From contig NZ_CP028960.1 of NCBI RefSeq assembly GCF_003071365.1, positions 1,612,001-1,676,000 on the forward strand: DNA of 64,000 bases, given 5' to 3'. Position 1 is the stretch's first letter, and every line of letters starts with the position of its first letter. Below the pieces are notes generated by a model. It was not told the origin of the DNA, ran no database searches, and was given only the letters and a program-made list of their open reading frames with translations. Below are positions 1 to 64,000 of the stretch, piece by piece. The DNA comes from Methyloceanibacter sp. wino2. Lineage in GTDB: Bacteria; Pseudomonadota; Alphaproteobacteria; Rhizobiales; Methyloligellaceae. The translations under genes and the position numbers were made by a program.

Positions 1-1604
1 CGTTCCGGCGTGTTGGCCGGGCTCGCCATACGCGCGATCTCGGGCTTCGGCTCCGGAGCGGGCGGGAGAGACGCGGTGACGATCTCGCCCTCGGAATCGT
101 CGGCCGCCTCGGCAGGCTCTTCGGCGTTCTCGGCGACGTCCTTGCTGTCCGCGTCCGCGGCAGCCTCGGCGTCAGCGTCCTTAGCGTCGGCAGTCTTGGA
201 GTCGGCGCTCTTGGTATCGACGTTCTCGTCATCCGCCTGTTTGGCGGCGACGTCCTCCGAGTCTTCGACCTTCGCGTCTTTGGCCGTCGCGTCGTCGTCC
301 TTGGTGCTATCGGCGACCTTCGCCGGCTCGTCGGCCTCGGTGTCCTTGCTCTCGGCTATGGCTCCAGCCGCGGCCGTCGCGGCTGTCTCGGCTTCGTCGT
401 TGGCGGTGTCCATGGCCTTCGCCGCAGTGTCGGCCGCTTCGTCGAGCTTGTCTTCGTCTGCGGTATCGCCCGACGTGGTGGACGCATCGGCCGATGCGGT
501 TTCGGTCTCTTTGGACGTGTCCGTAGCGGCGCTCTTCGACTGAGGCTCTTCCGCTTCCTTGTCGTCGGCGGTCTCGTCCTTTGCCGTCTTCTCATCGGCG
601 GCATCCGCGCCGGAGGTCTCGTCGTCAGCGGTTTTCGCGTCCGCTGTCTTGGTTTCGGCTGCTTCGTCGTCGGAGCTCTCGGTGTCAGCCGTCTTGGACC
701 CGGCCGTCTTGTCTTCGTCAGGTTCGGCATCCGCCGTTACGGGCGTGTCAGCCTCGTCGGCGTTCGCCTCAGAGTCGGCTGCCGTCTCGGTGTCGGACTT
801 GTCCGGCCCGGCGTCGGCCAGCTTCGCATCAGACGCCTCGTCCTCCTTCGCCGCATCGGCGGTCTTGGTGTCGGGCGACGCATCGTCTTCTTCGGATTTG
901 GCATCCGCTGATTTCGTATCGGCGGTCTCTTCCGTCACCGCTGCCGTGTCGGAAGCAGCCTCTGACGTGTCTGCCTCATCCGCCTCGGCGGTCGCCTCCT
1001 CGGACGCACTTTCGTCGGCATCCGCAGGCTCAGAGTCCGTCACCGCCGTCTTGTCGTCATCTGCAGAGTCCGCTTCGGCCTCCGCCTCAGCCGTCGACTC
1101 CGGCTCAGGCTTCGTGTCGGAGGCATCCGCGGTTTCGGTCTTGGACTCGCTGTCGCCAGAGTCGGACGCCGCAGCGACCTCCGTGCCGTCCGCATCCGAC
1201 TTTGCGTCATCCGCATCGGCCGTCTCGGTCTCGTCGGACTTGTTTGCGTCGGCGGCCGCGTCGGCGGAATCATCTGACTTTGCCGCGAGAGGCGTTGCCG
1301 CCGGCAGCGCCATGGCCACGCTGGCGGCCGACGCGGTGCCAACGGCGAGCGCGGTGTCGCTGCCTTTGGCGACCTCAGGCGAAACGGTCTTGGCGGAGGT
1401 GGCCGCGAATATCCGGTCGGGATTTCGGACCGGCTGGACGGGCGGGGGCCGGCGATAGCGTCTGCGCTTGACGACCTTCTTGCCGCCGAAGAGGCCGGGC
1501 ACGCGGAATTCCGCCGTTGCCGTGCCCGGAACCGCGCTCGTACCAATCCCCAATGCCAAAAGGGCCAACGCTGTCAGCCCAATAATGGCGAATCGTCCGC
1601 TCAT
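1..1604 (-). CDS. Acidic low-complexity exported protein, partial (runs off left edge)
   Basis: The reading frame is open from an ATG at 1604 to the window edge: scanning plus-strand triplets in this frame shows no stop, so at least 534 residues are encoded and the C-terminus is missing. The first ~31 residues form a signal peptide (MSGRFAII, hydrophobic core, cleavage likely after GTATA). A short basic stretch follows (KKVVKRRRYRRPPP), then from about residue 110 an almost pure Asp/Ala/Glu/Lys/Thr/Ser sequence with recurring KTAD, SKTAD and ADDE units. A purine-rich site (GGAGGCTTTGAGGGA) precedes the start. No domain is recognised; a folded C-terminal domain could lie outside the window. 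The opposite strand reads as Ser/Ala-rich open frames because GAC/GCG codons reverse to GTC/CGC; those are shadows. Function unknown; a periplasmic or surface polyanion is an inference. Confidence 0.72.
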   Translation of the reverse strand, partial: MSGRFAIIGLTALALLALGIGTSAVPGTATAEFRVPGLFGGKKVVKRRRYRRPPPVQPVRNPDRIFAATSAKTVSPEVAKGSDTALAVGTASAASVAMALPAATPLAAKSDDSADAAADANKSDETETADADDAKSDADGTEVAAASDSGDSESKTETADASDTKPEPESTAEAEAEADSADDDKTAVTDSEPADADESASEEATAEADEADTSEAASDTAAVTEETADTKSADAKSEEDDASPDTKTADAAKEDEASDAKLADAGPDKSDTETAADSEANADEADTPVTADAEPDEDKTAGSKTADTESSDDEAAETKTADAKTADDETSGADAADEKTAKDETADDKEAEEPQSKSAATDTSKETETASADASTTSGDTADEDKLDEAADTAAKAMDTANDEAETAATAAAGAIAESKDTEADEPAKVADSTKDDDATAKDAKVEDSEDVAAKQADDENVDTKSADSKTADAKDADAEAAADADSKDVAENAEEPAEAADDSEGEIVTASLPPAPEPKPEIARMASPANTPE

Positions 1605-2059
1605 TCGTCGTCCCTCAAAGCCTCCGCGCCTCAACGCTAATGTAGTCGGCGCTTTCATGAATTTGCAGAGGATCGCGCAAGAGCCTAAACATAATGGCAA
1701 AACAGGGCAGTTCCTTGGCTTTCCGAGGGGCGGCCCATCACAAAAACGCCAGCCTCGCATCTTTCCGGTGGTTTCTCGACGGCCATATTTGCCGCGCCGG
1801 GAGTTGAGCCGAGGATTTCATTGGCCGCTGCCCAAAAAAACGGCATCTGCGCGGATATGACCCGGGCATTGAGCGGGCCTCAATTTGATCGATACACGCA
1901 TCGATGCAATACTTTCCAATATCAACGCAATTCTAGGTTCTTACGAGCGCCGTTGCCGGTGCGCGCGAAACCTCGCGAGTCCGGCCCCATTCTTGCTTTA
2001 TTCTTGGAATGGCCTGGCGCGGCCAGCCGAAACCACCATCCCAAGAGAGGCATCAGAGT
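1605..2059. other. Divergent intergenic region
   Basis: These 455 bases separate the minus-strand acidic exported protein from the plus-strand N-acetylglutaminylglutamine amide operon and must hold both promoters. I find no convincing additional gene: the short open frames here lack family resemblance and ribosome binding sites. The one clear element is an inverted repeat at 1885-1909, listed separately. The DNA is visibly more A+T-rich than the flanking genes, as expected for a promoter region. Confidence 0.6.
1885..1909. promoter_or_regulatory. Inverted repeat, candidate operator of the NAGGN operon
   Basis: TTGATCGAT and ATCGATGCAA flank a six-base spacer. The arms match over ATCGAT, and again over TTG/CAA once a single inserted G is allowed. 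It lies about 150 bases upstream of the amidotransferase start. Its position suggests a regulator binding site, but no regulator gene is adjacent and no family consensus is recognised. Confidence 0.3.
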
Positions 2060-3835
2060 ATGTGCGGATTATGCGGCGAGATCACATTCGACGGCTCGCC
2101 TGCATCGGTCGAGGCCATGGAGGCCATGACCTGCTCAATGGTTCCGCGCGGCCCGGATGCCGGCGGCATCGTCTCGCGCGGCACCTTCGCCTTCGGCCAT
2201 CGGCGCTTGAAGATCATCGATCTATCTGAACGCGGCCAGCAGCCCATGGTTGATTCGGAGCTCGGGATCACGCTCGTCTTCAACGGCTGCATTTACAATC
2301 ATAAGGAGTTGCGGACGGAGCTGGAGGCCAAGGGCTACAGGTTCTTCTCCACCAGCGACACCGAGGTCGTCCTCAAGGCTTGGCATGCCTGGGGACCAGA
2401 GGCACCGAAGCATTTCAACGGGATGTTCGCGTTCGTCGTCTATGAGCGCGACACCGGCCGCGTCGCAATGGCCCGGGACCGGCTCGGGATCAAACCGCTC
2501 TACTACACCATGTCGGACAGGCGTCTTCGCTTCGCCTCGACACTGCCCGCGCTCGTTGCGGCGGGCGATGTCGACACGGCGCTCGATCCGGTCGGCCTTG
2601 CGCATTACATGACGTTTCATGCGGTCGTGCCGCCGCCGCACACGATCCTGCGTGGTGTGCGCAAATTGCCGGCCGCGACCTTGCGCCTGATCGAGCCCGA
2701 CGGAAGCTTCAAGGACACCCAGTATTGGGAGTTGCGCTTCGATCGCTCGGCGGAGGATCTCGCCACCAGTGACGACGAGTGGAAGGACCGTGTCGGCGCC
2801 GCGCTGCGGCGCGCGGTCGACAGGCGCATGATCGCCGACGTTCCGGTGGGCGTGCTGCTCTCCGGCGGCGTCGATTCCAGCCTGATCGTGGGCCTTTTGG
2901 CCGAGGCCGGCCAGCAGCATCTGAAGACGTTCTCGATCGGCTTCGAGGCCGCGCACGGCGAAGCCGGCGACGAGTTCAAATACTCGGACATCATCGCCAA
3001 GCATTTCGGCACCGACCACACCAAGATCATGATCCCCACGGGGCACATGCTCGAGTCTCTGCCGGAGACGATCGCGGCGATGTCGGAGCCCATGGTGTCC
3101 TACGACAATGTGGGTTTCTACCTGCTCTCCCGCGAAGTGGCGAAGCACGTGAAGGTCGTGCAGAGCGGCCAGGGCGCGGACGAGGTTTTCGCCGGGTACC
3201 ATTGGTATCCGAAGCTGGCGAATTCCAACGACGTGCTGACCGACTACAAGGCCCTGTTCTTCGACCGTGGCCGCGAGAAACTCGGCTCGCACCTGAACGA
3301 GACCTGGATGGCCGACGAGGACGAGCCGGCCCGGCTCGTGGAAGCGCACCTCATGAAAGACGGCGCCGAGACGCCGCTGGACCGCGCCTTGCGCATCGAT
3401 ACCACCGTGATGCTCGTCGACGATCCGGTGAAGCGCGTCGACAACATGACCATGGCCTGGGGTCTCGAGGCACGGGTGCCGTTCCTGGACCACGAACTCG
3501 TCGAGCTCGCCGCGCGCGTGCCGCCCGAGATGAAACTCAAGGACGAAGGCAAAGGCGTGCTGAAAGATGTGGCCCGCGATGTTATCCCTTCGTCCGTGAT
3601 AGACCGGCCGAAGGGCTATTTCCCGGTGCCTGCGCTGAAATATATCGACGGTCCCGTCCTGGAGATGACCCGCGACGCGCTGTCGTGCCAGGCCGCAAGC
3701 GATCGCGGCCTGTTCCGGCCGGCTTATCTCGACAGTCTTTTCTCAGACCCGAAATCGCACATCACACCGTTGCGCGGATCGGAGCTTTGGCAATGTGCGT
3801 TGTTGGAGCTTTGGCTTCAGTCCCACAACATCTAG
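2060..3835 (+). CDS. N-acetylglutaminylglutamine amidotransferase (asparagine synthase family)
   Basis: A 591-residue class II glutamine amidotransferase fused to an asparagine-synthase domain. The start at 2060 is fixed by chemistry: Met1-Cys2 (MCGLCGEI) exposes Cys2 as the N-terminal nucleophile, and AGAGAGG sits upstream. Frames opening earlier would bury the cysteine. The glutaminase domain covers about residues 1-200; the ATP-pyrophosphatase loop SGGVDSS is at 268-274. The neighbours decide the substrate: the next two genes are the NAGGN synthetase and the NAGGN-system M42 peptidase, so this enzyme most likely amidates N-acetylglutaminylglutamine to the neutral osmolyte NAGGN rather than making asparagine. 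The next gene starts 7 bases downstream, so the genes are probably cotranscribed. Confidence 0.93.
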   Translation: MCGLCGEITFDGSPASVEAMEAMTCSMVPRGPDAGGIVSRGTFAFGHRRLKIIDLSERGQQPMVDSELGITLVFNGCIYNHKELRTELEAKGYRFFSTSDTEVVLKAWHAWGPEAPKHFNGMFAFVVYERDTGRVAMARDRLGIKPLYYTMSDRRLRFASTLPALVAAGDVDTALDPVGLAHYMTFHAVVPPPHTILRGVRKLPAATLRLIEPDGSFKDTQYWELRFDRSAEDLATSDDEWKDRVGAALRRAVDRRMIADVPVGVLLSGGVDSSLIVGLLAEAGQQHLKTFSIGFEAAHGEAGDEFKYSDIIAKHFGTDHTKIMIPTGHMLESLPETIAAMSEPMVSYDNVGFYLLSREVAKHVKVVQSGQGADEVFAGYHWYPKLANSNDVLTDYKALFFDRGREKLGSHLNETWMADEDEPARLVEAHLMKDGAETPLDRALRIDTTVMLVDDPVKRVDNMTMAWGLEARVPFLDHELVELAARVPPEMKLKDEGKGVLKDVARDVIPSSVIDRPKGYFPVPALKYIDGPVLEMTRDALSCQAASDRGLFRPAYLDSLFSDPKSHITPLRGSELWQCALLELWLQSHNI

Positions 3836-3842
3836 GCACGGC

Positions 3843-5606
3843 ATGAGCACGGAAAAAAGCAGCGTAGAAGGCGCGACGGAAAACGGCGCTCCGCACGGCA
3901 CGACGCCACGTGCGGACCTGTCGCCGCGGGGTGGTCCCCAAAGCAACGTCGCGTTCGACTGCGGCTGGGGGCGCCTCTTGTTCGGCCAAACATTCGCCAG
4001 CGCGTCGGATTTGGCCGACTGCCTGCGAGCGGAAGGTCCCGGGCGGCGAGACATCGCCTTCTACATTCTCGATCCTCATGTGGTGCTGGCGGCGGCGCCC
4101 CAGGAACTGTTTCTCGATCCCTCGCATACCTATCGGCTGGATCTCAAAACCTACGAGCCGTCGACGACGGCGCCGCGCGGATTCCAGATTCGCAGACTGG
4201 ATTCACTGCAGGACGCCGAGGAGATCAATCGCATCTATGCGGCCCGGCGCATGGTAACGGTCGCACCGAACTTCTTTTGGGAGAACCGCGACAGCGAGGC
4301 GATCACCTACTTCGTCGCCGTGGACAACAAGACCAAGACGATCGTCGGAACGGTCACGGGCGTCGACCACAACGCGGCCTTCGGCGATCCTGAAAAGGGC
4401 TCCTCGTTGTGGTGCCTTGCCGTCGACACCCAATCGACGCTGCCTGGAATCGGTGAAGCGCTGGTGCGCCGACTCTCCGAGCACTTCAAGGAACGTGGTT
4501 GTTCGTACATGGATTTGTCCGTGCTCTACGACAACAAGCTGGCCATCGCGCTGTACGAGAAGCTGGGCTTCATCCGCTGGGCCACGTTCACCGTCAAACG
4601 CAAGAACGTCATCAACGAGCAGCTTTTCACCGAAACTTCCGACGAGTACGACGCGCTCAACCCTTACGCGCGAATCATCGTCGACGAGGCTCAACGGCGC
4701 GGCATCGCGGCTGAGATCATCGACGCCGAGGGCGGATTCTTCCGGCTCACCTATGGCGGCCGTTCCGTGGCCTGCCGCGAAAGTTTGACAGCGCTCACCA
4801 CCGCGATCGCCATGAGCATCTGCGACGACAAACGGGTCACGCGGCGTATCGTCAGCGCAGCGGGCGTGCGAGTTCCCGAGCAGATCACGGTGGACGACGA
4901 GGACACGGCCCGCGCCTTCATGGGTCGGTATGGGTCGATCGTGGTGAAGCCGGCCCGCGGCGAGCAGGGCAAGGGCATCGCCGTGGGTCTCACGAACTGG
5001 GACGATACGAAGGCGGCAATCGACTACGCCAAGACGCTCTGCAACGAGGTCATCCTCGAAGAATTCGTCCAAGGCGTCGATCTTCGGATCGTCGTCATCA
5101 ACTACCGCGTGGTTGCGGCCGCGATCCGCAAGCCCGCCACCATTATCGGCAATGGCAAGTCGACCGTGCGGGAACTCATTGAGCGCCAGACCAAACGCCG
5201 GCTCGCCGCGACGGGCGGTGAATCGTCCATACCGATGGACACGGAGACGGAACGATGCCTGGCCGCGGCGGGCTACACCTACGACGATATTCCCGAGCCT
5301 GACGCCTCCATCGCCGTCCGCAAGACGGCGAACCTGCACACGGGCGGCACGATTCACGACGTGACGGGCATTCTTCACCGGACGCTGATCGACGCCGCTG
5401 TCAATGCCGCCAAGGCGATCGAAATCCCCGTGACCGGCATCGATTTCATCGTGAAGACCCCGACGGAACCGGATTACTGGTTTATCGAGGCAAATGAACG
5501 CCCCGGGCTTGCCAATCACGAGCCCCAGCCGACCGCAGCGCGCTTTATCGACCTTCTGTTTCCCCAGACCGTGCCTGCCACGGTGCGCAAAGCGCTTCAA
5601 ATGTAG
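3843..5606 (+). CDS. N-acetylglutaminylglutamine synthetase (GNAT + ATP-grasp fusion)
   Basis: A 587-residue two-domain enzyme. Residues ~115-255 form a GNAT acetyltransferase domain, with CLAVDTQ and a PGIGEALVRR acetyl-CoA-binding loop, and YEKLGF near its end. Residues ~320-585 form an ATP-grasp ligase resembling cyanophycin synthetase and glutathione ligases, with VVKPARGEQGKGI and, near the C-terminus, GIDFIVKTP and FIEANERPG. The fusion fits a protein that acetylates glutamine and ligates it to a second glutamine to give the dipeptide amidated by the upstream enzyme. The ATG at 3843 (MSTEKSS) is preferred over an in-frame ATG at 3795 because the latter overlaps the preceding gene by about 40 bases. 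Cytoplasmic, osmoadaptation. Confidence 0.92.
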   Translation: MSTEKSSVEGATENGAPHGTTPRADLSPRGGPQSNVAFDCGWGRLLFGQTFASASDLADCLRAEGPGRRDIAFYILDPHVVLAAAPQELFLDPSHTYRLDLKTYEPSTTAPRGFQIRRLDSLQDAEEINRIYAARRMVTVAPNFFWENRDSEAITYFVAVDNKTKTIVGTVTGVDHNAAFGDPEKGSSLWCLAVDTQSTLPGIGEALVRRLSEHFKERGCSYMDLSVLYDNKLAIALYEKLGFIRWATFTVKRKNVINEQLFTETSDEYDALNPYARIIVDEAQRRGIAAEIIDAEGGFFRLTYGGRSVACRESLTALTTAIAMSICDDKRVTRRIVSAAGVRVPEQITVDDEDTARAFMGRYGSIVVKPARGEQGKGIAVGLTNWDDTKAAIDYAKTLCNEVILEEFVQGVDLRIVVINYRVVAAAIRKPATIIGNGKSTVRELIERQTKRRLAATGGESSIPMDTETERCLAAAGYTYDDIPEPDASIAVRKTANLHTGGTIHDVTGILHRTLIDAAVNAAKAIEIPVTGIDFIVKTPTEPDYWFIEANERPGLANHEPQPTAARFIDLLFPQTVPATVRKALQM

Positions 5607-5675
5607 GCGTCCTCGTACTACCCATAGCCAATCCATGAAGGGCGCGCCGACAAGCGCTCCGAACACCAGGGCTGC

Positions 5676-6857
5676 GTGATGACTATTCTCCACATCGATC
5701 TCGACTACCTTGCCGACACGCTAGAGACTTTCCTCAATATTCCGAGCCCCACGAGCTACACCGACAATGCGGTGCGGTGGTGCGGCGAGGAGCTGGACCG
5801 GCTTGGCATTCCGTTCGAGGTCACGCGGCGTGGCGCCATTCGGGCCGTCTTGCGTGGCAAGGAGCGGCGGCCGGCGCGCGCGATCGCAGCCCATCTCGAT
5901 ACGCTCGGCGCTCAAGTGAAGGCCATCAAGGACAATGGACGCTTGGCCGTGGTGCCCATCGGCTATTGGAGCGCGCGCTTCGCCGAGGGCGCGCGATGCA
6001 CGATTTTCACCGAACGCGGCAGCTATCGCGGGACGATCCTGCCGCTGATGGCCTCCGGGCATACGTTCGGCGACGATGTCGACGAGCAGCCGTCGGGTTG
6101 GCCGTACGTGGAGATCCGTGTGGATGCGCGGTGCTCGACGGCGGAAGAGGCTATGCGGCTCGGCGTCGAGGTCGGCGACATTGTCTCCATCGATCCCCAG
6201 CCGGAGTTCATGGAGAACGGGTTCATCAGCTCGCGGCATCTCGACGACAAGGCGGGCGTGGCGGTGATGTTCGCGGCGCTGAAAGCCCTGATCGCGGTAA
6301 AGGAACAGCTTCCGGTCGACGCCTATTTCCTCTTCACGATCGAGGAAGAGGTCGGCATCGGCGCGGCCAATATCTTGACGGAAGATATCGCCTCGCTCAT
6401 CGCGGTCGATAACGGCACGACCGCTCCGGGCCAGAACAGCGCCGAGTTCGGCGTCACACTCGCCATGGCCGACCAGAACGGTCCGTTCGACTACCACCTC
6501 ACGCGCAAACTGGCGCGTCTGTGCCGCGAGGACGACATCTTCTACCAGAAGGACGTTTTCCGGCATTACCGGTCCGATGTCGCCTCGGCTGTCGTGGCCG
6601 GCCACGACGTCCGCACGGCCCTGGTCTGCTTCGGGATCGATGCCTCCCACGGCTGGGAACGCATTCACGTTCACGCCTTGCGGTCTCTGGCGGAACTCAT
6701 CACAGCTTACCTTCTCAGCCCCATCGCGTTCTGGCGCGACGCCGAGGAGGTGAGCACGCTCGAGGACTTCACCAGCCAGCCTACGGAGAAGGCAGAGCAA
6801 AAGCTCTCGTCGGATGTGCGCATGGACGCGATCGAAGACGAGGCGGTGGACGAGTAG
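5676..6857 (+). CDS. NAGGN-system M42-family peptidase / aminoacylase-like metallohydrolase
   Basis: A 393-residue metallopeptidase of the M42/M20 type. Metal-ligand motifs are visible: AAHLDTLG near residue 70, HLDDKAGVAV near 188-197, and FTIEEEVGIGA near 218-228. The family is typically the third gene of NAGGN operons and is presumed to turn over or process the osmolyte; its exact reaction is not firmly established. The start codons ATGATG at 5676/5679 are equivalent choices, with no strong ribosome binding site. It lies 69 bases after the synthetase on the same strand. The last ~35 residues are acidic and probably disordered. Confidence 0.88.
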   Translation: MMTILHIDLDYLADTLETFLNIPSPTSYTDNAVRWCGEELDRLGIPFEVTRRGAIRAVLRGKERRPARAIAAHLDTLGAQVKAIKDNGRLAVVPIGYWSARFAEGARCTIFTERGSYRGTILPLMASGHTFGDDVDEQPSGWPYVEIRVDARCSTAEEAMRLGVEVGDIVSIDPQPEFMENGFISSRHLDDKAGVAVMFAALKALIAVKEQLPVDAYFLFTIEEEVGIGAANILTEDIASLIAVDNGTTAPGQNSAEFGVTLAMADQNGPFDYHLTRKLARLCREDDIFYQKDVFRHYRSDVASAVVAGHDVRTALVCFGIDASHGWERIHVHALRSLAELITAYLLSPIAFWRDAEEVSTLEDFTSQPTEKAEQKLSSDVRMDAIEDEAVDE

Positions 6858-7021
6858 CGGCGCGCACGGCTCCCCGAGCGCCAATCGGCAGGGGAAGGTC
6901 CAAAAAGGCGCTAGGCGCCAGGGCGCCCGCGACCATAACGCGCAATCTGACCCCGGTACTGAATCCGAAGTGTCATGTTACGCCGGTAGGTTCCACTGTC
7001 ACAGACCTACCGAGTCACACC

Positions 7022-7786
7022 ATGTTCTCACTTGCAGGAAAAAAGGCTCTCGTCCTTGGAGTCGCCAACGAGGACTCCATCGCGTTCGGCTGCGCGAAGG
7101 CGTTCCGCGACCAAGGCGCGGACCTTGCGATTACCTATCAAAACGATAAAGCCGAGAAGCATGTGCGGCCGCTCGCCGAGAAGCTCGGCACCGACATCAT
7201 ACTTCCCCTCGATGTGCGCGAAGATGGTCAGTACGGGCAGCTGTTCGACCGCATTCGTCAAATCTGGGGACATATCGATATCTGCCTGCACTCGATCGCG
7301 TTTTGCCCGCGCGAGGATCTGCACGGCCGCGTGGTGGACTGTTCGCGCGATGGTTTCATCACGGCGATGGACATCTCGGTCTACTCCTTCATCCGCATGG
7401 TGCGCCGGGCCGAGCCCTTGATGCGCCATGGGGGCAGTTGCATGACCGTCTCGTTTTTCGGAGCGGAAAAGGTTGTCGAGAACTACAACATCATGGGACC
7501 GGCCAAGGCCGCGCTGGAGTCGGTCACGCGCTACATGGCCGCGGAGCTCGGACCCAAGGGCATCAGCGTAAACGCCTTGTCCCCGGGGCCGCTGAAGACC
7601 CGCGCCGCCTCTGGCATTTCCCGTTTTGACGAATTGATGAATGAGGCGGCCGAGCGCGCGCCCACCCATCACCTGGCGTCGATCGAGGATATCGGCGCCT
7701 ATGCGGCATTTCTCGCCAGCCGCGAGGCGGAGAACGTCACGGGTGGCGTGCACTACATCGACGGCGGGTATCACATTGTCGGATGA
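7022..7786 (+). CDS. fabI: FabI-like enoyl-[acyl-carrier-protein] / enoyl-CoA reductase
   Basis: A 254-residue short-chain dehydrogenase of the FabI branch. It has the divergent FabI nucleotide loop GVANEDSIAFG at residues 13-23 and the catalytic Tyr155-x6-Lys162 pair in NYNIMGPAK. The second tyrosine conserved in E. coli FabI (Tyr146) is Phe145 here (SFFGAEK). It opens a tight cluster with a DUF3141 protein, MaoC-Pta and AckA, so it may act on CoA or specialised acyl substrates rather than be the housekeeping FabI. The start MFSLAGKKALVLG matches the family; a long upstream in-frame extension is not credible because it overlaps the M42 peptidase gene. The 164-base upstream gap presumably holds the cluster promoter. 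Confidence 0.88.
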   Translation: MFSLAGKKALVLGVANEDSIAFGCAKAFRDQGADLAITYQNDKAEKHVRPLAEKLGTDIILPLDVREDGQYGQLFDRIRQIWGHIDICLHSIAFCPREDLHGRVVDCSRDGFITAMDISVYSFIRMVRRAEPLMRHGGSCMTVSFFGAEKVVENYNIMGPAKAALESVTRYMAAELGPKGISVNALSPGPLKTRAASGISRFDELMNEAAERAPTHHLASIEDIGAYAAFLASREAENVTGGVHYIDGGYHIVG

Positions 7787-10130
7787 GCCCCCGAGCGGAT
7801 CCGGTAGCTATGCACAGAGTCAGGACGCCTATGCCCGGCATGCGGCGGAAGACCTGCAGCAGGCGGAAGCGCAAGCGCGCCTCCTTGGCGAGCTTTCGGT
7901 ACAGCACGGATCGGATATCGCGGAGAAGGCCCACACAGTCTGGAGCGGCCTTGCCGCGGAGTGGGCTGGGCTAGCCGCCAGCTTCGCAGCCCCCTTCGCC
8001 GCTGCCAGCTTGGCTCCCTATTGGAAGGATGCGGCCCAGCGCTGGGTGCTGACGCTCGAGACGCTGTGCCGGCGCGGCGATGCGTGCGCGGCCCGGGAGG
8101 CCGAGGGCTTCACGCCGGTCCTCGCCTTCGACTACGAGATCATCGTGGACGGACGGTTGCTCGAGCGTCCGGCCAACTACGCACTTGTGCGGATCATTCC
8201 GCCGGAAGGTACGCCACCGCCCCGCAACGACCGCCGTCCCTGGGTGATCATCGATCCACGCGCCGGTCAGGGAAGCGGCATCGGCGGCTTCAAGAGCGAG
8301 TCCGAGGTGGGCGAGGCGCTCAACGACGGCCACCCGGTCTACTTCGTCATCTTCTTCCGGGACCCCGAGCCGCATCAGACGCTGGCGGAAGTCTGCGCGG
8401 CCGAGGCGGAATTCCTGAAAGCGGTTCGGGAGCGTCATCCGAGGAGTTCCAAGCCCCTCGTCACCGGCAATTGTCAGGGAGGCTGGGCCGCCATGATCCT
8501 GGCCGCGACCCATCCGGATCTGATGGGACCCGTGGTGATCGCGGGCACGCCGCTCTCCTATTGGGCCGGCAAGGTCGGACAGAATCCGTTTCGGTATCTC
8601 GCCGGTATGGAAGGCGGCGCCGTTCCGGCTCTGCTGACCGCCGATCTCGGTGCGGGCAAGTTCGACGGCGCGACGCTGATCCACAATTTCGAACAGCTCA
8701 ATCCCGGCAAGACGATCTGGCGCAAGAACTACGACATCTTCTCGAAGGTCGATTGGGACTCCGAGCGCTATCTGGACTTCGAACGCTGGTGGTCCGGCTT
8801 CTACTTCATGAACGAGGCGGAGATACGCTGGATCGTCGAGAACCTCTTCGTGGGCAACAAGCTGGTACGCGGTGAGGCGGTGCTCGACGACGGCACGCCG
8901 GTCGACCTCACACGGATCGATTCGCCTGTCGTCGTATTCGCTTCCCACGGCGACAACATTACCCCACCGCAGCAGGCACTCTTCTGGATCGCCGATCTCT
9001 ACGAGTCCGTCCAGGAACTGCGCGCGCGCGGTCACGTCATCGCCTACACGCTCCATGACAGCATCGGTCATCTCGGCATCTTCGTGTCCGCAAAAGTCGC
9101 GAGTAAGCAGCACAAGGAGATCGCCTCGGTCGTCCAGACGATCGAGTCGCTGGCGCCGGGTCTCTACGAGATGCTTATTCACGAGGGCGATGACGTGCCG
9201 ACGGTCTCGTTCGAGACCCGCACGATCGACGACATCCTGGCGCTTGGAGGAGACCGCAAAGAAGAAGCGGCTTTCGCCGCCGTCGCACGGCTTTCGGAGT
9301 GGGCGGTCAAAACCTATGAACTGACCATGCAGCCCCTGCTGCGTGCGCTCGTCACGCCGGAGGTCGCCGAGACGTTGCGCCAAGCGCATCCGATGCGCGC
9401 GCAGTACACATTCTTCTCGAGCGACAATCCATTGTTCGGCGACATCTATTCGCTGGCGGAAGCGACACGGGATGCACGCGAGCAGGCTGACGAGGACAAT
9501 CCGTTCTTACGGGCAGAGCGCCTGTCGGCGACGGTAATCGAGGAGAGTTTCAACCTAGCCCGCGACATGCGTGATGCCTGCATGGAAATCGCTTTCCTCG
9601 GACTCTACGCGAACCCTTGGATGATGCGGCTTGGAGCCACATACCGGGCCCGCCCGCAAGAGCATAACATTCGAAGGCTGCCTCAAGTTCGTGACGCAAT
9701 CCGAAGCGCAGAAGCTGGCGGCTACAAGGAAGCGATCGTACGCATGTTGATCCTACTGGCACGTGCGCGCGGCTCCGTCCGGCGCGACCGCCTAGAGCGT
9801 ACCAACCGCCTACTCCATTCGCGCGCGCCATTCGATACGATGACGCCGGACCGGCGGGCCCGCCTCATCAACGAGCAGAACATGATCGTCGAATTCGCCG
9901 GCGACGGTGCCGTCTCGTCTCTCCCGGTGCTGCTGCGTGACGACGTCGACCGTGTCCGTGCGGTCAATCTTGTCTTCGACATCGTCGGTCCCATCGAAGA
10001 GATGGATGAACGAACGATCGCCATGTTCAAGCAATTGCAATCAACATTGTACACGATGGCCCGGGGGTGGAAGGAACCCGCCCCAGGCAGGACCAACGGC
10101 GTGGCTTCCGGCATGCGCATTGGCGCTTGA
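7776..10130 (+). CDS. DUF3141 protein, PHA-synthase-like alpha/beta hydrolase (copy 1)
   Basis: A protein of about 784 residues in the DUF3141 family. The N-terminal ~85 residues are helical. The core begins at YWKDAAQRWV and VLAFDYEIIVDGR and contains VTGNCQGGW, in which Cys233 sits in a G-x-C-x-G-G box. Asp393 (SHGDNITPP) and His432 (SIGHLGIF) complete a plausible Cys-Asp-His triad like that of polyhydroxyalkanoate synthases. The C-terminal ~300 residues are helical and unassigned. No in-frame ATG precedes the core; TTG at 7776, behind GGCGGG and overlapping the end of fabI by 11 bases, is the best start, but the N-terminus is uncertain. The overlap suggests translational coupling. Its substrate is unknown. 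Confidence 0.85.
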   Translation: MSDEPPSGSGSYAQSQDAYARHAAEDLQQAEAQARLLGELSVQHGSDIAEKAHTVWSGLAAEWAGLAASFAAPFAAASLAPYWKDAAQRWVLTLETLCRRGDACAAREAEGFTPVLAFDYEIIVDGRLLERPANYALVRIIPPEGTPPPRNDRRPWVIIDPRAGQGSGIGGFKSESEVGEALNDGHPVYFVIFFRDPEPHQTLAEVCAAEAEFLKAVRERHPRSSKPLVTGNCQGGWAAMILAATHPDLMGPVVIAGTPLSYWAGKVGQNPFRYLAGMEGGAVPALLTADLGAGKFDGATLIHNFEQLNPGKTIWRKNYDIFSKVDWDSERYLDFERWWSGFYFMNEAEIRWIVENLFVGNKLVRGEAVLDDGTPVDLTRIDSPVVVFASHGDNITPPQQALFWIADLYESVQELRARGHVIAYTLHDSIGHLGIFVSAKVASKQHKEIASVVQTIESLAPGLYEMLIHEGDDVPTVSFETRTIDDILALGGDRKEEAAFAAVARLSEWAVKTYELTMQPLLRALVTPEVAETLRQAHPMRAQYTFFSSDNPLFGDIYSLAEATRDAREQADEDNPFLRAERLSATVIEESFNLARDMRDACMEIAFLGLYANPWMMRLGATYRARPQEHNIRRLPQVRDAIRSAEAGGYKEAIVRMLILLARARGSVRRDRLERTNRLLHSRAPFDTMTPDRRARLINEQNMIVEFAGDGAVSSLPVLLRDDVDRVRAVNLVFDIVGPIEEMDERTIAMFKQLQSTLYTMARGWKEPAPGRTNGVASGMRIGA

Positions 10131-10199
10131 GGCACCGGGGTTTCGCCTGACGAACCGAGCGTTATTACAGCGGAAAGCAGTAGACCGCAGGAGGCATAC

Positions 10200-11609
10200 A
10201 TGATCCGCGAGAACAAGCTCTACGACGAACTTTCGATTGGCGACACGGAGTCGGTCAAACGCGTCTGCACCGCGAACGACCTTTTCGTCTTTGCCCATGC
10301 GTCCGGAAATCTCAATCCGCTTCATATTCCGGATGACGACGAGCACGACGATCACGAGGCGGTCGCACCGTCCATGTGGGTCGGCGCCCTGATCTCGTCG
10401 GTGCTCGGCAATGTGCTGCCGGGACCGGGAACATTGTACCGGTCACAGACCCTTCGGTTTCTCGACCGGGCCCACGTGGGCGACGAACTGACGATCACCG
10501 TCACCGTGAAGGAGAAGCTCCCGAACTCGGTCGTGGTGATGGACACGGTTGTCAAAGGACGCGGCGGCGAGACGGTCGCCGAGGGTGTGGCCGAGGTGCT
10601 CGCGCCGGAGCGCAAAGTCCGGGTCGACATGGAAGAGTTGCCGGAGATCGTCCTCCAGCGTCACCAACACTTCGACCACTACATTCACTCTTGCGAGGGA
10701 CTTGAGCCGCTCGTGACCGCCGTCGTCGCGCCGGAAGAGAAAGAGTCTCTCGGCGGCGCGCTCCTAGCGGCACGGCATGCGCTCATCCGGCCGATCCTCA
10801 TCGGATCCGAGCCGCTCATTCGTCAGGCTGCCCACGAGGCGGGCGAAGATCTCGGCATGTTCGAGATCATCGACATTCCCGATCATGTCGCCGCGGCCGG
10901 CAGGGCCGTCGAACTCGTGCACGAGGGTTACGCCGGGGCGATCATGAAGGGCCATTTGCACACGAGCGATCTGTTGCATCAGGTTCTGAAGAGCAAGGGC
11001 GGCTTGCGCACGAGCCGCCGCATGAGCCACGCCTTCGTGATGGATGTGCCGGGGCTCGATCATCCGCTGATCATCTCGGATGCGGCCATCAACATTACGC
11101 CGGACCTCGCGACCAAGGTGGACATTACCCAGAGCGCCATCGACGTGGCCCTGGCTCTCGGCATCCAGAAACCCAAGGTCGGCGTGTTGTCCGCGGTCGA
11201 GACGGTGAACCCTCAGATCCCCTCGACCCTAGATGCGGCGGCACTTTCGAAAATGTCGGATCGCGGCCAGATCAAAGGCGGTGTCGTCGACGGCCCGCTC
11301 GCGATGGATAATGCCATGGACGCCGAAGCAGCCACGACCAAGGGCGTCACGGGCCTCGTCGCCGGGCATGCCGAGGTTCTCATCGTTCCCAATCTCGAGG
11401 CGGGCAACATGCTGGCGAAACAGCTCGCCTTCGTGTCCGGCGCCGAGGCCGCAGGCATTGCGCTCGGTGCCTCCGTACCCATCATCCTGACCAGCCGCGC
11501 CGACGGCGAGAAGGCGCGGCTCGCCTCTTGCGCCATCGCGGTGCTGTACCGGTTCTGGCAGGAGAACGGTTTCCCCGTCGGGTCACGACTTGCGGAGGCG
11601 GCCGAGTAA
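10200..11609 (+). CDS. pta: Bifunctional MaoC-like / phosphate acetyl(butyryl)transferase
   Basis: A 469-residue fusion. Residues ~10-135 form a hot-dog MaoC/(R)-hydratase-like domain. Residues ~165-460 form a phosphotransacetylase/phosphotransbutyrylase domain that interconverts acyl-CoA and acyl-phosphate. The hydratase motif reads SGNLNPLH (Asn37...His42) where PhaJ/MaoC hydratases have Asp-x4-His, so hydratase activity is doubtful. AGGAGG at 10190-10195 gives a strong ribosome binding site for the ATG at 10200. The stop codon overlaps the ackA start (TAATG), so the two proteins are coupled and would together convert acyl-CoA to acid plus ATP. The fusion is common in Rhizobiales clusters with DUF3141, ackA and fabI. 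Confidence 0.92.
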   Translation: MIRENKLYDELSIGDTESVKRVCTANDLFVFAHASGNLNPLHIPDDDEHDDHEAVAPSMWVGALISSVLGNVLPGPGTLYRSQTLRFLDRAHVGDELTITVTVKEKLPNSVVVMDTVVKGRGGETVAEGVAEVLAPERKVRVDMEELPEIVLQRHQHFDHYIHSCEGLEPLVTAVVAPEEKESLGGALLAARHALIRPILIGSEPLIRQAAHEAGEDLGMFEIIDIPDHVAAAGRAVELVHEGYAGAIMKGHLHTSDLLHQVLKSKGGLRTSRRMSHAFVMDVPGLDHPLIISDAAINITPDLATKVDITQSAIDVALALGIQKPKVGVLSAVETVNPQIPSTLDAAALSKMSDRGQIKGGVVDGPLAMDNAMDAEAATTKGVTGLVAGHAEVLIVPNLEAGNMLAKQLAFVSGAEAAGIALGASVPIILTSRADGEKARLASCAIAVLYRFWQENGFPVGSRLAEAAE

Positions 11610-12802
11610 TGACCCATATCCTCACGCTCAATGCAGGATCGTCGTCCATCAAGTTCGCGCTGTTCGAGGCGGACAGTCTCGACGAGCGCGTGAGGGGACA
11701 GATCGAAGGGATCGGGACGAAACCGCATCTGAGCGCGCGGATCGCCGAGGCGGAAAAGACCGAACAGGATCTCGACGCCGCCGAGGTCAGCGATCATGCC
11801 TCGGCACTGGTCGCGATCCTCGCGCTCATGGACGACCGATTCTCCGGCGCCCAGGTGAAGGCTGTCGGGCATCGCATCGTCCATGGCGGCCCCGACTACG
11901 GCTCGCCGGTGATCATCGACGAAGACCGCTTCGCCGCTCTCGAGAAACTGATTCCGCTGGCGCCGTTGCACCAGCCGCACAATCTATCCGGGGTGCGGGC
12001 CGCGCAGGCGGCCTTCCCGGAGGCGACGCAGGTTGCGTGTTTCGACACGGCGTTTCACCGGCAACACCCCTGGGTGAACGACACCTACGCGTTGCCGTTG
12101 GAGCTCTATGAAGAAGGTGTCCGGCGCTACGGATTTCACGGCCTCTCCTACGAGTATGTGACGCGCGCGCTGCGGCAGCTGGCGCCGATGCACGCAGCCG
12201 GGCGCGTGGTCGTCTCACATCTGGGCAACGGCGCTTCGATGTGCGCCATCCAAGACGGACAGAGTGTCGGCTCAACGATGGGCTTCACCGCGCTCGACGG
12301 CCTGCCCATGGGGACACGCTGCGGTCAGCTCGATCCCGGCGTCGTTCTATACCTGATGGCCGAGAAAGGCCTCTCGGCGGCGGAGATCGAGAACCTGCTC
12401 TACAAGCAGTCCGGGCTCAAAGGTCTGTCGGGAATCTCGAACGATATGCGCGTGCTGGAAGAGGCCGGCACGATCGAGGCACGGCGCGCGATTGACTATT
12501 TCGTCTATCGCATTCGCCGCGAGCTCGGGGCCATGGTGGCGATCTTGTCGGGTCTCGACGCGCTCGTCTTCTGCGGTGGCATTGGCGAGAACGCTTGGCG
12601 CATCCGCGAACGCGTCTGCCAGGACTTTGGCTGGCTGGGTCTCGAACTGGACGAATCGCAGAACCGCGCGGGCGAGACGATCATCTCGTCCCAGCGCTCC
12701 CGTGTCCGCGTCTTCATCATCCGCACCAATGAAGAGTTGATGATCGCCTCTCACGCAGCCGAGAAGGCGCAAGAGGCCATCGCGTCGGCCGCGGCGGCCT
12801 GA
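11609..12802 (+). CDS. ackA: Acetate kinase (acyl kinase)
   Basis: A 397-residue acetate/propionate kinase that transfers phosphate between acyl-phosphate and ADP. Family motifs are clear: LNAGSSSIKFALF at the N-terminus, GHRIVHGG, CFDTAFH, FHGLSYEYV, SHLGNGASM and FCGGIGENA. The start at 11609 shares bases with the pta stop, with GGAGG upstream at 11593-11597; an in-frame start at 11528 would lie inside pta. It is the last gene of the fabI-DUF3141-pta-ackA unit. Acetate is the default substrate, but butyrate or 3-hydroxybutyrate cannot be excluded given the neighbours. Confidence 0.95.
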   Translation: MTHILTLNAGSSSIKFALFEADSLDERVRGQIEGIGTKPHLSARIAEAEKTEQDLDAAEVSDHASALVAILALMDDRFSGAQVKAVGHRIVHGGPDYGSPVIIDEDRFAALEKLIPLAPLHQPHNLSGVRAAQAAFPEATQVACFDTAFHRQHPWVNDTYALPLELYEEGVRRYGFHGLSYEYVTRALRQLAPMHAAGRVVVSHLGNGASMCAIQDGQSVGSTMGFTALDGLPMGTRCGQLDPGVVLYLMAEKGLSAAEIENLLYKQSGLKGLSGISNDMRVLEEAGTIEARRAIDYFVYRIRRELGAMVAILSGLDALVFCGGIGENAWRIRERVCQDFGWLGLELDESQNRAGETIISSQRSRVRVFIIRTNEELMIASHAAEKAQEAIASAAAA

Positions 12803-12943
12803 TCGCCTGCCGCGCCTGCCGCCAAGCCCCCGGAATTCCATCGCAAATTCCTATGACGATCTCGGGCCATTTGTGACCCTCGCGACTATCTGGTTAACCC
12901 TATCCATGCTAAAAATGCCGGACGATTCAACGGGGTTTCACGA

Positions 12944-13846
12944 ATGCGGCTTGGGTTAGGGTTTGCGCGGCACCAGGGTTGCGCCCACGGTGCTCTGAGG
13001 GTCGGCGCCATCTGTGCCGTCCTCGCGGGCGGCTTTGCCGCAACCGATGCACATGCTCAAGCGGCGCTGGTCGACGGCCCCGCGGGCGGCGAGACCGTTG
13101 TGCGGAAGAGCGTCGCGCTTGGCGCGGCTGCGATCATCCAGCCTAAATACGAAGGCTCGAACGAGCACGAAGTCATTCCGATCCCAATGATCATTCCCTC
13201 GTTTGTCGAGACCGAGGACACGCCGGACGGCATCTTCAAGGAAGTACGCCAGCGCGTCACCTTCCGGGGGCTCGATGAAATCCGGATCCGCGCTTTTGGC
13301 GGCGACCATTTTCAGATCGGGGCGGTGACCGGTTACATCACGACGCGCGATCAAGACGACGGCGATCTTCTGAAAGGCCTCGGCGATGTCGAGGGCGGTC
13401 TCGTGCTTGGCGCGTACACAGCCTACACGCTCGGCGCCTTCACGTTCGATGCCGCCTATATCGACAAGGTCACGGGCGATTCCGCCGGTCCGCAATACCG
13501 GTTCGGCATCGAGACGGAGAAGCAACTGACGGATCGCTTGAAGGCCGGCGTCCGCGTCGGCACAACCTTTGCCAGCGCCGAATACATGCAGACCTATTTC
13601 GGCGTGACGCAGGCCGAGGCCAACCGCTCCAGGGCAGGCCTGCCGGTCTATAAGACCGATGGCGGCATCAAAGACGTGTTCGTCTCCGTCGGCGGCACCT
13701 ATGACATCAGTGACCGCTGGGTCTTGAAGGGCGGTGTGAACTATAGCCGGCTTCTGGACGAGGCCGCGGACAGCCCCGTCGTACAGACACCCGATCAGGT
13801 GTCAGGGACCGTGGGCCTCGCCTATCGCTTCTACTGGGACCGCTAG
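12944..13846 (+). CDS. MipA/OmpV family outer-membrane protein
   Basis: A 300-residue beta-barrel protein. A signal peptide covers about residues 1-39 (cleavage near DAHAQA), followed by short amphipathic strands with the MipA/OmpV signature: LGAAAIIQPKYEGS near the start, the FRGLDEIRIRAF strand, EKQLTDRLKAGVRVGTTFA, and a C-terminal strand ending LAYRFYWDR with an aromatic residue near the end. MipA scaffolds murein hydrolases in E. coli, while other members are channels or adhesins, so the role here is open. It stands alone between ackA and a convergent DUF3141 gene. Confidence 0.87.
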   Translation: MRLGLGFARHQGCAHGALRVGAICAVLAGGFAATDAHAQAALVDGPAGGETVVRKSVALGAAAIIQPKYEGSNEHEVIPIPMIIPSFVETEDTPDGIFKEVRQRVTFRGLDEIRIRAFGGDHFQIGAVTGYITTRDQDDGDLLKGLGDVEGGLVLGAYTAYTLGAFTFDAAYIDKVTGDSAGPQYRFGIETEKQLTDRLKAGVRVGTTFASAEYMQTYFGVTQAEANRSRAGLPVYKTDGGIKDVFVSVGGTYDISDRWVLKGGVNYSRLLDEAADSPVVQTPDQVSGTVGLAYRFYWDR

Positions 13847-13877
13847 GCCGGGCGTCTCATTGGCCCAGGCGCCTCCG

Positions 13878-16343
13878 CTACTCGGCGGCCGACGGCATCC
13901 TCGAACCCCCACGCAGCGTACCGAAACCGCGGCCGGCGAGCGGATCCTTCGTGATGTCGCCGGAAATCGGCGACAGGCCTAAGACGTGGCGGAAGCGCTG
14001 AAGCATTTCCAGCGTATTCGGCGACATCTCCTCGATGGACCCCGGCACAAATTGGGCAACCTCGGCAGCCAGCTTCCGGTCTTCGGCGGTCTTGAGGAGA
14101 TCCGGCAATGTCTGGATGGCCGCCTCACGCTCGAACTGAACCACCAGGGTCTGCTCGTCGATGATCTGCCGCCGCTGGTCGGTGCTGAGCGACCGGAAGG
14201 GTTCGTCCTGCGTGAGCACCGTGCCGGACCGCTCCAGACGGTCACGCCGCACTTCGCCGCGCGAGTCCGCAAGCAGGATCAGCATGCGGATCACAGCCTC
14301 GGCGAAACCGCCTTCCGACATGTGACGCAGAGCCGACTGAACTTCGGGGAGCGCCCGAAGTTCGGCCTCGTTCTTGAGCGTCCGTCCCAGCAGGTTGGGC
14401 GCACCGAACGTCGCCGCCCAAGGCGTCGACCACATCGAGAAGAACATGTTCTCGTACATCGCGTCGCGGACGTCGCGCATGAAGTCGATAGACTGTTCGA
14501 AGAGTGATGCGAACACCCGCTCGGCCTGAACGAAGGGGTTGTCGCCGGCTACCGGCTCGCGCTCTTCCTTGGCTTTCTCGGCCAGACTCGTCACGCCGGC
14601 CATCACGGGATTGCGGCCGGACACCAGCCCGCGCTGCAGCCGCAAGGGATGCAGCATCCGCGCGAGTTCGGCGATACCCGGATTGACTGCCGCCTTCACG
14701 AAAGGCCGCAAGCAAAGATCGTAGAGCTGCGCCTGAATCTCCGACATGCGGGCAACGGCCGCGAATGGCTGCTCGTCGTCGCGCTTGGCGTCGAGAGCGC
14801 GGAGTTGATCCAGCTTGCGTTCGTGGAAGCTCACCGTAAACTCACGGCCCTCGCCGTGACCCTGATAGTCGTCGATCTTCATTTCGTAGAGGCCAGGCGG
14901 GAGCGACTCGATCGCTTCCATCGTGCCGGTCATCTCCGTGTGCTCGCGTTTGGCGATCTTGGAGGAAACGAAAATACCCAAATGGCCGACCTGGTCGTGC
15001 ACCATGTAGATGATGCGCTGGCCACGGATTCTGATTTCAGAGGTGTCCGCATAGCTGTCCGCGATCCAGTTCAACGCCTGCTGCGGCGGCGTGATGTTGT
15101 CGCCTTGGCTGGCGAACACGATAATCGGTGAACGGATGTTTTTTACATCGATGTGCCGCCCGGGCTCGAGCTGCGCTTCGTTCTTTGCGAGCCGATTGCC
15201 GACGAAGAGCTGTTCGACGATCCAGTGGATTTCGGCCTCGTTGAGAAGGAAGAACCCGCCCCACCACTTCTCGAATTCCAAGAAGCGCTCGCGGCCATGG
15301 TCGATGTCGCGATAGAGGTCGTAATACTTGCCGAAATAGTTGCGGCTCGGATTGAGCATCTCGAAGTTCTGCACCAGATGGGCGCCGTCGAATACGCCAT
15401 CGCCCATGTCCGACCAGAACATCGGCTGCCATGTGCCGCCCAAAATGCCGCCGTTGTAGCGCATCGGGTATTTGCCGACCTCTCCGCCCCAGGTCGCAAC
15501 GGGCGACCCGTTCAGAACAATCGGCCCGGTAAGGTCGTGATTGGTCGCGGCAAGGAGAAGCGTTGCCCAACCGCCCTGGCAGTTGCCGGTGACGACGGGC
15601 TTTGGGGATTGGGGATGGCGACGTCCCACCTCGCGAACGAACTCGGCTTCCGCGCGCGTCACATCGGCAAGGGTCTGGCCGGGGATCGGCTCACGCCGGA
15701 ACGCGACGAAATAGACCGGGTGACCCTTCGCCAAGGCAACGCCGACTTGGCTGTCGGACTTGAAGCCGCCGATGCCGGCGCCGTGCCCCGCACGCGGATC
15801 GATGATCACGTAGGGCCGCGCGGTGGCGTCGATCTCGATGCCTTCGGGCGGCAAGATCTTCAGCAGCATGTAGTTGCAGGGATGGCGCAGATCTGCGCCG
15901 TCGAGCACGACCTCGTAGTCGTAGGTCAGGACAGGGGGACACCCCGCCGCCTCGTGCTCCAAGAAGATGTCGCCGCGCTCGCGCATGGTGTCGAGGAACA
16001 GAGCCCCGCGCTGCATACTGTCGTTCACGTAAGCCTGCCAGGCCCCCGCGAGACCATCAAAGTCGGGATTTTCGGAGAAGCCCTTGGCGATATCCGACAG
16101 CGTGGCCAAGGAGGCCTTGAGACGTTCTTGATGCTCGTGGGCAATGCGCTCGGCGTGACTCATCGCGCTGTGCATCAGGAAGGTCTGCGTCGTCTGGAGG
16201 CCCTCGGAGACTTGTGTCGCAGCCTCGACCCGCCGGTTGAGCATCACGGCAGGCGATTCCGAGACCGCCTTCGCGACGGAGTCGAACATGGATTCAATAA
16301 CGTCGTCGGAAGTCGGGCCGGTGTCGGCAACCGTATCGGTCAT
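13878..16343 (-). CDS. DUF3141 protein, PHA-synthase-like alpha/beta hydrolase (copy 2)
   Basis: An 821-residue paralogue of the protein at 7776-10130. It shares YDYEVVLDGA, IDPRAGHGAGIGGFKSDS, VTGNCQGGWA, ASQGDNITPPQQA and VGHLGIFVS. The predicted triad is Cys255, Asp415 and His454. The N-terminal ~105 residues are helical and resemble phasin-like amphipathic sequence (DSVAKAVSES, TLSDIAKGFSENP), which would suit granule or membrane association, though this is inference. It is transcribed away from a 3-hydroxybutyryl-CoA dehydrogenase gene across a 389-base regulatory gap. Possible roles are a PHA synthase relative, a depolymerase or an acyl transferase. Confidence 0.88.
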   Translation of the reverse strand: MTDTVADTGPTSDDVIESMFDSVAKAVSESPAVMLNRRVEAATQVSEGLQTTQTFLMHSAMSHAERIAHEHQERLKASLATLSDIAKGFSENPDFDGLAGAWQAYVNDSMQRGALFLDTMRERGDIFLEHEAAGCPPVLTYDYEVVLDGADLRHPCNYMLLKILPPEGIEIDATARPYVIIDPRAGHGAGIGGFKSDSQVGVALAKGHPVYFVAFRREPIPGQTLADVTRAEAEFVREVGRRHPQSPKPVVTGNCQGGWATLLLAATNHDLTGPIVLNGSPVATWGGEVGKYPMRYNGGILGGTWQPMFWSDMGDGVFDGAHLVQNFEMLNPSRNYFGKYYDLYRDIDHGRERFLEFEKWWGGFFLLNEAEIHWIVEQLFVGNRLAKNEAQLEPGRHIDVKNIRSPIIVFASQGDNITPPQQALNWIADSYADTSEIRIRGQRIIYMVHDQVGHLGIFVSSKIAKREHTEMTGTMEAIESLPPGLYEMKIDDYQGHGEGREFTVSFHERKLDQLRALDAKRDDEQPFAAVARMSEIQAQLYDLCLRPFVKAAVNPGIAELARMLHPLRLQRGLVSGRNPVMAGVTSLAEKAKEEREPVAGDNPFVQAERVFASLFEQSIDFMRDVRDAMYENMFFSMWSTPWAATFGAPNLLGRTLKNEAELRALPEVQSALRHMSEGGFAEAVIRMLILLADSRGEVRRDRLERSGTVLTQDEPFRSLSTDQRRQIIDEQTLVVQFEREAAIQTLPDLLKTAEDRKLAAEVAQFVPGSIEEMSPNTLEMLQRFRHVLGLSPISGDITKDPLAGRGFGTLRGGSRMPSAAE

Positions 16344-16544
16344 GGGACTGTGGACCTTTGATCTGCAGGTCTGCGTCTGTTCAAGCAGAGCTGTCGGAAC
16401 GTTGTAGCGTCTGTCGTAGAGAAAAACCTACGCGTATTGAATGACAGCCCTTTGAAGCGTGTCCACCCTGACCGATAAGGCCTTCGTCTTATTTGCCTAA
16501 CATTCTAGGCCTTTCTGTCGCACCTGCAACCGAAAGCCCGGCGA

Positions 16545-16559
16545 CACAGAGTCACTGTG
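16545..16559. promoter_or_regulatory. Palindrome CACAG-N5-CTGTG
   Basis: CACAG at 16545-16549 and CTGTG at 16555-16559 form a perfect five-base inverted repeat around AGTCA. It lies in the divergent region and is a candidate operator; no regulator family is assigned. Confidence 0.3.
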
Positions 16560-16576
16560 CGTCAGCCGCCGGGAAG

Positions 16577-16592
16577 TGTCACCCTACTGACA
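16577..16592. promoter_or_regulatory. Palindrome TGTCA-N6-TGACA
   Basis: TGTCA at 16577-16581 and TGACA at 16588-16592 form a perfect inverted repeat around CCCTAC, 18 bases after the previous palindrome. The closeness of the two repeats strengthens the case for an operator controlling the divergent genes. Confidence 0.35.
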
Positions 16593-16732
16593 ACGCAAGA
16601 TGGTTAAGCCAGCGGGGAAGAGCGTTCCGCTTGTCCGGGTGACGCACGGGACTTGATCAAGGGACCCGATCTTGGCCCGCAGCCCGGCCCCGGCGGATCC
16701 TCTGCATAGCGTCTGAAAAAATGGGGGCGTCA

Positions 16733-17593
16733 ATGGCAATCGAGATTCGCAAGATCGGCGTGATCGGCGCGGGCACGATGGGCAACGGGATTGCGCAGAC
16801 CTTCGCCGCGGCCGGTTACCCGGTGGTGATGCGCGACCTGAAACCCGAGTATGTCGACCGGGGGATGGCGACCGTCGCGAAGAGCCTCGACCGCCTTGTT
16901 TCCAAAGAGAAGATCAGCAGCGCCGACCGGGATGCGACGCTGGAACGGCTCACCGGGACGACGGAGCTGTCCGACTTGGCCGACTGCGATCTGGTGGTCG
17001 AGGCCATTCTCGAAGTCTTCGATCTCAAGGCGGGTCTCGTCAAGGAGCTGGACGAGGTCTGCCGTCCGGACGCGATCCTCGCAACCAACACCTCGTCCAT
17101 CTCCGTGACGCGCATCGCGGCGGTGTCCAAGGACCCCTCGCGGGTGATCGGGATGCATTTCTTCAATCCCGTCCCGCTGATGATGCTGGTGGAGATCATC
17201 CGCGCGCTCCAGACGTCCGACGACGTCTGCGACGCGGTGACGGACATGGTCGCCAAGGTCGGCAAGGAGGCGAAGGTCTCCAAGGACAGCTACGGCTTCG
17301 TGGTCAACCGTGTGCTCATCCCGATGATCAACGAGGCGGTGAACTGCGTGGCCGAGGGCGTCGCCGCGCCAGAGGACGTCGACGACATGATGAAGCTCGG
17401 CGCCAACCACCCGATGGGGCCCTTGGCGCTGGCCGACCTGATCGGCCTCGATGTGTGTCTCAACATCATGGAGACGCTCTACAACGGCTTCGACGACCCT
17501 AAGTACCGGCCGAGCCCGCTTCTGAAGCAGATGTGCGCGGCCGGCTATCTCGGCCGCAAATCCGGCAAGGGCTTCTTCGACTACGGCAGCTAG
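16733..17593 (+). CDS. hbd: 3-hydroxybutyryl-CoA dehydrogenase
   Basis: A protein of about 286 residues that oxidises (S)-3-hydroxybutyryl-CoA to acetoacetyl-CoA with NAD(P). It has the N-terminal Rossmann loop GVIGAGTMGNGIAQ, the NTSSISVT segment, the catalytic HFFNPVP histidine, FVVNRVLIPMINEA, and the C-terminal GRKSGKGFFDY. The second ATG (16733, MAIEIRK) is preferred because GGGGG lies six bases upstream; the first ATG at 16721 has no ribosome binding site. It is divergent from DUF3141 copy 2, linking it to C4 acyl-CoA metabolism. Confidence 0.95.
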   Translation: MAIEIRKIGVIGAGTMGNGIAQTFAAAGYPVVMRDLKPEYVDRGMATVAKSLDRLVSKEKISSADRDATLERLTGTTELSDLADCDLVVEAILEVFDLKAGLVKELDEVCRPDAILATNTSSISVTRIAAVSKDPSRVIGMHFFNPVPLMMLVEIIRALQTSDDVCDAVTDMVAKVGKEAKVSKDSYGFVVNRVLIPMINEAVNCVAEGVAAPEDVDDMMKLGANHPMGPLALADLIGLDVCLNIMETLYNGFDDPKYRPSPLLKQMCAAGYLGRKSGKGFFDYGS

Positions 17594-17600
17594 GGCCGGC

Positions 17601-18200
17601 TCAATCCGGCAGGTTCTTGGTTTTCGGGACGACCACGGCGAACATGTCCGCGAGTGCCGATAGGCTGGCTCCCTGAAGCTGCTCGGCGGGCATGGCCTCG
17701 CCGGTCGCCGGGTTTGCGAGCTCACGCGTCGCCGTGGCGCCCGCGACGACCGTATTGGCATAGCCCTTGTTGAAGGCCGACCGCGCGGTCGAACTCACGC
17801 ACATATGGGTCATGAACCCCCCGTACACGACATTGTCCACGCCGTGCTTCTTGAGCTCCCAATCGAGCTCCGTTTGCTCGAAGGCGGATGGAAATCTCTT
17901 GATGATGACCGTCTCGCCGTCGACCGGTGCCACCACATCGGCAATCTGTCCGATCGGCGCGCCGACGTCATAGGGCGTCCCTTCGCCCGCATCGTGCATG
18001 ATGTGGATGACGGGGCGCCCCGCCTCGCGGAACCGCCGAAGCAGCTCGGCCGCTTCCTTGAGAGCCGGCTCGACGCCCTCGAGCTGCATGACGCCCTCGC
18101 GATAGGTTTGCTGGCAGTCGATCAAGACAAGCGCGCTCGTCGAAATCGGCGCGGGGTCCGGGCTCATGCCGGTGAGATCGCGAAGTGTCGGGTTGGACAT
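17601..18200 (-). CDS. Isochorismatase-family cysteine hydrolase
   Basis: A 199-residue member of the isochorismatase/nicotinamidase fold. The catalytic triad is visible as Asp28 (LVLIDCQQTY), Lys101 (VIIKRFPSAF) and Cys134 (THMCVSST). The start MSNPTLRDL at 18200 is chosen because AGGAGGG lies just upstream; an ATG 48 bases earlier has no such signal. Active-site residues alone do not tell nicotinamidase from biuret, carbamoyl-sarcosine or other amidohydrolases. It is convergent with hbd with only 7 bases between stops. Confidence 0.9.
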   Translation of the reverse strand: MSNPTLRDLTGMSPDPAPISTSALVLIDCQQTYREGVMQLEGVEPALKEAAELLRRFREAGRPVIHIMHDAGEGTPYDVGAPIGQIADVVAPVDGETVIIKRFPSAFEQTELDWELKKHGVDNVVYGGFMTHMCVSSTARSAFNKGYANTVVAGATATRELANPATGEAMPAEQLQGASLSALADMFAVVVPKTKNLPD

Positions 18201-18349
18201 GCAGTTCCCTCCTACGATGCGTCGGCCGGTGCGCCGATCTTTCGGCAAGCATCCTAGCGCAGGCAGGCGGAAAAAAAGAAGCGCCTAAAAGGAGAGTGAA
18301 TCCGGACTTGCCGGATCAGCCGAAATTGGACGTGAAGGGGTGAGGAGAA

Positions 18350-18425
18350 TGGTGCCGCAAGAGGGATTCGAACCCCCGACCTACGCATTACGAATGCGCC
18401 GCTCTACCGACTGAGCTATTGCGGC
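18350..18425 (-). tRNA. tRNA-Thr (CGU anticodon)
   Basis: A 76-base cloverleaf on the minus strand. The acceptor stem GCCGCAA/TTGCGGC is perfect, the D arm is GCTC/GAGC, the anticodon stem GCGCA/TGCGT holds loop TTCGTAA with anticodon CGT, and the T arm GGGGG-TTCGAAT-CCCTC is intact. The discriminator is A and the CCA end is encoded. Confidence 0.97.
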
Positions 18426-18528
18426 CCTTTTCAGTGTGGCCTCGTGCTTAATGCCATTGGCCGCGCGGCGCAAGCGCGCCGCGATGCAGAATGCGCGGGT
18501 CCCCCGCCCGAAATTGGCATCCGCGCCT

Positions 18529-20292
18529 CTAGCGGATGTGGGCGGAGCGCAGCCGTTCCAGCGAGACTTCGCTCTCGTCTTCGGTGTCCGGCGCCACGCC
18601 TGGATCGTCGGGCGCCCGCGGAGGGACGAGGATCGACGCGCTCGGCTTCTCGCCGGCAGCGCCGTCACCTGTCTTGACGGCGGAAGCGGAACTGGCCTCG
18701 GGTCCGGCGTTCTCCGTAGGCGTGACCGACGTCACAGGCGCCGGCGCGGCTTGCGCGGACGGGCTATCCTCGGGCTGTGCGGCGGCAGTTTCGGCGGGCT
18801 GAGGCTCGGCCGACGGCGGCGGGGACACCGCAACCTCTTCGGCCGTGCCCTCGATCACGGATGGGCTTTCGGTCACCGGCTCGCCCAGTGCGGGCCGGGC
18901 CTCGTCTTGCAGGTCAGGCGCATGCGCCGGATGGCTGTCGCGGCGCATGGCGCTGGCATCACGCGGCGGCCCGGTCCATTCGTCGATCTGAAGCGTCTCG
19001 TCGGGCCGGCCGATGGCGTCCGCCGGCGCCTTCCATTCGAACGCGTCCACGACGCCGGTAACCGGTGACACCGGCAGCCAGCGGTCGGAGACGTAGCCGT
19101 CGGCGATCCAGGCGCGGTCGCGCGGGGCCCGCAGCGCCCTGGCAAGCCATTCGCGCTCGCGGCCCTTGTCGCCGCTGCCGCCTTCGATCCGTGCCATCAG
19201 GGTGCAGATCCGGGCCGACGGCGCTTCCTCGAGGTACGGCTCCAGAGCCTCGCGCGCCCGATCCCACTCCTGGGCCTCCACGGCGGCCTGGGCAATGGCG
19301 ACGGAGCCTTCCACGTCGTCGGGGGTCTGCTTGGCCAAATATTCGACGCGCTTCAGGCGGTCCTTCGGCGACAGGCCGGGCTTGGCGAAGGCGTAGGCCA
19401 CGGCAAGACTGGGATGCGGCGACAGCGTCCAGGTCCGCAGGATCTGCCGGGACGCGGCGCGCACCTCGCCCTTGGACGCAAGCAGGCGCCCCGCAATCTC
19501 GGCCGCCGGCACCAGCGACGGCGCCAGCCGCAAGGCCTCGTTTGCCAGGATGAGCGCCTTGCTGGGATCGAAGGCCTCGGTCTCACGCGCCTCGGCGGTC
19601 AGCAGCACCGCGCGGCGCCGGTTCGCGCTTTTCGAATCCACATGTCCGTTCTGGCGGGCGACCGCGAGCGTGTTCAGAGCGCGATCCCAATCGCCGGACC
19701 GGGCCTGAAGATCGAACAGCGCATTGACGCCCCAGGCCAGCTTCGGATTACGGTCGACGGCTTGCTGCGCGAGGACGAGCGCCGCCCCCTCATCGCCCGC
19801 ACGCTTCGCCTCGAGAAAGAGACCGCGCACGCCGAGCAATTCCGTATCGTGATTGTCGAGCATGCCCTCGAAGGTCCGCCGCGCGGCCGCGTCGTCTCCC
19901 TTGAGCTGGGCGGTTTGCGCCTTCAGCAGGGCCGTCAACGGCTCCTGCGGCAGGTTGCGCTGAGCGACCCCCGCATAGCGCTGCGCCTGGGCGCGGTCGC
20001 CAACCCCGATGGCAACGAGTCCACGCGACAGCGCGTCGAAGCCTTGCTTCTGCTTGCGCTGGCGCATATGCGCGGCGACAGCCGACGGCCGGGTCCAGAT
20101 ATAGCGCAGTATGGCCAAGATCAGGATCACGGCCACGACGAACACCGACAGGGACACAACGCCGACGAAGGCGCTGGTCTCGATCTGATAGCCCAGCCAC
20201 TCCACCGAGATCGTGCCGGGCCGGTCGGCAAGCCAGGCAAGTCCCAGCGCCGCCGCGATGACGAAGAGCGTGAAAAAGAGGATGCGTGTCAT
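18529..20292 (-). CDS. HemY N-terminal-domain TPR membrane protein
   Basis: A 587-residue inner-membrane protein. Two N-terminal hydrophobic segments (about residues 3-21 and 43-66) flank a short periplasmic loop. TPR-like helical repeats follow (about 80-400), as in the HemY_N family encoded in heme operons; its molecular role is unsettled. Residues ~440-587 are an Ala/Pro/Glu-rich disordered tail that contains IEGTAEEVAV, nearly the same as a segment in the adjacent Mic60-like protein. It starts three bases after the Mic60 stop and is the last gene of hemC-hemD-mic60-hemY. It is not the oxygen-dependent protoporphyrinogen oxidase also called HemY. Confidence 0.9.
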   Translation of the reverse strand: MTRILFFTLFVIAAALGLAWLADRPGTISVEWLGYQIETSAFVGVVSLSVFVVAVILILAILRYIWTRPSAVAAHMRQRKQKQGFDALSRGLVAIGVGDRAQAQRYAGVAQRNLPQEPLTALLKAQTAQLKGDDAAARRTFEGMLDNHDTELLGVRGLFLEAKRAGDEGAALVLAQQAVDRNPKLAWGVNALFDLQARSGDWDRALNTLAVARQNGHVDSKSANRRRAVLLTAEARETEAFDPSKALILANEALRLAPSLVPAAEIAGRLLASKGEVRAASRQILRTWTLSPHPSLAVAYAFAKPGLSPKDRLKRVEYLAKQTPDDVEGSVAIAQAAVEAQEWDRAREALEPYLEEAPSARICTLMARIEGGSGDKGREREWLARALRAPRDRAWIADGYVSDRWLPVSPVTGVVDAFEWKAPADAIGRPDETLQIDEWTGPPRDASAMRRDSHPAHAPDLQDEARPALGEPVTESPSVIEGTAEEVAVSPPPSAEPQPAETAAAQPEDSPSAQAAPAPVTSVTPTENAGPEASSASAVKTGDGAAGEKPSASILVPPRAPDDPGVAPDTEDESEVSLERLRSAHIR

Positions 20293-20295
20293 CGG

Positions 20296-21861
20296 CTATT
20301 CTGTCTCGTCTGCCGCCGGGGGGACCACAATCTGAGGGGCGCCGTCAGTTTCTGCCAAGGATACAAGTAGCGCCTCCTGCATGCGCTGCAAGGCCGTGTC
20401 CGCATCGAGGCGCGCGAGCGCATCGTCGATCCACGGTCCGAAGGTCTTGGCCTCCGGCCCCTTGAGCTTTTCAACTTCCATAAGGGCTTCCTGGAGATTC
20501 CCGGCTTGGAGCTTCGCGTCGGCGCGGGCCAGGATCGCATCCGGCCCCGTGCCGTCCGGCTGTTCCCCGATCCGCCGAACCTTGACGAGCGACTGGGCGC
20601 CGCCGAGGAGCCGGCCAAAAAGATCCTGCTCGGCTTCAGGCTGCGCGGCCAGCGCTTGCTCGCGCAGCGCGGCAAACGAGGCGGCCAGCATCGGTACGGT
20701 CGGAATGCCGGTATGCTCGTACTCGGCAAGGTCTTCGAGGTCGTTCGTGTCGGTCGACAGCGCCGTCATGGCCGCGAGTTCCGGCGCGAAGGGGCGGCCC
20801 GAGTTGACCGCGTCGCGCAGGCCCGAATAGGCGATCGTGAGATTGGCCTTCCTGGTTTGGGCGTTCTCCTCATCGACCGCGCGCTCCAAAGACGGAAGCG
20901 TCGTCTCGATCTCGTTCAGGCGCCGCTGCAACGCTGAGATCTCGGGCTTCAACTTTGGCCCGTCATCCGCGGACATCGTGGCCGTCGTCAACGCCTTGAG
21001 CTTGGCGTCGAGAGCGGAAACTTCCGACTTCAGCGCCTCGACGGTTTTGCCGTCTGCGCCGGACGCCGTGGCGCCGGCCAAGGCCGACTGAACCTCTGTC
21101 TGGACCTTGCTCTGTATTTGACTGTCGAGACGCTGTTCGGCCTCCGCGACCTGCCGGCTGATCGCCGCGGCGTCAGCGACGGAACCGCCGTCTTTCGCCG
21201 CCTCGGCCATCGACTTGAGGCTCTGCTGCATCTCGGCCACCTGTGCCGCGAGTGTCTTGACCTCGGCCGGGTCGACGGCCGGCGTTGCAGCCTCTCCGGA
21301 CGTGGACTCAAGCGTCGTCAGACGGGACTGCAATGCCGCGAGAGCGTCGGCGTTGTCCGGGGTCTTCGGCGCAGTTTCGAGCGCGGCAATCCTGGTCTCG
21401 ATGTTCTCGATGCCGGCCTCTTGTTGCGGCGCGCTTACCGGCAGGTAGCCCCAGACCAAGGCCGCCAAGACCGCGAGCCCGCCGGCGAGCCCCGCCAAGG
21501 CATGGGTGAAGAGGGCACCGATCCAGGCGAGAAATCTGCTGCCGAACGAGCGGTCGCTGGATACGGCCGCAGGCGCCGGCTGTGCCTCGTCGGCTTGCGC
21601 GTCGGACTCTCCATCCGCCTCGCCCGGCTCATCGCCATCGGCGCTGTCCTCGCCGGACTCCTCGACGTCCGCCTCGTGTGCCGGCGCTTCGTCCGCGCTG
21701 GCGGAACCGGCCTCGAGCGCTCCCGCCGTCGTCTCTTCGGCTTTCGACTCCTCGGCGCTCGGTTCGACGGACACTTCCGTCGCCGTGCCCTCGATGGTCG
21801 GGCGCGGACGCTTGTCCGCGGAATCGGATCCCGTGCCCCTCTCGTCGAAGGTACCGCTCAT
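20296..21861 (-). CDS. Alphaproteobacterial Mic60/mitofilin-like membrane protein
   Basis: A 521-residue protein with the Mic60 architecture: an acidic disordered cytoplasmic N-terminus (1-105), one transmembrane helix (~112-140), a long coiled coil (~148-345) and a conserved C-terminal mitofilin-like helical domain (~390-510, including LFGRLLGGAQSLVKVRR and GNLQEALMEVEKL). Its place between hemD and the HemY-like gene is the usual location of alphaproteobacterial mitofilin homologues (COG4223), which bend membranes and tether envelope contact sites in species with intracytoplasmic membranes. The N-terminal tail has IEGTATEVSV, shared with the HemY tail. Confidence 0.88.
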   Translation of the reverse strand: MSGTFDERGTGSDSADKRPRPTIEGTATEVSVEPSAEESKAEETTAGALEAGSASADEAPAHEADVEESGEDSADGDEPGEADGESDAQADEAQPAPAAVSSDRSFGSRFLAWIGALFTHALAGLAGGLAVLAALVWGYLPVSAPQQEAGIENIETRIAALETAPKTPDNADALAALQSRLTTLESTSGEAATPAVDPAEVKTLAAQVAEMQQSLKSMAEAAKDGGSVADAAAISRQVAEAEQRLDSQIQSKVQTEVQSALAGATASGADGKTVEALKSEVSALDAKLKALTTATMSADDGPKLKPEISALQRRLNEIETTLPSLERAVDEENAQTRKANLTIAYSGLRDAVNSGRPFAPELAAMTALSTDTNDLEDLAEYEHTGIPTVPMLAASFAALREQALAAQPEAEQDLFGRLLGGAQSLVKVRRIGEQPDGTGPDAILARADAKLQAGNLQEALMEVEKLKGPEAKTFGPWIDDALARLDADTALQRMQEALLVSLAETDGAPQIVVPPAADETE

Positions 21862-21949
21862 CGCATCATGACCTCTGCGCTGTCGCCAATGTGGCCGAAC
21901 TCATACAGCCGAAAATCGAATCGGCCCGTGGCACGCATCGAGAAAATAC

Positions 21950-22666
21950 TCACGCACCGGCCTCCACCAGCGCAATGAGATCCTCCTCACGCGCATACGG
22001 GGGAACGCGTGCTTCGACGCCCAAGGGCACGACGGCCTCTGCTATCGCCTTGGACAAGCAATAGCAAACGAGTCCCTTAACTTGTGTGACGAGGCCGTAG
22101 CGCTGGATGAGTCTGGCGAATGCGCGCGCGGTCCGCGGCGACAACAAGAGCACGCCGTCCACGTCGCCCCGCTTGAGTTCCTCGACGATCTGCTCGCTCA
22201 GCTCCTCGACGGGGTGCGAGCGGTACAGGACGACCCGGCGCAACTCGAAGCCGTCTTCCTCGAGCGTGCCCTTCAGGTCGTAAGCGACCTTCTCCGCACC
22301 GATATGGAGCAGCGGACCGTGGTCGGGATGAACTTCCGTGCAGATGATCGGCGGCAGCCCCGCGCCCGTTCCGGGGCCGATGGTCACCTCGGTGAAGCCC
22401 AACTGCCGGGCCGCCCAAGCCGTCGCTTCGCCGACGGCGAATAGCGGCAGTTCGACCGCCTTGTCGCGTTCGGGATGGGTTCCGAGGGCGCGCAGCGCAT
22501 TCCGGCTCGTAATGACGATCGCTTGCGCGCCGTTCAAATTCAGCGGGACGTCCTGAAGAAACTCGATCTCGAGCAGCGGGGCCCGGACAGGCTCATGCCC
22601 CAATGCGGACAGCGTCTCCGCTTCCCTTGTCGCATCCGGTTCCGGCCTCGTTACGAGCAAGCGCAT
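21950..22666 (-). CDS. hemD: Uroporphyrinogen-III synthase
   Basis: A 238-residue enzyme that cyclises hydroxymethylbilane to uroporphyrinogen III, inverting ring D. The sequence is weakly conserved as usual for HemD, but shows LVTRPEPDA at the N-terminus, AIVITSRNALRAL, FAVGEATA and a DGVLLLSPRTARAF segment. It begins 9 bases after hemC, which settles the assignment. An 88-base gap separates it from the Mic60 gene. Confidence 0.93.
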   Translation of the reverse strand: MRLLVTRPEPDATREAETLSALGHEPVRAPLLEIEFLQDVPLNLNGAQAIVITSRNALRALGTHPERDKAVELPLFAVGEATAWAARQLGFTEVTIGPGTGAGLPPIICTEVHPDHGPLLHIGAEKVAYDLKGTLEEDGFELRRVVLYRSHPVEELSEQIVEELKRGDVDGVLLLSPRTARAFARLIQRYGLVTQVKGLVCYCLSKAIAEAVVPLGVEARVPPYAREEDLIALVEAGA

Positions 22667-22675
22667 TCGTTCACA

Positions 22676-23602
22676 TCACGTCAGCTTGTCGAGGAACGCG
22701 GAGCCGGCACGGCCGCGCACGTCCTCGCCGGCCTGGCGGCCGATCGCTTCTGCTTCGGCGCCGGGTCCGGTCATTTCAACCTCGTGCCACTCTGCGCCGT
22801 CCGGAGAGAGAATCAACCCGCGAAACCGGATTGTGTCGCCCTCACTCACCGCAAGTCCCGCGATAGGGGTCCGGCACGACCCGTCCAGCTCGGCAAGAAA
22901 TGCCCGTTCGCAGGTGACGGCGGTCTGCGTCGCCGCATCGTTCAGCGGCTGCAACAGCGCGCGCGTCTCGCCATCATCACAGCGTGCAACGACGCCAATC
23001 GCACCTTGTGCGACAGCCGGCAGCATGTCGCCCACCGAAAGCACCGACGTGGCCGCATCGGCGAGGCCGAGCCGGTCGAGGCCCGCTTTGGCCAACAGCG
23101 TTGCGTCCGCGACGCCCTCGGCGAGTTTTCGCAGGCGCGTCTGAACATTGCCGCGAAAGTCGACGACGCGCACGTCAGGGCGCGCCCGCTTGACCTGGGC
23201 GCCCCGGCGCAAGGAAGAGGTACCGACCACGGCGCCGGCCGGGAGCGCCGCCAAGGAGGCCGCGGATGTACTGAGAAAGGCATCGCGCACGTCGGCGCGC
23301 GGCAGGACGGCAGCAAGGCACAGTCCATCCGGAAGCTGCGTCGGCAGGTCCTTCATGGAATGCACGGCAAGCGCGATATCGCCCCGAAGAAGGGCTTCGT
23401 CGATTTCCTTCGTGAACAGCCCCTTGCCGCCGAAATCGGCCAGCGGCTTGTCTTGGATTCGGTCGCCGCTGGTGGTGATCACGCTCAGCGACGCCGCGCC
23501 GAGCTCCGGACCGTGATGGGCCGCGAGGCGGTCGCGCACGTGCTCGGCCTGCCAGAGCGCGAGGGGACTGCCTCGTGTGCCGATGGGAAGTGATGCGGGC
23601 AA
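22676..23602 (-). CDS. hemC: Porphobilinogen deaminase (hydroxymethylbilane synthase)
   Basis: A 308-residue enzyme that polymerises four porphobilinogen units on a dipyrromethane cofactor. Motifs include IGTRGSPLALWQA, TTSGDRIQDKPL, GGKGLFTKEI, AVHSMKDLPT, GTSSLRRGAQ and the cofactor-attachment Cys243 in ELDGSCRTPIAG. The start codon is TTG at 23602: the nearest upstream ATG is out of frame and the family begins at this point. A weak GAGG lies upstream. First gene of the heme operon, divergent from the DUF808 gene. Confidence 0.96.
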   Translation of the reverse strand: MPASLPIGTRGSPLALWQAEHVRDRLAAHHGPELGAASLSVITTSGDRIQDKPLADFGGKGLFTKEIDEALLRGDIALAVHSMKDLPTQLPDGLCLAAVLPRADVRDAFLSTSAASLAALPAGAVVGTSSLRRGAQVKRARPDVRVVDFRGNVQTRLRKLAEGVADATLLAKAGLDRLGLADAATSVLSVGDMLPAVAQGAIGVVARCDDGETRALLQPLNDAATQTAVTCERAFLAELDGSCRTPIAGLAVSEGDTIRFRGLILSPDGAEWHEVEMTGPGAEAEAIGRQAGEDVRGRAGSAFLDKLT

Positions 23603-23817
23603 GCTGCGAAAAATCCTCGCATTAACAATAGGCTGCGCGGGCGACTCACGGAGGGGAGTACCCCATTATTGGACCGTTTCGCCAGCCCCTTCAATGTCCC
23701 AGGCCATTCGGGCCGACCTCGAAGCCTTGCCGCCGCAACTGTCGCACCGCTCGCGTGTTGCGTATAACAAGGCGGTCCGCTACGGGGGCAGAACAAGGTT
23801 GGAGCGAAACTGAAGCC

Positions 23818-24765
23818 ATGAGCGGCCTTCTCGCATTGCTCGACGACGTCGCCGCCATCGCCAAGATGGCCGCGGCGCAGGTCGACGACATCGCCGCCCA
23901 TGCGGCGAAAGCCACGGGCAAGTCGGCGGGCGTGGTGGTGGACGATGCCGCCGTGACGCCGAAATACGTCACGGGTATCGCCGCAGCCCGCGAACTGCCC
24001 ATGGTCGGCAAGATCGCCACCGGGTCGATCGTCAGCAAGCTCGTGATCCTGTTGCCGGCGCTGCTCTTGCTTCAAGCGTTCGCGCCGTGGGTCATCGCAC
24101 CGCTGCTGCTCCTCGGCGGCTGCTACCTCTGTTTCGAAGGCGCCGAGAAGATCTGGCATTGGATGCTCGGCCATCATGAGACCGAGCGCGACACGGAAAA
24201 GCCCGTCAGCGCCGCTCATCTCGAGGAACAGCGGGTCAAGGGTGCGATCAAGACCGACTTCATCCTGTCGGCCGAGATCATGACCATCGCTCTGTCGACC
24301 ATCGAGGTCGACGACCTTTTGACCCGCGCCATCGTCTTGGCGGTTGTCGCCGTCGTGTTCACCGTCATCGTCTATGGCGCCGTCGCGCTGCTCGTGAAGG
24401 TCGACGATATCGGCTTGCATATGAGCCAGGAGGCGTCGCTGAAGTTCCTTCGTTCCTTTGGGCGTGGTCTTGTCGTGGCCATGCCTACGGTCCTCAACGT
24501 CATCTCCGTCGTCGGTACGATCGCCATGCTCTGGGTCGGCGGCAGCATCGTCGAGCACAGCCTTCACACCCTGCACGTCTCATGGCCGCACGAGGCCACG
24601 GGCTGGATCGTGACGTCGCTGATCGGCGATGACGCGGGCGGTGCGCTCACCTGGATCGTCACCGCCACGGTGCATGCCGTCTTCGGCTTCCTGCTCGGAT
24701 CGATCCTCATTCCGGTCGTGACGGTACTGCTGATGCCGATCGGTGTGCTATTTCCGGAGAAATGA
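23818..24765 (+). CDS. DUF808 (YedI-like) integral membrane protein
   Basis: A 315-residue membrane protein starting [19 protein letters not shown], the characteristic DUF808 N-terminus, with [20 protein letters not shown], a hydrophobic helix near 78-103, [12 protein letters not shown], and several more transmembrane segments to the end. Function of the family is unknown. It sits between divergent hemC and tsaD, and its stop overlaps the tsaD start (ATGA), so it is translationally coupled to tsaD. Confidence 0.9.
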
Positions 24766-25844
24766 ACCGGACACCACTCACGCTCCTTGGCATCGAAACC
24801 AGCTGCGACGAGACCGCCGCCGCGGTCGTGCGTCTTCGCGCCGATGGCAGCGGCGAGATTCTCGCCAATGTCGTCCGGGCCCAGCTCGACCTCCATGCGG
24901 CCTATGGGGGCGTCGTGCCGGAGATCGCCGCGCGCGCTCACGTGGACTTGCTGGAGCCGGCGATCAACCAGGCCATGGCGGAGGCCGGGCTCGACTTCGG
25001 CGACCTCGATGGTGTGGCCGCCGCCGCCGGTCCCGGCCTGATCGGCGGCGTCATCGTCGGCCTGACCACCGCAAAGGCCATCGCGCTCGGGGCCGGAAAG
25101 CCGTTCGTCGCGGTCAATCACCTGGAAGCGCACGCGCTCAGCCCCGGCCTCACGGACGATGTCCATCCGCCGTATCTGCTTCTGCTCGTCTCGGGCGGGC
25201 ACACGCAGCTCGTCGTCGTGAACGACGTGGGCGCCTACACCCGTCTCGGCACCACCCTCGACGACGCCCTCGGCGAAGCGTTCGACAAGGCTGCCAAGCT
25301 GCTCGGGCTCGGCTATCCGGGCGGGCCGGAGGTCGAGCGCTGGGCCGCACGCGGGACTGCGAACGTTCCGCTGCCGCGCCCCATGATGGGTCGCCCCGAG
25401 CCGCATTTTTCGCTCGCCGGTCTCAAGACGGCGCTGCGCCAGGAGGCCATGGCACGAGAACCTCTCAGCGAGCAGGACGTCGCCGATCTTTGCGCCAGTT
25501 TCCAGGAAGCCGTCGGCGACGTGGTCCGGGACCGCGTCACCCGGGCCATGGACCTGTTCGAAGACCTCGCCCCCGCGGACACGGTGCTAACGCTCGTCGC
25601 CGCGGGTGGCGTCGCGGCCAACGGGGCGCTCCGGACCGCGCTCGGTGAAGTGGCGGCGGCGCGCGGATACCGGCTGGTGGTGCCGCCCCCGCACCTGTGC
25701 ACGGATAACGCCGCCATGATCGCCTGGGCCGGTGCTCAGCGGCTGGCGCGCGGCCTCACGGACGATATGGGCACGCCGGCGCGCGCACGCTGGCCGCTCG
25801 ATCCGGACGCGGCGCCGGCACTCGGCGCCGGCGTGAAGGCCTAA
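24762..25844 (+). CDS. tsaD: tRNA N6-threonylcarbamoyladenosine transferase TsaD
   Basis: A 360-residue ASKHA-fold protein that transfers the threonylcarbamoyl group to A37 of ANN-decoding tRNAs together with TsaB and TsaE. It has [15 protein letters not shown], the metal-binding HLEAH motif (His120, His124), [28 protein letters not shown] and the C-terminal [10 protein letters not shown]. The start overlaps the DUF808 stop. It is followed by a weak terminator-like hairpin and gpsA. Confidence 0.97.
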
Positions 25845-25864
25845 CGCCGCATTCGGTGCTTTTT
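25845..25864 (+). terminator. Weak terminator-like hairpin after tsaD
   Basis: CGCCG at 25845-25849 and CGGTG at 25854-25858 pair (one G-U) around CATT, followed by C and five T. The stem is short, so termination would be partial. Confidence 0.35.
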
Positions 25865-25904
25865 CGTCCACGCGGAAGGCGAATCTGCGCTAAAACCGGT
25901 CGCC

Positions 25905-26912
25905 GTGACTGGCAGGCAGCTTCAGACGATCGGCATTGTGGGCGGCGGTGCGTGGGGAACGGCCCTCGCGACCGTGGCACGGCGTGCGGGCCGCGACGTG
26001 TTGCTGTGGGCCCACGAGCCCGAAACCGTCGCCGCGATCAATCAAACCCACGCCAATCCCACCTATCTGCCGGGCGTCGATCTCGACCCGGCCATCGAAG
26101 CGACGTCGCAACTGAGCGAGGTGGCGACCTGCGATGCGCTTCTGATCGTGAGCCCCGCGCAGCACCTGCGCGATATCCTCGGCGCCTTGCAGCCCTATAT
26201 GCGGAGCGGGCAACCGCTCGTCCTGTGTTGCAAGGGCATCGAGCAGTCGACCGGCCTGCTGATGTCGCAAGTGGCCGCCGACGTGTTGCCGGGCACGACG
26301 ATCGCCGTCCTGTCCGGCCCGAGTTTTGCCGCGGAGGCCGCCCGCGAATTGCCCGTTGCCGTGACCCTTGCGACTGGCGCGGAAGATCTGGGGCGGGACC
26401 TCTCCCATGCGCTCCACGCGCCGGCCTTCCGCTGCTATTGGAGCGGCGACGTGGTCGGTGCGGAGATCGGCGGCGCCGTCAAGAATGTCTACGCCATCGC
26501 CGCCGGCATTGTCGTCGGCAAGGAACTCGGCAGCAGCGCTCAAGCCGGGCTCATCACCCGCAGCTTTGCCGAGATGGCGCGCTTCGGTGTGGCCATGGGC
26601 GCCGCGCTGGAAACGCTGATCGGTCTGTCGGGCCTGGGCGACCTCGTGCTCACCTGCGGCAGCGAGCAGTCGCGCAACATGTCGCTCGGCATCGCCCTGG
26701 GCCGGGGCGCCACGACGGCGGAAGTCCTGTCGGAGCGCTTGTCCGTGACCGAGGGGGTGGCGACGGCGCAAGCCATGGTGGAGATCGCCCGGGCGCGGGG
26801 CATCGAGCTGCCCATCGCCGAGGCGGTCCATGCCATTGTGAGCGGCGAGATGGGTGTCGATGCTGCCATCGACGCACTGCTCTCGCGCCCCTTGCGCTCC
26901 GAGACCGAATGA
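25905..26912 (+). CDS. gpsA: Glycerol-3-phosphate dehydrogenase [NAD(P)+]
   Basis: A 335-residue enzyme that reduces dihydroxyacetone phosphate to sn-glycerol 3-phosphate for phospholipid synthesis. It has IGIVGGGAWGTALA, LCCKGIE, LSGPSFAAEAA, the catalytic-lysine segment GGAVKNVYAIAAG, and GLGDLVLTC with SRNMSLG. The start is GTG at 25905; longer in-frame openings run back into tsaD. Followed closely by the YciI and EVE genes, a common alphaproteobacterial order. Confidence 0.96.
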   Translation: MTGRQLQTIGIVGGGAWGTALATVARRAGRDVLLWAHEPETVAAINQTHANPTYLPGVDLDPAIEATSQLSEVATCDALLIVSPAQHLRDILGALQPYMRSGQPLVLCCKGIEQSTGLLMSQVAADVLPGTTIAVLSGPSFAAEAARELPVAVTLATGAEDLGRDLSHALHAPAFRCYWSGDVVGAEIGGAVKNVYAIAAGIVVGKELGSSAQAGLITRSFAEMARFGVAMGAALETLIGLSGLGDLVLTCGSEQSRNMSLGIALGRGATTAEVLSERLSVTEGVATAQAMVEIARARGIELPIAEAVHAIVSGEMGVDAAIDALLSRPLRSETE

Positions 26913-26965
26913 CGAAACAGCGCGCCGCGGCAGCGGCGTTCGACACCTACCCGAGGGAGGCCTGA

Positions 26966-27256
26966 ATGTATTTCGCGTTCATCTGCACCGACAAACCGGA
27001 CGGCTTGCCCATCCGCAAGGCGCACCGCCCCGAACACCTGGCCTACCTCCAAGGATTGGGAGACACGCTGAAATTTGCCGGCCCGTTCACGGCCGAGGAC
27101 GGCGAGACCATGACCGGAAGCCTCGTCGTGATCGAGGCGCTCTCGCTCGCCGACGCGCAAGCGATCGCCGACGCTGACCCCTTCGCCAAGGCAGGCCTGT
27201 TCGCCTCGGTCGACATCCGCCCTTGGAAGTGGTCTCTCGGAAAGCCGGAAGAGTAG
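26966..27256 (+). CDS. YciI family protein
   Basis: A 96-residue single-domain YciI-like protein (dimeric ferredoxin-like fold). It begins MYFAFICTDKPDG, and keeps the family His (KAHRPEHLAYLQ) and Asp (ADPFAKAGLF) positions thought to form the active site. GGGAGG precedes the ATG. Function is unknown; conserved between gpsA and the EVE gene. Confidence 0.9.
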   Translation: MYFAFICTDKPDGLPIRKAHRPEHLAYLQGLGDTLKFAGPFTAEDGETMTGSLVVIEALSLADAQAIADADPFAKAGLFASVDIRPWKWSLGKPEE

Positions 27257-27269
27257 GCGCGGAGGTCCG

Positions 27270-27701
27270 ATGGCGTATTGGCTGATGAAGTCCGAACCCG
27301 GCACGTGGTCGTGGGAGGATCAGAAGAAGGAAGGCGCGAAGGGCGCCGAGTGGGACGGGGTGCGCAACTACCAGGCCCGCAACAACATGCGCGCGATGAA
27401 GAAGGGGGATCTCGCCTTCTTCTACCACTCGATCGGCGAGAAGGCGTGCGTGGGGATCGTCAAGGTGGTCGTGGAGGCGCATCCGGACTCCACGGACACC
27501 ACGGGCAAGTGGGAATGCGTGGATGTCGCCGCCGTCGAGGATCTCCCGAAACCCGTCACGCTCGACGAGATCAAGGCGACGCCGAAACTCGCCGACATGG
27601 TTCTCGTCAACAACTCGCGCTTGTCCGTGCAACCGGTGACTGCGGCCGAGTGGAAAGCGGTGTGTGCGCTGGCGGGGCTAAAGAATCCGCCGACGGCCTA
27701 G
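27270..27701 (+). CDS. EVE domain protein (Thy28/THYN1 type)
   Basis: A 143-residue EVE-domain protein of the PUA-like fold. It opens with AYWLMKSEPGTWSW and contains WDGVRNYQARNNMRAMKKGD and FFYHSIGEKACVGI, the aromatic pocket residues that bind modified bases in this family. It starts 13 bases after the YciI stop, so the two are probably cotranscribed with gpsA. The physiological ligand here is unknown. Confidence 0.93.
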   Translation: MAYWLMKSEPGTWSWEDQKKEGAKGAEWDGVRNYQARNNMRAMKKGDLAFFYHSIGEKACVGIVKVVVEAHPDSTDTTGKWECVDVAAVEDLPKPVTLDEIKATPKLADMVLVNNSRLSVQPVTAAEWKAVCALAGLKNPPTA

Positions 27702-27728
27702 TGCTCTCGCCGCTTTTTCTGCGTTAAG

Positions 27729-27745
27729 GTCTTGTCGAACAAGAC
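27729..27745. promoter_or_regulatory. Perfect palindrome upstream of the DUF1761 gene
   Basis: GTCTTGT and ACAAGAC flank CGA, a perfect 7-base inverted repeat ending 27 bases before the DUF1761 start. The loop is too short for a stable transcript hairpin and there is no T-run, so an operator is more likely than a terminator. Confidence 0.4.
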
Positions 27746-27772
27746 AGCCGTGATGGCTGCGGGGAGGCAAAC

Positions 27773-28219
27773 ATGGCATTCGCAGGGGCGAACTATTTGG
27801 CCGTCGTGGTCGCCGCACTGGCGGGATTCGGCGTCGGTGCGATCTGGTACACGGTCCTTGGCAAGGCGTGGCTCGACGCCCTCGGCAAGAGCTGCGACGA
27901 GACCAAGGCCGGCGGCGGCGCCAAAGCCATGCCTTTCGTGATCGCGATCGTCGCCAACCTGGTGATGGCGATCATGCTGTCCGGACTGATGGGACACCTC
28001 GGCAACGTTACGGTCCGGGGCGGGCTCATCAGCGGCTTCTTCATTTGGATCGGGTTCGTCATCACGACCATGGGCGTCAACCACGCCTTCAGCGGCGCCA
28101 GCACCAAACTCACCGCCATTGACGGCGGCCATTGGCTGGCCGTGCTCCTGGTCATGGGCGCCATCCTCGGCGCCTTCGGGTCTAGACGGCCCCAGGTCTT
28201 CGACGAAAGTCGGGTCTAG
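27773..28219 (+). CDS. DUF1761 domain membrane protein
   Basis: A 148-residue protein with four hydrophobic helices (about residues 7-30, 52-74, 82-100 and 117-136) and the DUF1761 pattern: NYLAVVVAALAGFGVGAIWY, GGLISGFFIWIGFVIT, and a central NHAF. GGGGAGG lies upstream of the ATG. Function unknown. The upstream palindrome suggests its own regulation. Confidence 0.88.
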   Translation: MAFAGANYLAVVVAALAGFGVGAIWYTVLGKAWLDALGKSCDETKAGGGAKAMPFVIAIVANLVMAIMLSGLMGHLGNVTVRGGLISGFFIWIGFVITTMGVNHAFSGASTKLTAIDGGHWLAVLLVMGAILGAFGSRRPQVFDESRV

Positions 28220-28326
28220 ACGAAAGAATGACCCGCAGACACTTCTCCACCGCCCCGCATGGCGGCATAATGTCCCACACAATACGCCGTTCAAGGCTAC
28301 TCGCGTACTAGGGAGGATCCGGACCG

Positions 28327-30294
28327 ATGTCCGAGCATAAGGTCTACAAACTCGACCCCGTCGAAGTGTCCGACGCGTGGAAAGAACGCGCCTATATCGA
28401 CAACGACAAATACCTAGCGCTCTACAAAGAGAGCGTCGAGGACCCGGACAGCTTCTGGGGACGGGAAGGACGGCGCATCGATTGGATCAAACCGTATACG
28501 CGCGTCAAGAACTCGACCTTCGCGTATCCGGACGTCTCCATCAAATGGTTCGAGGACGGAACACTCAACGTATCGGCGAACTGCATCGACCGGCACCTTG
28601 CGAAGCGCGCGGACCAGACGGCCATCATCTGGGAGCCGGACGATCCGGAGACCCCCGCCCAGCACATCACCTATCGCGAGCTGCACGACAATGTCTGCCG
28701 CCTCGCCAACGTGCTGAAGGCTCAAGGCGTCAAACGCGGCGATCGTGTCACGATCTATCTGCCGATGATTCCCGCCGCGGCGTACGCCATGCTGGCCTGC
28801 GCGCGCATCGGCGCGATCCACTCCATCGTATTCGGCGGATTCTCGCCGGATTCGCTTGCAGGCCGCATCGAGGACTGCAAATCGGCCGTGATCATTACCT
28901 CCGACGAGGGACGGCGCGGCGGGCGCAGCGTTCCGCTCAAGGCCAATGCCGACGCCGCCGCGGACAAGAGCGGTCATGTCGAGAAGATCCTGGTGGTGCG
29001 TCACACGGGCGGCGATATTCCGTGGACGGAGGGCCGGGACATCTGGCTGGACGAGGCGATGGCCGAAGCGAGCCCCGATTGCCCGCCGGAAGAGATGAAC
29101 GCCGAGGACCCGCTATTTATTCTGTATACGTCCGGTTCGACCGGCGCGCCGAAAGGTGTCGTCCACTGCTCGGGCGGGTATCTCGTCTATGCATCGATGA
29201 CCCACCAATACGTCTTCGACTATCACGACGATGATGTCTATTGGTGCACGGCCGACGTGGGCTGGGTCACCGGCCACAGCTACATCGTCTATGGCCCGTT
29301 AGCGAACGGCGCGACCACATTGATGTTCGAAGGCGTGCCGAACTTTCCGGATCCGTCGCGGTTCTGGCAGGTCGTGGACAAGCATAACGTCACCATCTTC
29401 TACACTGCCCCGACAGCCATCCGGGCCCTGATGGGCGCAGGAGAGGACTATGTGAAGTCGACGAGCCGCAAGTCGCTGCGCTTGCTGGGCTCGGTGGGCG
29501 AGCCGATCAATCCGGAAGCCTGGGAGTGGTACTATCACGTGGTCGGCGAGATGCGCTGTCCGATCGTGGATACGTGGTGGCAGACCGAAACCGGCGGCGT
29601 ATTGATCACGCCGCTGCCGGGCGCAACGAAGCTGAAGCCGGGCTCGGCGACGCGTCCGTTCTTCGGTGTGCAGCCAGCCCTGGTCGACTCGGAAGGCAGC
29701 ATGATCGAAGGACCGGGACAGGGCAATCTCGTCATCCTCGACTCGTGGCCCAGCATGATGCGAACGGTCTACGGCGACCATAAGCGCTTCGTCGACACGT
29801 ATTTCTCCGCCTACAAGGGGATGTACTTCACCGGCGACGGCTGCCGGCGCGACGAGGACGACTATTACTGGATCACCGGGCGTGTCGACGACGTGATCAA
29901 CGTGTCGGGCCACCGCATGGGAACCGCGGAGGTCGAATCGGCCCTCGTGGCCCATCCGAAAGTCTCCGAGGCGGCGGCCGTGGGCTTCCCTCACGACATC
30001 AAGGGGCAGGGCATCTACTGCTACGTCACCCTGATGGCCGGCGAGCACGAGATCGATACGCTCAAGAAGGAGCTGCGCGACTGGGTCCGCAACGAAATCG
30101 GCCCCATCGCCGCCCCGGACCACATCCAGTTTGCACCGGGACTGCCCAAGACGCGCTCCGGCAAGATCATGCGGCGCATCTTGCGGAAGATTGCCGAGGA
30201 CGAGTACGGCAATCTGGGCGACACCTCCACGCTGGCGGATCCGACCGTCGTTTCTCATCTGATCGAGAACAGGCAGAACAAGCGCGTCAGCTAA
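28327..30294 (+). CDS. acs: Acetyl-coenzyme A synthetase
   Basis: A 655-residue AMP-forming ligase that activates acetate to acetyl-CoA. It carries [26 protein letters not shown], the acetate-pocket segment [31 protein letters not shown], and near the C-terminus [11 protein letters not shown], whose lysine is the usual acetylation control site. AGGGAGGATC lies upstream of the ATG. The genome thus has both routes between acetate and acetyl-CoA (AckA-Pta and Acs). Confidence 0.97.
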
Positions 30295-30326
30295 AGACCC
30301 GAGGGTCCCAATCGCGGGCTATCGAA

Positions 30327-30350
30327 CGGCCGGGCTCCCATGCCCGGCCG
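30327..30350. terminator. Strong GC hairpin after acs
   Basis: CGGCCGGGC and GCCCGGCCG form a perfect nine-base stem around TCCCAT. There is no T-run, so it may stabilise the acs 3' end or act in Rho-assisted termination rather than be a classical intrinsic terminator. Confidence 0.5.
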
Positions 30351-30412
30351 AACCGCGCTATGAACTTCGTGGGAGCCTCGTGCGGCGCGGGGCGGTTTCA
30401 CGAGGATAGCGA

Positions 30413-30757
30413 ATGGTCTGGATCATGCGGGTGCTGGTGGCTGTTGCCTTGGCCCTGGGGCTCGTGATCGTGATCGTGCTCCTGATCGGCAATGTGGGAT
30501 CGGGGGACAGCGGCAGGGAGGTCACGGCGCTCACTGTCGGCAGCCGGACCGTCACGGTCGACGGCCATTACGAAACGCTCAGCCAGGAATCGATCGCGGA
30601 CGGCGTGAAGATCATCGTGGAGGGCCACGAGATCATGGTCACCGCCGATCAGCTCTCGGTAGACGGCAAGGCTCAGGTTCTGGAGCCGGAAGAGAACGTC
30701 ACCGTCACCGTGTCCAAGAACGGCAACATCAAGGTGAAGCTCGAGCCGGAAAGCTAG
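30413..30757 (+). CDS. Small membrane-anchored protein of unknown function
   Basis: A 114-residue protein with one N-terminal transmembrane or uncleaved signal segment (about residues 5-26) and a beta-rich soluble part with regular strand-like repeats (VTALTVGSRTVTVDG, VKIIVEGHEIMVTADQLSVDG, ENVTVTVSKNGNIKVKL). GAGGAT precedes the ATG. I do not recognise a family; the repeats look like a small beta-sheet sandwich exposed to the periplasm. It is convergent with the globin gene. Confidence 0.7.
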   Translation: MVWIMRVLVAVALALGLVIVIVLLIGNVGSGDSGREVTALTVGSRTVTVDGHYETLSQESIADGVKIIVEGHEIMVTADQLSVDGKAQVLEPEENVTVTVSKNGNIKVKLEPES

Positions 30758-30772
30758 GGCCCCGCACACGAC

Positions 30773-30799
30773 ATTGGGGCCCCGCCGGGAGGCCCCAAT
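30773..30799. terminator. Hairpin between convergent genes
   Basis: ATTGGGGCC and GGCCCCAAT form a perfect nine-base stem around a nine-base loop, placed between the small membrane-protein gene and the convergent globin gene. It lacks a T-run; it could serve both directions. Confidence 0.5.
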
Positions 30800-30834
30800 C
30801 GCAACGCATCTTCGGATTTCAGAGGGTGCCGGTT

Positions 30835-31314
30835 CTAGCCGGACATCACCTTCGCGAACTGGGCCAGCATGGTGTTCCAGGCATCGCGCGTATCGCGGTC
30901 GAAGGATTTGTCGAGGGACCGCTCCAGCGTCCACACCAATGCGCGGGACATGGTGCGGTAGTGACGGGCGCGAATGCCCATCTGCCGGTGACGCGTGCCG
31001 AGCAGCTTCAGCGTCGGCGCCAGGCCGTCTTCGTGGCCGAGCGAGATCATCGCGAGCTTGGCGCTGGCCGAGAATTTCCGGGCCTGCATCTCCACCGGAC
31101 CGTCGAATTTCTTGCGAAGGCCGGGATCGAGGCGGAACAGCTTCAGGAAGAAGAGTTGGGCGACAAGGTCCAGAGCGGGCTCGAGGCGGAAAAAGCTGTT
31201 GAGAATCAAACGCTTCTGTTCCGTCGTCAGGTTTAGATCCTTGGACGCGGTGCTTCTGGCGCGCCGGGTGGATTTCTTGGGCGCAGCATCCGAAACGTGC
31301 AGTGCGGCTGGCAT
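30835..31314 (-). CDS. Globin-family protein
   Basis: A 159-residue single-domain globin. After a basic 26-residue N-terminus, the fold follows: LTTEQKRLILNSF (A helix), a DPGLRKKF segment giving the CD-corner Phe70, then a likely distal E7 Gln77, and the proximal-histidine segment LGTRHRQMGIRARHY with His109 as F8. The pattern resembles flavohaemoglobin/neuroglobin-type globins without a reductase domain. Roles could include oxygen or NO sensing or detoxification, or a regulatory globin; none is proven by context. Divergent from htpX. Confidence 0.78.
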   Translation of the reverse strand: MPAALHVSDAAPKKSTRRARSTASKDLNLTTEQKRLILNSFFRLEPALDLVAQLFFLKLFRLDPGLRKKFDGPVEMQARKFSASAKLAMISLGHEDGLAPTLKLLGTRHRQMGIRARHYRTMSRALVWTLERSLDKSFDRDTRDAWNTMLAQFAKVMSG

Positions 31315-31488
31315 GTCGGGTTACTCCTTGAACTGAATTTTCGACAGAATGCGCAAACCGGATTGATGAAGCGTTAAGGTAAGCGCGTTCTTAAGTCGGC
31401 GGCGGCGCGCAGGCAGGGAAGCGACCCGGATTTTCTGCGCCCGCTCAAGCCCTTGCGCCGGGCCGGTCCGCTCCCAACATATAAGAAG

Positions 31489-31510
31489 CCGCGGATTTCC
31501 GCGGTTTTTT
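31489..31510 (+). terminator. Hairpin with U-run in the htpX leader
   Basis: CCGCGG at 31489-31494 and CCGCGG at 31499-31504 (self-complementary arms) enclose ATTT and are followed directly by six T. It ends 27 bases before the htpX start, just downstream of a TATAAG box at 31480-31485. It could be a terminator for upstream transcription, an attenuator, or a temperature-sensitive structure. Confidence 0.5.
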
Positions 31511-31537
31511 GGACAGTCTACGGAGGCCACACCGTCC

Positions 31538-32509
31538 ATGAGTTACATGCGCACCGCGATTCTGCTCGCAGCGCTCACCGCCCTCTTCATGGGCATCGGG
31601 TTCCTGCTCGGCGGGCAGACCGGCATGATCATCGCGCTCGTGATGGCGGGCGGCATGAACCTGTTCGCCTATTGGAACTCGGACAAGGCCGTGCTGCGCA
31701 TGTATGGCGCGCATTTGGTGGACCCGAATGGCGGCCGCGATGCGCGCGAGCTGTACGACATGGTGGCGGGGCTCGCCCGCAATGCGAACCTGCCCATGCC
31801 CAAGGTCTATGTCATGGACAATCCGCAGCCGAACGCGTTCGCCACGGGCCGCAACCCCGAGAATGCGGCGGTGGCGGTGACGACCGGCCTGATGCAAACG
31901 ATCACCCGCGAGGAGTTGGCCGGGGTCATTGCCCACGAACTCGCCCATATCCGCCATCACGACACGCTGCTGATGACGGTCACGGCGACCATCGCGGGTG
32001 CGATCTCCATGCTCGCGAACTTCGCCATGTTCTTCGGCGGCAATCGCGACAACAACCACATGGGCTTCATTGGGACGCTTGCCCTAATGATCCTCGGCCC
32101 CATGGCGGCGAGTCTCGTGCAGATGGCGATCAGCCGGACGCGCGAATACGAAGCCGACAAAGGCGGCGCCGAAATCTGCGGCCATCCGCTGTGGCTCGCG
32201 TCCGCCTTGCAGAAGATCGCCGGGGGCGCGGCGCGCATCCCCAACGAAGAGGCGGAAGAGAACCCCGCCTCCGCGCATTTGTTCATCGTCAATCCGCTGC
32301 ATGGTCTCCGTCTCGACAGGATGTTTGCGACGCACCCGCCCATGGAGGAGCGTGTGGCGAGGCTTAAAGCCATGTCGCACACCATGGGATCCGGCGGGCT
32401 GGGCTCCGGCGGCTATGACGGCGGAGATACGCGTTCTACCACGCAAGCCGGGCCCTGGTCCGGAAGCGTGCCCGAGAGCCCCCGCCGCGCGCGCGGCCCG
32501 TGGGGCTAA
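31538..32509 (+). CDS. htpX: Heat-shock membrane zinc metalloprotease HtpX
   Basis: A 323-residue M48B protease that degrades misfolded membrane proteins. It has N-terminal transmembrane helices (about 6-23 and 27-44), the zinc site HELAH (His133, Glu134, His137), two more hydrophobic segments near 146-168 and 178-198, and the third ligand region [11 protein letters not shown]. The C-terminal ~45 residues are a Gly/Ser-rich tail. The ATG at 31538 is 12 bases after GGAGG. The leader contains a CTTG element near 31452 and CCCAACAT near 31472 that could be a heat-shock sigma-factor promoter, plus the hairpin listed above. Confidence 0.95.
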
Positions 32510-32628
32510 ACTCGGGCTAGCCATGCAACAGTCCCTAATTCGGCGCTGAGCGCCGCAAGACCAAGAGCCTCACCGGCCACCGATCTCCCCTAGACTCTTA
32601 GAAACCAAAGCACCTTGGAGACAAAGCG

Positions 32629-33987
32629 ATGAAGACCACCCCTCGGAACAAGACCCTTTCGCCTACGCGCGACCACCAGGTCGGGCTGCCGGCCCGCCGC
32701 GCCGCCGCGGACCTGCTCGACGCCGTGCTGCAAAAACACCAGGCCCTGGACGATGTGCTCGGACGGGTGCGCAATGGCGCCTTGTTCGATCTGCCCACAC
32801 GGGACCGGGCGCTCGCCCGGGCGATCGTCGGCACGTCCCTGCGCCGTAAGGGGCAGATCGATCGCGTGCTGGAGACGTTTCTGGAAAAAGGGCTGCCCGC
32901 CAAGGCAGGCACGCTCTATCCGATCCTGCTCTCTGGCGCGGCGCAAATCCTTTTCATGAACGTCCCGCCCCATGCGGCCATCGATCTCGCCGTGCGCCTA
33001 GCCCAATGGGATCCGCGCGCCAAGCGCTACGACAAGCTGGTCAACGCCGTCCTGCGCCGCGTGTCCGAGAAGGGCTCCGCCATCGCGGACACGCTCGACC
33101 CGGCCCGGGTCAACACGCCGGACTGGCTGTGGCAGCGCTGGGTCCGCGCCTGGGGCGAGGACCGGACAAGTGCCATCTCAGAGACGCAGCTGATCGAACC
33201 GCCGCTCGATCTCACCGTGAAAAGCGACCCGGATGTGTGGGCCGAGAATCTCGGCGGCCGCGTGCTGCCCACCGGCAGCGTGCGTCTGATCCCGCGCGGG
33301 CGGATCGAGGAATTGCCTGGTTTCGATGAAGGCGCCTGGTGGGTGCAGGACGCCGCGGCCTCCATTCCGGCGCAGTTGCTGGGTGACGTTGCAGGCAAGC
33401 GCGTCGCCGACCTGTGCGCGGCTCCCGGCGGCAAGACGGCGCAACTCGTCGCCAAAGGCGCGGCCGTGACCGCCGTCGACCTTTCCAAGAACCGTCTCGC
33501 GCGCCTCGAGGAGAACCTTGCCCGCCTTGGCCTCGCCGCCGAGACGGTCACCGCCGATGCCAGCCAATGGCAGCCGGATGCCCCGTTCGACGCGGTGCTG
33601 CTGGATGCGCCCTGCTCGTCGACCGGTACGATCCGCCGTCATCCCGACGTGCCCTATCTCAAGACCGACAAAGACATTGCGGAACTGGCGGCGCTTCAGA
33701 CCCGGCTGCTCGACAATGCGGTGCGCCTTTTGAAGCCGGGCGGCACCCTCGTCTACTCGACCTGCTCGCTCGAGCCGGAAGAGGGCGAAGCGCAGGTTGC
33801 CGCGCTCCTCGCCCGGACCGATTCGCTCCGTATCGAGCCAATGCGGGCCGACGAACCGCTTGGCAATACGGAGTGGGCGCAATCCTCCGGCGTGCTGCGG
33901 ACGTTCCCCTTCCAACTCCAACTCGATAGTCCCGAATGGAGCGGCATGGACGGGTTCTTCGCGGCCCGGATCGTCGCCGCCGGCTAG
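32629..33987 (+). CDS. rsmB: RsmB-type 16S rRNA (cytosine-C5) methyltransferase
   Basis: A 452-residue protein. An N-terminal NusB-like RNA-binding domain covers about residues 20-150 (RRAAADLLDAVL, RDRALARAIVGTSLRRKGQIDRVL). A C-terminal SAM-dependent methyltransferase follows, with LCAAPGGKTAQLV, DLSKNRLARLEEN, the DAPCSSTGTIRRHPD motif, and the second catalytic cysteine in YSTCSLEPEE. It methylates a cytosine of 16S rRNA (C967 in E. coli). Upstream of the heparinase and purH genes, a common Rhizobiales order. Confidence 0.92.
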   Translation: MKTTPRNKTLSPTRDHQVGLPARRAAADLLDAVLQKHQALDDVLGRVRNGALFDLPTRDRALARAIVGTSLRRKGQIDRVLETFLEKGLPAKAGTLYPILLSGAAQILFMNVPPHAAIDLAVRLAQWDPRAKRYDKLVNAVLRRVSEKGSAIADTLDPARVNTPDWLWQRWVRAWGEDRTSAISETQLIEPPLDLTVKSDPDVWAENLGGRVLPTGSVRLIPRGRIEELPGFDEGAWWVQDAAASIPAQLLGDVAGKRVADLCAAPGGKTAQLVAKGAAVTAVDLSKNRLARLEENLARLGLAAETVTADASQWQPDAPFDAVLLDAPCSSTGTIRRHPDVPYLKTDKDIAELAALQTRLLDNAVRLLKPGGTLVYSTCSLEPEEGEAQVAALLARTDSLRIEPMRADEPLGNTEWAQSSGVLRTFPFQLQLDSPEWSGMDGFFAARIVAAG

Positions 33988-34117
33988 GGAAGAAAGTGTT
34001 GAGCCACTTGCCCTTGGGGTCCTGCTGCACGACAATGCGCCGAGCTTGGTCAACAAGCGGCGGGGGAGAGCGTGGCGCCTGTTTTGCGTGCTGCAGCTCG
34101 GATGGAGAACGATCCTA

Positions 34118-35896
34118 ATGGTGGGCGATCAGGCCTTCGAGCGCGAGTCCGGCGCTCAAGAGGTGAAGCTTGGCGGGCCGAGTGCGTTGCGGCGCATGAT
34201 GCTGTCCGGGCTCGCGGCCGTCAGCTACCCCGGGTCGCAGGCCGAGCAACTGCTTCTCGCCCCCCAGGAACTGCGGACCGCTGATCCGAGCTTCGCGACG
34301 GAGATCTACAACGGCCATTTCGGACTGGCCGGAAAGCTGGCCGATATCGGCGCTCAGTCGCCTTTCGAAATCAACCCACCGTCGGCGAGCTGGGCGCGGG
34401 AACTCTACGGTTTCGGCTGGCTCCGGCATTTGCGGGCGGCGGATTCCGAACTGTCCCGCGAACAAGCCAAGACGCTGGTTCACGATTTCATCCGCCTGCG
34501 CCGGCAGGTGCCGTCGCTTGCGTGGCAACCGGAGATCGTCGCCCGGCGGGTAATCTCCTGGCTCTCGAACTCGGTCCTCGTGCTGGCCGCCGACGAGCCG
34601 GAGGCCTACGAATCGTTTCTGAAGGAACTCACCGCGCAACTGCGCTATCTCTCGGCGGGCTATCGCGACGCACCCGACGGGGTGCCGCGGCTCCTGTCGT
34701 TGACGGCGCTGCTCTATGGCGGGCTGTGCATCGCCGACCAGAAGGCGGTGGTCGACCGCTATACCAAGCCGTTCTGCCGCGAGCTCGACCGGCAGATCCT
34801 GCCAGATGGCGGCCATATCTCCCGCAATCCGGAGGCGCTCATCGAGCTGTTGCTGGACCTCCTGCCTTTGCGACAATGCTTCGTGGCCCGCGACCGCACC
34901 CCGCCGAAGGAACTCACCGACGCGGTCGACCGCATCATGCCGATGCTGCGCTTCTTCCGGCTGGGCGACGGATCGATGGCCCGATTCAACGGCGCGGGTC
35001 CCACGCCCACCGACGCGCTGGCCACCGTGCGCGCTTATGACGACATCGATGGGGCGCCGGTCCGTTCCGCGGCGAATTCGGGCTATGTCCGCGTGGAGGC
35101 CGGATCGACCCTCATTCTATGCGACCTCGGGCCGCCGCCCGCGAAGTCCCTCACGCGCCAAGCCCATGCGGGCTTCTTGTCTTTCGAGATGAGTTCGGGA
35201 GACGCGCCCATGATCATCAATTGCGGCGCGCCGACGCCCGAGTTCGAGGAATGGCGCCTCTATTCGCGCACAACGCCGGCGCATTCGACGCTCAGCCTCG
35301 AGGACGACTCGCTGGCCGAGTTCGAACTGGCGAGCGAAGACGCCGAACCGGAGGCGGACGCCGCCTTGATCGGGCCGCTCAATCCGCAAGGGGCCTTTTC
35401 CGACCAGGGTGAGGGCGGGAATTTGCGCATCAAGGGCTCCCATGACGGCTATGTGGAACGCTACGGTGTCAGCCACGCCCGGCAGATCCTGATCTCCCCG
35501 GACGGCAATCTGATCTCGAGCGAAGACAAGCTTTCGACGCGCGGCCTGAAGAGCCCGGATGTGCTCATCGCCGGGGCGTATGCCGTGCGGTTTCACCTGC
35601 ACCCCTCCGTCAAGGCCCAGACCATGGGCGACGGCATGTCGGCGGTGCTGGTCTTGCGCAACGGCGAGACATGGCGGCTCACTGCCAACGCCGAGGAGAT
35701 GAGCATCGAGGAAAGCGTGCTTCTCGCCGATCCGCGCGGGCCGCAAGTGACCTCGCAGATCGTGCTCAGCGGCATGATGGGCGACGCGCGCGAAGTGCGC
35801 ATCGTCTGGAACCTCGAAAAGACGGGTGACGAGGCTGCGCCGCACGCGCTCGTCGATCCCAACGATACACCCGACAATCGTTCGAACGACAGCTAG
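34118..35896 (+). CDS. Heparinase II/III family protein
   Basis: A protein of about 592 residues. The N-terminal half is an alpha/alpha-toroid-like region (with LLLAPQELRTADPS, HDFIRLRRQVPSLAWQPEIVARRVISWL, LPDGGHISRNPEALIELLLDLLPL written here in parts: LPDGGHIS, NPEALIELLLDLL). The C-terminal half is the heparinase beta-sandwich with SGYVRVEAG, HAGFLSFE and HSTLSLEDDS. Such proteins are polysaccharide lyases or transferases; the alphaproteobacterial form between rsmB and purH has no proven substrate. The ATG at 34118 is supported by GGAG ten bases upstream; the true start could be slightly earlier. purH follows after three bases. Confidence 0.87.
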   Translation: MVGDQAFERESGAQEVKLGGPSALRRMMLSGLAAVSYPGSQAEQLLLAPQELRTADPSFATEIYNGHFGLAGKLADIGAQSPFEINPPSASWARELYGFGWLRHLRAADSELSREQAKTLVHDFIRLRRQVPSLAWQPEIVARRVISWLSNSVLVLAADEPEAYESFLKELTAQLRYLSAGYRDAPDGVPRLLSLTALLYGGLCIADQKAVVDRYTKPFCRELDRQILPDGGHISRNPEALIELLLDLLPLRQCFVARDRTPPKELTDAVDRIMPMLRFFRLGDGSMARFNGAGPTPTDALATVRAYDDIDGAPVRSAANSGYVRVEAGSTLILCDLGPPPAKSLTRQAHAGFLSFEMSSGDAPMIINCGAPTPEFEEWRLYSRTTPAHSTLSLEDDSLAEFELASEDAEPEADAALIGPLNPQGAFSDQGEGGNLRIKGSHDGYVERYGVSHARQILISPDGNLISSEDKLSTRGLKSPDVLIAGAYAVRFHLHPSVKAQTMGDGMSAVLVLRNGETWRLTANAEEMSIEESVLLADPRGPQVTSQIVLSGMMGDAREVRIVWNLEKTGDEAAPHALVDPNDTPDNRSNDS

Positions 35897-35899
35897 ACC

Positions 35900-37486
35900 A
35901 TGCCGACACGTAAGATCAGAAGAGCGCTGCTTTCGGTCAGCGACAAAACCGGACTCGTCGAGTTCGCACAGGCGCTTGCCAAATATGATGTGACGCTGGT
36001 GTCCACGGGCGGCACGGCACGAGCCCTGCGCGAGTCCGGGCTGGACGTGGTCGACGTCGCCGAGGTCACGGGCAGCCCCGAGATGATGGACGGACGCGTG
36101 AAGACGCTGCATCCGAAGATCCACGGCGGGCTCCTCGCCATGCGCGACAACGCCGAGCACGTGGGCGCAATGGAAACGCACGGCATTCCGCCGATCGATC
36201 TCCTGGTGGTCAATCTCTATCCATTCGAGGCGACGGTGGCGGGCGGCGCGGACTTCGACACTGCCATCGAGAACATCGACATCGGCGGCCCGGCGATGAT
36301 CCGCGCGGCTGCCAAGAACCATGACGGAGTCGCCGTCATCGTCGATCCGGACGACTACGATCAAGTGCTGGAAGAGATCGCGACTCACGAAGGCTGCACA
36401 ACGGGCGCCACGCGGCGGCATCTGGCGGCCAAGGCCTTCGCGCATACCGGCGCCTATGACGGGGCGATCGCGACCTGGTTCGCCGATCAGCTCGACGTGA
36501 CTGCGCCGCACAAGCGCGTTTTCGCAGGCACGCGCGAAGCCAAACTGCGCTACGGGGAGAACCCGCACCAATGGGCGGCGTTCTACAAAACCGCCGAGCA
36601 GCGACCCGGCATCGCAACGGCCGAACAGGTACAGGGGAAGGAACTCTCCTACAACAATCTCAACGACACGGACGCCGCCTTCGAACTCGTGGCGGAGTTC
36701 GATCCGAACAGCTCCGCCGCCGTCGCGATCATCAAACATGCGAACCCGTGCGGCGTTGCGCTCGGGGCGACGCTGGCTGACGCCTATGCGAAGGCGTTCG
36801 CCTGCGACAGCGTCAGCGCGTTCGGCGGCATCGTGGCGCTCAACCGCACGCTCGATGCCGAAGCCGCCGAAGAGATCGTCAAGATCTTCACCGAGGTGAT
36901 CATCGCGCCCGATGCGACCGGCGCCGCCAAGGAGATCATCGCCGCCAAGAAGAATCTGCGGTTGCTGCTGACAGGCGGGCTGCCCGATCCACGCGCCGAC
37001 GGAATCACGGTGCGCTCGCTGGCCGGCGGCCTCCTGGTCCAATCCCGGGACAACCAGCTGGTCGACCAGGACGCGCTGAAAGTCGTGACCAAGCGCAAGC
37101 CTTCCGAGCAGGAGCTCGCCGATCTGGTTTTCGCCTTCACCGTCGCCAAGCATGTGAAGTCGAACACGATCGTCTACGCCAAGGACGGCGCGACGGTCGG
37201 CATTGGCGCCGGACAGATGAGCCGCGTGGATTCGGCACGCATCGCCGCGCGCAAGGCCCAGGACGCGGCCGAGGCGTTGGGGCTGCCGCAGCCCCTCACA
37301 AGCGGATCCGTGGCCGCGTCGGACGCGTTCTTCCCCTTCGCCGATGGCCTCGAAGTGGTGGCGGAAGCGGGCGCGACGGCGGTGATCCAGCCCGGCGGCT
37401 CCATGCGCGACGAGGAGGTCATTGCCGCGGCCGACGAGGCCGGCCTCGCCATGATCTTCACCGGCATGCGCCACTTCCGGCACTAG
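35900..37486 (+). CDS. purH: Bifunctional AICAR formyltransferase / IMP cyclohydrolase
   Basis: A 528-residue enzyme for the last two steps of IMP synthesis. The cyclohydrolase domain (1-200) has [42 protein letters not shown] and [16 protein letters not shown]. The transformylase domain has [26 protein letters not shown], the catalytic KHANPCGVA histidine, and [11 protein letters not shown]. It starts three bases after the heparinase stop and ends just before a bidirectional terminator. Confidence 0.98.
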
Positions 37487-37502
37487 CCCCCAAAACGCAA
37501 AA

Positions 37503-37524
37503 AGGCCTCCCCGAAGGGAGGCCT
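37503..37524. terminator. Bidirectional intrinsic terminator
   Basis: AGGCCTCCC and GGGAGGCCT form a perfect nine-base stem around CGAA, between convergent purH and the acidic lipoprotein gene. On the minus strand the stem is followed by TTTTGCG, a better U-run than the TCTTCG on the plus strand, so it fits both genes. Confidence 0.85.
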
Positions 37525-37551
37525 CTTCGTCAGCTCTTGTTGGCCGTTCGC

Positions 37552-38286
37552 CTAGAGCCCGTCCGGATAGACCGGTTGGGGCTGGTTCGGCGACGGCGGC
37601 TCGCCCTTGTGTGGTAGCTTGGGCGCATCTTCCGACACGGTCGGCGGCACGACGATCGTCGCGGCCTCTTCGTCGACCACGACGGTGTTGCCTTCCGGTG
37701 TCGTCATCACCTCTTCGGCTTCCTCGACAACGACGGCAGGCGCCTCGTCCGCGCTCTCCGACATGTCGTCGGCAGCGTCTTCCGGATAGACCGGCTGCGG
37801 CTGGTTCGGCGAGGGCGGCTCACCCGTGTGCGGCAGGGTCGGCGCATCTTCCGACACCGTCGGAGGCACGACCACGGTCTCCTCGACGGTCGTCTCCTCA
37901 ATGGCAGCCGGCTCTTCCTCTGCAGGAGCCATCGCGTCCTCTGCAGCGGCTTCGGGCTCTTCCTCAGTCGCAGCCGGCTCTTCCTCGGCAGCCGCAGGCT
38001 CTTCCTCGGTCGCAGCCGGTTCTTCCTCGGCGGCAGCAGGCTCTTCCGCAGCAGGAGCGGCCTCGTCTTCGGCAGGAGCTGCTTCTTCCTCAGCCGCCGG
38101 TGGCTCTTCTTCGGCCGCCGCAGGCTCTTCCTCGGCAGCAGGCTCAGCTGCCGGCGCAGCCTCCGTCGTGGTCTCTTCCGTGGCGGCCGGCGCCACGTCC
38201 TTCTCGCTCGTTTCGTCCTTTGGTTTCTCGCAAGCAGCAAGCAACGCCGCTGCCAGCAAAGCACCACCCAAACCCACGTATTTCAT
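37552..38286 (-). CDS. Acidic Ala/Glu/Pro-rich lipoprotein with duplicated motif
   Basis: A 244-residue predicted lipoprotein. The start at 38286 gives a classic signal, MKYVGLGGALLAAALLAAC, with the lipidated Cys19. A long stretch of AAEEEPAA-type repeats follows (about 45-130). Then come two copies of a motif (PPTVSEDAP, then LPH-x-GEPPSPNQPQPVYP), one central and one at the very C-terminus, separated by an acidic Val-rich linker. The upstream extension in the same frame is not coding-like. No family is recognised. A flexible periplasmic spacer ending in a Pro-rich binding motif is an inference. Confidence 0.8.
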   Translation of the reverse strand: MKYVGLGGALLAAALLAACEKPKDETSEKDVAPAATEETTTEAAPAAEPAAEEEPAAAEEEPPAAEEEAAPAEDEAAPAAEEPAAAEEEPAATEEEPAAAEEEPAATEEEPEAAAEDAMAPAEEEPAAIEETTVEETVVVPPTVSEDAPTLPHTGEPPSPNQPQPVYPEDAADDMSESADEAPAVVVEEAEEVMTTPEGNTVVVDEEAATIVVPPTVSEDAPKLPHKGEPPSPNQPQPVYPDGL

Positions 38287-38482
38287 GATCGCCCCCCGAT
38301 CCATCGATTGCGCGCGAATTTCCATCCTAAGGCACTCAGTGAAGCGTAGCGCGAAAAGCCACGTATTTCTACGGTTTGCGTGGATGGCTCTCAAACGCCG
38401 GTGACGTTGAGGGACTGACGTGTGCTGGGTGTGACGCTTGGATCGGTCCGGACTATCGCGATCCGGCGCACCGCGGGCCCGT

Positions 38483-39850
38483 TCAGCGCGATGAACGGAT
38501 CGGCAGAAGGAGCAGGAGCCCAACGATCAGGAACACGAGACTGATCGAGATTCCAAGGCGCTGGCTGTCCGTCAGCGTTGTCACGATGCCGATGGCCAGC
38601 GGCGCGGCGAAGGCCGTGACTTTTCCCGAGAAGGAGAAAAAACCGAAGAACTCGGTGGTCTGGGCGGGCGGACAGATGCGAGCCAGCAGGGTGCGGCTCG
38701 AAGCCTGGATCGGCCCCAGCGCAATGCCGATGAGAAGCGCGAAGGCGAGCAGAACCCGCTCTCCGGTCGAGGCAAACAGCCCGCCGCCATCCACCTTTTC
38801 CGTCACAGGCACGAAGAAGAGGATCTCGTCCGGATCCACAGACAGGACGCCGAGCGAGCCCACGATGAAAATCAGGAGGCCGACAACGATGACATGCTTC
38901 GAGCCGACGTGGTCGTCGACAAGGCCGCCGAGGCCCGCGCCGAAGAAGGCCGCGACCGTCAGGATGATCCCGAACAGGCCAAGCTCGGTGACGCCCCAGC
39001 CGAACACGCTGGCCGCATAGATCGCGCCGAAGGAAAACACCGCGGCACACCCATCCGCGTAGAGCATGCGCGCAAGCAGGAAGAGCGCGACGTTCCGGTG
39101 CGCCCGCAGCAACTCCCGCAAGGACTGCAGCAGCCGGACGAGACCTTCCCGCACGGGATTGACGGCCGCCGGTGCGCTGCGCCGATCCGGCGTGAACAGG
39201 AACATCGGCAGGACGAACACGAGATACCACAGCGCCGAGAACGGTCCGACAAGCCGGTCACCTTCGCGTGTGGCGGTATCGAGTGCGATAATGGGGTCCA
39301 AGCCGAACAGCGTCTTGCCCGTGTGCGGGCTCGTCACCAGGAGGCCGGCGACAAGCGCAAGGCTCACCAGTCCGCCGGCGTAGCCCACCGCCCAGGCAAG
39401 GCCCGAGAGCCGGCCCAAGCGCCGTGCCGAGACAAGCCCCGGCATCATGGCGTTGTTGAACTGCGTGGCCAGTTCCACGCCGAGCGTAGCGATGCCGAAG
39501 GACACGAGCACCAAGGGCACGGCCGCGGTCGACCCCGGCACGGCGAACCACAGACCGCCGAGACCAATGATCAACATGGCCGAGAACACCGCGATCCAAG
39601 GCTTACGCGGCAGCCCCGCATCGGCGATGGCACCGAGTACCGGCGCAAGCACGGCGGTCAGCAGCTGTGCGGCGCTCGTGGCGAACGCCCAGAGCGATTG
39701 GGCATGAGCCGGATCGCTCATGAAGCCGTTCACGAAATACGGTGCGAACAGAAAGGTGACGACGAGGGTGTAATAGGGCTGCGTGGCCCAATCGAACAGG
39801 GCCCACCCCACCACGCCGCGTTTGCCGACAGGCTGCGCGGTGTCAGACAT
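38483..39850 (-). CDS. UMF1-family MFS transporter
   Basis: A 455-residue transporter with about twelve transmembrane helices. The N-terminus (WALFDWATQPYYTLVVTFLFAPYF) is the hallmark of the UMF1/Atg22-like branch, and ADAGLPRKPWI lies in the helix 2-3 loop. The C-terminal half has FFGFFSFSGKVTAFAAPL. The substrate is unknown; Atg22 relatives export amino acids from vacuoles, which cannot be transferred safely. Its start overlaps the stop of the TPM gene by 8 bases. Confidence 0.9.
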   Translation of the reverse strand: MSDTAQPVGKRGVVGWALFDWATQPYYTLVVTFLFAPYFVNGFMSDPAHAQSLWAFATSAAQLLTAVLAPVLGAIADAGLPRKPWIAVFSAMLIIGLGGLWFAVPGSTAAVPLVLVSFGIATLGVELATQFNNAMMPGLVSARRLGRLSGLAWAVGYAGGLVSLALVAGLLVTSPHTGKTLFGLDPIIALDTATREGDRLVGPFSALWYLVFVLPMFLFTPDRRSAPAAVNPVREGLVRLLQSLRELLRAHRNVALFLLARMLYADGCAAVFSFGAIYAASVFGWGVTELGLFGIILTVAAFFGAGLGGLVDDHVGSKHVIVVGLLIFIVGSLGVLSVDPDEILFFVPVTEKVDGGGLFASTGERVLLAFALLIGIALGPIQASSRTLLARICPPAQTTEFFGFFSFSGKVTAFAAPLAIGIVTTLTDSQRLGISISLVFLIVGLLLLLPIRSSR

Positions 39851-40475
39851 AGCGCTCGGCGTCGAGCACGATCAAATGGTTCGGCAGTTCGTCTTCGCCC
39901 AGCGGCCCGGGCGGAAAATGTTCGGCCAGGATATCGCCGCACCGCTCCGCCGCCGCGATCAGACCTTGCACGCGGTCCCCCCGGCCAATCTTCGCCGTGA
40001 GGTCCGCGATCAGATCGTCCCAGACATTCTGCGGCACCTTCTCGTAGATCCCATTGTCGGCGATCACCTCGGCGTAGCGTTCGGCGTCGGACACGTAGAC
40101 GAGAACGCCGGTGCGTCCCTTGGTGGTGTGAAGGTTCTGGGCCAGAAACTGCTGGAGCGCCCGCAGATGCGCGCGGCGCCGTTTCAGGCGTCCCGGTGCA
40201 AGCGCCACGCGGACCGGCGGCCACTGGACCAGCAGCACTCCGGCGGCGAAGACCGCGAGCTGGGTCAGATACACATACTCGATGGGCCACTTCGTCAGAT
40301 GGATGAAGGGCAACGGCACGGCGAGAGCCAGAAGCGCGGCGCACAACAGCGCGAAGAAGTAGTAGCCCGACGAGGACTCCGCCACGACGATAACGATCTC
40401 GCCGCTGGTCTTGAGTTCGGCACGTGCGATCGCGTCGGAAACCGCCTCGTGTTCAGCTGGGGTGAAGGGCTTCAT
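39843..40475 (-). CDS. TPM-domain membrane protein (second copy)
   Basis: A protein of about 210 residues beginning MKPFTPAEHEAVSDAIARAE. The N-terminal segment KTSGEIVIVV and the C-terminal region (TKGRTGVLVYVSDAERYAEVIADNGIYEKV, given here in parts: TGVLVYVSDAERYAEV, ADNGIYEKV) are TPM-domain-like, with two transmembrane helices in between (about 40-60 and 68-88). Unlike the neighbouring TPM protein it has no signal peptide or Gly-rich tail. An earlier in-frame start at 40556 is possible but less typical. Paired with the LemA and TPM genes upstream. Confidence 0.83.
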   Translation of the reverse strand: MKPFTPAEHEAVSDAIARAELKTSGEIVIVVAESSSGYYFFALLCAALLALAVPLPFIHLTKWPIEYVYLTQLAVFAAGVLLVQWPPVRVALAPGRLKRRRAHLRALQQFLAQNLHTTKGRTGVLVYVSDAERYAEVIADNGIYEKVPQNVWDDLIADLTAKIGRGDRVQGLIAAAERCGDILAEHFPPGPLGEDELPNHLIVLDAERYV

Positions 40476-40583
40476 CGCCTGTGGTCTTTCGCGCCGGAGC
40501 GCCTCGATCGCACCCCGGCACACTATGGCGATAATCGCCGGGTTTGGAACCGGCAATGTGGCCGGTGAAGAAAGCGTGCCGCG

Positions 40584-41360
40584 CTACCAGCTGCCGGAGG
40601 AACCGCCGCCGCCAAAGCCGCCTCCCCCGCCCGAGAAGCCGCCACCGCCGCTGCTCCAGCCGCCGCCCGAATAGCCGCCGCCGGAGCGGCCGCCGCGGCT
40701 GCCGCCCGGCGCGACGATCACGCCTTTGCTGGACAGGTACATGATCAGCACGAAGATCGCGATGTAGAACAGGATGGTGAACCAGTCGATCGGCACTTCA
40801 TCCGCGTCGCGGCGAACTTTGGCTCGCCGTTCCAGCTCAGCCGTGTCGCCCGTGAGCGCAAGGCCGATGTCCTCGACGCCGGTCTTGATGCCGCCCGGAA
40901 AGTCGCCGCTGCGGAAGCGGGGCAGGATCGCATTGTCGATGATCACCCGGGACAGGGCGTCCGTGAGGATGGGTTCGAGCCCGTAGCCGACTTCGATGCG
41001 CACTTTGCGCTCGTTGGGCGCGACGATGAGGAGGACGCCGTTGTCCAGCTCCTTCGTGCCGATGCCCCAATGGCGGCCGAGCTGATAGCCGAAATCCTCG
41101 ATCGTGTAGCCCTGCAACGAAGGCAGGGTGACCACGACCAGCTGATCCGAACTCTTGTCTTCGAGTTCTTTCAGTTTCTCCGTCAGCGCCTGCTCGTCGG
41201 CAGGGCTCAGGAGATCGGCGTTGTCGACGACGCGCCCCGTGAGCGCCGGGAACTCCGGCTCGGCTTGGGCGCCCGGAAGCAAGAGGGCCAGACAGAAGAC
41301 TAGTGTCAGCGCGCCCAGGAGGCCGTGAAGGATCGCCCGGCTGTGCGAAATTCCGGCCAT
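40584..41360 (-). CDS. TPM-domain (YgcG-like) protein with Gly-rich tail
   Basis: A 258-residue protein. A signal peptide (about 1-34) precedes a TPM domain (~37-160) with LTGRVVDNADLLS, QLVVVTLPSLQGYTIEDFGYQL and RKVRIEVGYGLEPILTDA. A transmembrane helix lies near 195-215, and the C-terminus is GGxS/GGGGGF repeats ending SSGSW, typical of the family. The start at 41360 is supported by GAGGG upstream. TPM proteins are often encoded next to LemA, as here, and may act in envelope or membrane-protein quality control; function is unproven. Confidence 0.93.
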   Translation of the reverse strand: MAGISHSRAILHGLLGALTLVFCLALLLPGAQAEPEFPALTGRVVDNADLLSPADEQALTEKLKELEDKSSDQLVVVTLPSLQGYTIEDFGYQLGRHWGIGTKELDNGVLLIVAPNERKVRIEVGYGLEPILTDALSRVIIDNAILPRFRSGDFPGGIKTGVEDIGLALTGDTAELERRAKVRRDADEVPIDWFTILFYIAIFVLIMYLSSKGVIVAPGGSRGGRSGGGYSGGGWSSGGGGFSGGGGGFGGGGSSGSW

Positions 41361-41388
41361 AAAGCCCTCGCGTTGACGGGTCGGCCCG

Positions 41389-42000
41389 CTAGAACTCGAC
41401 CTTCGGCGTCTCCATCGCATCCTGGGACACGGAGAAGTTCTGCATCGGCTCCAGACCCGAATACAGGATCATGTGCCATAGCCGTCCGGGGAAGGTCCGC
41501 AGCTCGGTGTTGTAGTCCCGAACCGCGGCGATGTAGTCACGCCGCGCGATGGCGATCCTGTTCTCGGTGCCTTCGAGCTGGGACTGCAGCGCCAGGAAGT
41601 TCTGGTTCGACTTGAGGTCCGGGTAGCGCTCGACAGTGACGAGCAGCCGGCCCAGTGCACCGGACAGATTGTTCTGCGCCTCTTGGAATTTGTCGAAGGC
41701 TTCCTTGTTGGTGAGGATGTCTTTCGGGATCTGGACCTGCGTGGCCTTGGCCCGCGCCTCGATCACCTCCGTCAGGACCTTGCTTTCCTGTTCGGCGAAG
41801 CCCTTCACGGTTTCGACCAGGTTCGGAATGAGATCGGCCCGGCGCTGATACTGGTTGAGCACTTCGCTCCACGCGGCTTGCGCGCGCTCATCCAGCGTGG
41901 GGATGGTGTTGATGCCGCAACCGGCGAGCATCGCCGCCATCAGCGACAGGAGTCCGACCCGGCCGACGGGCCCGTTCCAAATCCGTGCCAAGGCCTGCAT
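41389..42000 (-). CDS. LemA family lipoprotein
   Basis: A 203-residue LemA-fold helical protein. The start at 42000 follows AAGGAGATCGAC. The signal MAAMLAGCG gives a lipobox with Cys28. The domain shows WSEVLNQYQRRADLIPNLVETVKGF (in parts: YQRRADLIPNLVETVKG), then ARAKATQVQ, ERYPDLKSNQNFLALQSQLEGTE (ERYPDLKSNQNF) and RDYIAAVRDYN, all diagnostic. The gene leads a four-gene minus-strand set with two TPM proteins and an MFS transporter. Confidence 0.95.
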   Translation of the reverse strand: MQALARIWNGPVGRVGLLSLMAAMLAGCGINTIPTLDERAQAAWSEVLNQYQRRADLIPNLVETVKGFAEQESKVLTEVIEARAKATQVQIPKDILTNKEAFDKFQEAQNNLSGALGRLLVTVERYPDLKSNQNFLALQSQLEGTENRIAIARRDYIAAVRDYNTELRTFPGRLWHMILYSGLEPMQNFSVSQDAMETPKVEF

Positions 42001-42362
42001 GTCGATCTCCTTTCGAGCGATCCCTCTACCGACTCGTGTAGTGGCAGCCCCGGATGCTGACAAGCAGTTTCGCGGGGCCGATTCGCAGATCACAAGCGCT
42101 TTGCGCCTGGATTTGGTGTTGCGCGAATGAGACAGCGGGTAACTTTCTGCTGTCGCAGGGCCTGCATACCGACCCAGGCCTCTTCCCTTTTTGCGGTGCA
42201 CACCCAAACTAACTGTGCGTCAGGTCAACGTTTTTTCCACAAGCGCGCGTGAAGGACTTCCGTTCGGCACGCGGTGGTGGGCGTTAGCCAATCCGAAGGC
42301 TTTGCTAGTCAAACTGCAAGGCCTCTTTTAGGCTGATTCGTGAGTCGTTTTGGGGGCTCTTA
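42001..42362. other. Divergent intergenic region, lemA / L,D-transpeptidase
   Basis: This 362-base gap separates divergent genes and should hold both promoters. I see no gene and no strong repeat. A TTTTGGGGG run just before 42363 serves as the ribosome binding site for the transpeptidase gene. Confidence 0.5.
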
Positions 42363-44396
42363 ATGGGTGCAGTTGCGGTGTTGCGTAGGCGTAAGACCTG
42401 GAACAGACGGGCAGGCGCCAAGATGCGGACCCTTATGAGATTATCGAGCGTTTCCAGCGCTGCGCTGTTTGCGGCGGCCCTTTGGGCTGCGCCGGCCGCG
42501 GCCGAGGAAACCGCACCCGGCAACGCCGACGATCCGATGACCATCGTCGTATCGCTGCCGAACCAGAGAGCGACGGTCTTCCGCGGCACGTCGGTGATCA
42601 CAACCACGGCCGTGTCGACCGGTAAGCGCGGCTACGCGACCAAGGCTGGCGTCTACAGCATTCTCGAGAAGCGGCGGCGCCACTATTCGAACCTTTACAA
42701 CGGCGCTCCCATGCCGTGGATGCAGCGCTTGACCTGGACGGGCACGGCTCTCCACGCCGGGGCCATCCCGGGCTATCCGGCCTCTCACGGCTGTATCCGC
42801 CTGCCCTATTCCTTCGCGCCCAAGCTGTTCAAGATGACCCAGGTCGGAGCGCAGGTCGTCGTCGCGCACAGCGCCGTCGAGCCGAAGCCGATCTCGCATC
42901 CGGCGCTGTTCCAGCCGCTGCCGCCGCCGATGCCCCCGGAGCTCCTGACCCAGACCGCGCCGGCCGCGAAGCCTCTGCGCAAGTCGAGCAACGAGACGAC
43001 GCCCGAGCGGCCCTTCCGTTTGCCAATCATCTTCGCCAAGGCGACCGCCGTCACGCCGGAGCCCACCGCCGACAAGGCCTCCGCGAAGCTGGCGCTCGCT
43101 CCGGAGACAACGGGCTCGATCCCGCAGGCCGAGAGCCCCAAGACGCCGCACAGCCTGGACGACACGACTCGTCATGCGATCGACCCAAGCGCCGCTCCCT
43201 TCGTGGGCAGCGGCGCCCATGCGGTTGCCGCCAAGAGCCCGGCCACGGCTGCCGACGACGATTTGGCCGGAGCCGAAATTGCCGCCGTCGAGACCTCCGA
43301 CGACTTCATGAAGCATCAGGATCGTCTGCTGGACCGCGAGGAGCCGAAGGGCCAGGACCGCTTGGCACCCGTGGACAAGACGGCAGCTTCCGACGAGCCG
43401 GTTGCCGAAGCAGAGGACGTGGCACCGCAGGCGGAAGACAGCGATCCGATTGCGGAACTCGTGAGCGATACGGCATCGCAGAGCATGCCTGCCGCCGACG
43501 CAACGCCGACAGTGACCGCCGACACGTTGGAGGCCAGTGCGCAGCAGCCCGTGACGGTGGCTCTTTCGGTCCTTGGTCTCAACGATCATCCGCCGCTGCC
43601 GCTGGAGCGGCCGTCCGCGATGACGTCGCGTTTGAAGGCCGGCGCCCGCGCTGCTGCGGTCGAAGCCGCAGATCCGATCTCTCAGGAGCCCCTGCGTATT
43701 CTCGTGACACGCCGGACGACGCGCGACCGTACGGTCGACGTTCAGTACATGCTGTCCGACATGGGCTATCTGGCGCCGCAGAACTTCGACGGCACGCGCG
43801 GGTCGGCAACGATCCGGGCGCTCAAGGCCTTCCAAAAAGATAACGAGATGCCCGTCACGGGCGCGTTCACCGACGACGTCATCAAGAAGATCTACGAAGT
43901 GGCCGGCAAGGAAGAGCCCGCGGAAGGGCAGCTTTTCGTTCGGCAAAAGTTTGCGAGCGTGTTCTCGACACCGGTCAGCTTCTCAAATCCGGACAAGCGG
44001 CTCGGCACGCATCTCTTCACGATCATGCATTTCGAGCCCGGCGCAAAGCAGGCCGAGTGGACCGCCATCAGCCTCAACGACGAGGAGACGGCGGAGTCAG
44101 TCCTCGACCGCATCAATATTCCGGCCGATGTGCGCCAGCGCATCTCCGAGCGCCTGACACCCGGCTCGTCGCTGATCGTGGCCGACACGGCCATCAACTC
44201 GGCGGCGCTGCCCAAGGGCGCTGATTTCCTGGTTTGGGATACGAGCAAGGGCGCAGCCGTCCAGCGGGCAAGCACCACGCCGAGCCGCACGGTGCGCAAG
44301 CGCTCGACCGCACAGCGTCCCAGCTACACGCGGGAACGGTCTCGCTCCCGCTATTCCTCGCGCCGCGCGCCGCGCCGCGGTTTCTTCCAGTTCTAG
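42363..44396 (+). CDS. L,D-transpeptidase with C-terminal peptidoglycan-binding region
   Basis: A 677-residue exported enzyme. A signal segment (~21-48) precedes a YkuD catalytic domain (~58-180) with the active-site pattern His131...SHGCIRLP (His142, Cys144). A long Ala/Glu/Asp-rich linker (~190-440) separates it from a C-terminal PGBD-like segment (DVQYMLSDMGYLAP, ATIRALKAFQKDN) and another conserved stretch ending in a basic Arg/Ser tail. It forms 3-3 peptidoglycan crosslinks or attaches proteins to the wall. The ATG at 42363 has GGGGG upstream; an ATG at 42423 would give a shorter signal peptide and is possible. Confidence 0.9.
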   Translation: MGAVAVLRRRKTWNRRAGAKMRTLMRLSSVSSAALFAAALWAAPAAAEETAPGNADDPMTIVVSLPNQRATVFRGTSVITTTAVSTGKRGYATKAGVYSILEKRRRHYSNLYNGAPMPWMQRLTWTGTALHAGAIPGYPASHGCIRLPYSFAPKLFKMTQVGAQVVVAHSAVEPKPISHPALFQPLPPPMPPELLTQTAPAAKPLRKSSNETTPERPFRLPIIFAKATAVTPEPTADKASAKLALAPETTGSIPQAESPKTPHSLDDTTRHAIDPSAAPFVGSGAHAVAAKSPATAADDDLAGAEIAAVETSDDFMKHQDRLLDREEPKGQDRLAPVDKTAASDEPVAEAEDVAPQAEDSDPIAELVSDTASQSMPAADATPTVTADTLEASAQQPVTVALSVLGLNDHPPLPLERPSAMTSRLKAGARAAAVEAADPISQEPLRILVTRRTTRDRTVDVQYMLSDMGYLAPQNFDGTRGSATIRALKAFQKDNEMPVTGAFTDDVIKKIYEVAGKEEPAEGQLFVRQKFASVFSTPVSFSNPDKRLGTHLFTIMHFEPGAKQAEWTAISLNDEETAESVLDRINIPADVRQRISERLTPGSSLIVADTAINSAALPKGADFLVWDTSKGAAVQRASTTPSRTVRKRSTAQRPSYTRERSRSRYSSRRAPRRGFFQF

Positions 44397-44502
44397 ATCC
44401 AAGGCCACCGCGTCCGGTCTAACCGTGTCGGCACAGGCTGGCCGCGCGCCAGCGCGTGCCCGCGCCCGTCGGGCGCCCAATGCAGTCTGCCTTGTGAGAA
44501 AT

Positions 44503-44577
44503 TGGAGCGGGCGATGGGATTCGAACCCACGACCCCAACCTTGGCAAGGTTGTGCTCTACCCCTGAGCTACACCCGC
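44503..44577 (-). tRNA. tRNA-Gly (GCC anticodon)
   Basis: A 75-base cloverleaf. The acceptor stem is GCGGGTG/CGCCCGC, the D arm GCTC/GAGC, the anticodon stem CAACC/GGTTG with loop TTGCCAA (anticodon GCC), and the T arm GTGGG-TTCGAAT-CCCAT. The discriminator is T and CCA is encoded. Confidence 0.97.
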
Positions 44578-44775
44578 ACTCCAAACCACCGACCGTCCTT
44601 GAATTTCAAGTCGCCTGGTGGTCATTTGCCACTGACTTGCACCACTGACGTGGCGGTGTCGTGGCCTTGTATTGCATCGCGTCCGGCCTGTCTAGCGAGG
44701 CCCGCCGCGCGGCAGCCGGGTCCTCTCGCGGCCCCGGTGAGGGGCTCCCATTAAAGGAACCGGGCAGCAAACGCA

Positions 44776-45270
44776 ATGGAATTAGCACGCGCGAAGCTCT
44801 TTGCGTATCTGGACACGCTCGGAATTGCGTCGACGACCGTCGAACACGACGCCATGTTCACGGTCGAGCAGTCTCAGGCGCTGCGCGGGACGATTCCGGG
44901 CGCCCACACGAAGAACCTCTTCTTGCGCGACAAGGACAACCGGCTTGTCCTGGTCGTGGCCAAGGAAGACACGAAAGTGGATCTCAAGACCTTGGCCAAG
45001 ACGCTGGGGCTCGGCCGCTTCAGCTTCGGAAAGCCCGAGCAGATGAAAGCCGTGCTCGGGGTCGAGCCTGGGTCGGTGACGGCGCTGGCCCTGATACATG
45101 AGGGCTCAAGGGACCTTGCCGCCGTGGTCGTTGACGAAGCCCTGATGGCGTTCGCGGAAGTGAACTGCCATCCCCTCGACAACCGCGCCACAACCCGTCT
45201 CGCGATGTCCGATCTCCTGCGCTTCATGCGGGCCTGCGGACACAAGCCTCGGGTGTTGCAGCTTCAGTGA
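44776..45270 (+). CDS. YbaK/ProX-type prolyl-tRNA editing deacylase
   Basis: A 164-residue trans-editing protein of the YbaK/INS superfamily. It has EHDAMFTVEQSQAL, GAHTKNLFLRDKDN, the LVVAKEDTKVDLK segment, RFSFGKPEQM and a GVEPGSVTALAL motif. It resembles ProX/PrdX deacylases that hydrolyse mischarged Ala-tRNA(Pro) rather than Cys-specific YbaK. It stands alone after tRNA-Gly. Confidence 0.88.
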   Translation: MELARAKLFAYLDTLGIASTTVEHDAMFTVEQSQALRGTIPGAHTKNLFLRDKDNRLVLVVAKEDTKVDLKTLAKTLGLGRFSFGKPEQMKAVLGVEPGSVTALALIHEGSRDLAAVVVDEALMAFAEVNCHPLDNRATTRLAMSDLLRFMRACGHKPRVLQLQ

Positions 45271-45411
45271 CATGGTGCGGACAAGGCGCGGCACGGAATG
45301 GGCGCCGTGCGCGGCGCCAAGGTTGCCAAACGCGGCGGGACGGCCCATCTTTCGAGGCGAGCGAGACAACCGCAAGACGCCGCGCGTTCGCAGCGGCCAA
45401 CGGAATTTAGT

Positions 45412-46326
45412 ATGAGCATGGATACCCCAATCCTGGGCGCCGATGGCGAGGCCACGCCCGGCGCCGAGACCGTCAAGAACACCACGACCCAGGACTTCAT
45501 GCGCGATGTCATCGAGGCCTCGAACGAGCGGCCGGTGCTGGTCGACTTCTGGGCGCCCTGGTGCGGACCCTGCAAACAGCTGACCCCCGTTCTCGAAAAG
45601 GCGGTGCGCGCCACCAAGGGCGCCGTGGCGCTGGTCAAGATGAACATCGACGATCACCCCGAGATCCCCGGCCAGATGGGCGTCCAGTCCATCCCCGCCG
45701 TATTCGCTTTCAAAGAGGGGCGTCCGGTGGACGGCTTCATGGGAGCGCTGCCGGAATCGCAGATCAACGCCTTCATCGCACGGCTGGTGGGCGAGACGGT
45801 TGGGACCGCCGCCGACGTGGAGACGGCCACGGCCGCGCTCGAGGCAGGCGATGTCAACGCAGCGGCGCAGATCTTCGGTCAGATCATGCAGGACGAGCCC
45901 GAGAACATGGAGGCGCTCGCCGGCCTTGCGAGATGTTACGTGAAGACGGGCGACCTTGACCGCGCCGAACAGACGCTGGCGCTGGCACCCCCGAACAAGG
46001 CCGACAGCGCGCCCATCGCCGCGGCCCAGTCCGCGCTCGACCTTGCGCGAAAATCCAGCGATGCCGGCGACGTGGACACGCTGCGGGCGAAGGCGGCGCA
46101 ATCGCCTGACGACCCGCAAGCCCAGTTCGACTTGGCCCTGGCTCTGAACGCGAGCGGAGACCGTGAAGAGGCGCTCGATGCGCTTTTGTCGATCGTCGCC
46201 AAGAACCGGAGCTGGAACGACGATGCAGCCCGGAAGCAACTTGTGCAGTTCTTCGAGGTTTGGGGTCCGGCGGACCCCGCGACGACCTCGGGCCGGCAGA
46301 GATTGTCGTCGCTGCTTTTTGCCTGA
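45412..46326 (+). CDS. CnoX/YbbN-type thioredoxin-TPR chaperone
   Basis: A 304-residue protein. An N-terminal thioredoxin domain (~25-135) has the active site WCGPCK (Cys51, Cys54), then QMGVQSIPAVFAFKEG with the cis-proline. A C-terminal TPR-like helical region (~145-300) follows. This is the CnoX architecture, which combines redox activity with holdase function and delivers clients to GroEL and DnaK. An intact CxxC differs from E. coli CnoX but is usual in Alphaproteobacteria. The start at 45412 (MSMDTP) is preferred over an extension with no domain match. Confidence 0.92.
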   Translation: MSMDTPILGADGEATPGAETVKNTTTQDFMRDVIEASNERPVLVDFWAPWCGPCKQLTPVLEKAVRATKGAVALVKMNIDDHPEIPGQMGVQSIPAVFAFKEGRPVDGFMGALPESQINAFIARLVGETVGTAADVETATAALEAGDVNAAAQIFGQIMQDEPENMEALAGLARCYVKTGDLDRAEQTLALAPPNKADSAPIAAAQSALDLARKSSDAGDVDTLRAKAAQSPDDPQAQFDLALALNASGDREEALDALLSIVAKNRSWNDDAARKQLVQFFEVWGPADPATTSGRQRLSSLLFA

Positions 46327-46348
46327 CGAGGCCGATGGGGCGCGTTCC

Positions 46349-47026
46349 ATGAACAACTCCTATGACAATCCCGGAGATCTACCCACGGTCTTGCCGGTGT
46401 TTCCCCTGCGCGGCTCGATCCTGCTTCCCCGCGCCTCGCTCACGCTCAACGTGTTCGAACCGCGCTACCTCGCGCTTGTGGATTATGCCTTGGCCAATGA
46501 GCGCCTCATCGGCGTGGTGCAGCCCGGCGGCAGCACGGGCTCGGCGGAGTCGCCGCAAGGAAAGTCCTTCCCGATCCGCCCCGTCGGCTGCGTGGGACGT
46601 ATTACGAGCTTCAACGAGACCGACGATGGGCCGCTGGTCATTTCGTTGACAGGCATTTCGCGCTTCCTGGTTGGCGATGAAGCGACCTCCGACACGCCGT
46701 TCAGACTGTTTGCCGCAGACTTCAAGCCGTATACGGATGACTTTATCAGTGACCTCGGCGAGGAGGATGTGGATCGCGTGCGCCTGCTCGCGACTCTCAG
46801 GCGCTACCTCGAGGCCAACGGTCTGAACGCGGATTGGGAGCGGATCAACGAGGCGGCGAACGAGCAGCTCGTCAACACACTCTCGATCCTGTCGCCTTAC
46901 GGGCCGGAAGAGAAGCAGGCGCTGCTCGAGGCGGCCAGCCTTAAAGAGCGCGCCGAGGCTTTGGTCGCCTTGGCGGAAATGGAATTGGCCTCGCGCGACG
47001 ACAGTTCAGGGACTTCGCTGCAATGA
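46349..47026 (+). CDS. LON N-terminal substrate-binding domain protein
   Basis: A 225-residue protein with only the LON/PUA-like substrate-binding domain, lacking the ATPase and protease parts of Lon. It shows [50 protein letters not shown] and a helical C-terminus. It lies 22 bases after the CnoX gene and overlaps the next gene by four bases (ATGA), so the three are probably cotranscribed. Function unknown; the link to CnoX suggests proteostasis. Confidence 0.93.
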
Positions 47027-47235
47027 CCGATCCCAGCAAGACACCGAGCACGGAAAGCGGGAGCGTCGATCCACGGCTCCTGGAAATTTTAGTCTGCCCC
47101 CTGACGAAAACGTCATTGGACTACGATGCGCAGCGGCAGGAATTGATCAGCCGCGCGGCGGGGCTCGCCTACCCCATTCGTGACGGCATTCCCGTCATGC
47201 TGCCTGAAGAAGCGCGCGAGCTCGACCAGAGCTAG
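47023..47235 (+). CDS. Trm112 / YcaR-like small protein
   Basis: A 70-residue Trm112-family protein with [16 protein letters not shown] and [20 protein letters not shown]. Only one Cys remains of the zinc-binding set, as is common in bacterial members. It overlaps the LON-domain gene by four bases. Bacterial members may help SAM methyltransferases or act as small chaperones; role unproven. Confidence 0.93.
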
Positions 47236-47259
47236 GCGTTCGCGCCGAACCGCCGAACC

Positions 47260-48147
47260 TCACACTGTCTGGGCGCGGCACAAATCCCGGACCTCCGCCG
47301 GCGTCATTCCCGAGTCTCGATAGGCACGGATCGCACGCGCATCGTCGCGCTTGGCGAGCCGTTTGCCGTTCTCGTCGCGCACCAGCGCGTGGTGGTGCCA
47401 AACCGGCACGGGCAGATCGAGGAGAGCCTGCAGGAGACGATGGATCGGCGTCGCGTCCAGCAAGTCCGCGCCTCGTATGACATGCGTCACCCCCTGGGCC
47501 GCATCGTCCACAACGACCCCAAGATGATAGGCGGCCGTGCCGATGTCCTTGCGCGCCAGCACGACATCGCCGACCTCGCGCCGCAGGGCATCGCAGTCCA
47601 GCGCCTGCCGGCCTGCGTGCGCAGGCCCCGTTTCGAGCCACGTTAGTGTTTCTCCCTGGACGAGGTGGAGCGCGCGATTGAGATCGAGGCGGATCGCATC
47701 CTCAGGTCCCGCGTCGGACAAGGGTCGTCCCCGGCACGTACCCGGATAGACCGACGGCGCATTGTTTGCGGGCGCGGCGCCTTCCTGCGGCGCGGCGAAC
47801 GCAGCGCGGATGTCCGCGCGGGTGCAGCGGCACGGATAGGTCAGCCCGCGCGCGCTAAGGCGGGCGAGCGCGTCCGTATAGGCGGCATGCCGTTCCGATT
47901 GGCGCATCACGGGTTCCGGCCAGGCGAGCCCAAGCCAGGACAGGTCTTCGTAGATTGCGGCCTCGTATTCGGGGCGAACACGTCCAGTGTCCGTGTCCTC
48001 GATGCGAAGGAGACACACCCCATTGGCCGCTTGGGCGGCCTCCCAAGCCGTCAGGGCCGAATAGGCGTGCCCCAGATGCAGGAGCCCTGTCGGCGAGGGT
48101 GCAAATCGCGTCACGAAACCCGTGGACGCTGCCTCTTGGCCCGCCAT
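47260..48147 (-). CDS. gluQ: Glutamyl-Q tRNA(Asp) synthetase
   Basis: A 295-residue paralogue of the glutamyl-tRNA synthetase catalytic domain, lacking the anticodon-binding domain. It attaches glutamate to queuosine in tRNA(Asp). It has RFAPSPTGLLHLGHAYSAL (HIGH-like), RIEDTDTGR, the zinc-ligand region YPCRCTR, and the KMSKS equivalent GKRLAKRD. The start at 48147 (MAGQEAAS) avoids overlapping the preceding monooxygenase gene. Confidence 0.92.
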   Translation of the reverse strand: MAGQEAASTGFVTRFAPSPTGLLHLGHAYSALTAWEAAQAANGVCLLRIEDTDTGRVRPEYEAAIYEDLSWLGLAWPEPVMRQSERHAAYTDALARLSARGLTYPCRCTRADIRAAFAAPQEGAAPANNAPSVYPGTCRGRPLSDAGPEDAIRLDLNRALHLVQGETLTWLETGPAHAGRQALDCDALRREVGDVVLARKDIGTAAYHLGVVVDDAAQGVTHVIRGADLLDATPIHRLLQALLDLPVPVWHHHALVRDENGKRLAKRDDARAIRAYRDSGMTPAEVRDLCRAQTV

Positions 48148-48151
48148 GCCA

Positions 48152-49399
48152 CTACAAATCCTCGCCGCGGAGGAGGCGCGGCACATCGCCTGTCGCGCCC
48201 GCGGCTTCGCGGACGAGAAAGCGTTTAAGGCCGGGCGCGCGGTCGACTAGCCCCATGCCGAGGTCGCGGATCGCCCTTAAGGGTGCGCTGTCGTTCGAGA
48301 ACAACCGGTTCATGCCGTCCATCGCCGCGCCCGAGAACGCGCTGTCGAAGCGGCGCCAACGCTGGTAACGCCCGAGCGCCGTCGCCGAACCAATGTCGAG
48401 TCCCAAGCGCGCGCTGTCAGTGATCGCCTCCACCAAGGCGGCCACATCGCGCAGCCCGATATTGAGCCCTTGGCCGGCGAGCGGATGCACCACATGGGCC
48501 GCGTCGCCCACCAACGCCAGGCGATCGCCGACAAAAGCACGGGCCATCTGGAACGAGAGCGGAAAAGCGCGCGGGGGTCCTTCGAGCGAGATCGTCCCCA
48601 AGCGGTGACCGAAGCGGCGGCTGAGTTCGGCCAGGAAGATGTCCGGGTCGCCCTCGACGAGAGTCTTCGCGAGGTCGGCGTCCTCGGTCCAGACGATCGA
48701 GGAGCGGTTGCCCTTCAGCGGCAGGATGGCAAAGGGACCCGAGGGGAGGAAGTGTTGGATCGCGCGGCCCTGGTGAGGACGTTCATGGGCGACGGTCGCC
48801 ACGATCCCCATCTGCGCGTAGGACCAGCCGATACATTTGATACCAGCGCGCTCGCGCAGTTTCGACTTCTTGCCGTCAGCCGCAACCAGCAGCACCGCCC
48901 GCAAGGTCCGCCCGCTCGCTAGATGTATGGTGGCGCCGAACCCGTCGGTCTCGAAGGTCTGAACCGTATCCGGCGCAATGAGGTCGATCGCCGGTTCCGT
49001 GCGCACCTCGTCCGCGATCGCCCCGAGGAGCGCCCCGGCTTCGACGAGCCAAGCTTTCGTCCCCTCATCCTTCAGCTCGTCCGCAAAACCCAGAAGATGA
49101 GGCCGCAAGGCCGCATTGAGCGGACTGTCGGTGATCTCTATCGCATCCATGGACTGCGCGCCTGGTTCCAGGCGGGACCACAGCCCGACGGCATTGAGGA
49201 GGTTCTTCGAGGCAGGCGACAGCGCGAGTCCGCGCCCGTCCGGCGGCTGCTCCGCGTCCGGCGGGGCCGCATCGACAAGCGTCACGTGGCAGGTCTTCGG
49301 CGCGAGACGGGCCAGCGCCAAGGCGAGGACGCCCCCGGCGAAGCCTCCACCGGCAACGACGATGTGGAAACCGCTCTGTCCTTTGGCACTCTGCGACAC
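48152..49399 (-). CDS. UbiH/UbiF-family FAD-dependent monooxygenase
   Basis: A flavoprotein hydroxylase of about 415 residues in the UbiH/COQ6 family, acting on ubiquinone precursors. It has the dinucleotide motif HIVVAGGGFAGG near the N-terminus, the mid-region LLVAADGKKSKLRE, and the second FAD motif DRLALVGDAAHVVHPLAGQGLNIGLRD (in parts: ALVGDAAHVVHP, GQGLNIGLRD). The start is uncertain between GTG at 49399 and GTG at 49435; the former is closer to the usual start. Which ring position it hydroxylates cannot be read from the sequence. gluQ follows after four bases. Confidence 0.9.
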   Translation of the reverse strand: MSQSAKGQSGFHIVVAGGGFAGGVLALALARLAPKTCHVTLVDAAPPDAEQPPDGRGLALSPASKNLLNAVGLWSRLEPGAQSMDAIEITDSPLNAALRPHLLGFADELKDEGTKAWLVEAGALLGAIADEVRTEPAIDLIAPDTVQTFETDGFGATIHLASGRTLRAVLLVAADGKKSKLRERAGIKCIGWSYAQMGIVATVAHERPHQGRAIQHFLPSGPFAILPLKGNRSSIVWTEDADLAKTLVEGDPDIFLAELSRRFGHRLGTISLEGPPRAFPLSFQMARAFVGDRLALVGDAAHVVHPLAGQGLNIGLRDVAALVEAITDSARLGLDIGSATALGRYQRWRRFDSAFSGAAMDGMNRLFSNDSAPLRAIRDLGMGLVDRAPGLKRFLVREAAGATGDVPRLLRGEDL

Positions 49400-49568
49400 C
49401 GGCCTTCTATAGGCGAGCCGGCGCGCCCGCGCCACATCTTGCGTGCCGGACCGCGAGCGGCACGGCGCCCGATGGGGCTAAGCGCCTTTTCGTACCCGCA
49501 ATCAAGCTGCTATGGGCTGGGGCTTGGGCGCGTCGCCCCAACCCACGCCGTCGAACGAGGTCCGTCCT

Positions 49569-50435
49569 ATGAGCGCTGCCGTCGATCAACTTCTGTCGAT
49601 CCTCGACCTTGAACCCCTGGAGCACAATCTGTACCGGGGCCTGAGTCCCCAGATCGGCTGGCAGCGGGTGTTCGGCGGCCAGGTTATCGGTCAGGCCCTT
49701 GTCGCCGCCCAGCGGACGGTGGAGGACCGGGGTGCCCATTCGCTCCATGCCTATTTTTTGCGCGCTGGCGATCCCGCCGTCCCGATCATCTACGAAGTGG
49801 ACCGGCTCCGAGATGGCAAGAGCTTCTCGACCCGGCGCGTCGTGGCGATTCAGCACGGCCACCCGATCTTTTCCATGTCGGCGTCGTTTCAGCGGCAAGA
49901 GAAGGGGCTCGAGCACCAAATGCCTATGCCCGACGTGCCGCCGCCCGAGGAGGTCCCGAGCGAGGCCGCCCTCGCCGAGACGCTGATGGATCGAATGCCG
50001 CCTCCGGCCAAGGCCTATTGGCAGGCCGAGCGTCCCATCGAGATGCGGCCCGTTGATCTATCGCGCTATTTGTCGCCGCAGAAGCGCGACCCGAGCCAGT
50101 ACATCTGGATTCGGGCGAACGGCTCCTTGGCCGACGACCCGGCCTTACATCAATGTGTCCTCGCCTACGCCTCGGACTTCACCCTCCTGGATACGGCCCT
50201 CGTCGCCCATGGCCGGTTCGTTTTCGATCCAAACCTGATGCTGGCGAGCCTGGACCACGCCCTGTGGTTCCACCGGCCCTTCCGGGCGGATGAATGGCTT
50301 CTCTACGCTCAAGACAGCCCGATATCGGGCGCAGCACGGGCGTTCTGTCGGGGCACGTTCTTCACGCGCGATGGGCGCCTCGTCGCCTCCACAGCCCAAG
50401 AAGGGCTTGTGCGCGAACGCGTGCCGTCCAAATAG
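49569..50435 (+). CDS. tesB: Acyl-CoA thioesterase II
   Basis: A 288-residue double hot-dog thioesterase. The N-terminal half has RVFGGQVIGQALVAAQRTV and SLHAYFLRAGDPAVPI. The C-terminal half has HQCVLAYASDFTLLDTAL with the catalytic Asp and Thr, and SLDHALWFHRPFRADEWLLY. It hydrolyses medium- to long-chain acyl-CoA. Upstream of glnK-amtB. Confidence 0.95.
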   Translation: MSAAVDQLLSILDLEPLEHNLYRGLSPQIGWQRVFGGQVIGQALVAAQRTVEDRGAHSLHAYFLRAGDPAVPIIYEVDRLRDGKSFSTRRVVAIQHGHPIFSMSASFQRQEKGLEHQMPMPDVPPPEEVPSEAALAETLMDRMPPPAKAYWQAERPIEMRPVDLSRYLSPQKRDPSQYIWIRANGSLADDPALHQCVLAYASDFTLLDTALVAHGRFVFDPNLMLASLDHALWFHRPFRADEWLLYAQDSPISGAARAFCRGTFFTRDGRLVASTAQEGLVRERVPSK

Positions 50436-50443
50436 CCTATTTT

Positions 50444-50484
50444 CTGTGCATCCTGTCAGTTTTGCTGCATAGCTGTGCATCTTG
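50444..50484 (+). promoter_or_regulatory. Direct repeat upstream of glnK, candidate NtrC enhancer
   Basis: CTGTGCATCCTG at 50444-50455 and CTGTGCATCTTG at 50473-50484 match at 11 of 12 positions, with starts 29 bases apart. They lie about 85-120 bases upstream of the sigma-54 promoter, the usual distance for NtrC enhancers, and contain the GTGCA half-site. The full NtrC palindrome is not clear. Confidence 0.4.
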
Positions 50485-50566
50485 CTGCTGCTCAACCAAT
50501 GCGCAGGGCGCGGCCATCATCGTAAAATTTCCGTAAAACCAACGAGTTGAGGACACATTTGCCGAC

Positions 50567-50582
50567 TTGGCACGCAGCTTGA
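50567..50582 (+). promoter_or_regulatory. Sigma-54 (-24/-12) promoter for glnK-amtB
   Basis: TTGGCACGCAGCTTGA matches the sigma-54 consensus TGGCAC-N5-TTGC except for the last position. It lies about 80 bases upstream of the glnK start, leaving a normal leader. Nitrogen control through NtrC is expected for this operon. Confidence 0.75.
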
Positions 50583-50999
<417 letters not shown>

Positions 51000-51016
51000 T
51001 TGGGGGAAAGTTGAAG

Positions 51017-52438
51017 ATGACGACCTTTGCCAAATACATGTTCGGCGTGGTCGCAGCGCTCTTTTTGGTAGCGCTGTTCCATGCCGACTCGGCATTTGCT
51101 GAGGGCGCCTCTCAGGCGGCCACTGCTCAAAGTGCCCAGATGACCGAGTTTCAGGTAGCCCAGGCTGAAGAGCCGCCGGCCGAAGAACCTCTCGCCGAAG
51201 CGGGCGAAGAGGCCGAACCTGAAGCCACACTCGACACAGGCGACACGGCCTGGATGATCGTCGCCACGGCTATCGTGCTGATGATGTCCATTCCCGGTCT
51301 CGCCCTGTTCTATGGCGGCCTCGTCCGTAAGAAGGGCGTTCTGGCTGTCCTCATGCAGGTGTTTGCAATCGTCTGCTTGATGACGCTGCTGTGGTACTTC
51401 GTCGGCTACTCGCTGGCTGCGACCGACGGCGGTTCACTGAACGCGTATATCGGCGGCTTCGACAAAATGTTCCTTGCCGGTATCGGTTCGGACACGTTGA
51501 GCGGCACGATCCCCGAGTCGGTGTTCTTCATGTTCCAGCTCACCTTCGCGGCCATTACCCCGGCCCTGATCGTGGGTGCTTTTGCGGACCGCATGAAGTT
51601 CTCCGCCGTGTGCATCTTCATGTGCCTGTGGCTGATCATCGTCTATGTGCCGGTCTGGCACTGGGTCTGGGGCGGCGGCTTCCTCTCCGAGGACGGCGTT
51701 CTCGACTTCGCTGGCGGTACGGTCGTTCACATCAATGCCGGTGTTGCCGCTCTCGTGGCGTGTATCTTCCTCGGCAAGCGTGTGGGTTACCCGAACGAGA
51801 ACATGGCACCGCATAACCTGGTGCTCAGCGTGATCGGTGCTTCGCTGCTGTGGGTTGGCTGGTTCGGCTTCAACGCCGGTTCGGCTCTCGGTGCCAATGG
51901 CGGCGCCGGCATGGCCATGCTTGCGACGCAAGTCGCGACGGCAGCTGCGGCTCTTGCCTGGATGTTCGTCGAATGGCTCGTCCACAAGAAGCCGTCCGTA
52001 CTCGGTATCATCTCCGGTGCCGTTGCGGGCCTCGTGGCCATTACCCCGGCTTGCGGCTTCGTCGATGGTTGGGGCGCACTCTGGATCGGTATTGCCGCCG
52101 GTGTGATCTGCTTCTTCATGTCGACTGCCGTGAAGAAGGCTCTTGGCTATGACGACTCGCTCGACGTCTGGGGCATCCACGGCGTTGGCGGTATCGTCGG
52201 CGCCATCCTCACCGGCGTCTTCGCCGTTGAGGCGATCGGCGGTACGGCCGGCCTGCTCGAGGGCAACCCCGGCCAGGTGCTGACCCAGCTTTGGGGCATC
52301 GTCGCCACCATCGTGTGGTGCGCGATCGCGACCTTCGTGATCCTGATCGTCACCAACATTCTGGTGGGTCTCCGGGTCAGCGAGCCGGTCGAGATCGAGG
52401 GCTTGGACATCAATCTCCATGGTGAGACCGTCCAATAA
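51017..52438 (+). CDS. amtB: Ammonium transporter
   Basis: A 473-residue Amt channel. A cleavable signal peptide (~1-34) is followed by an acidic Ala/Glu/Pro linker (~45-75) before eleven transmembrane helices starting at TAWMIVATAIVLMM. The conserved pore histidines are in HINAGVAALVA and HGVGGIVGAI, and the Phe gate region FQLTFAAITPALI is present. The start at 51017 (MTTFAKYMF) is chosen over a GTG at 50996 that overlaps the glnK stop. Regulated with glnK; a strong terminator follows. Confidence 0.97.
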   Translation: MTTFAKYMFGVVAALFLVALFHADSAFAEGASQAATAQSAQMTEFQVAQAEEPPAEEPLAEAGEEAEPEATLDTGDTAWMIVATAIVLMMSIPGLALFYGGLVRKKGVLAVLMQVFAIVCLMTLLWYFVGYSLAATDGGSLNAYIGGFDKMFLAGIGSDTLSGTIPESVFFMFQLTFAAITPALIVGAFADRMKFSAVCIFMCLWLIIVYVPVWHWVWGGGFLSEDGVLDFAGGTVVHINAGVAALVACIFLGKRVGYPNENMAPHNLVLSVIGASLLWVGWFGFNAGSALGANGGAGMAMLATQVATAAAALAWMFVEWLVHKKPSVLGIISGAVAGLVAITPACGFVDGWGALWIGIAAGVICFFMSTAVKKALGYDDSLDVWGIHGVGGIVGAILTGVFAVEAIGGTAGLLEGNPGQVLTQLWGIVATIVWCAIATFVILIVTNILVGLRVSEPVEIEGLDINLHGETVQ

Positions 52439-52522
52439 GCCTTCGCGCAAAACAAAGAGGGACAAGAACATTGGAGAATTTGAGCTAGGTCTCCTCCTCC
52501 CTTGACAGCTAGCTCCACCTCG

Positions 52523-52556
52523 GACCCCGGCATCACTTCGATGCCGGGGTCTCTTT
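52523..52556 (+). terminator. Intrinsic terminator of glnK-amtB
   Basis: GACCCCGGCATC and GATGCCGGGGTC form a perfect 12-base stem around ACTTC, followed by TCTTT. It ends the nitrogen operon. Confidence 0.9.
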
Positions 52557-52644
52557 ATGTCGAGCCGCGCAACGTCCGAGCGCGGCATGGCTGCAAGCCG
52601 CGCCGTTGCTGCGAGCCACGACTTGGCCTACACGCAGGCGCACG

Positions 52645-53858
52645 ATGACCAACTCTAAAGCCGCCGCCGAAACCGCCCTCGACGCCCTGATCCAATCGCC
52701 GTTTGCCCGGCTGAACGCGTTGCTGGAGGACACGCCTCCCGGGGCCGACCCCATTCTGTTCTCGCTGGGGAGCCGCACACGGCGCTGCCCCCCTTCGTGC
52801 AGCCCGTGCTGGACGAGCATGTTGCCTCGTTCGGAAAATACCCGCCCATTCGCGGCATACCGGAATTGCGCCAGGCCATCTGCGGGTGGCTCGGGCGGCG
52901 CTACCCTGCGCTTGACGGCGTGGCCGACCCGGAACGGCATGTGCTGCCGCTCAACGGCTCGCGGGAGGGACTCTTCTCCGCGATCTTTCCGGCGCTAGCG
53001 CGAAAGCCGAACATCGCCGACCGGGCCGTCCTCATTCCGAACCCGTTCTATCAAGTCTACGCGGCGGCCTCGGCGGTTGCGGGCGCCGAGCCCATCTTTC
53101 TGAGATCCGGCGCCGATACAGGATTTCTGCCGGATCTCGACAGCCTGGATCCGGTGCTTCTTCAGCGGACGGCGGCGCTCTATCTGTGCTCGCCGTCAAA
53201 TCCCGAAGGCGCCGTGGCCTCTCGTGACTATCTCGAGAAGGCGATTCGCCTCGCCTGGGCCCACGATTTTCTGCTCTGCGCCGACGAATGCTATTCGGAG
53301 ATCTATGCCGATACGCCGCCCCCAGGCGCCTTGGAGGTGGCGCTGGAGACCACGGGCAGCCTCGCCAACGTGGTTTCCTTCCAGTCCCTGTCGAAACGCT
53401 CCGGGCTTCCGGGCCTGCGATCGGGATTTATCGCGGGTGATCCGGCGTTTTTGGCTGCTTTCGGGCGCTTTCGGAACGTTGCCTGCCCCCAGGTTCCCTT
53501 GCCGATCCAATACGTTTCCGCCGCGGCGTGGGCCGACGAGACCCATGTGGAGCAGGCGCGCGCCGTCTACCGGGCCAATTTCGAGGCCGCAGAGGCCATT
53601 CTTCAAGACCGGTACGGCTATGCCAGGCCGGAAGGCGGCTTTTTTCTTTGGCTGAATATGGCCGATTTCGGGGGCGGCGAAGAGGCCGCGAAAACCCTTT
53701 GGAAAGGATGTGGCGTCAAAGTTCTCCCAGGGACCTATCTCACGAAGTCGCAAGACGGCCAGGCCGATCCCGGCCGGGACTACGTCCGCCTTGCGCTCGT
53801 GCACGACGCGGAGACAACGCGCGACGGCCTTGCGCGGATCGTCGCCACATTGGGCTAG
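52645..53858 (+). pseudogene. Class I/II PLP aminotransferase (DapC-like), frameshifted
   Basis: The product is split between two frames. From ATG 52645 the sequence reads SPFARLNALLEDTPPGADPILFSLG. The continuation (LPPFVQPVLDEHVASFGKYP, then IRGIPELRQAI) is in the next frame. At GGGG 52767-52770 one missing G explains the shift: a fifth G would give the family motif SLGEP. Downstream the enzyme is intact, with CSPSNPEG, the pyridoxal lysine in SLSKRSGLPGLRSG, and a normal C-terminus at 53858. It resembles succinyldiaminopimelate aminotransferases. It is either a true frameshift mutation, a sequencing error in a homopolymer, or programmed slippage. Confidence 0.85.
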
Positions 53859-53878
53859 AGGGACAGCGAGCAAGCGGT

Positions 53879-56386
53879 ATGGCAGCAACAGGCAGATCAG
53901 AACCGAAGCGACGCCTCCTGCCGAGCGCTGTCGCGCATGGCCTGCGGCGCCTGATGTTCGGCACCTACGGGTTTGTCCTGATCGCAGGGGCCTGCGCCGT
54001 GTGGCTGGCGCTGGCGACCTGGTCCGTCCACGATCCCAGCCTCAACAATGCGACCCCCGTCGTTCCGCGCAATCTTCTGGGAGATTGGGGCGCCGTGATC
54101 GCGGATCTCGGGATTCAATCCCTGGGACTTGCCGCGATCTTCATGTTCCTGCCGCTGGCAGCCTGGGGCTGGCATCTCGTGACCAATACGGTTCCCGGCA
54201 AGATCAAGTATCGCCTCTTGGCGTGGCCCTTCGCCGGCCTTCTCCTCGCCGCCGCCTTCGCCGGACTGCCCCAGCCCAAGAGCTGGCCGCTGCCGAACGG
54301 GCTCGGCGGCATCCTCGGGGACTTCATCATGGCCGGGGCCCATGTCATCGGACCGTTCCTGCCTGAAGCGGCTGTGTCCTTCGTCGCCGGCCTCGTGTTC
54401 ATGATCGCCGGCTTCGGGCTCTTGTTCTTCGCAAGCGGCACCAGCGTCTCGAAGCTGGTCAGCTTGTGGGCCCCACGTCCGAGCGCCGCCGAGGAGTGGG
54501 CCAACGCCTGGCTCGGCGCTGCGATGCATGTGTCCATCGACAGTTTCGCGCGTGTGCGGCGGCTGTTCCGCCGCAAGCCGAGCGCCGCGGCCGTGGATGA
54601 CGACGACCTCGAGGCCGACGAGGACCTGGAGCCAGATCTCCAGCCCTGGGAAGACGCGGAGGAGGAGCAGAGGCTGCTCGCCTACGACGACGGCCGCATC
54701 GAGCCGTCCTTCGGACCGGCGCCGCTCGTCGACAATCGCTATGCCGAGGACTCCTACGACGATGAGGACGGTCCCGCAGACCCCGGGTACCGCATCACAC
54801 GCACCGAGGAGCCGCAGCGCAAACCGGTCCGCAAGCAAACGCGGGTTGCGGCGCGCCCGAGCGGTGCACCATTCGACCCGCCGTCCGTGAGGCTGCTGCA
54901 GGCCAAGCCGCGCGTCGCACGGGGCGCCGGGATCAGCGACGAGACGTTGCAGGAGAATGCCCGCGAGCTCGAGGGCGTGCTTCAGGACTTCGGCGTGAAG
55001 GGCGAAATCACGAATGTGCGCCCGGGGCCCGTGGTCACTCTCTACGAGCTGGAGCCTGCACCCGGCACGAAGTCGTCGCGCGTGATCGGTCTCGCCGACG
55101 ACATCGCCCGGTCCATGAGCGCCATCGCCGCCCGCGTCGCCGTCGTACCCGGACGCAATGCCATCGGCATCGAGCTTCCGAACGAGCGGCGCGAGATGGT
55201 GATGCTCCGTGAACTGTTCGAATCGCCCGACTTCCAGCAAACCGATGCGCGGCTCGCGTTGTCGCTCGGCAAGACCATCGGCGGCGAACCCATGGTCGCC
55301 GACCTGTCGCGGATGCCCCATCTGCTCATCGCCGGTACGACAGGCTCGGGTAAGTCCGTCGGCATCAACACGATGATCCTGTCGCTGCTCTATCGACTGT
55401 CGCCGGAGCAGTGCAAGTTCATCATGATCGACCCGAAGATGCTGGAATTGTCGGTCTATGACGGCATTCCGCATCTCCTTGCGCCCGTCGTGACCGATCC
55501 GAAAAAGGCCGTCGTCGCCTTGAAATGGACGGTTCGCGAGATGGAGGAGCGCTACAAGCGCATGTCCAAGCTCGGTGTGCGGGACATCAAGGGCTACAAC
55601 GCCCGCATCGCACAAGCCGAGGCCAAGGGTGAGACCCTGACCCGGACGGTGCAAACCGGCTTCGATCGCGAAACCGGGCAGGCCATCTACGAACAAGAAG
55701 AGATGGACTATGAGGCGATGCCGTACATCGTCGTCATCGTCGACGAGATGGCGGACCTCATGATGGTCGCCGGCAAGGACATCGAGGCGGCAGTCCAGCG
55801 CCTGGCGCAGATGGCCCGCGCGGCCGGTATTCACCTCATCACCGCGACGCAGCGGCCGAGCGTGGATGTCATCACCGGTACCATCAAGGCGAACTTCCCG
55901 ACGCGGATCAGCTTCATGGTGACCTCCAAGATCGACAGCCGCACGATCCTGGGCGAGCAGGGCGCCGAGCAGCTCCTGGGTCAGGGCGACATGCTCTACA
56001 TGGCGGGCGGCGGCCGGATCATCCGCGTCCATGGCCCGTTCGTGTCGGATGATGAGGTGGAGAAAGTCGTCCGCCATCTGAAGAAACAGGGCGTGCCTGC
56101 CTATCTCGATGCGATCACCGAGGACGATGAGTCCGGCGACGACGAGGATGGCGGCGCGGCCGAGTATGGCGACGGCAGCAACGACCTCTACGATCAGGCC
56201 GTGGCCGTGGTGCTCCGCGACAAGAAGGTCTCGACCAGCTACATTCAGCGGCGCTTGGGGATCGGCTACAACCGTGCCGCCACCCTGATCGAGCGGATGG
56301 AGAAGGAAGGCCTGATCGGCCCCGCCAACCACGCCGGCAAGCGTGAAATCCTCGTCGGCAACGACGACGGCGCCTCCCCCTACTAG
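53879..56386 (+). CDS. ftsK: DNA translocase FtsK
   Basis: An 835-residue translocase that pumps the chromosome terminus through the septum. The N-terminal ~200 residues hold four transmembrane helices. An acidic linker (~235-330) follows, then the alpha domain (VLQDFGVKGEITNVRPGPVV region, written VRPGPVVTLYELEPAPGTK) and the motor with Walker A GTTGSGKSVG near residue 485 and Walker B VIVDEMADLMM. The C-terminal gamma winged-helix (~765-825) includes YIQRRLGIGYNRAA, which reads KOPS sites. It starts 20 bases after the aminotransferase stop. Confidence 0.97.
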   Translation: MAATGRSEPKRRLLPSAVAHGLRRLMFGTYGFVLIAGACAVWLALATWSVHDPSLNNATPVVPRNLLGDWGAVIADLGIQSLGLAAIFMFLPLAAWGWHLVTNTVPGKIKYRLLAWPFAGLLLAAAFAGLPQPKSWPLPNGLGGILGDFIMAGAHVIGPFLPEAAVSFVAGLVFMIAGFGLLFFASGTSVSKLVSLWAPRPSAAEEWANAWLGAAMHVSIDSFARVRRLFRRKPSAAAVDDDDLEADEDLEPDLQPWEDAEEEQRLLAYDDGRIEPSFGPAPLVDNRYAEDSYDDEDGPADPGYRITRTEEPQRKPVRKQTRVAARPSGAPFDPPSVRLLQAKPRVARGAGISDETLQENARELEGVLQDFGVKGEITNVRPGPVVTLYELEPAPGTKSSRVIGLADDIARSMSAIAARVAVVPGRNAIGIELPNERREMVMLRELFESPDFQQTDARLALSLGKTIGGEPMVADLSRMPHLLIAGTTGSGKSVGINTMILSLLYRLSPEQCKFIMIDPKMLELSVYDGIPHLLAPVVTDPKKAVVALKWTVREMEERYKRMSKLGVRDIKGYNARIAQAEAKGETLTRTVQTGFDRETGQAIYEQEEMDYEAMPYIVVIVDEMADLMMVAGKDIEAAVQRLAQMARAAGIHLITATQRPSVDVITGTIKANFPTRISFMVTSKIDSRTILGEQGAEQLLGQGDMLYMAGGGRIIRVHGPFVSDDEVEKVVRHLKKQGVPAYLDAITEDDESGDDEDGGAAEYGDGSNDLYDQAVAVVLRDKKVSTSYIQRRLGIGYNRAATLIERMEKEGLIGPANHAGKREILVGNDDGASPY

Positions 56387-56500
56387 ACCCCCGCGACAAA
56401 ACGGGTCGCCGCCAAGAAGTTGACCATATTTTGCGGAATCGTCTATTCCGAGGCGTTGAACACACGTCCTCGCCAAGCGGGCTCCGATGATGGGGGATTT

Positions 56501-57325
56501 ATGACGAAAGGCTGCGCTGCACGAGCTGCCGCAGGTCTGCCGATTGCGTTCTGCCTGACCATGGGTCTGGCATATGCTCAGGGCTCCTCGACAACCGTCA
56601 CCAAGACACCCGCGCCACAACCCGCATCTCCCGAGGCTCTGCGTCCAAGCATCGACCAGAGCGTTCTGCCGGTCGAGAGCGCGGTCCCGGTTGAAGAGGT
56701 TGTACCGCCGAAGGTTGACGAGGGAGGGAGCTGGCAGGTTGCGGTCGAGCAAGCCAAGGGTCCGACTCCGCTGGTCGGGCAGCAGCAAGCCGCGGCGGTC
56801 AGCAAGATCAACGCCTACTTCAACGGCATGACGAGCCTTGAGGGCAATTTCAGTCAGACGGACGCGAGCAACAACCGCACGCACGGTCGTTTCTACGTGC
56901 TGCGTCCCGGAAAGATCCGCTTCGACTATGCGCCCCCGAGCCCGTTGCGCATCGTGGCCGACGGTCACTCGCTCGGTATTCAGGACACGAGCCTGAAGAC
57001 AGTCGAGAAATATCCCATCAAGTCGACCCCGTTCCGGCTGCTGCTGGGGAAGACGGTCGATCTCGGACGGGACGCCAAGATTGTCGGCGTCGAGCGCGAC
57101 AACGGCAGCCTGGCGATCACGCTGGAGGACCAGAAGGGGACAGCCGGGCATATCCGGCTCTTGTTCAAGTCCGGCGGTACTCTCGAACTGCAGGAGTGGA
57201 CCATCACGGACGCGCAAGGCCTGACCACACGCGTGACGGTGGACAGTCTCGTCCGCGGGCGCAAGAAATCGCCTACTTTCTTCAAGATTAAGGAAGAGAC
57301 CAACCCATTTAGAATGGGTGGCTGA
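56501..57325 (+). CDS. lolA: Outer-membrane lipoprotein carrier protein LolA
   Basis: A 274-residue periplasmic chaperone that carries lipoproteins from LolCDE to the outer membrane. A signal peptide (~1-27, cut near AYAQG) is followed by a Pro-rich segment (to ~85) and the LolA fold: KINAYFNGMTSLEGNFSQ, GRFYVLRPGKIRFDYAPP, LRLLF... equivalents, and a C-terminal AQGLTTRV strand. The start at 56501 follows GGGGGATTT. It is longer than E. coli LolA by the Pro-rich insertion. Downstream of ftsK, as usual in Alphaproteobacteria. Confidence 0.93.
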   Translation: MTKGCAARAAAGLPIAFCLTMGLAYAQGSSTTVTKTPAPQPASPEALRPSIDQSVLPVESAVPVEEVVPPKVDEGGSWQVAVEQAKGPTPLVGQQQAAAVSKINAYFNGMTSLEGNFSQTDASNNRTHGRFYVLRPGKIRFDYAPPSPLRIVADGHSLGIQDTSLKTVEKYPIKSTPFRLLLGKTVDLGRDAKIVGVERDNGSLAITLEDQKGTAGHIRLLFKSGGTLELQEWTITDAQGLTTRVTVDSLVRGRKKSPTFFKIKEETNPFRMGG

Positions 57326-57390
57326 ATCAGAGACTTACGGCATTAGCTTCATCTTCTTTACTACTTATTAAGTTTTTCTTGTGGCAAAGC

Positions 57391-57419
57391 TTGAAGTCGG
57401 CGGTGGGACTGCATATCTC
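57391..57419 (+). promoter_or_regulatory. Sigma-70-like promoter of the candidate sRNA
   Basis: TTGAAG at 57391-57396 and TATCTC at 57414-57419 are separated by 17 bases, the preferred spacing. Transcription would start near 57426, at the foot of the first hairpin of the candidate RNA. Confidence 0.4.
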
Positions 57420-57425
57420 TGGATC

Positions 57426-57570
57426 AGAAGCGGACCACATCGCTTTTCATCGGCAGTGCCCCCCGTCTAGCCGAAGGTGTGGTCTGCTCGAGCCGGCTTC
57501 CCTCCCGGCTCGCGCGAAGAACGCGCTTTAGGCGTCCAACCCCGCGCAGCGGTTGGACGCCTTTTTCTTT
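57426..57570 (+). ncRNA. Candidate structured small RNA between lolA and xth
   Basis: Four hairpins lie in a row. First, GCGGACCACA (57430-57439) pairs with TGTGGTCTGC (57478-57487, one G-U), with an inner stem TCGGC/GCCGA (57450-57454/57470-57474). Second, CGAGCCGG/CCGGCTCG (57489-57496/57505-57512). Third, GCGCG/CGCGC (57512-57516/57522-57526), which competes with the second for one base. Fourth, the intrinsic terminator. With the promoter-like pair just upstream this looks like an independent RNA of about 145 bases. The alternative is a structured lolA 3' end. I cannot match it to a named family by eye. Confidence 0.45.
57531..57570 (+). terminator. Strong intrinsic terminator
   Basis: GGCGTCCAACC and GGTTGGACGCC form a perfect 11-base stem around a nine-base loop, followed by TTTTTCTTT. 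It ends the candidate RNA and/or lolA transcription, 97 bases before xth. Confidence 0.92.
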
Positions 57571-57666
57571 GCCCGGAGTCTTGTTGGGCCGCCATCCCCA
57601 GAAAACAGCGCCTTAGCCGGCCGTTACCATTGCGCGGGCCCCGGTGACGGATTAGCAAGCCTGATC

Positions 57667-58488
57667 ATGCGTTTCAGACTGGCCACGTGGAATATCAACT
57701 CCGTTCGCCTTCGGCTCGATCTCGTTCAACGCTTCGTGCGCGCCGAAAACCCGGACGTGCTCTGTCTGCAAGAGATTAAGTGCCAGGAGGATCAGTTCCC
57801 ACGCGCCGCCTTCGAGGCGATGGGCTTTCCGCATATCGCCGTGACCGGCCAGAAGGGCTACCACGGCGTGGCGACGGTTTCGAAAATTCCCCTCGTGAAA
57901 ATGGACCGCATGGATCTGTGCGGCGACGGGCACGCACGCCACGTCTCCGTCGTGCTGGACGACGGCCTGATCGGTCATAAGCCGCTGACTTTGCATAATT
58001 TTTATATACCCGCCGGGGGCGACATTCCCGATCCGGTGGCCAACACCAAGTTCCAGCACAAGCTCGATTTCCTCGATGCCCTGACGGCTTGGTCGGCGGC
58101 ACACAAGACCAAGGCCAAGAACCGCATGATCCTGGTCGGAGATCTCAACGTGGCGCCGCTGCCGACGGATGTGTGGTCTCACAAACAGCTTCTGAAAGTC
58201 GTCAGCCACACGCCGCCCGAGACCGAACGGATGGCAAAGGCGCTCGCGTCGCACGACTGGATCGACGTCATGCGCCGCCACGTGCCGCCGGAGGAATCGC
58301 TGTTCACCTGGTGGAGCTACCGCAACCGCGACTGGCGCGTCTCCAACCGAGGGCGCCGCCTCGACCATATCTGGACGACGCCGGCCTTGGAGGGCGCGGC
58401 TGTCGCCATGCGGGTCCTGCAAGAGACGCGCGACTGGGAGCGCACGTCGGACCATGTGCCGGTGATTTCGGATTTCGAGATCGGGTGA
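57667..58488 (+). CDS. xth: Exodeoxyribonuclease III
   Basis: A 273-residue AP endonuclease/3'-5' exonuclease for base excision repair. It has ATWNINSVRLRL, the metal-ligand Glu in CLQEIKCQ, GDLNVAPLPTDVW, FTWWSYRNRDW, RGRRLDHIW and SDHVPVISDF. The start at 57667 gives the standard MRFRLATWN beginning. It follows the terminator at 57531-57570, so it has its own promoter. Confidence 0.96.
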   Translation: MRFRLATWNINSVRLRLDLVQRFVRAENPDVLCLQEIKCQEDQFPRAAFEAMGFPHIAVTGQKGYHGVATVSKIPLVKMDRMDLCGDGHARHVSVVLDDGLIGHKPLTLHNFYIPAGGDIPDPVANTKFQHKLDFLDALTAWSAAHKTKAKNRMILVGDLNVAPLPTDVWSHKQLLKVVSHTPPETERMAKALASHDWIDVMRRHVPPEESLFTWWSYRNRDWRVSNRGRRLDHIWTTPALEGAAVAMRVLQETRDWERTSDHVPVISDFEIG

Positions 58489-58521
58489 CGCGGCTCTCGG
58501 CCGCTTGTCGGTAAAGACCTA

Positions 58522-59211
58522 TCAGGGAACGAGCTTGTAGCCGCCCGTCTCGGTGATCAGAAGCTCGGCCTGGGACGGATCCTTCTCGATCTTCTGGCGC
58601 AGACGGTAGATGTGGGTCTCGAGCGTGTGGGTCGTGACCCCGGCGTTGTAGCCCCAGACTTCGTGCAGCAGGACGTCGCGCGTCACCACGCGCTCTCCGG
58701 CGCGGTAGAGATATTTGAGGATCGACGTCTCTTTCTCGGTGAGCCGGATCTTCTTCCCGCCATTGGCCTCCAGCAGCAGCTTCGAGGCAGGCTTGAACGT
58801 GTACGGCCCGATGGTGAAGACAGCGTCCTCACTCTGCTCGTGCTGCCGGAGCTGGGCGCGGATGCGCGCCAGAAGGACACCGAGCCGGAACGGCTTGGTG
58901 ACATAGTCGTTCGCGCCCGACTCGAGACCCAGAATGGTGTCGGCATCGGAGCTTTGGCCCGTCAGCATGATGATCGGCCCCTTGAAGCCGCCGCGCCGCA
59001 GGAGCTTGCAGGCCTCGCGGCCGTCGAGATCCGGCAGCCCCACGTCCAGCAGGACCAGATCCACATGGCCGTTGCGGGCAAGCTTGAGTCCGTCCTGCGC
59101 CGTCGAGGCGAGTTCTGTTTCGAACTCCTCGTGCAGCGACAGCTGCTCGCTCAAGGACTCGCGCAGCTCATCGTCATCGTCGATGATGAGGATCTTGCGC
59201 GCATTGCTCAT
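58522..59211 (-). CDS. OmpR/PhoB-family response regulator (CenR-like)
   Basis: A 229-residue two-domain regulator. The receiver (1-120) has the acidic pocket IIDDDDELRE, the phospho-acceptor Asp in LVLLDVGLPDLDG, LTGQ and the YVTKPF lysine. The winged-helix DNA-binding domain (~130-229) has RLTEKETSILKYLYRAG and THTLETHIYRLRQKIE. No histidine kinase is adjacent. The receiver resembles alphaproteobacterial envelope regulators such as CenR, but this is a resemblance only. Convergent with xth, divergent from the second L,D-transpeptidase, which it could regulate. Confidence 0.93.
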   Translation of the reverse strand: MSNARKILIIDDDDELRESLSEQLSLHEEFETELASTAQDGLKLARNGHVDLVLLDVGLPDLDGREACKLLRRGGFKGPIIMLTGQSSDADTILGLESGANDYVTKPFRLGVLLARIRAQLRQHEQSEDAVFTIGPYTFKPASKLLLEANGGKKIRLTEKETSILKYLYRAGERVVTRDVLLHEVWGYNAGVTTHTLETHIYRLRQKIEKDPSQAELLITETGGYKLVP

Positions 59212-59358
59212 GGGGCGGTCCTTCCCGACTGATTTCTGCCAAGGGCTTGTTGCTGGTCGCCAGCAGGACAGTTTCTCGGTACACGTTCTTAAGGGGGCGC
59301 AGCGAAGCTACAAGTATATCGATTCTCTGGCGTATTGGCGAATGGAGGCCCCGCGGGC

Positions 59359-59886
59359 GTGAAACGGCCCAAGCCCATCATTGTCCGCCGCGCGCCCGGA
59401 CGGCCGACGGAGGCGCGGGTACAGCTCGCCCATGGCGTCCGCCGGGCGGCACTCGGCCGAGGCGGCATCAAGCCGCTCAAACGCGAAGGCGACGGCGGCA
59501 CACCAACTGGGCCGCTGCCCGTGCGCCGCGTGTTCTACCGGGCAGACCGGCTCTTACGGCCGCGCACCCCGTTTCCCCTCAAGGCGATCAACCCGCGCGA
59601 CGGCTGGTGCGACGACCCGTCGGACCGAAACTACAACCGCCACGTCCGCATTCCCTACGGCCCGAGCACCGAGTCCATGCTGCGCGAGGACGCGCTCTAC
59701 GACATCGTGCTGGTTCTGGGACACAACGACCGGCCGCGAATCCGGGGGCGCGGCAGCGCGATCTTCAGTCACCTCGCCCGGCCAGGCTACACGCCGACAG
59801 AGGGCTGCATCGCCTTCTCGCTGCGGGATCTGCAAGCAGTGCTCGCCCAGCTGCGTCCAGGCGGGCGTTTTCTGGTGCTGCCCTAG
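59359..59886 (+). CDS. YkuD-type L,D-transpeptidase family protein
   Basis: A protein of about 175 residues consisting of a YkuD domain only. It has GDGGTPTGPLPVRRVFYR, LVLGHNDRP, and the active site FSHLARPGYTPTEGCIAF (His138, Cys150), of the GC[IV]A subtype rather than SHGC. The start is GTG at 59359, eleven bases after GGAGG; a TTG at 59335 is possible. No signal peptide is apparent with either start, which is odd for a wall enzyme and typical of this subgroup. Confidence 0.88.
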   Translation: MKRPKPIIVRRAPGRPTEARVQLAHGVRRAALGRGGIKPLKREGDGGTPTGPLPVRRVFYRADRLLRPRTPFPLKAINPRDGWCDDPSDRNYNRHVRIPYGPSTESMLREDALYDIVLVLGHNDRPRIRGRGSAIFSHLARPGYTPTEGCIAFSLRDLQAVLAQLRPGGRFLVLP

Positions 59887-59896
59887 CCGGCGCCGC

Positions 59897-60592
59897 CTAG
59901 TCGAGCAGGACGCGCGCGCCGAAGATTGCCGTACCGACCCGGACATGGGTCGCCCCGAAAACGATCGCCGTTTCGAAGTCGCCGCTCATGCCCATGCTGA
60001 GTTCGGGGAGGCCGAGTTCGTCCGCCAGCTTGGCCAGCAAGGCGAAGTGCATGGCTGGCTCTTCATCGACCGGGGGAATGCACATCAGTCCCTCGATCGG
60101 CAGGTTGAAGGTCTCGCGGCAGAGCTCGACGAATTCGGCAACGTCGTCCGGCGCCACTCCGGCCTTTTGCGGCTCCTCGCCCGTATTCACCTGGACCAGG
60201 CAGCGCGGGCGCTTGCCCGTGCGCTCCATTTCCTCGGCGAGGGCCCGCGCAAGCTTCGGCCGGTCCACGGTCTGGATGACATCGAACAGCGCCACGGCGT
60301 CCTTGACCTTGTTCGTCTGCAGCGGTCCGATGAGATGCAGTTCGATGCCGGGGTGAAGCTCCTTCAGCGCCGGCCACTTGCCCAATGCTTCCTGCACGCG
60401 GTTCTCGCCGAAGACGCGCTGGCCCGCCTCGATGGCGTCTTCGATTGCGGCGGCGGGCATGGTCTTGCTGACGGCCACCAACTCGACGGCGTCGGCCGGG
60501 CGATCCGCGCCCTCGCAGGCAAGACGGATATCCTCCCGAACCTGGTTCAGGCGGGCCGGAATTTCGGCGGCGGAGTGGCTTTCTGTGTTCAT
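59897..60592 (-). CDS. YggS/PLPBP-family PLP homeostasis protein
   Basis: A 231-residue PLP-binding protein with a single TIM-barrel domain. The pyridoxal lysine is in LVAVSKTMP, followed by FGENRVQEAL, LHLIGPLQTNK, VQVNTGEEPQKAG, LMCIPP and the phosphate-binding MGMSGDFETAI and RVGTAIFG. It balances vitamin B6 and amino-acid pools. The start at 60592 (MNTESH) is preferred; an upstream extension is not conserved. Divergent from leuS. Confidence 0.95.
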   Translation of the reverse strand: MNTESHSAAEIPARLNQVREDIRLACEGADRPADAVELVAVSKTMPAAAIEDAIEAGQRVFGENRVQEALGKWPALKELHPGIELHLIGPLQTNKVKDAVALFDVIQTVDRPKLARALAEEMERTGKRPRCLVQVNTGEEPQKAGVAPDDVAEFVELCRETFNLPIEGLMCIPPVDEEPAMHFALLAKLADELGLPELSMGMSGDFETAIVFGATHVRVGTAIFGARVLLD

Positions 60593-60741
60593 GCGGGATT
60601 CCCGGCGCCCATCATTAGCGGCAGCACCCAGCATGTCCAGCACCCGCGCAGGTCATGCCGCCGCACGGCATCACCGCGCGCTTGACCCGGTTGCCGATTT
60701 GGTTTCGATTGCCGCGCAATCGAGAAAAGAATGGGGTGACT

Positions 60742-63348
60742 ATGGCCGCGGATCGCTACGACGCGCCGGCACGTGAAAAGCACTGGCAGAAGGCCTGGGA
60801 CGACAGGGGCCTGTTCGAGGCGCAGGAGGATGGCGGGCGCCCGAAATACTACGTGCTCGAGATGTTTCCGTATCCTTCGGGGCGGATCCACATGGGCCAC
60901 GTGCGCAACTACACCATGGGCGACGTGGTGGCGCGTTTCATGCGCGCGCGCGGCTACAACGTGCTGCATCCCATGGGCTGGGACGCCTTCGGCCTGCCGG
61001 CCGAGAACGCCGCCATCGAGCGCGGCGTCCATCCGGGCAAGTGGACCTACGACAATATCGCGACCATGCGCGGCCAGCTGAAGAGCATGGGCCTGTCGCT
61101 GGACTGGTCGCGGGAGATCGCCACCTGCGATCTGGAATACTACCACCAGCAGCAGAAGCTCTTTCTCGACATGCTCGCGGCGGGCCTCGTCGACCGCAAG
61201 ACGCGCAAGGTGAACTGGGACCCGGTCGACAACACCGTGCTCGCCAACGAGCAGGTCATCGACGGGCGCGGCTGGCGCTCGGGCGCGCTGGTGGAGCAAC
61301 GCGAGCAGCCCGAATGGGTGTTCAAGATCACGGACTATGCCCAGGATTTGTTGGACGCGCTCGAAACGCTCGAGCGCTGGCCGGACAAGGTGCGCCTGAT
61401 GCAGGCGAACTGGATCGGGAAATCCGAAGGTCTGCTCCTCAAGTTCGAGACATCGCCTGGCGGCAGCCCGGAGGGCTTCGAGACCGTCGAGGTCTTCACC
61501 ACGCGTCCCGATACGCTGTTCGGGGCGTCCTTCGTGGCCATCGCGCCCGATCATGCGCTTGCGCAGGCCATCGCCTCCTCTAACCCGGAAGCGCGCGCCT
61601 TCGTCGAGGAGTGCCAGCGGCACGGCACGAGCGCGGCGGAAATCGAGACGCTGGAGAAGAAGGGCTACGATACGGGCGTGCGCGTCGCGCATCCAATGAT
61701 CGAAGGGGCCGAGCTGCCGGTCTACATCGCCAACTTCATTCTCATGGAGTACGGCACCGGCGCCGTCTTCGGCTGTCCGGCGCACGATCAGCGCGACCTG
61801 GAATTCGCCCGCGCCTATGGGCTGCCCGTACTGCCCGTGGTGCTGCCGCCCGGCGCGGACCCCAAAGCGTTCGAGGTCGGCGAGGAAGCCTATACGGGCG
61901 ACGGAACATTGTTCAATTCCGGCTTCCTCGACGGGTTGGCCGTGGTCGATGCCAAGAACGCCATGGCCGATCGCCTGGAGGCGCGCGAGGTCGGCGGGGC
62001 ACCGCAGGGGGTGCGCAAGACGCAGTTCCGCTTGCGCGACTGGGGCATCTCCCGCCAGCGCTATTGGGGCTGTCCCATCCCCATGATCCATTGCGAGACC
62101 TGCGGGCTCGTGCCGGTGCCGGACGAGGATCTGCCCGTCAAGCTGCCCGAGGACGTAACCTTCGACGTGCCCGGCAATCCGCTCGACCGGCATCCCACCT
62201 GGAAGAAGGTGTCCTGTCCCAAATGCGGCGGCGCGGCGACGCGCGAGACCGACACCATGGATACGTTCGTCGATTCGTCCTGGTACTTCGCGCGGTTCTG
62301 TTCGCCGCGGGCCAGCGTGCCGACCGACACGAACGCGGTCGGCTATTGGCTGCCCGTGGACCAATATATCGGCGGCGTCGAGCACGCGATTCTGCATCTG
62401 CTCTATGCGCGCTTCTTCACGCGCGCCATGCACAAGACCGGACACGTGGCGCTCGACGAGCCCTTCCAGGGCCTGTTCACCCAAGGCATGGTCACCCACG
62501 AGACCTACAAGGACGAGGACGGCAAGTGGCTGTTCCCGGAAGACGTCGCCACGCGCGACGGAAAGTCCGTACACGTCTCAACCGGCGCGCCCGTCACGGT
62601 CGGCGCCGTCGAATCGATGTCGAAGTCGAAGAAGAACGTCGTCGATCCGGACAGCATCATCGGGACCTACGGCGCCGATACGGCCCGGTGGTTCATGCTC
62701 TCCGATACCCCACCCGAGCGCGACATCGAGTGGACCACGGGCGGCGTCGACGGCGCCCACCGGTTCCTGCAGCGCATCTGGCGCCTCGCCGGCGAGGCGG
62801 CGCAGAAGGGCGCCGCTGCCGGAACCGCCTGTCCGGCGGACTTGGACGGCAACGCGCTTGCCCTGCGCCGGGCGACCCACAAGACCATCGCGGCGGTCAC
62901 GAGCGCCGTCGAGCGGCTGCGATTCAACTCGGCCGTGGCACAGATCTACGAGCTGGCCGGTACCCTTTCCTCGGCGCTGCAGGCCGAAGCCCCAAGCGAG
63001 GGGGTCAAATTCGCGATTCGCGAGGCTGCCGAGGCTCTGGTGCGGGTGGCAGCGCCCATGGTGCCGCACTTGGCCGAGGAATGCTGGAAAATCATGGGAA
63101 ATCAAGGCCTTGTGGCCGAACAGGCCTGGCCCGAGGCCGAGTCCTCATTGTTGACCGAAGATTCGGTCACAATCGCCGTCCAGGTGAATGGCAAGAGGCG
63201 AGGCGAATTGACGATTGCGCGCGACGCCTCGAAAGAAGATATTGAGGCTGCGGCGCTTGCGCTGGCTCCGGTCGCGCGCGCCATTGAGGGACGGGAAATT
63301 CGGAAGATCGTGGTCGTACCACAGAGGATCGTCAATGTGGTCGCGTAG
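60742..63348 (+). CDS. leuS: Leucyl-tRNA synthetase
   Basis: An 868-residue class I synthetase. The HIGH motif is HMGH at 50-53 (within [15 protein letters not shown]), the editing domain (~225-420) includes [19 protein letters not shown], a zinc-ribbon-like pair CETC/CPKC lies near 450-500, and the KMSKS motif is SMSKSKKN near residue 624. The C-terminal anticodon-binding and extension domains are complete. The start at 60742 follows GGGGTGAC. Its end overlaps lptE by 14 bases, a conserved alphaproteobacterial coupling. Confidence 0.98.
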
Positions 63349-63859
63349 TCGCGCATTCGCTGTTGTCGCGGTAGCCGCCATCGCCGGGCTGGGCCTGGCG
63401 GGCTGCGGATTCCAGCCGCTGTACGGCAGCAATACAACGACCGCCTCCGGGGCACGGCTTTCGGAGGCGATGTCGGCGGTCGACGTGCAGCCGATCCCCG
63501 GCCGTGTCGGGCAGAAGGTCCGCAACGAGCTGATCTTCTCGAACACCGGCGGCGGCGCCGCGCCGACCCCCCGCTACCAGCTCAAGATTGCCCTGAAAGA
63601 GCGCGACATTCAGCAGCTCGTGCAGGTGACCGGTAACGCGCAAGGGCAGGTCTACCAGCTCCAGGCCACGTATAGGCTCACGGACATCGCCACCGGCAAG
63701 GTCATCCACGAAGGCAAGGCCGTTTCGCGGGCGCCGTACACGCGCTTCCAGGAAGTGTTCGCGAATGTGCGGGCCCGGTACAACGCCGAGGACCGCGCCG
63801 CCGAGACGGTCTCGCAAAGCATCAAGAGCCAACTCGCGGCCTACCTTGCGACCACGTAG
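63335..63859 (+). CDS. lptE: LPS-assembly lipoprotein LptE
   Basis: A 174-residue lipoprotein that plugs LptD for lipopolysaccharide insertion. The signal [15 protein letters not shown] gives lipidated Cys24, and GCGFxPLYG is the LptE hallmark. The alphaproteobacterial core follows ([35 protein letters not shown]). The ATG at 63335 lies inside leuS, with AGAGGATC upstream. holA follows. Confidence 0.93.
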
Positions 63860-63955
63860 CCAGCCTCACCGGCCCGGCGGCGTTCTCATGATTTGCGGGC
63901 GGTCACGCCCCGTGCTGGCTTGAGCCCGAGTTTGAGCCCATGATTCCTTGGTCCC

Positions 63956-64000
63956 ATGGTCGCCTATAAAGCCGCCACCGTTTCACGATTCCTCCGGTCT
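63956..64000 (+). CDS. holA: DNA polymerase III delta subunit, partial N-terminus
   Basis: Fifteen codons (MVAYKAATVSRFLRS) are open at the right edge. HolA in Alphaproteobacteria typically begins MVA-x-K and lies directly after lptE, so the call rests mainly on gene order. The next sequence would confirm it. Confidence 0.55.
   Translation, partial: MVAYKAATVSRFLRS

Follow-up and report, generated by a model that had tools for sequence, protein, structure and literature searches.

What does a compact set of four genes, encoding a FabI-like reductase, a protein of the DUF3141 family, a fusion of MaoC with a phosphotransacylase and an acyl kinase, do for Methyloceanibacter sp. wino2? The set lies at positions 7022–12802 of the window, that is, the whole stretch of 64,000 nucleotides analyzed here (NZ_CP028960.1, 1,612,001–1,676,000). 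All four genes are on one strand, as the initial annotation had stated, namely the forward one, and profile searches matched the families that it named. The fabI-like gene (7022–7786, 254 aa) belongs to the NF005717 subfamily (423 bits, cut-off 337), and DUF3141 no. 1 (7776–10130, 784 aa from TTG 7776) matches PF11339 with 738 bits. The MaoC-Pta fusion, of Ptb/Pta type (10200–11609, 469 aa), matches NF006045 (634 bits, cut-off 282), and AckA (11609–12802, 397 aa) is a kinase of the acetate/propionate family (TIGR00016, 400 bits, cut-off 293). The junctions had been described as overlapping or nearly so, which holds for two of the three. DUF3141 no. 1 most likely starts at TTG 7776, giving an 11-bp overlap with fabI that recurs in the sister loci L123, L124, L125 and L184, and pta shares a single base pair with ackA (TAATG, 11607–11611), whereas the junction between DUF3141 no. 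1 and MaoC-Pta is a gap of 69 bp with AGGAGG ahead of the MaoC-Pta start. Judged by their spacing (−11, +69 and −1 bp), the genes are compatible with a single transcript. A gene for a MipA/OmpV-like outer membrane protein (12944–13846, forward strand) stands between the operon and a convergent DUF3141 no. 2 (13878–16343, reverse strand, 821 aa, 776 bits). Because the MipA/OmpV-like gene stays at the site in genomes G007 and G013, where DUF3141 is absent, its membership of the operon is unproven.

The DUF3141 family has at least 582 confirmed loci in one scan, and neighbors were counted in the best 80 of these, which are not a random sample. Among these best 80, the commonest partner is FabI (41 loci), Pta and AckA occur in 38 each, Pta and AckA are found together near DUF3141 in 35, and FabI, Pta and AckA all lie within 10 kb in 26. 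Another 28 of the 80 have no partner in the stretch examined, so that DUF3141 may work alone. Examples of the block occur among Alpha-, Beta- and Gammaproteobacteria alike, which goes beyond chance, and DUF3141 and Pta are adjacent on plasmids of S. medicae, E. adhaerens and C. necator N-1. The proposal of a conserved unit therefore stands in so far as the full set of partners recurs in 26 of the best 80 loci and in three proteobacterial classes, but its occurrence is sporadic. Within the genus, 17 genomes were searched: DUF3141 scored above the cut-off in 6 of them and AckA was found in 7, the seventh AckA (G012) adjoining a phosphoketolase; in a sample of the class, 5 of 115 genomes have a full-length DUF3141, and two of the four besides our own genome carry the full set. 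Conservation across the Hyphomicrobiales is thus sporadic, not general. Phosphoketolase was considered as a fixed neighbor and rejected, since it adjoins the S. meliloti module, yet a partial query found it near none of the best 80 of at least 582 loci. A PF07167 PhaC gene is present in 17 of 17 genomes of the genus and our genome has two further FabI-type genes besides the module copy, so the PhaC-like and FabI-type copies of the module are extra ones.

DUF3141 no. 1 carries a GNCQGG box and a Cys-Asp-His triad in a PhaC-like alpha/beta hydrolase. The triad and a GxCxG[GA] box are invariant in 50 DUF3141 rows; among 88 rows the box reads GNCQGG in 84 and GNCQAG in 4, one of them from Halomonas KO116. 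The hhalign comparison of DUF3141 with PhaC gave E = 1.3e-6 and aligned the catalytic residues to PhaC C364/D519/H547. When the predicted structure (pLDDT 90.8, pTM 0.88) was compared with the PDB by Foldseek, the 11 best matches were all PhaC and the first PhaZ stood at rank 21, with other alpha/beta hydrolases close behind PhaC (rank 12, E = 1.6e-6) and TM-scores by query length of only about 0.3. Structure prediction thus gives DUF3141 a fold like that of PhaC, and alignment matches its triad, which backs the first description of the product as a PHA-synthase-like hydrolase. A grouping of DUF3141 with PHA synthases is already in print (PMC11878206), and our model and triad alignment agree with this published kinship. 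The literature labels DUF3141 both as synthase-like and as a depolymerase, and for so large a family (at least 582 loci) this is of some consequence. One genome report annotates it as PhaZ (PMC8050969), and Cys triads also occur in the PHA depolymerase PhaZ according to PMC11878206. Both points would suit a role inside the cell in which DUF3141, as an (oligo)ester hydrolase or a thiolase, mobilizes oligomers of 3-hydroxybutyrate and the other genes process the C4 units set free. A 3-hydroxybutyrate dehydrogenase exceeded the cut-off near the modules of L036, L055, L059 and L086 (ten chosen proteins scanned), and a 3-hydroxybutyryl-CoA dehydrogenase lies near the module in 4 of the best 80 of at least 582 loci and adjoins DUF3141 no. 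2 in the window. However, the best fold matches are synthases rather than PhaZ, and C4-gene neighbors are confined to a minority of loci; we consider this alternative rather unlikely.

DUF3141 no. 2, which the initial annotation did not mention, faces the operon and is present in every one of the five genomes in which the complete operon occupies this site. In a quick tree the two DUF3141 genes fall into separate deep clades, both well supported (one of 14 rows with support 98, the other of 22 rows with support 99), and a recent tandem duplication was therefore rejected. A facing second DUF3141 of another clade was not described in the literature searched. Methylocapsa loci L060 and L079 have a similar facing pair, but from neighboring, not the same, sub-clades.

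In hydratases of the hot-dog fold, an Asp and a His are the catalytic residues. In our alignment, the MaoC domain of the window fusion has Asn37 in place of the Asp and retains His42, which casts doubt on hydratase activity in the window fusion. Pfam MaoC models gave no match in this N-terminal part at E ≤ 0.001; it is recognized by NF006045 and by R-hydratases in the PDB (5cpg, E = 9e-28). MaoC-Pta fusions fall into two clades, a split of which no description was found in the literature searched, and the clade of the window has Asn at the catalytic Asp position in 40 of 42 rows. The relation to PhaC was examined in 40 of the 42 full-length MaoC-Pta matches outside our genome (G409 and G441 were left out; L250 and L253 are identical in sequence to L045 and L055 of an earlier set), with L219 placed in the PhaC class by hand in view of a DUF3141 match of no more than 28%. 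All 12 rows with PhaC nearby lie outside the Asn clade, although the PhaC match of one of these 12 is weak (24%). The Fisher p of 0.001 overstates independence, since Asp and Asn types parted a single time, early in the tree. Asp-type MaoC-Pta also adjoins DUF3141 (in Chromatiaceae and others), and loss of the Asp is therefore not required for the module. These observations bear on the reading that the cluster synthesizes PHA, with DUF3141 as a new class of synthase fed by an R-hydratase domain. Although the box, triad and fold of DUF3141 are PhaC-like and other MaoC-Pta clusters have a PF07167 PhaC in the neighboring slot, the window fusion carries Asn instead of the hydratase Asp, the PhaC-linked fusions belong to the other side of the tree, neither window DUF3141 matched PF07167 (PhaC_N; 177–192 bits in three PhaC controls), and every genome of the genus already has a PF07167 PhaC. 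We regard PHA synthesis as quite improbable.

The phosphotransacylase domain (PF01515, 140 bits, cut-off 24) scored 304 bits with the phosphate butyryltransferase model TIGR02706 versus 57 bits with the acetyltransferase model TIGR00651, and its best PDB match is 7vg9 (236.7 bits). The kinase, the only PF00871 match in our genome, leans the other way, with 400 bits for TIGR00016 versus 52 bits for the butyrate kinase model TIGR02707. Its motifs align to the M. thermophila enzyme (1g99) and the Val/Leu/Phe of the acyl pocket are kept; we take the aligned positions to be the motif and acyl-pocket residues of that enzyme. Of 41 module kinases, 40 have Ala at a position of this pocket where Pro is usual. 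An enlarged pocket as the basis of C4 specificity was nevertheless dropped, since Ala also occurs in 12 of 30 control AckAs not tied to DUF3141 (the others have Pro in 10, Thr in 7 and Gly in 1). The controls numbered 31, our genome's copy set aside, until L166, which is the module kinase of G055, was removed. Two of the 12 Ala-type controls adjoin a phosphoketolase. The pocket gives no backing for C4 substrates over acetate. The route from acyl-CoA through acyl-phosphate to acid plus ATP does follow from the phosphotransacylase and acetate-kinase families. Of the C4 chemistry placed on this route, what stands is that the neighbor genes of some relatives (dehydrogenases, CoA-transferase) fit it; the missing catalytic Asp of MaoC makes a hydratase step doubtful, and the AckA pocket does not favor C4.

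Ordinary acetate overflow or assimilation would need Pta-AckA to act on acetyl-CoA only, with the FabI-like and DUF3141 proteins as passengers or in a path from acetate to PHB. A rise of both activities under phosphate stress, reported for S. meliloti, would fit this. The kinase family and its conserved acyl pocket speak for it, as do CoA-transferase subunits in 15 of the best 80 of at least 582 loci, which could use acetate. The title of Summers 1999 (J Bacteriol 181:2217; reference list of PMC8231600) likewise calls the S. meliloti genes phosphotransacetylase and acetate kinase. The resemblance of the phosphotransacylase to butyryltransferases speaks against it, as does the rank of FabI as the most frequent partner, ahead of Pta and AckA. 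We see acetate metabolism alone as unlikely, though with an appreciable chance of being right.

The FabI-like enzyme retains Tyr156 and Lys163 (E. coli numbering), the Tyr-x6-Lys pair, and has Phe at 146. At the positions of E. coli FabI Lys201, Arg204 and Lys205, which we take to be basic ACP-docking residues, with Arg204 presumably helping to dock ACP, the alignment places Ser, Asp and Glu. Of the 57 rows that were not controls, 12 were other short-chain dehydrogenases and were excluded before counting; position 204 is Asp in all 45 remaining, module-type rows and Arg in 9 of 9 canonical FabIs. The argument rests on one residue because Lys201 and Lys205 vary in canonical alphaproteobacterial FabIs too, which keep Arg204. 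The Asp at this site hints at an acyl-CoA rather than an acyl-ACP substrate. No description of this replacement in module-type enzymes was found in the literature searched.

Upstream of the operon, a candidate promoter/operator at 6928–6996 (forward strand) is kept in four species within an otherwise variable spacer, with the pattern CGCGACCATAACGCGCAA, then TGAATCC.AAGTGTCATGTT...GGTAG.TTCCA. This upstream region has no PHO-box-like site at up to 3 mismatches, no FNR-like site at up to 1 mismatch and no site for the sigma54 and Crp patterns. Upstream of relatives, 110 stretches contained 21 FNR-like sites, where shuffled sequences gave about 3.2, and 30 PHO-box-like sites, where they gave about 5.1; a single clade accounts for 6 of the FNR-like sites through one orthologous site. 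An FNR-like site with one mismatch lies upstream in S. meliloti, and PHO-box-like sites occur at L025 (1 mismatch) and L030 (2 mismatches), where the gene order is as in the window. The enrichment holds for relatives only and lends no support to regulation of the window operon by FNR or PhoB. The PHO-box scan lacks power, because it found no PHO-type site at 8601–9061 of L104, about 330 bp upstream of the DUF3141 start of S. meliloti, whose operon is reported to be PhoB-controlled. In NGR234, AckA and Pta are 118–228-fold up in bacteroids (PMC3732241) and may belong to the same kind of operon; the one coordinate range of pNGR234b examined contained none of the query genes, and NGR_b13630/40 are putatively linked to DUF3141.

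On balance, we give a little better than even chances to an accessory operon, sporadically gained and lost, for acyl-CoA dissimilation under stress that yields acid plus ATP. Judged from relatives, the stress would be low oxygen and/or phosphate limitation. DUF3141 would form a Cys-linked acyl (3-hydroxyacyl) intermediate and shuttle the acyl group between CoA and either an oligoester or some small acceptor, without building bulk PHA; the FabI-like enzyme would reduce enoyl-CoA and thereby remove NADH; the altered MaoC domain would only bind acyl-CoA; the Ptb-like domain would convert acyl-CoA to acyl-phosphate, and AckA would release free acid and ATP. The net effect would be to regenerate CoA and NAD and gain one ATP when respiration is limited, with acetyl, butyryl or 3-hydroxybutyryl as candidate acyl groups. 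A more specific scheme, in which C4 units from storage or overflow are fermented with conservation of energy, strikes us as improbable. There the PhaC-like Cys of DUF3141 would lift 3-hydroxybutyryl units onto CoA, dehydration would take place elsewhere, and the FabI-like enzyme, no longer tied to ACP, would use NADH to reduce crotonyl-CoA; the Ptb-like domain (with MaoC as a binding module) and AckA would release butyrate (or 3-hydroxybutyrate) and ATP, and the facing DUF3141 no. 2 would run the opposite reaction. If so, aerobic proteobacteria would ferment their polyester reserve when oxygen or phosphate is short. Stress-related acyl-CoA dissimilation, if right, would help explain why Pta-AckA of rhizobia goes up in nodules and when phosphate is limiting. 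The recurring partners of DUF3141, its PhaC-like triad and the altered MaoC and FabI residues lead to testable predictions.

How far is such an operon already known? PMC8231600 describes, after Summers et al. 1999, a PhoB-controlled operon of S. meliloti with the order ORF-pta-ackA-fabI, and on pSymA of strain ml28 we found a DUF3141 protein (944 bits) in the ORF slot. The same four functions are thus adjacent on one strand in both organisms. The order differs, being DUF3141-pta-ackA-fabI in S. meliloti and fabI-DUF3141-MaoC/Pta-ackA with a facing second DUF3141 in the window; the S. meliloti Pta has 318 aa and no MaoC domain, whereas that of the window is fused to MaoC; and PhoB control is reported there, while no PHO-box-like site was found upstream here. 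The D1/D2 phaC-phaJ/pta-ackA(-fabI) clusters of Burkholderia sensu lato, by the account in PMC8231600, likewise combine a MaoC(PhaJ)-Pta fusion (D1), ackA, fabI and a PhaC-like gene, the synthase being called PhaC and sharing 2–24% identity with the ORF of S. meliloti. In our phylum sample, fusions linked to PhaC belong to the Asp clade, and the window fusion to the Asn clade; Burkholderia was compared by description. In the lxa (low-oxygen-activated) locus of B. cenocepacia, the proteins that rise together include PhbB and BCAM0298, a putative phosphate acetyl/butyryl transferase, according to PMC6127331.

PhaC2 of Halomonas TD01 and O-1 resembles DUF3141 in its GNCQAG box, its mass of 89–93 kDa, its longer C-terminus and its Cys-Asp-His residues, as given in PMC3227634 and PMC8686332, and from box, mass and description we infer that it is a DUF3141 protein. 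The proposal of H. bluephagenesis TD01 PhaC2 as a possible new synthase class (PMC3227634) would favor PHA synthesis, and the report that O-1 PhaC2 made no PHA in E. coli (PMC8686332) argues against it. To call the pathway uncharacterised was too strong, the same gene set being the PhoB-controlled operon described for S. meliloti (PMC8231600) and DUF3141 having been placed with PHA synthases in print (PMC11878206). The window operon is not new in kind: S. meliloti, Burkholderia and Halomonas all have clusters of phaC or DUF3141 with pta, ackA and fabI.

Profile and ORF results confirmed the positions of the four forward-strand genes of the initial annotation in the genome, a single contig of 3.21 Mb (window at C1:1612001-1676000). 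These are a fabI-like gene (7022-7786; NF005717, 423 bits), a first DUF3141 gene (ending at 10130), a MaoC-Pta fusion (10200-11609; NF006045, 634 bits) and ackA (11609-12802). The junctions had been described as overlapping or nearly so. Two of the three do overlap, fabI/DUF3141 by 11 bp and MaoC-Pta/AckA by 1 bp, but 69 bp separate DUF3141 from MaoC-Pta, AGGAGG standing before ATG 10200. The likelier DUF3141 start is TTG 7776, 11 bp inside the fabI end, rather than the alternative in the ORF list, ATG 7641 within fabI; the 11-bp overlap is repeated at loci L123, L124, L125 and L184. The C-terminal part of MaoC-Pta scored 304 bits against TIGR02706 (phosphate butyryltransferase) versus 57 bits against TIGR00651 (Pta), with 7vg9 as the best PDB evidence (237 bits). 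By profile, this part is predicted to be closer to phosphate butyryltransferase than to Pta, and AckA to be of the acetate/propionate type, not a butyrate kinase.

The operon occupies the same site in five genomes of the genus (the present one, G004, G005, G010 and G014), between an N-acetylglutaminylglutamine osmoprotectant operon and a region of haem genes (by eye, HemY and HemC). In all five, it is followed by a MipA/OmpV-like gene (12944-13846, forward strand) and then by a facing second DUF3141 gene (13878-16343, reverse strand), which falls in a separate clade of the tree from the first. The osmoprotectant set lies directly 5' on the same strand (2009-6857) and comprises N-acetylglutaminylglutamine synthetase (TIGR03103, 880 bits), an M42 peptidase (TIGR03106, 567 bits) and an ORF that by eye resembles asparagine synthase. 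At the same site, MipA stands alone in G007 and is accompanied by a module-type fabI in G013, and G003 has MaoC-Pta only (82%); the G008 contig stops there. In these genomes, both DUF3141 genes and AckA were observed here only as a set. The DUF3141 genes detected in G003 lie at other sites and belong to other module types. At L184 (G004), the assembly splits AckA, MipA and each of the two DUF3141 genes into two frames, more likely through assembly errors than through parallel decay. A 3-hydroxybutyryl-CoA dehydrogenase gene (16721-17593, profile match), divergent from the second DUF3141 gene, is present at that site in G000, G004 and G014, and the stretches fetched from G005 and G010 yielded none. 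Across the genus, DUF3141 was above cut-off in 6 of 17 genomes and AckA was present in 7 of 17, the seventh (G012) adjoining phosphoketolase; a PF07167 PhaC gene is present in 17 of 17.

Neighbourhood conservation, which the initial annotation had named as a check on its module, was borne out in part. Of 582 confirmed DUF3141 loci, the 80 best were compared (stretches up to 10 kb, contig ends uncorrected). FabI, Pta and AckA were all nearby in 26, and Pta and AckA without FabI in 9. FabI was the sole partner in 11 and was joined by AckA in 2 and by Pta in 2; AckA and Pta were each the sole partner in 1, and 28 showed no partner. In the class sample, 5 of 115 genomes carry a full-length DUF3141; of the four besides the present one, L130 and L131 have the full set of partners, and L132 and L133 show none. 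In the same best 80 of 582, two-subunit CoA-transferase genes were nearby in 15, a fused CoA-transferase in 4 (not counting a 37-bit fragment matched in L086) and 3-hydroxybutyryl-CoA dehydrogenase above 150 bits in 4. A scan of ten chosen neighbours placed 3-hydroxybutyrate dehydrogenase above the TIGR01963 cut-off at L036, L055, L059 and L086.

At the aligned position where the PDB hydratases 5cpg, 3ir3 and 1iq6 have Asp, the window MaoC reads SGNLNPLH. Across 39 rows, made up of the window sequence and 38 others taken from DUF3141 loci, the residue was Asn in 27, Asp in 8, Glu in 1 and unreadable in 3. A phylum-wide sample of 40 stretches gave Asp 10, Ala 1 and unreadable 1 where PhaC was nearby (n=12, one with a weak 24% PhaC match), Asn 4 and unreadable 1 where DUF3141 was (n=5; two of the four Asn rows duplicate first-set sequences), and Asp 13, Asn 9 and unreadable 1 with neither neighbour (n=23). 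The 76-row tree has a single Asn/Asp split with 100/100 support, one clade of 42 rows (Asn 40, Asp 2) and another of 34 (Asp 29, Ala 1, unreadable 4) holding all 12 PhaC-linked rows; the split is thus a single ancient event rather than a series of independent changes. The rule is not strict, since DUF3141 loci of Chromatiaceae and a few betaproteobacterial ones carry the Asp type. At L118 (5903-10770; G018, same family), a PF07167 PhaC gene fills the first slot, followed by MaoC-Pta and AckA; this cluster is the PhaC version of the same operon.

The FabI-like enzyme retains Tyr156 and Lys163. E. coli position 204 is Arg in 9 of 9 canonical FabIs (E. coli K-12 and eight from six genomes) and Asp in 45 of 45 module-type ones, in which Arg also replaces the Leu of Leu-Ala-Ala-Ser. 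E. coli also has basic residues at 201 and 205, where the other canonical rows vary; Lys201, Arg204 and Lys205 of E. coli FabI are ACP-docking residues. Since L135 carries Asp204 with no adjoining DUF3141 gene, the trait marks the FabI subfamily.

By sequence, the first DUF3141 protein is weakly related to class III PhaC (TIGR01836, 29.5 bits, E = 3.6e-7), and the Pfam search gave no PF07167 match in it. Gly-Asn-Cys230-Gln, Asp390 and His429 (numbered from window:7785-10127) are invariant in a 50-row alignment. With the AlphaFold2 model (pLDDT 90.8, pTM 0.88), PHA synthases filled Foldseek ranks 1-11 against the PDB (best E = 1.1e-7; TM-score at most 0.60 by target, about 0.3 by query), with other alpha/beta hydrolases close behind (rank 12, E = 1.6e-6). 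Profile comparison with six PhaC proteins, including that of the same genome, gave E = 1.3e-6 and aligned GNCQGG, GDNITP and GHLGI to GYCVGG, EDHIAP and GHIAG; the smaller alignment A1 gave E = 1e-6, its match covering Cys and Asp only. Model and alignments indicate that DUF3141 is PhaC-like, with an aligned putative Cys-Asp-His triad. This kinship is already in print: DUF3141 is placed with PHA synthase in the available part of PMC11878206. Excerpts of PMC3227634 and PMC8686332 report Halomonas 'PhaC2' proteins of 89-93 kDa with a GNCQAG box and a Cys-Asp-His triad, and no PHA from O-1 PhaC2 in E. coli. These proteins would belong to the DUF3141 family, in which the box is GNCQGG in 84 of 88 rows and GNCQAG in 4, Halomonas KO116 having the latter.

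Upstream scans of 110 stretches (control, 20 shuffles) found 21 FNR-like sites (at most one mismatch; 6 are one orthologous site) versus about 3.2 shuffled, and 30 PHO-box-like sites (at most three mismatches; two loci entered twice through divergent promoters) versus about 5.1. At these thresholds, neither kind was found upstream of the window operon, and the PHO-box scan was blank for the S. meliloti gene too. A separate stretch upstream of this operon (6928-6996) is shared by four species. Polyphosphate kinase 2 genes occur in module stretches of several unrelated genomes (L036, L073, L107, L120, L131 and L243), which may point to a connection with shortage of phosphate or energy. On plasmids of Halomonas sp. 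KO116 (L106) and Polaromonas (pPNAP02, L107), metal-translocating P-type ATPases, and in Polaromonas also ppk2, lie in the same plasmid regions as DUF3141 and AckA, which are accompanied by Pta plus PhaC or by FabI.

We lean towards reading the window operon as a conserved stress-type acyl-CoA dissimilation operon. In the portions of the literature searched, with only the FabI point targeted, we did not come across the Asn-type MaoC clade, FabI Asp204 or paired DUF3141 genes. Calling the pathway uncharacterised goes too far, as the available text of PMC8231600 describes phaC-phaJ/pta-ackA-fabI clusters and, citing Summers 1999, a co-transcribed, PhoB-controlled ORF-pta-ack-fabI operon of S. 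meliloti. Excerpts further report AckA and Pta up 118-228-fold in NGR234 bacteroids (PMC3732241) and, for a low-oxygen locus, a phosphate acetyl/butyryl transferase among its proteins (PMC6127331); given these reports, the system is known in kind. The annotated order on S. meliloti pSymA (ml28) is DUF3141, phosphate acetyltransferase, acetate kinase and FabI, from which the ORF of that operon is very likely DUF3141; these four genes stand side by side there, as they do in the window.
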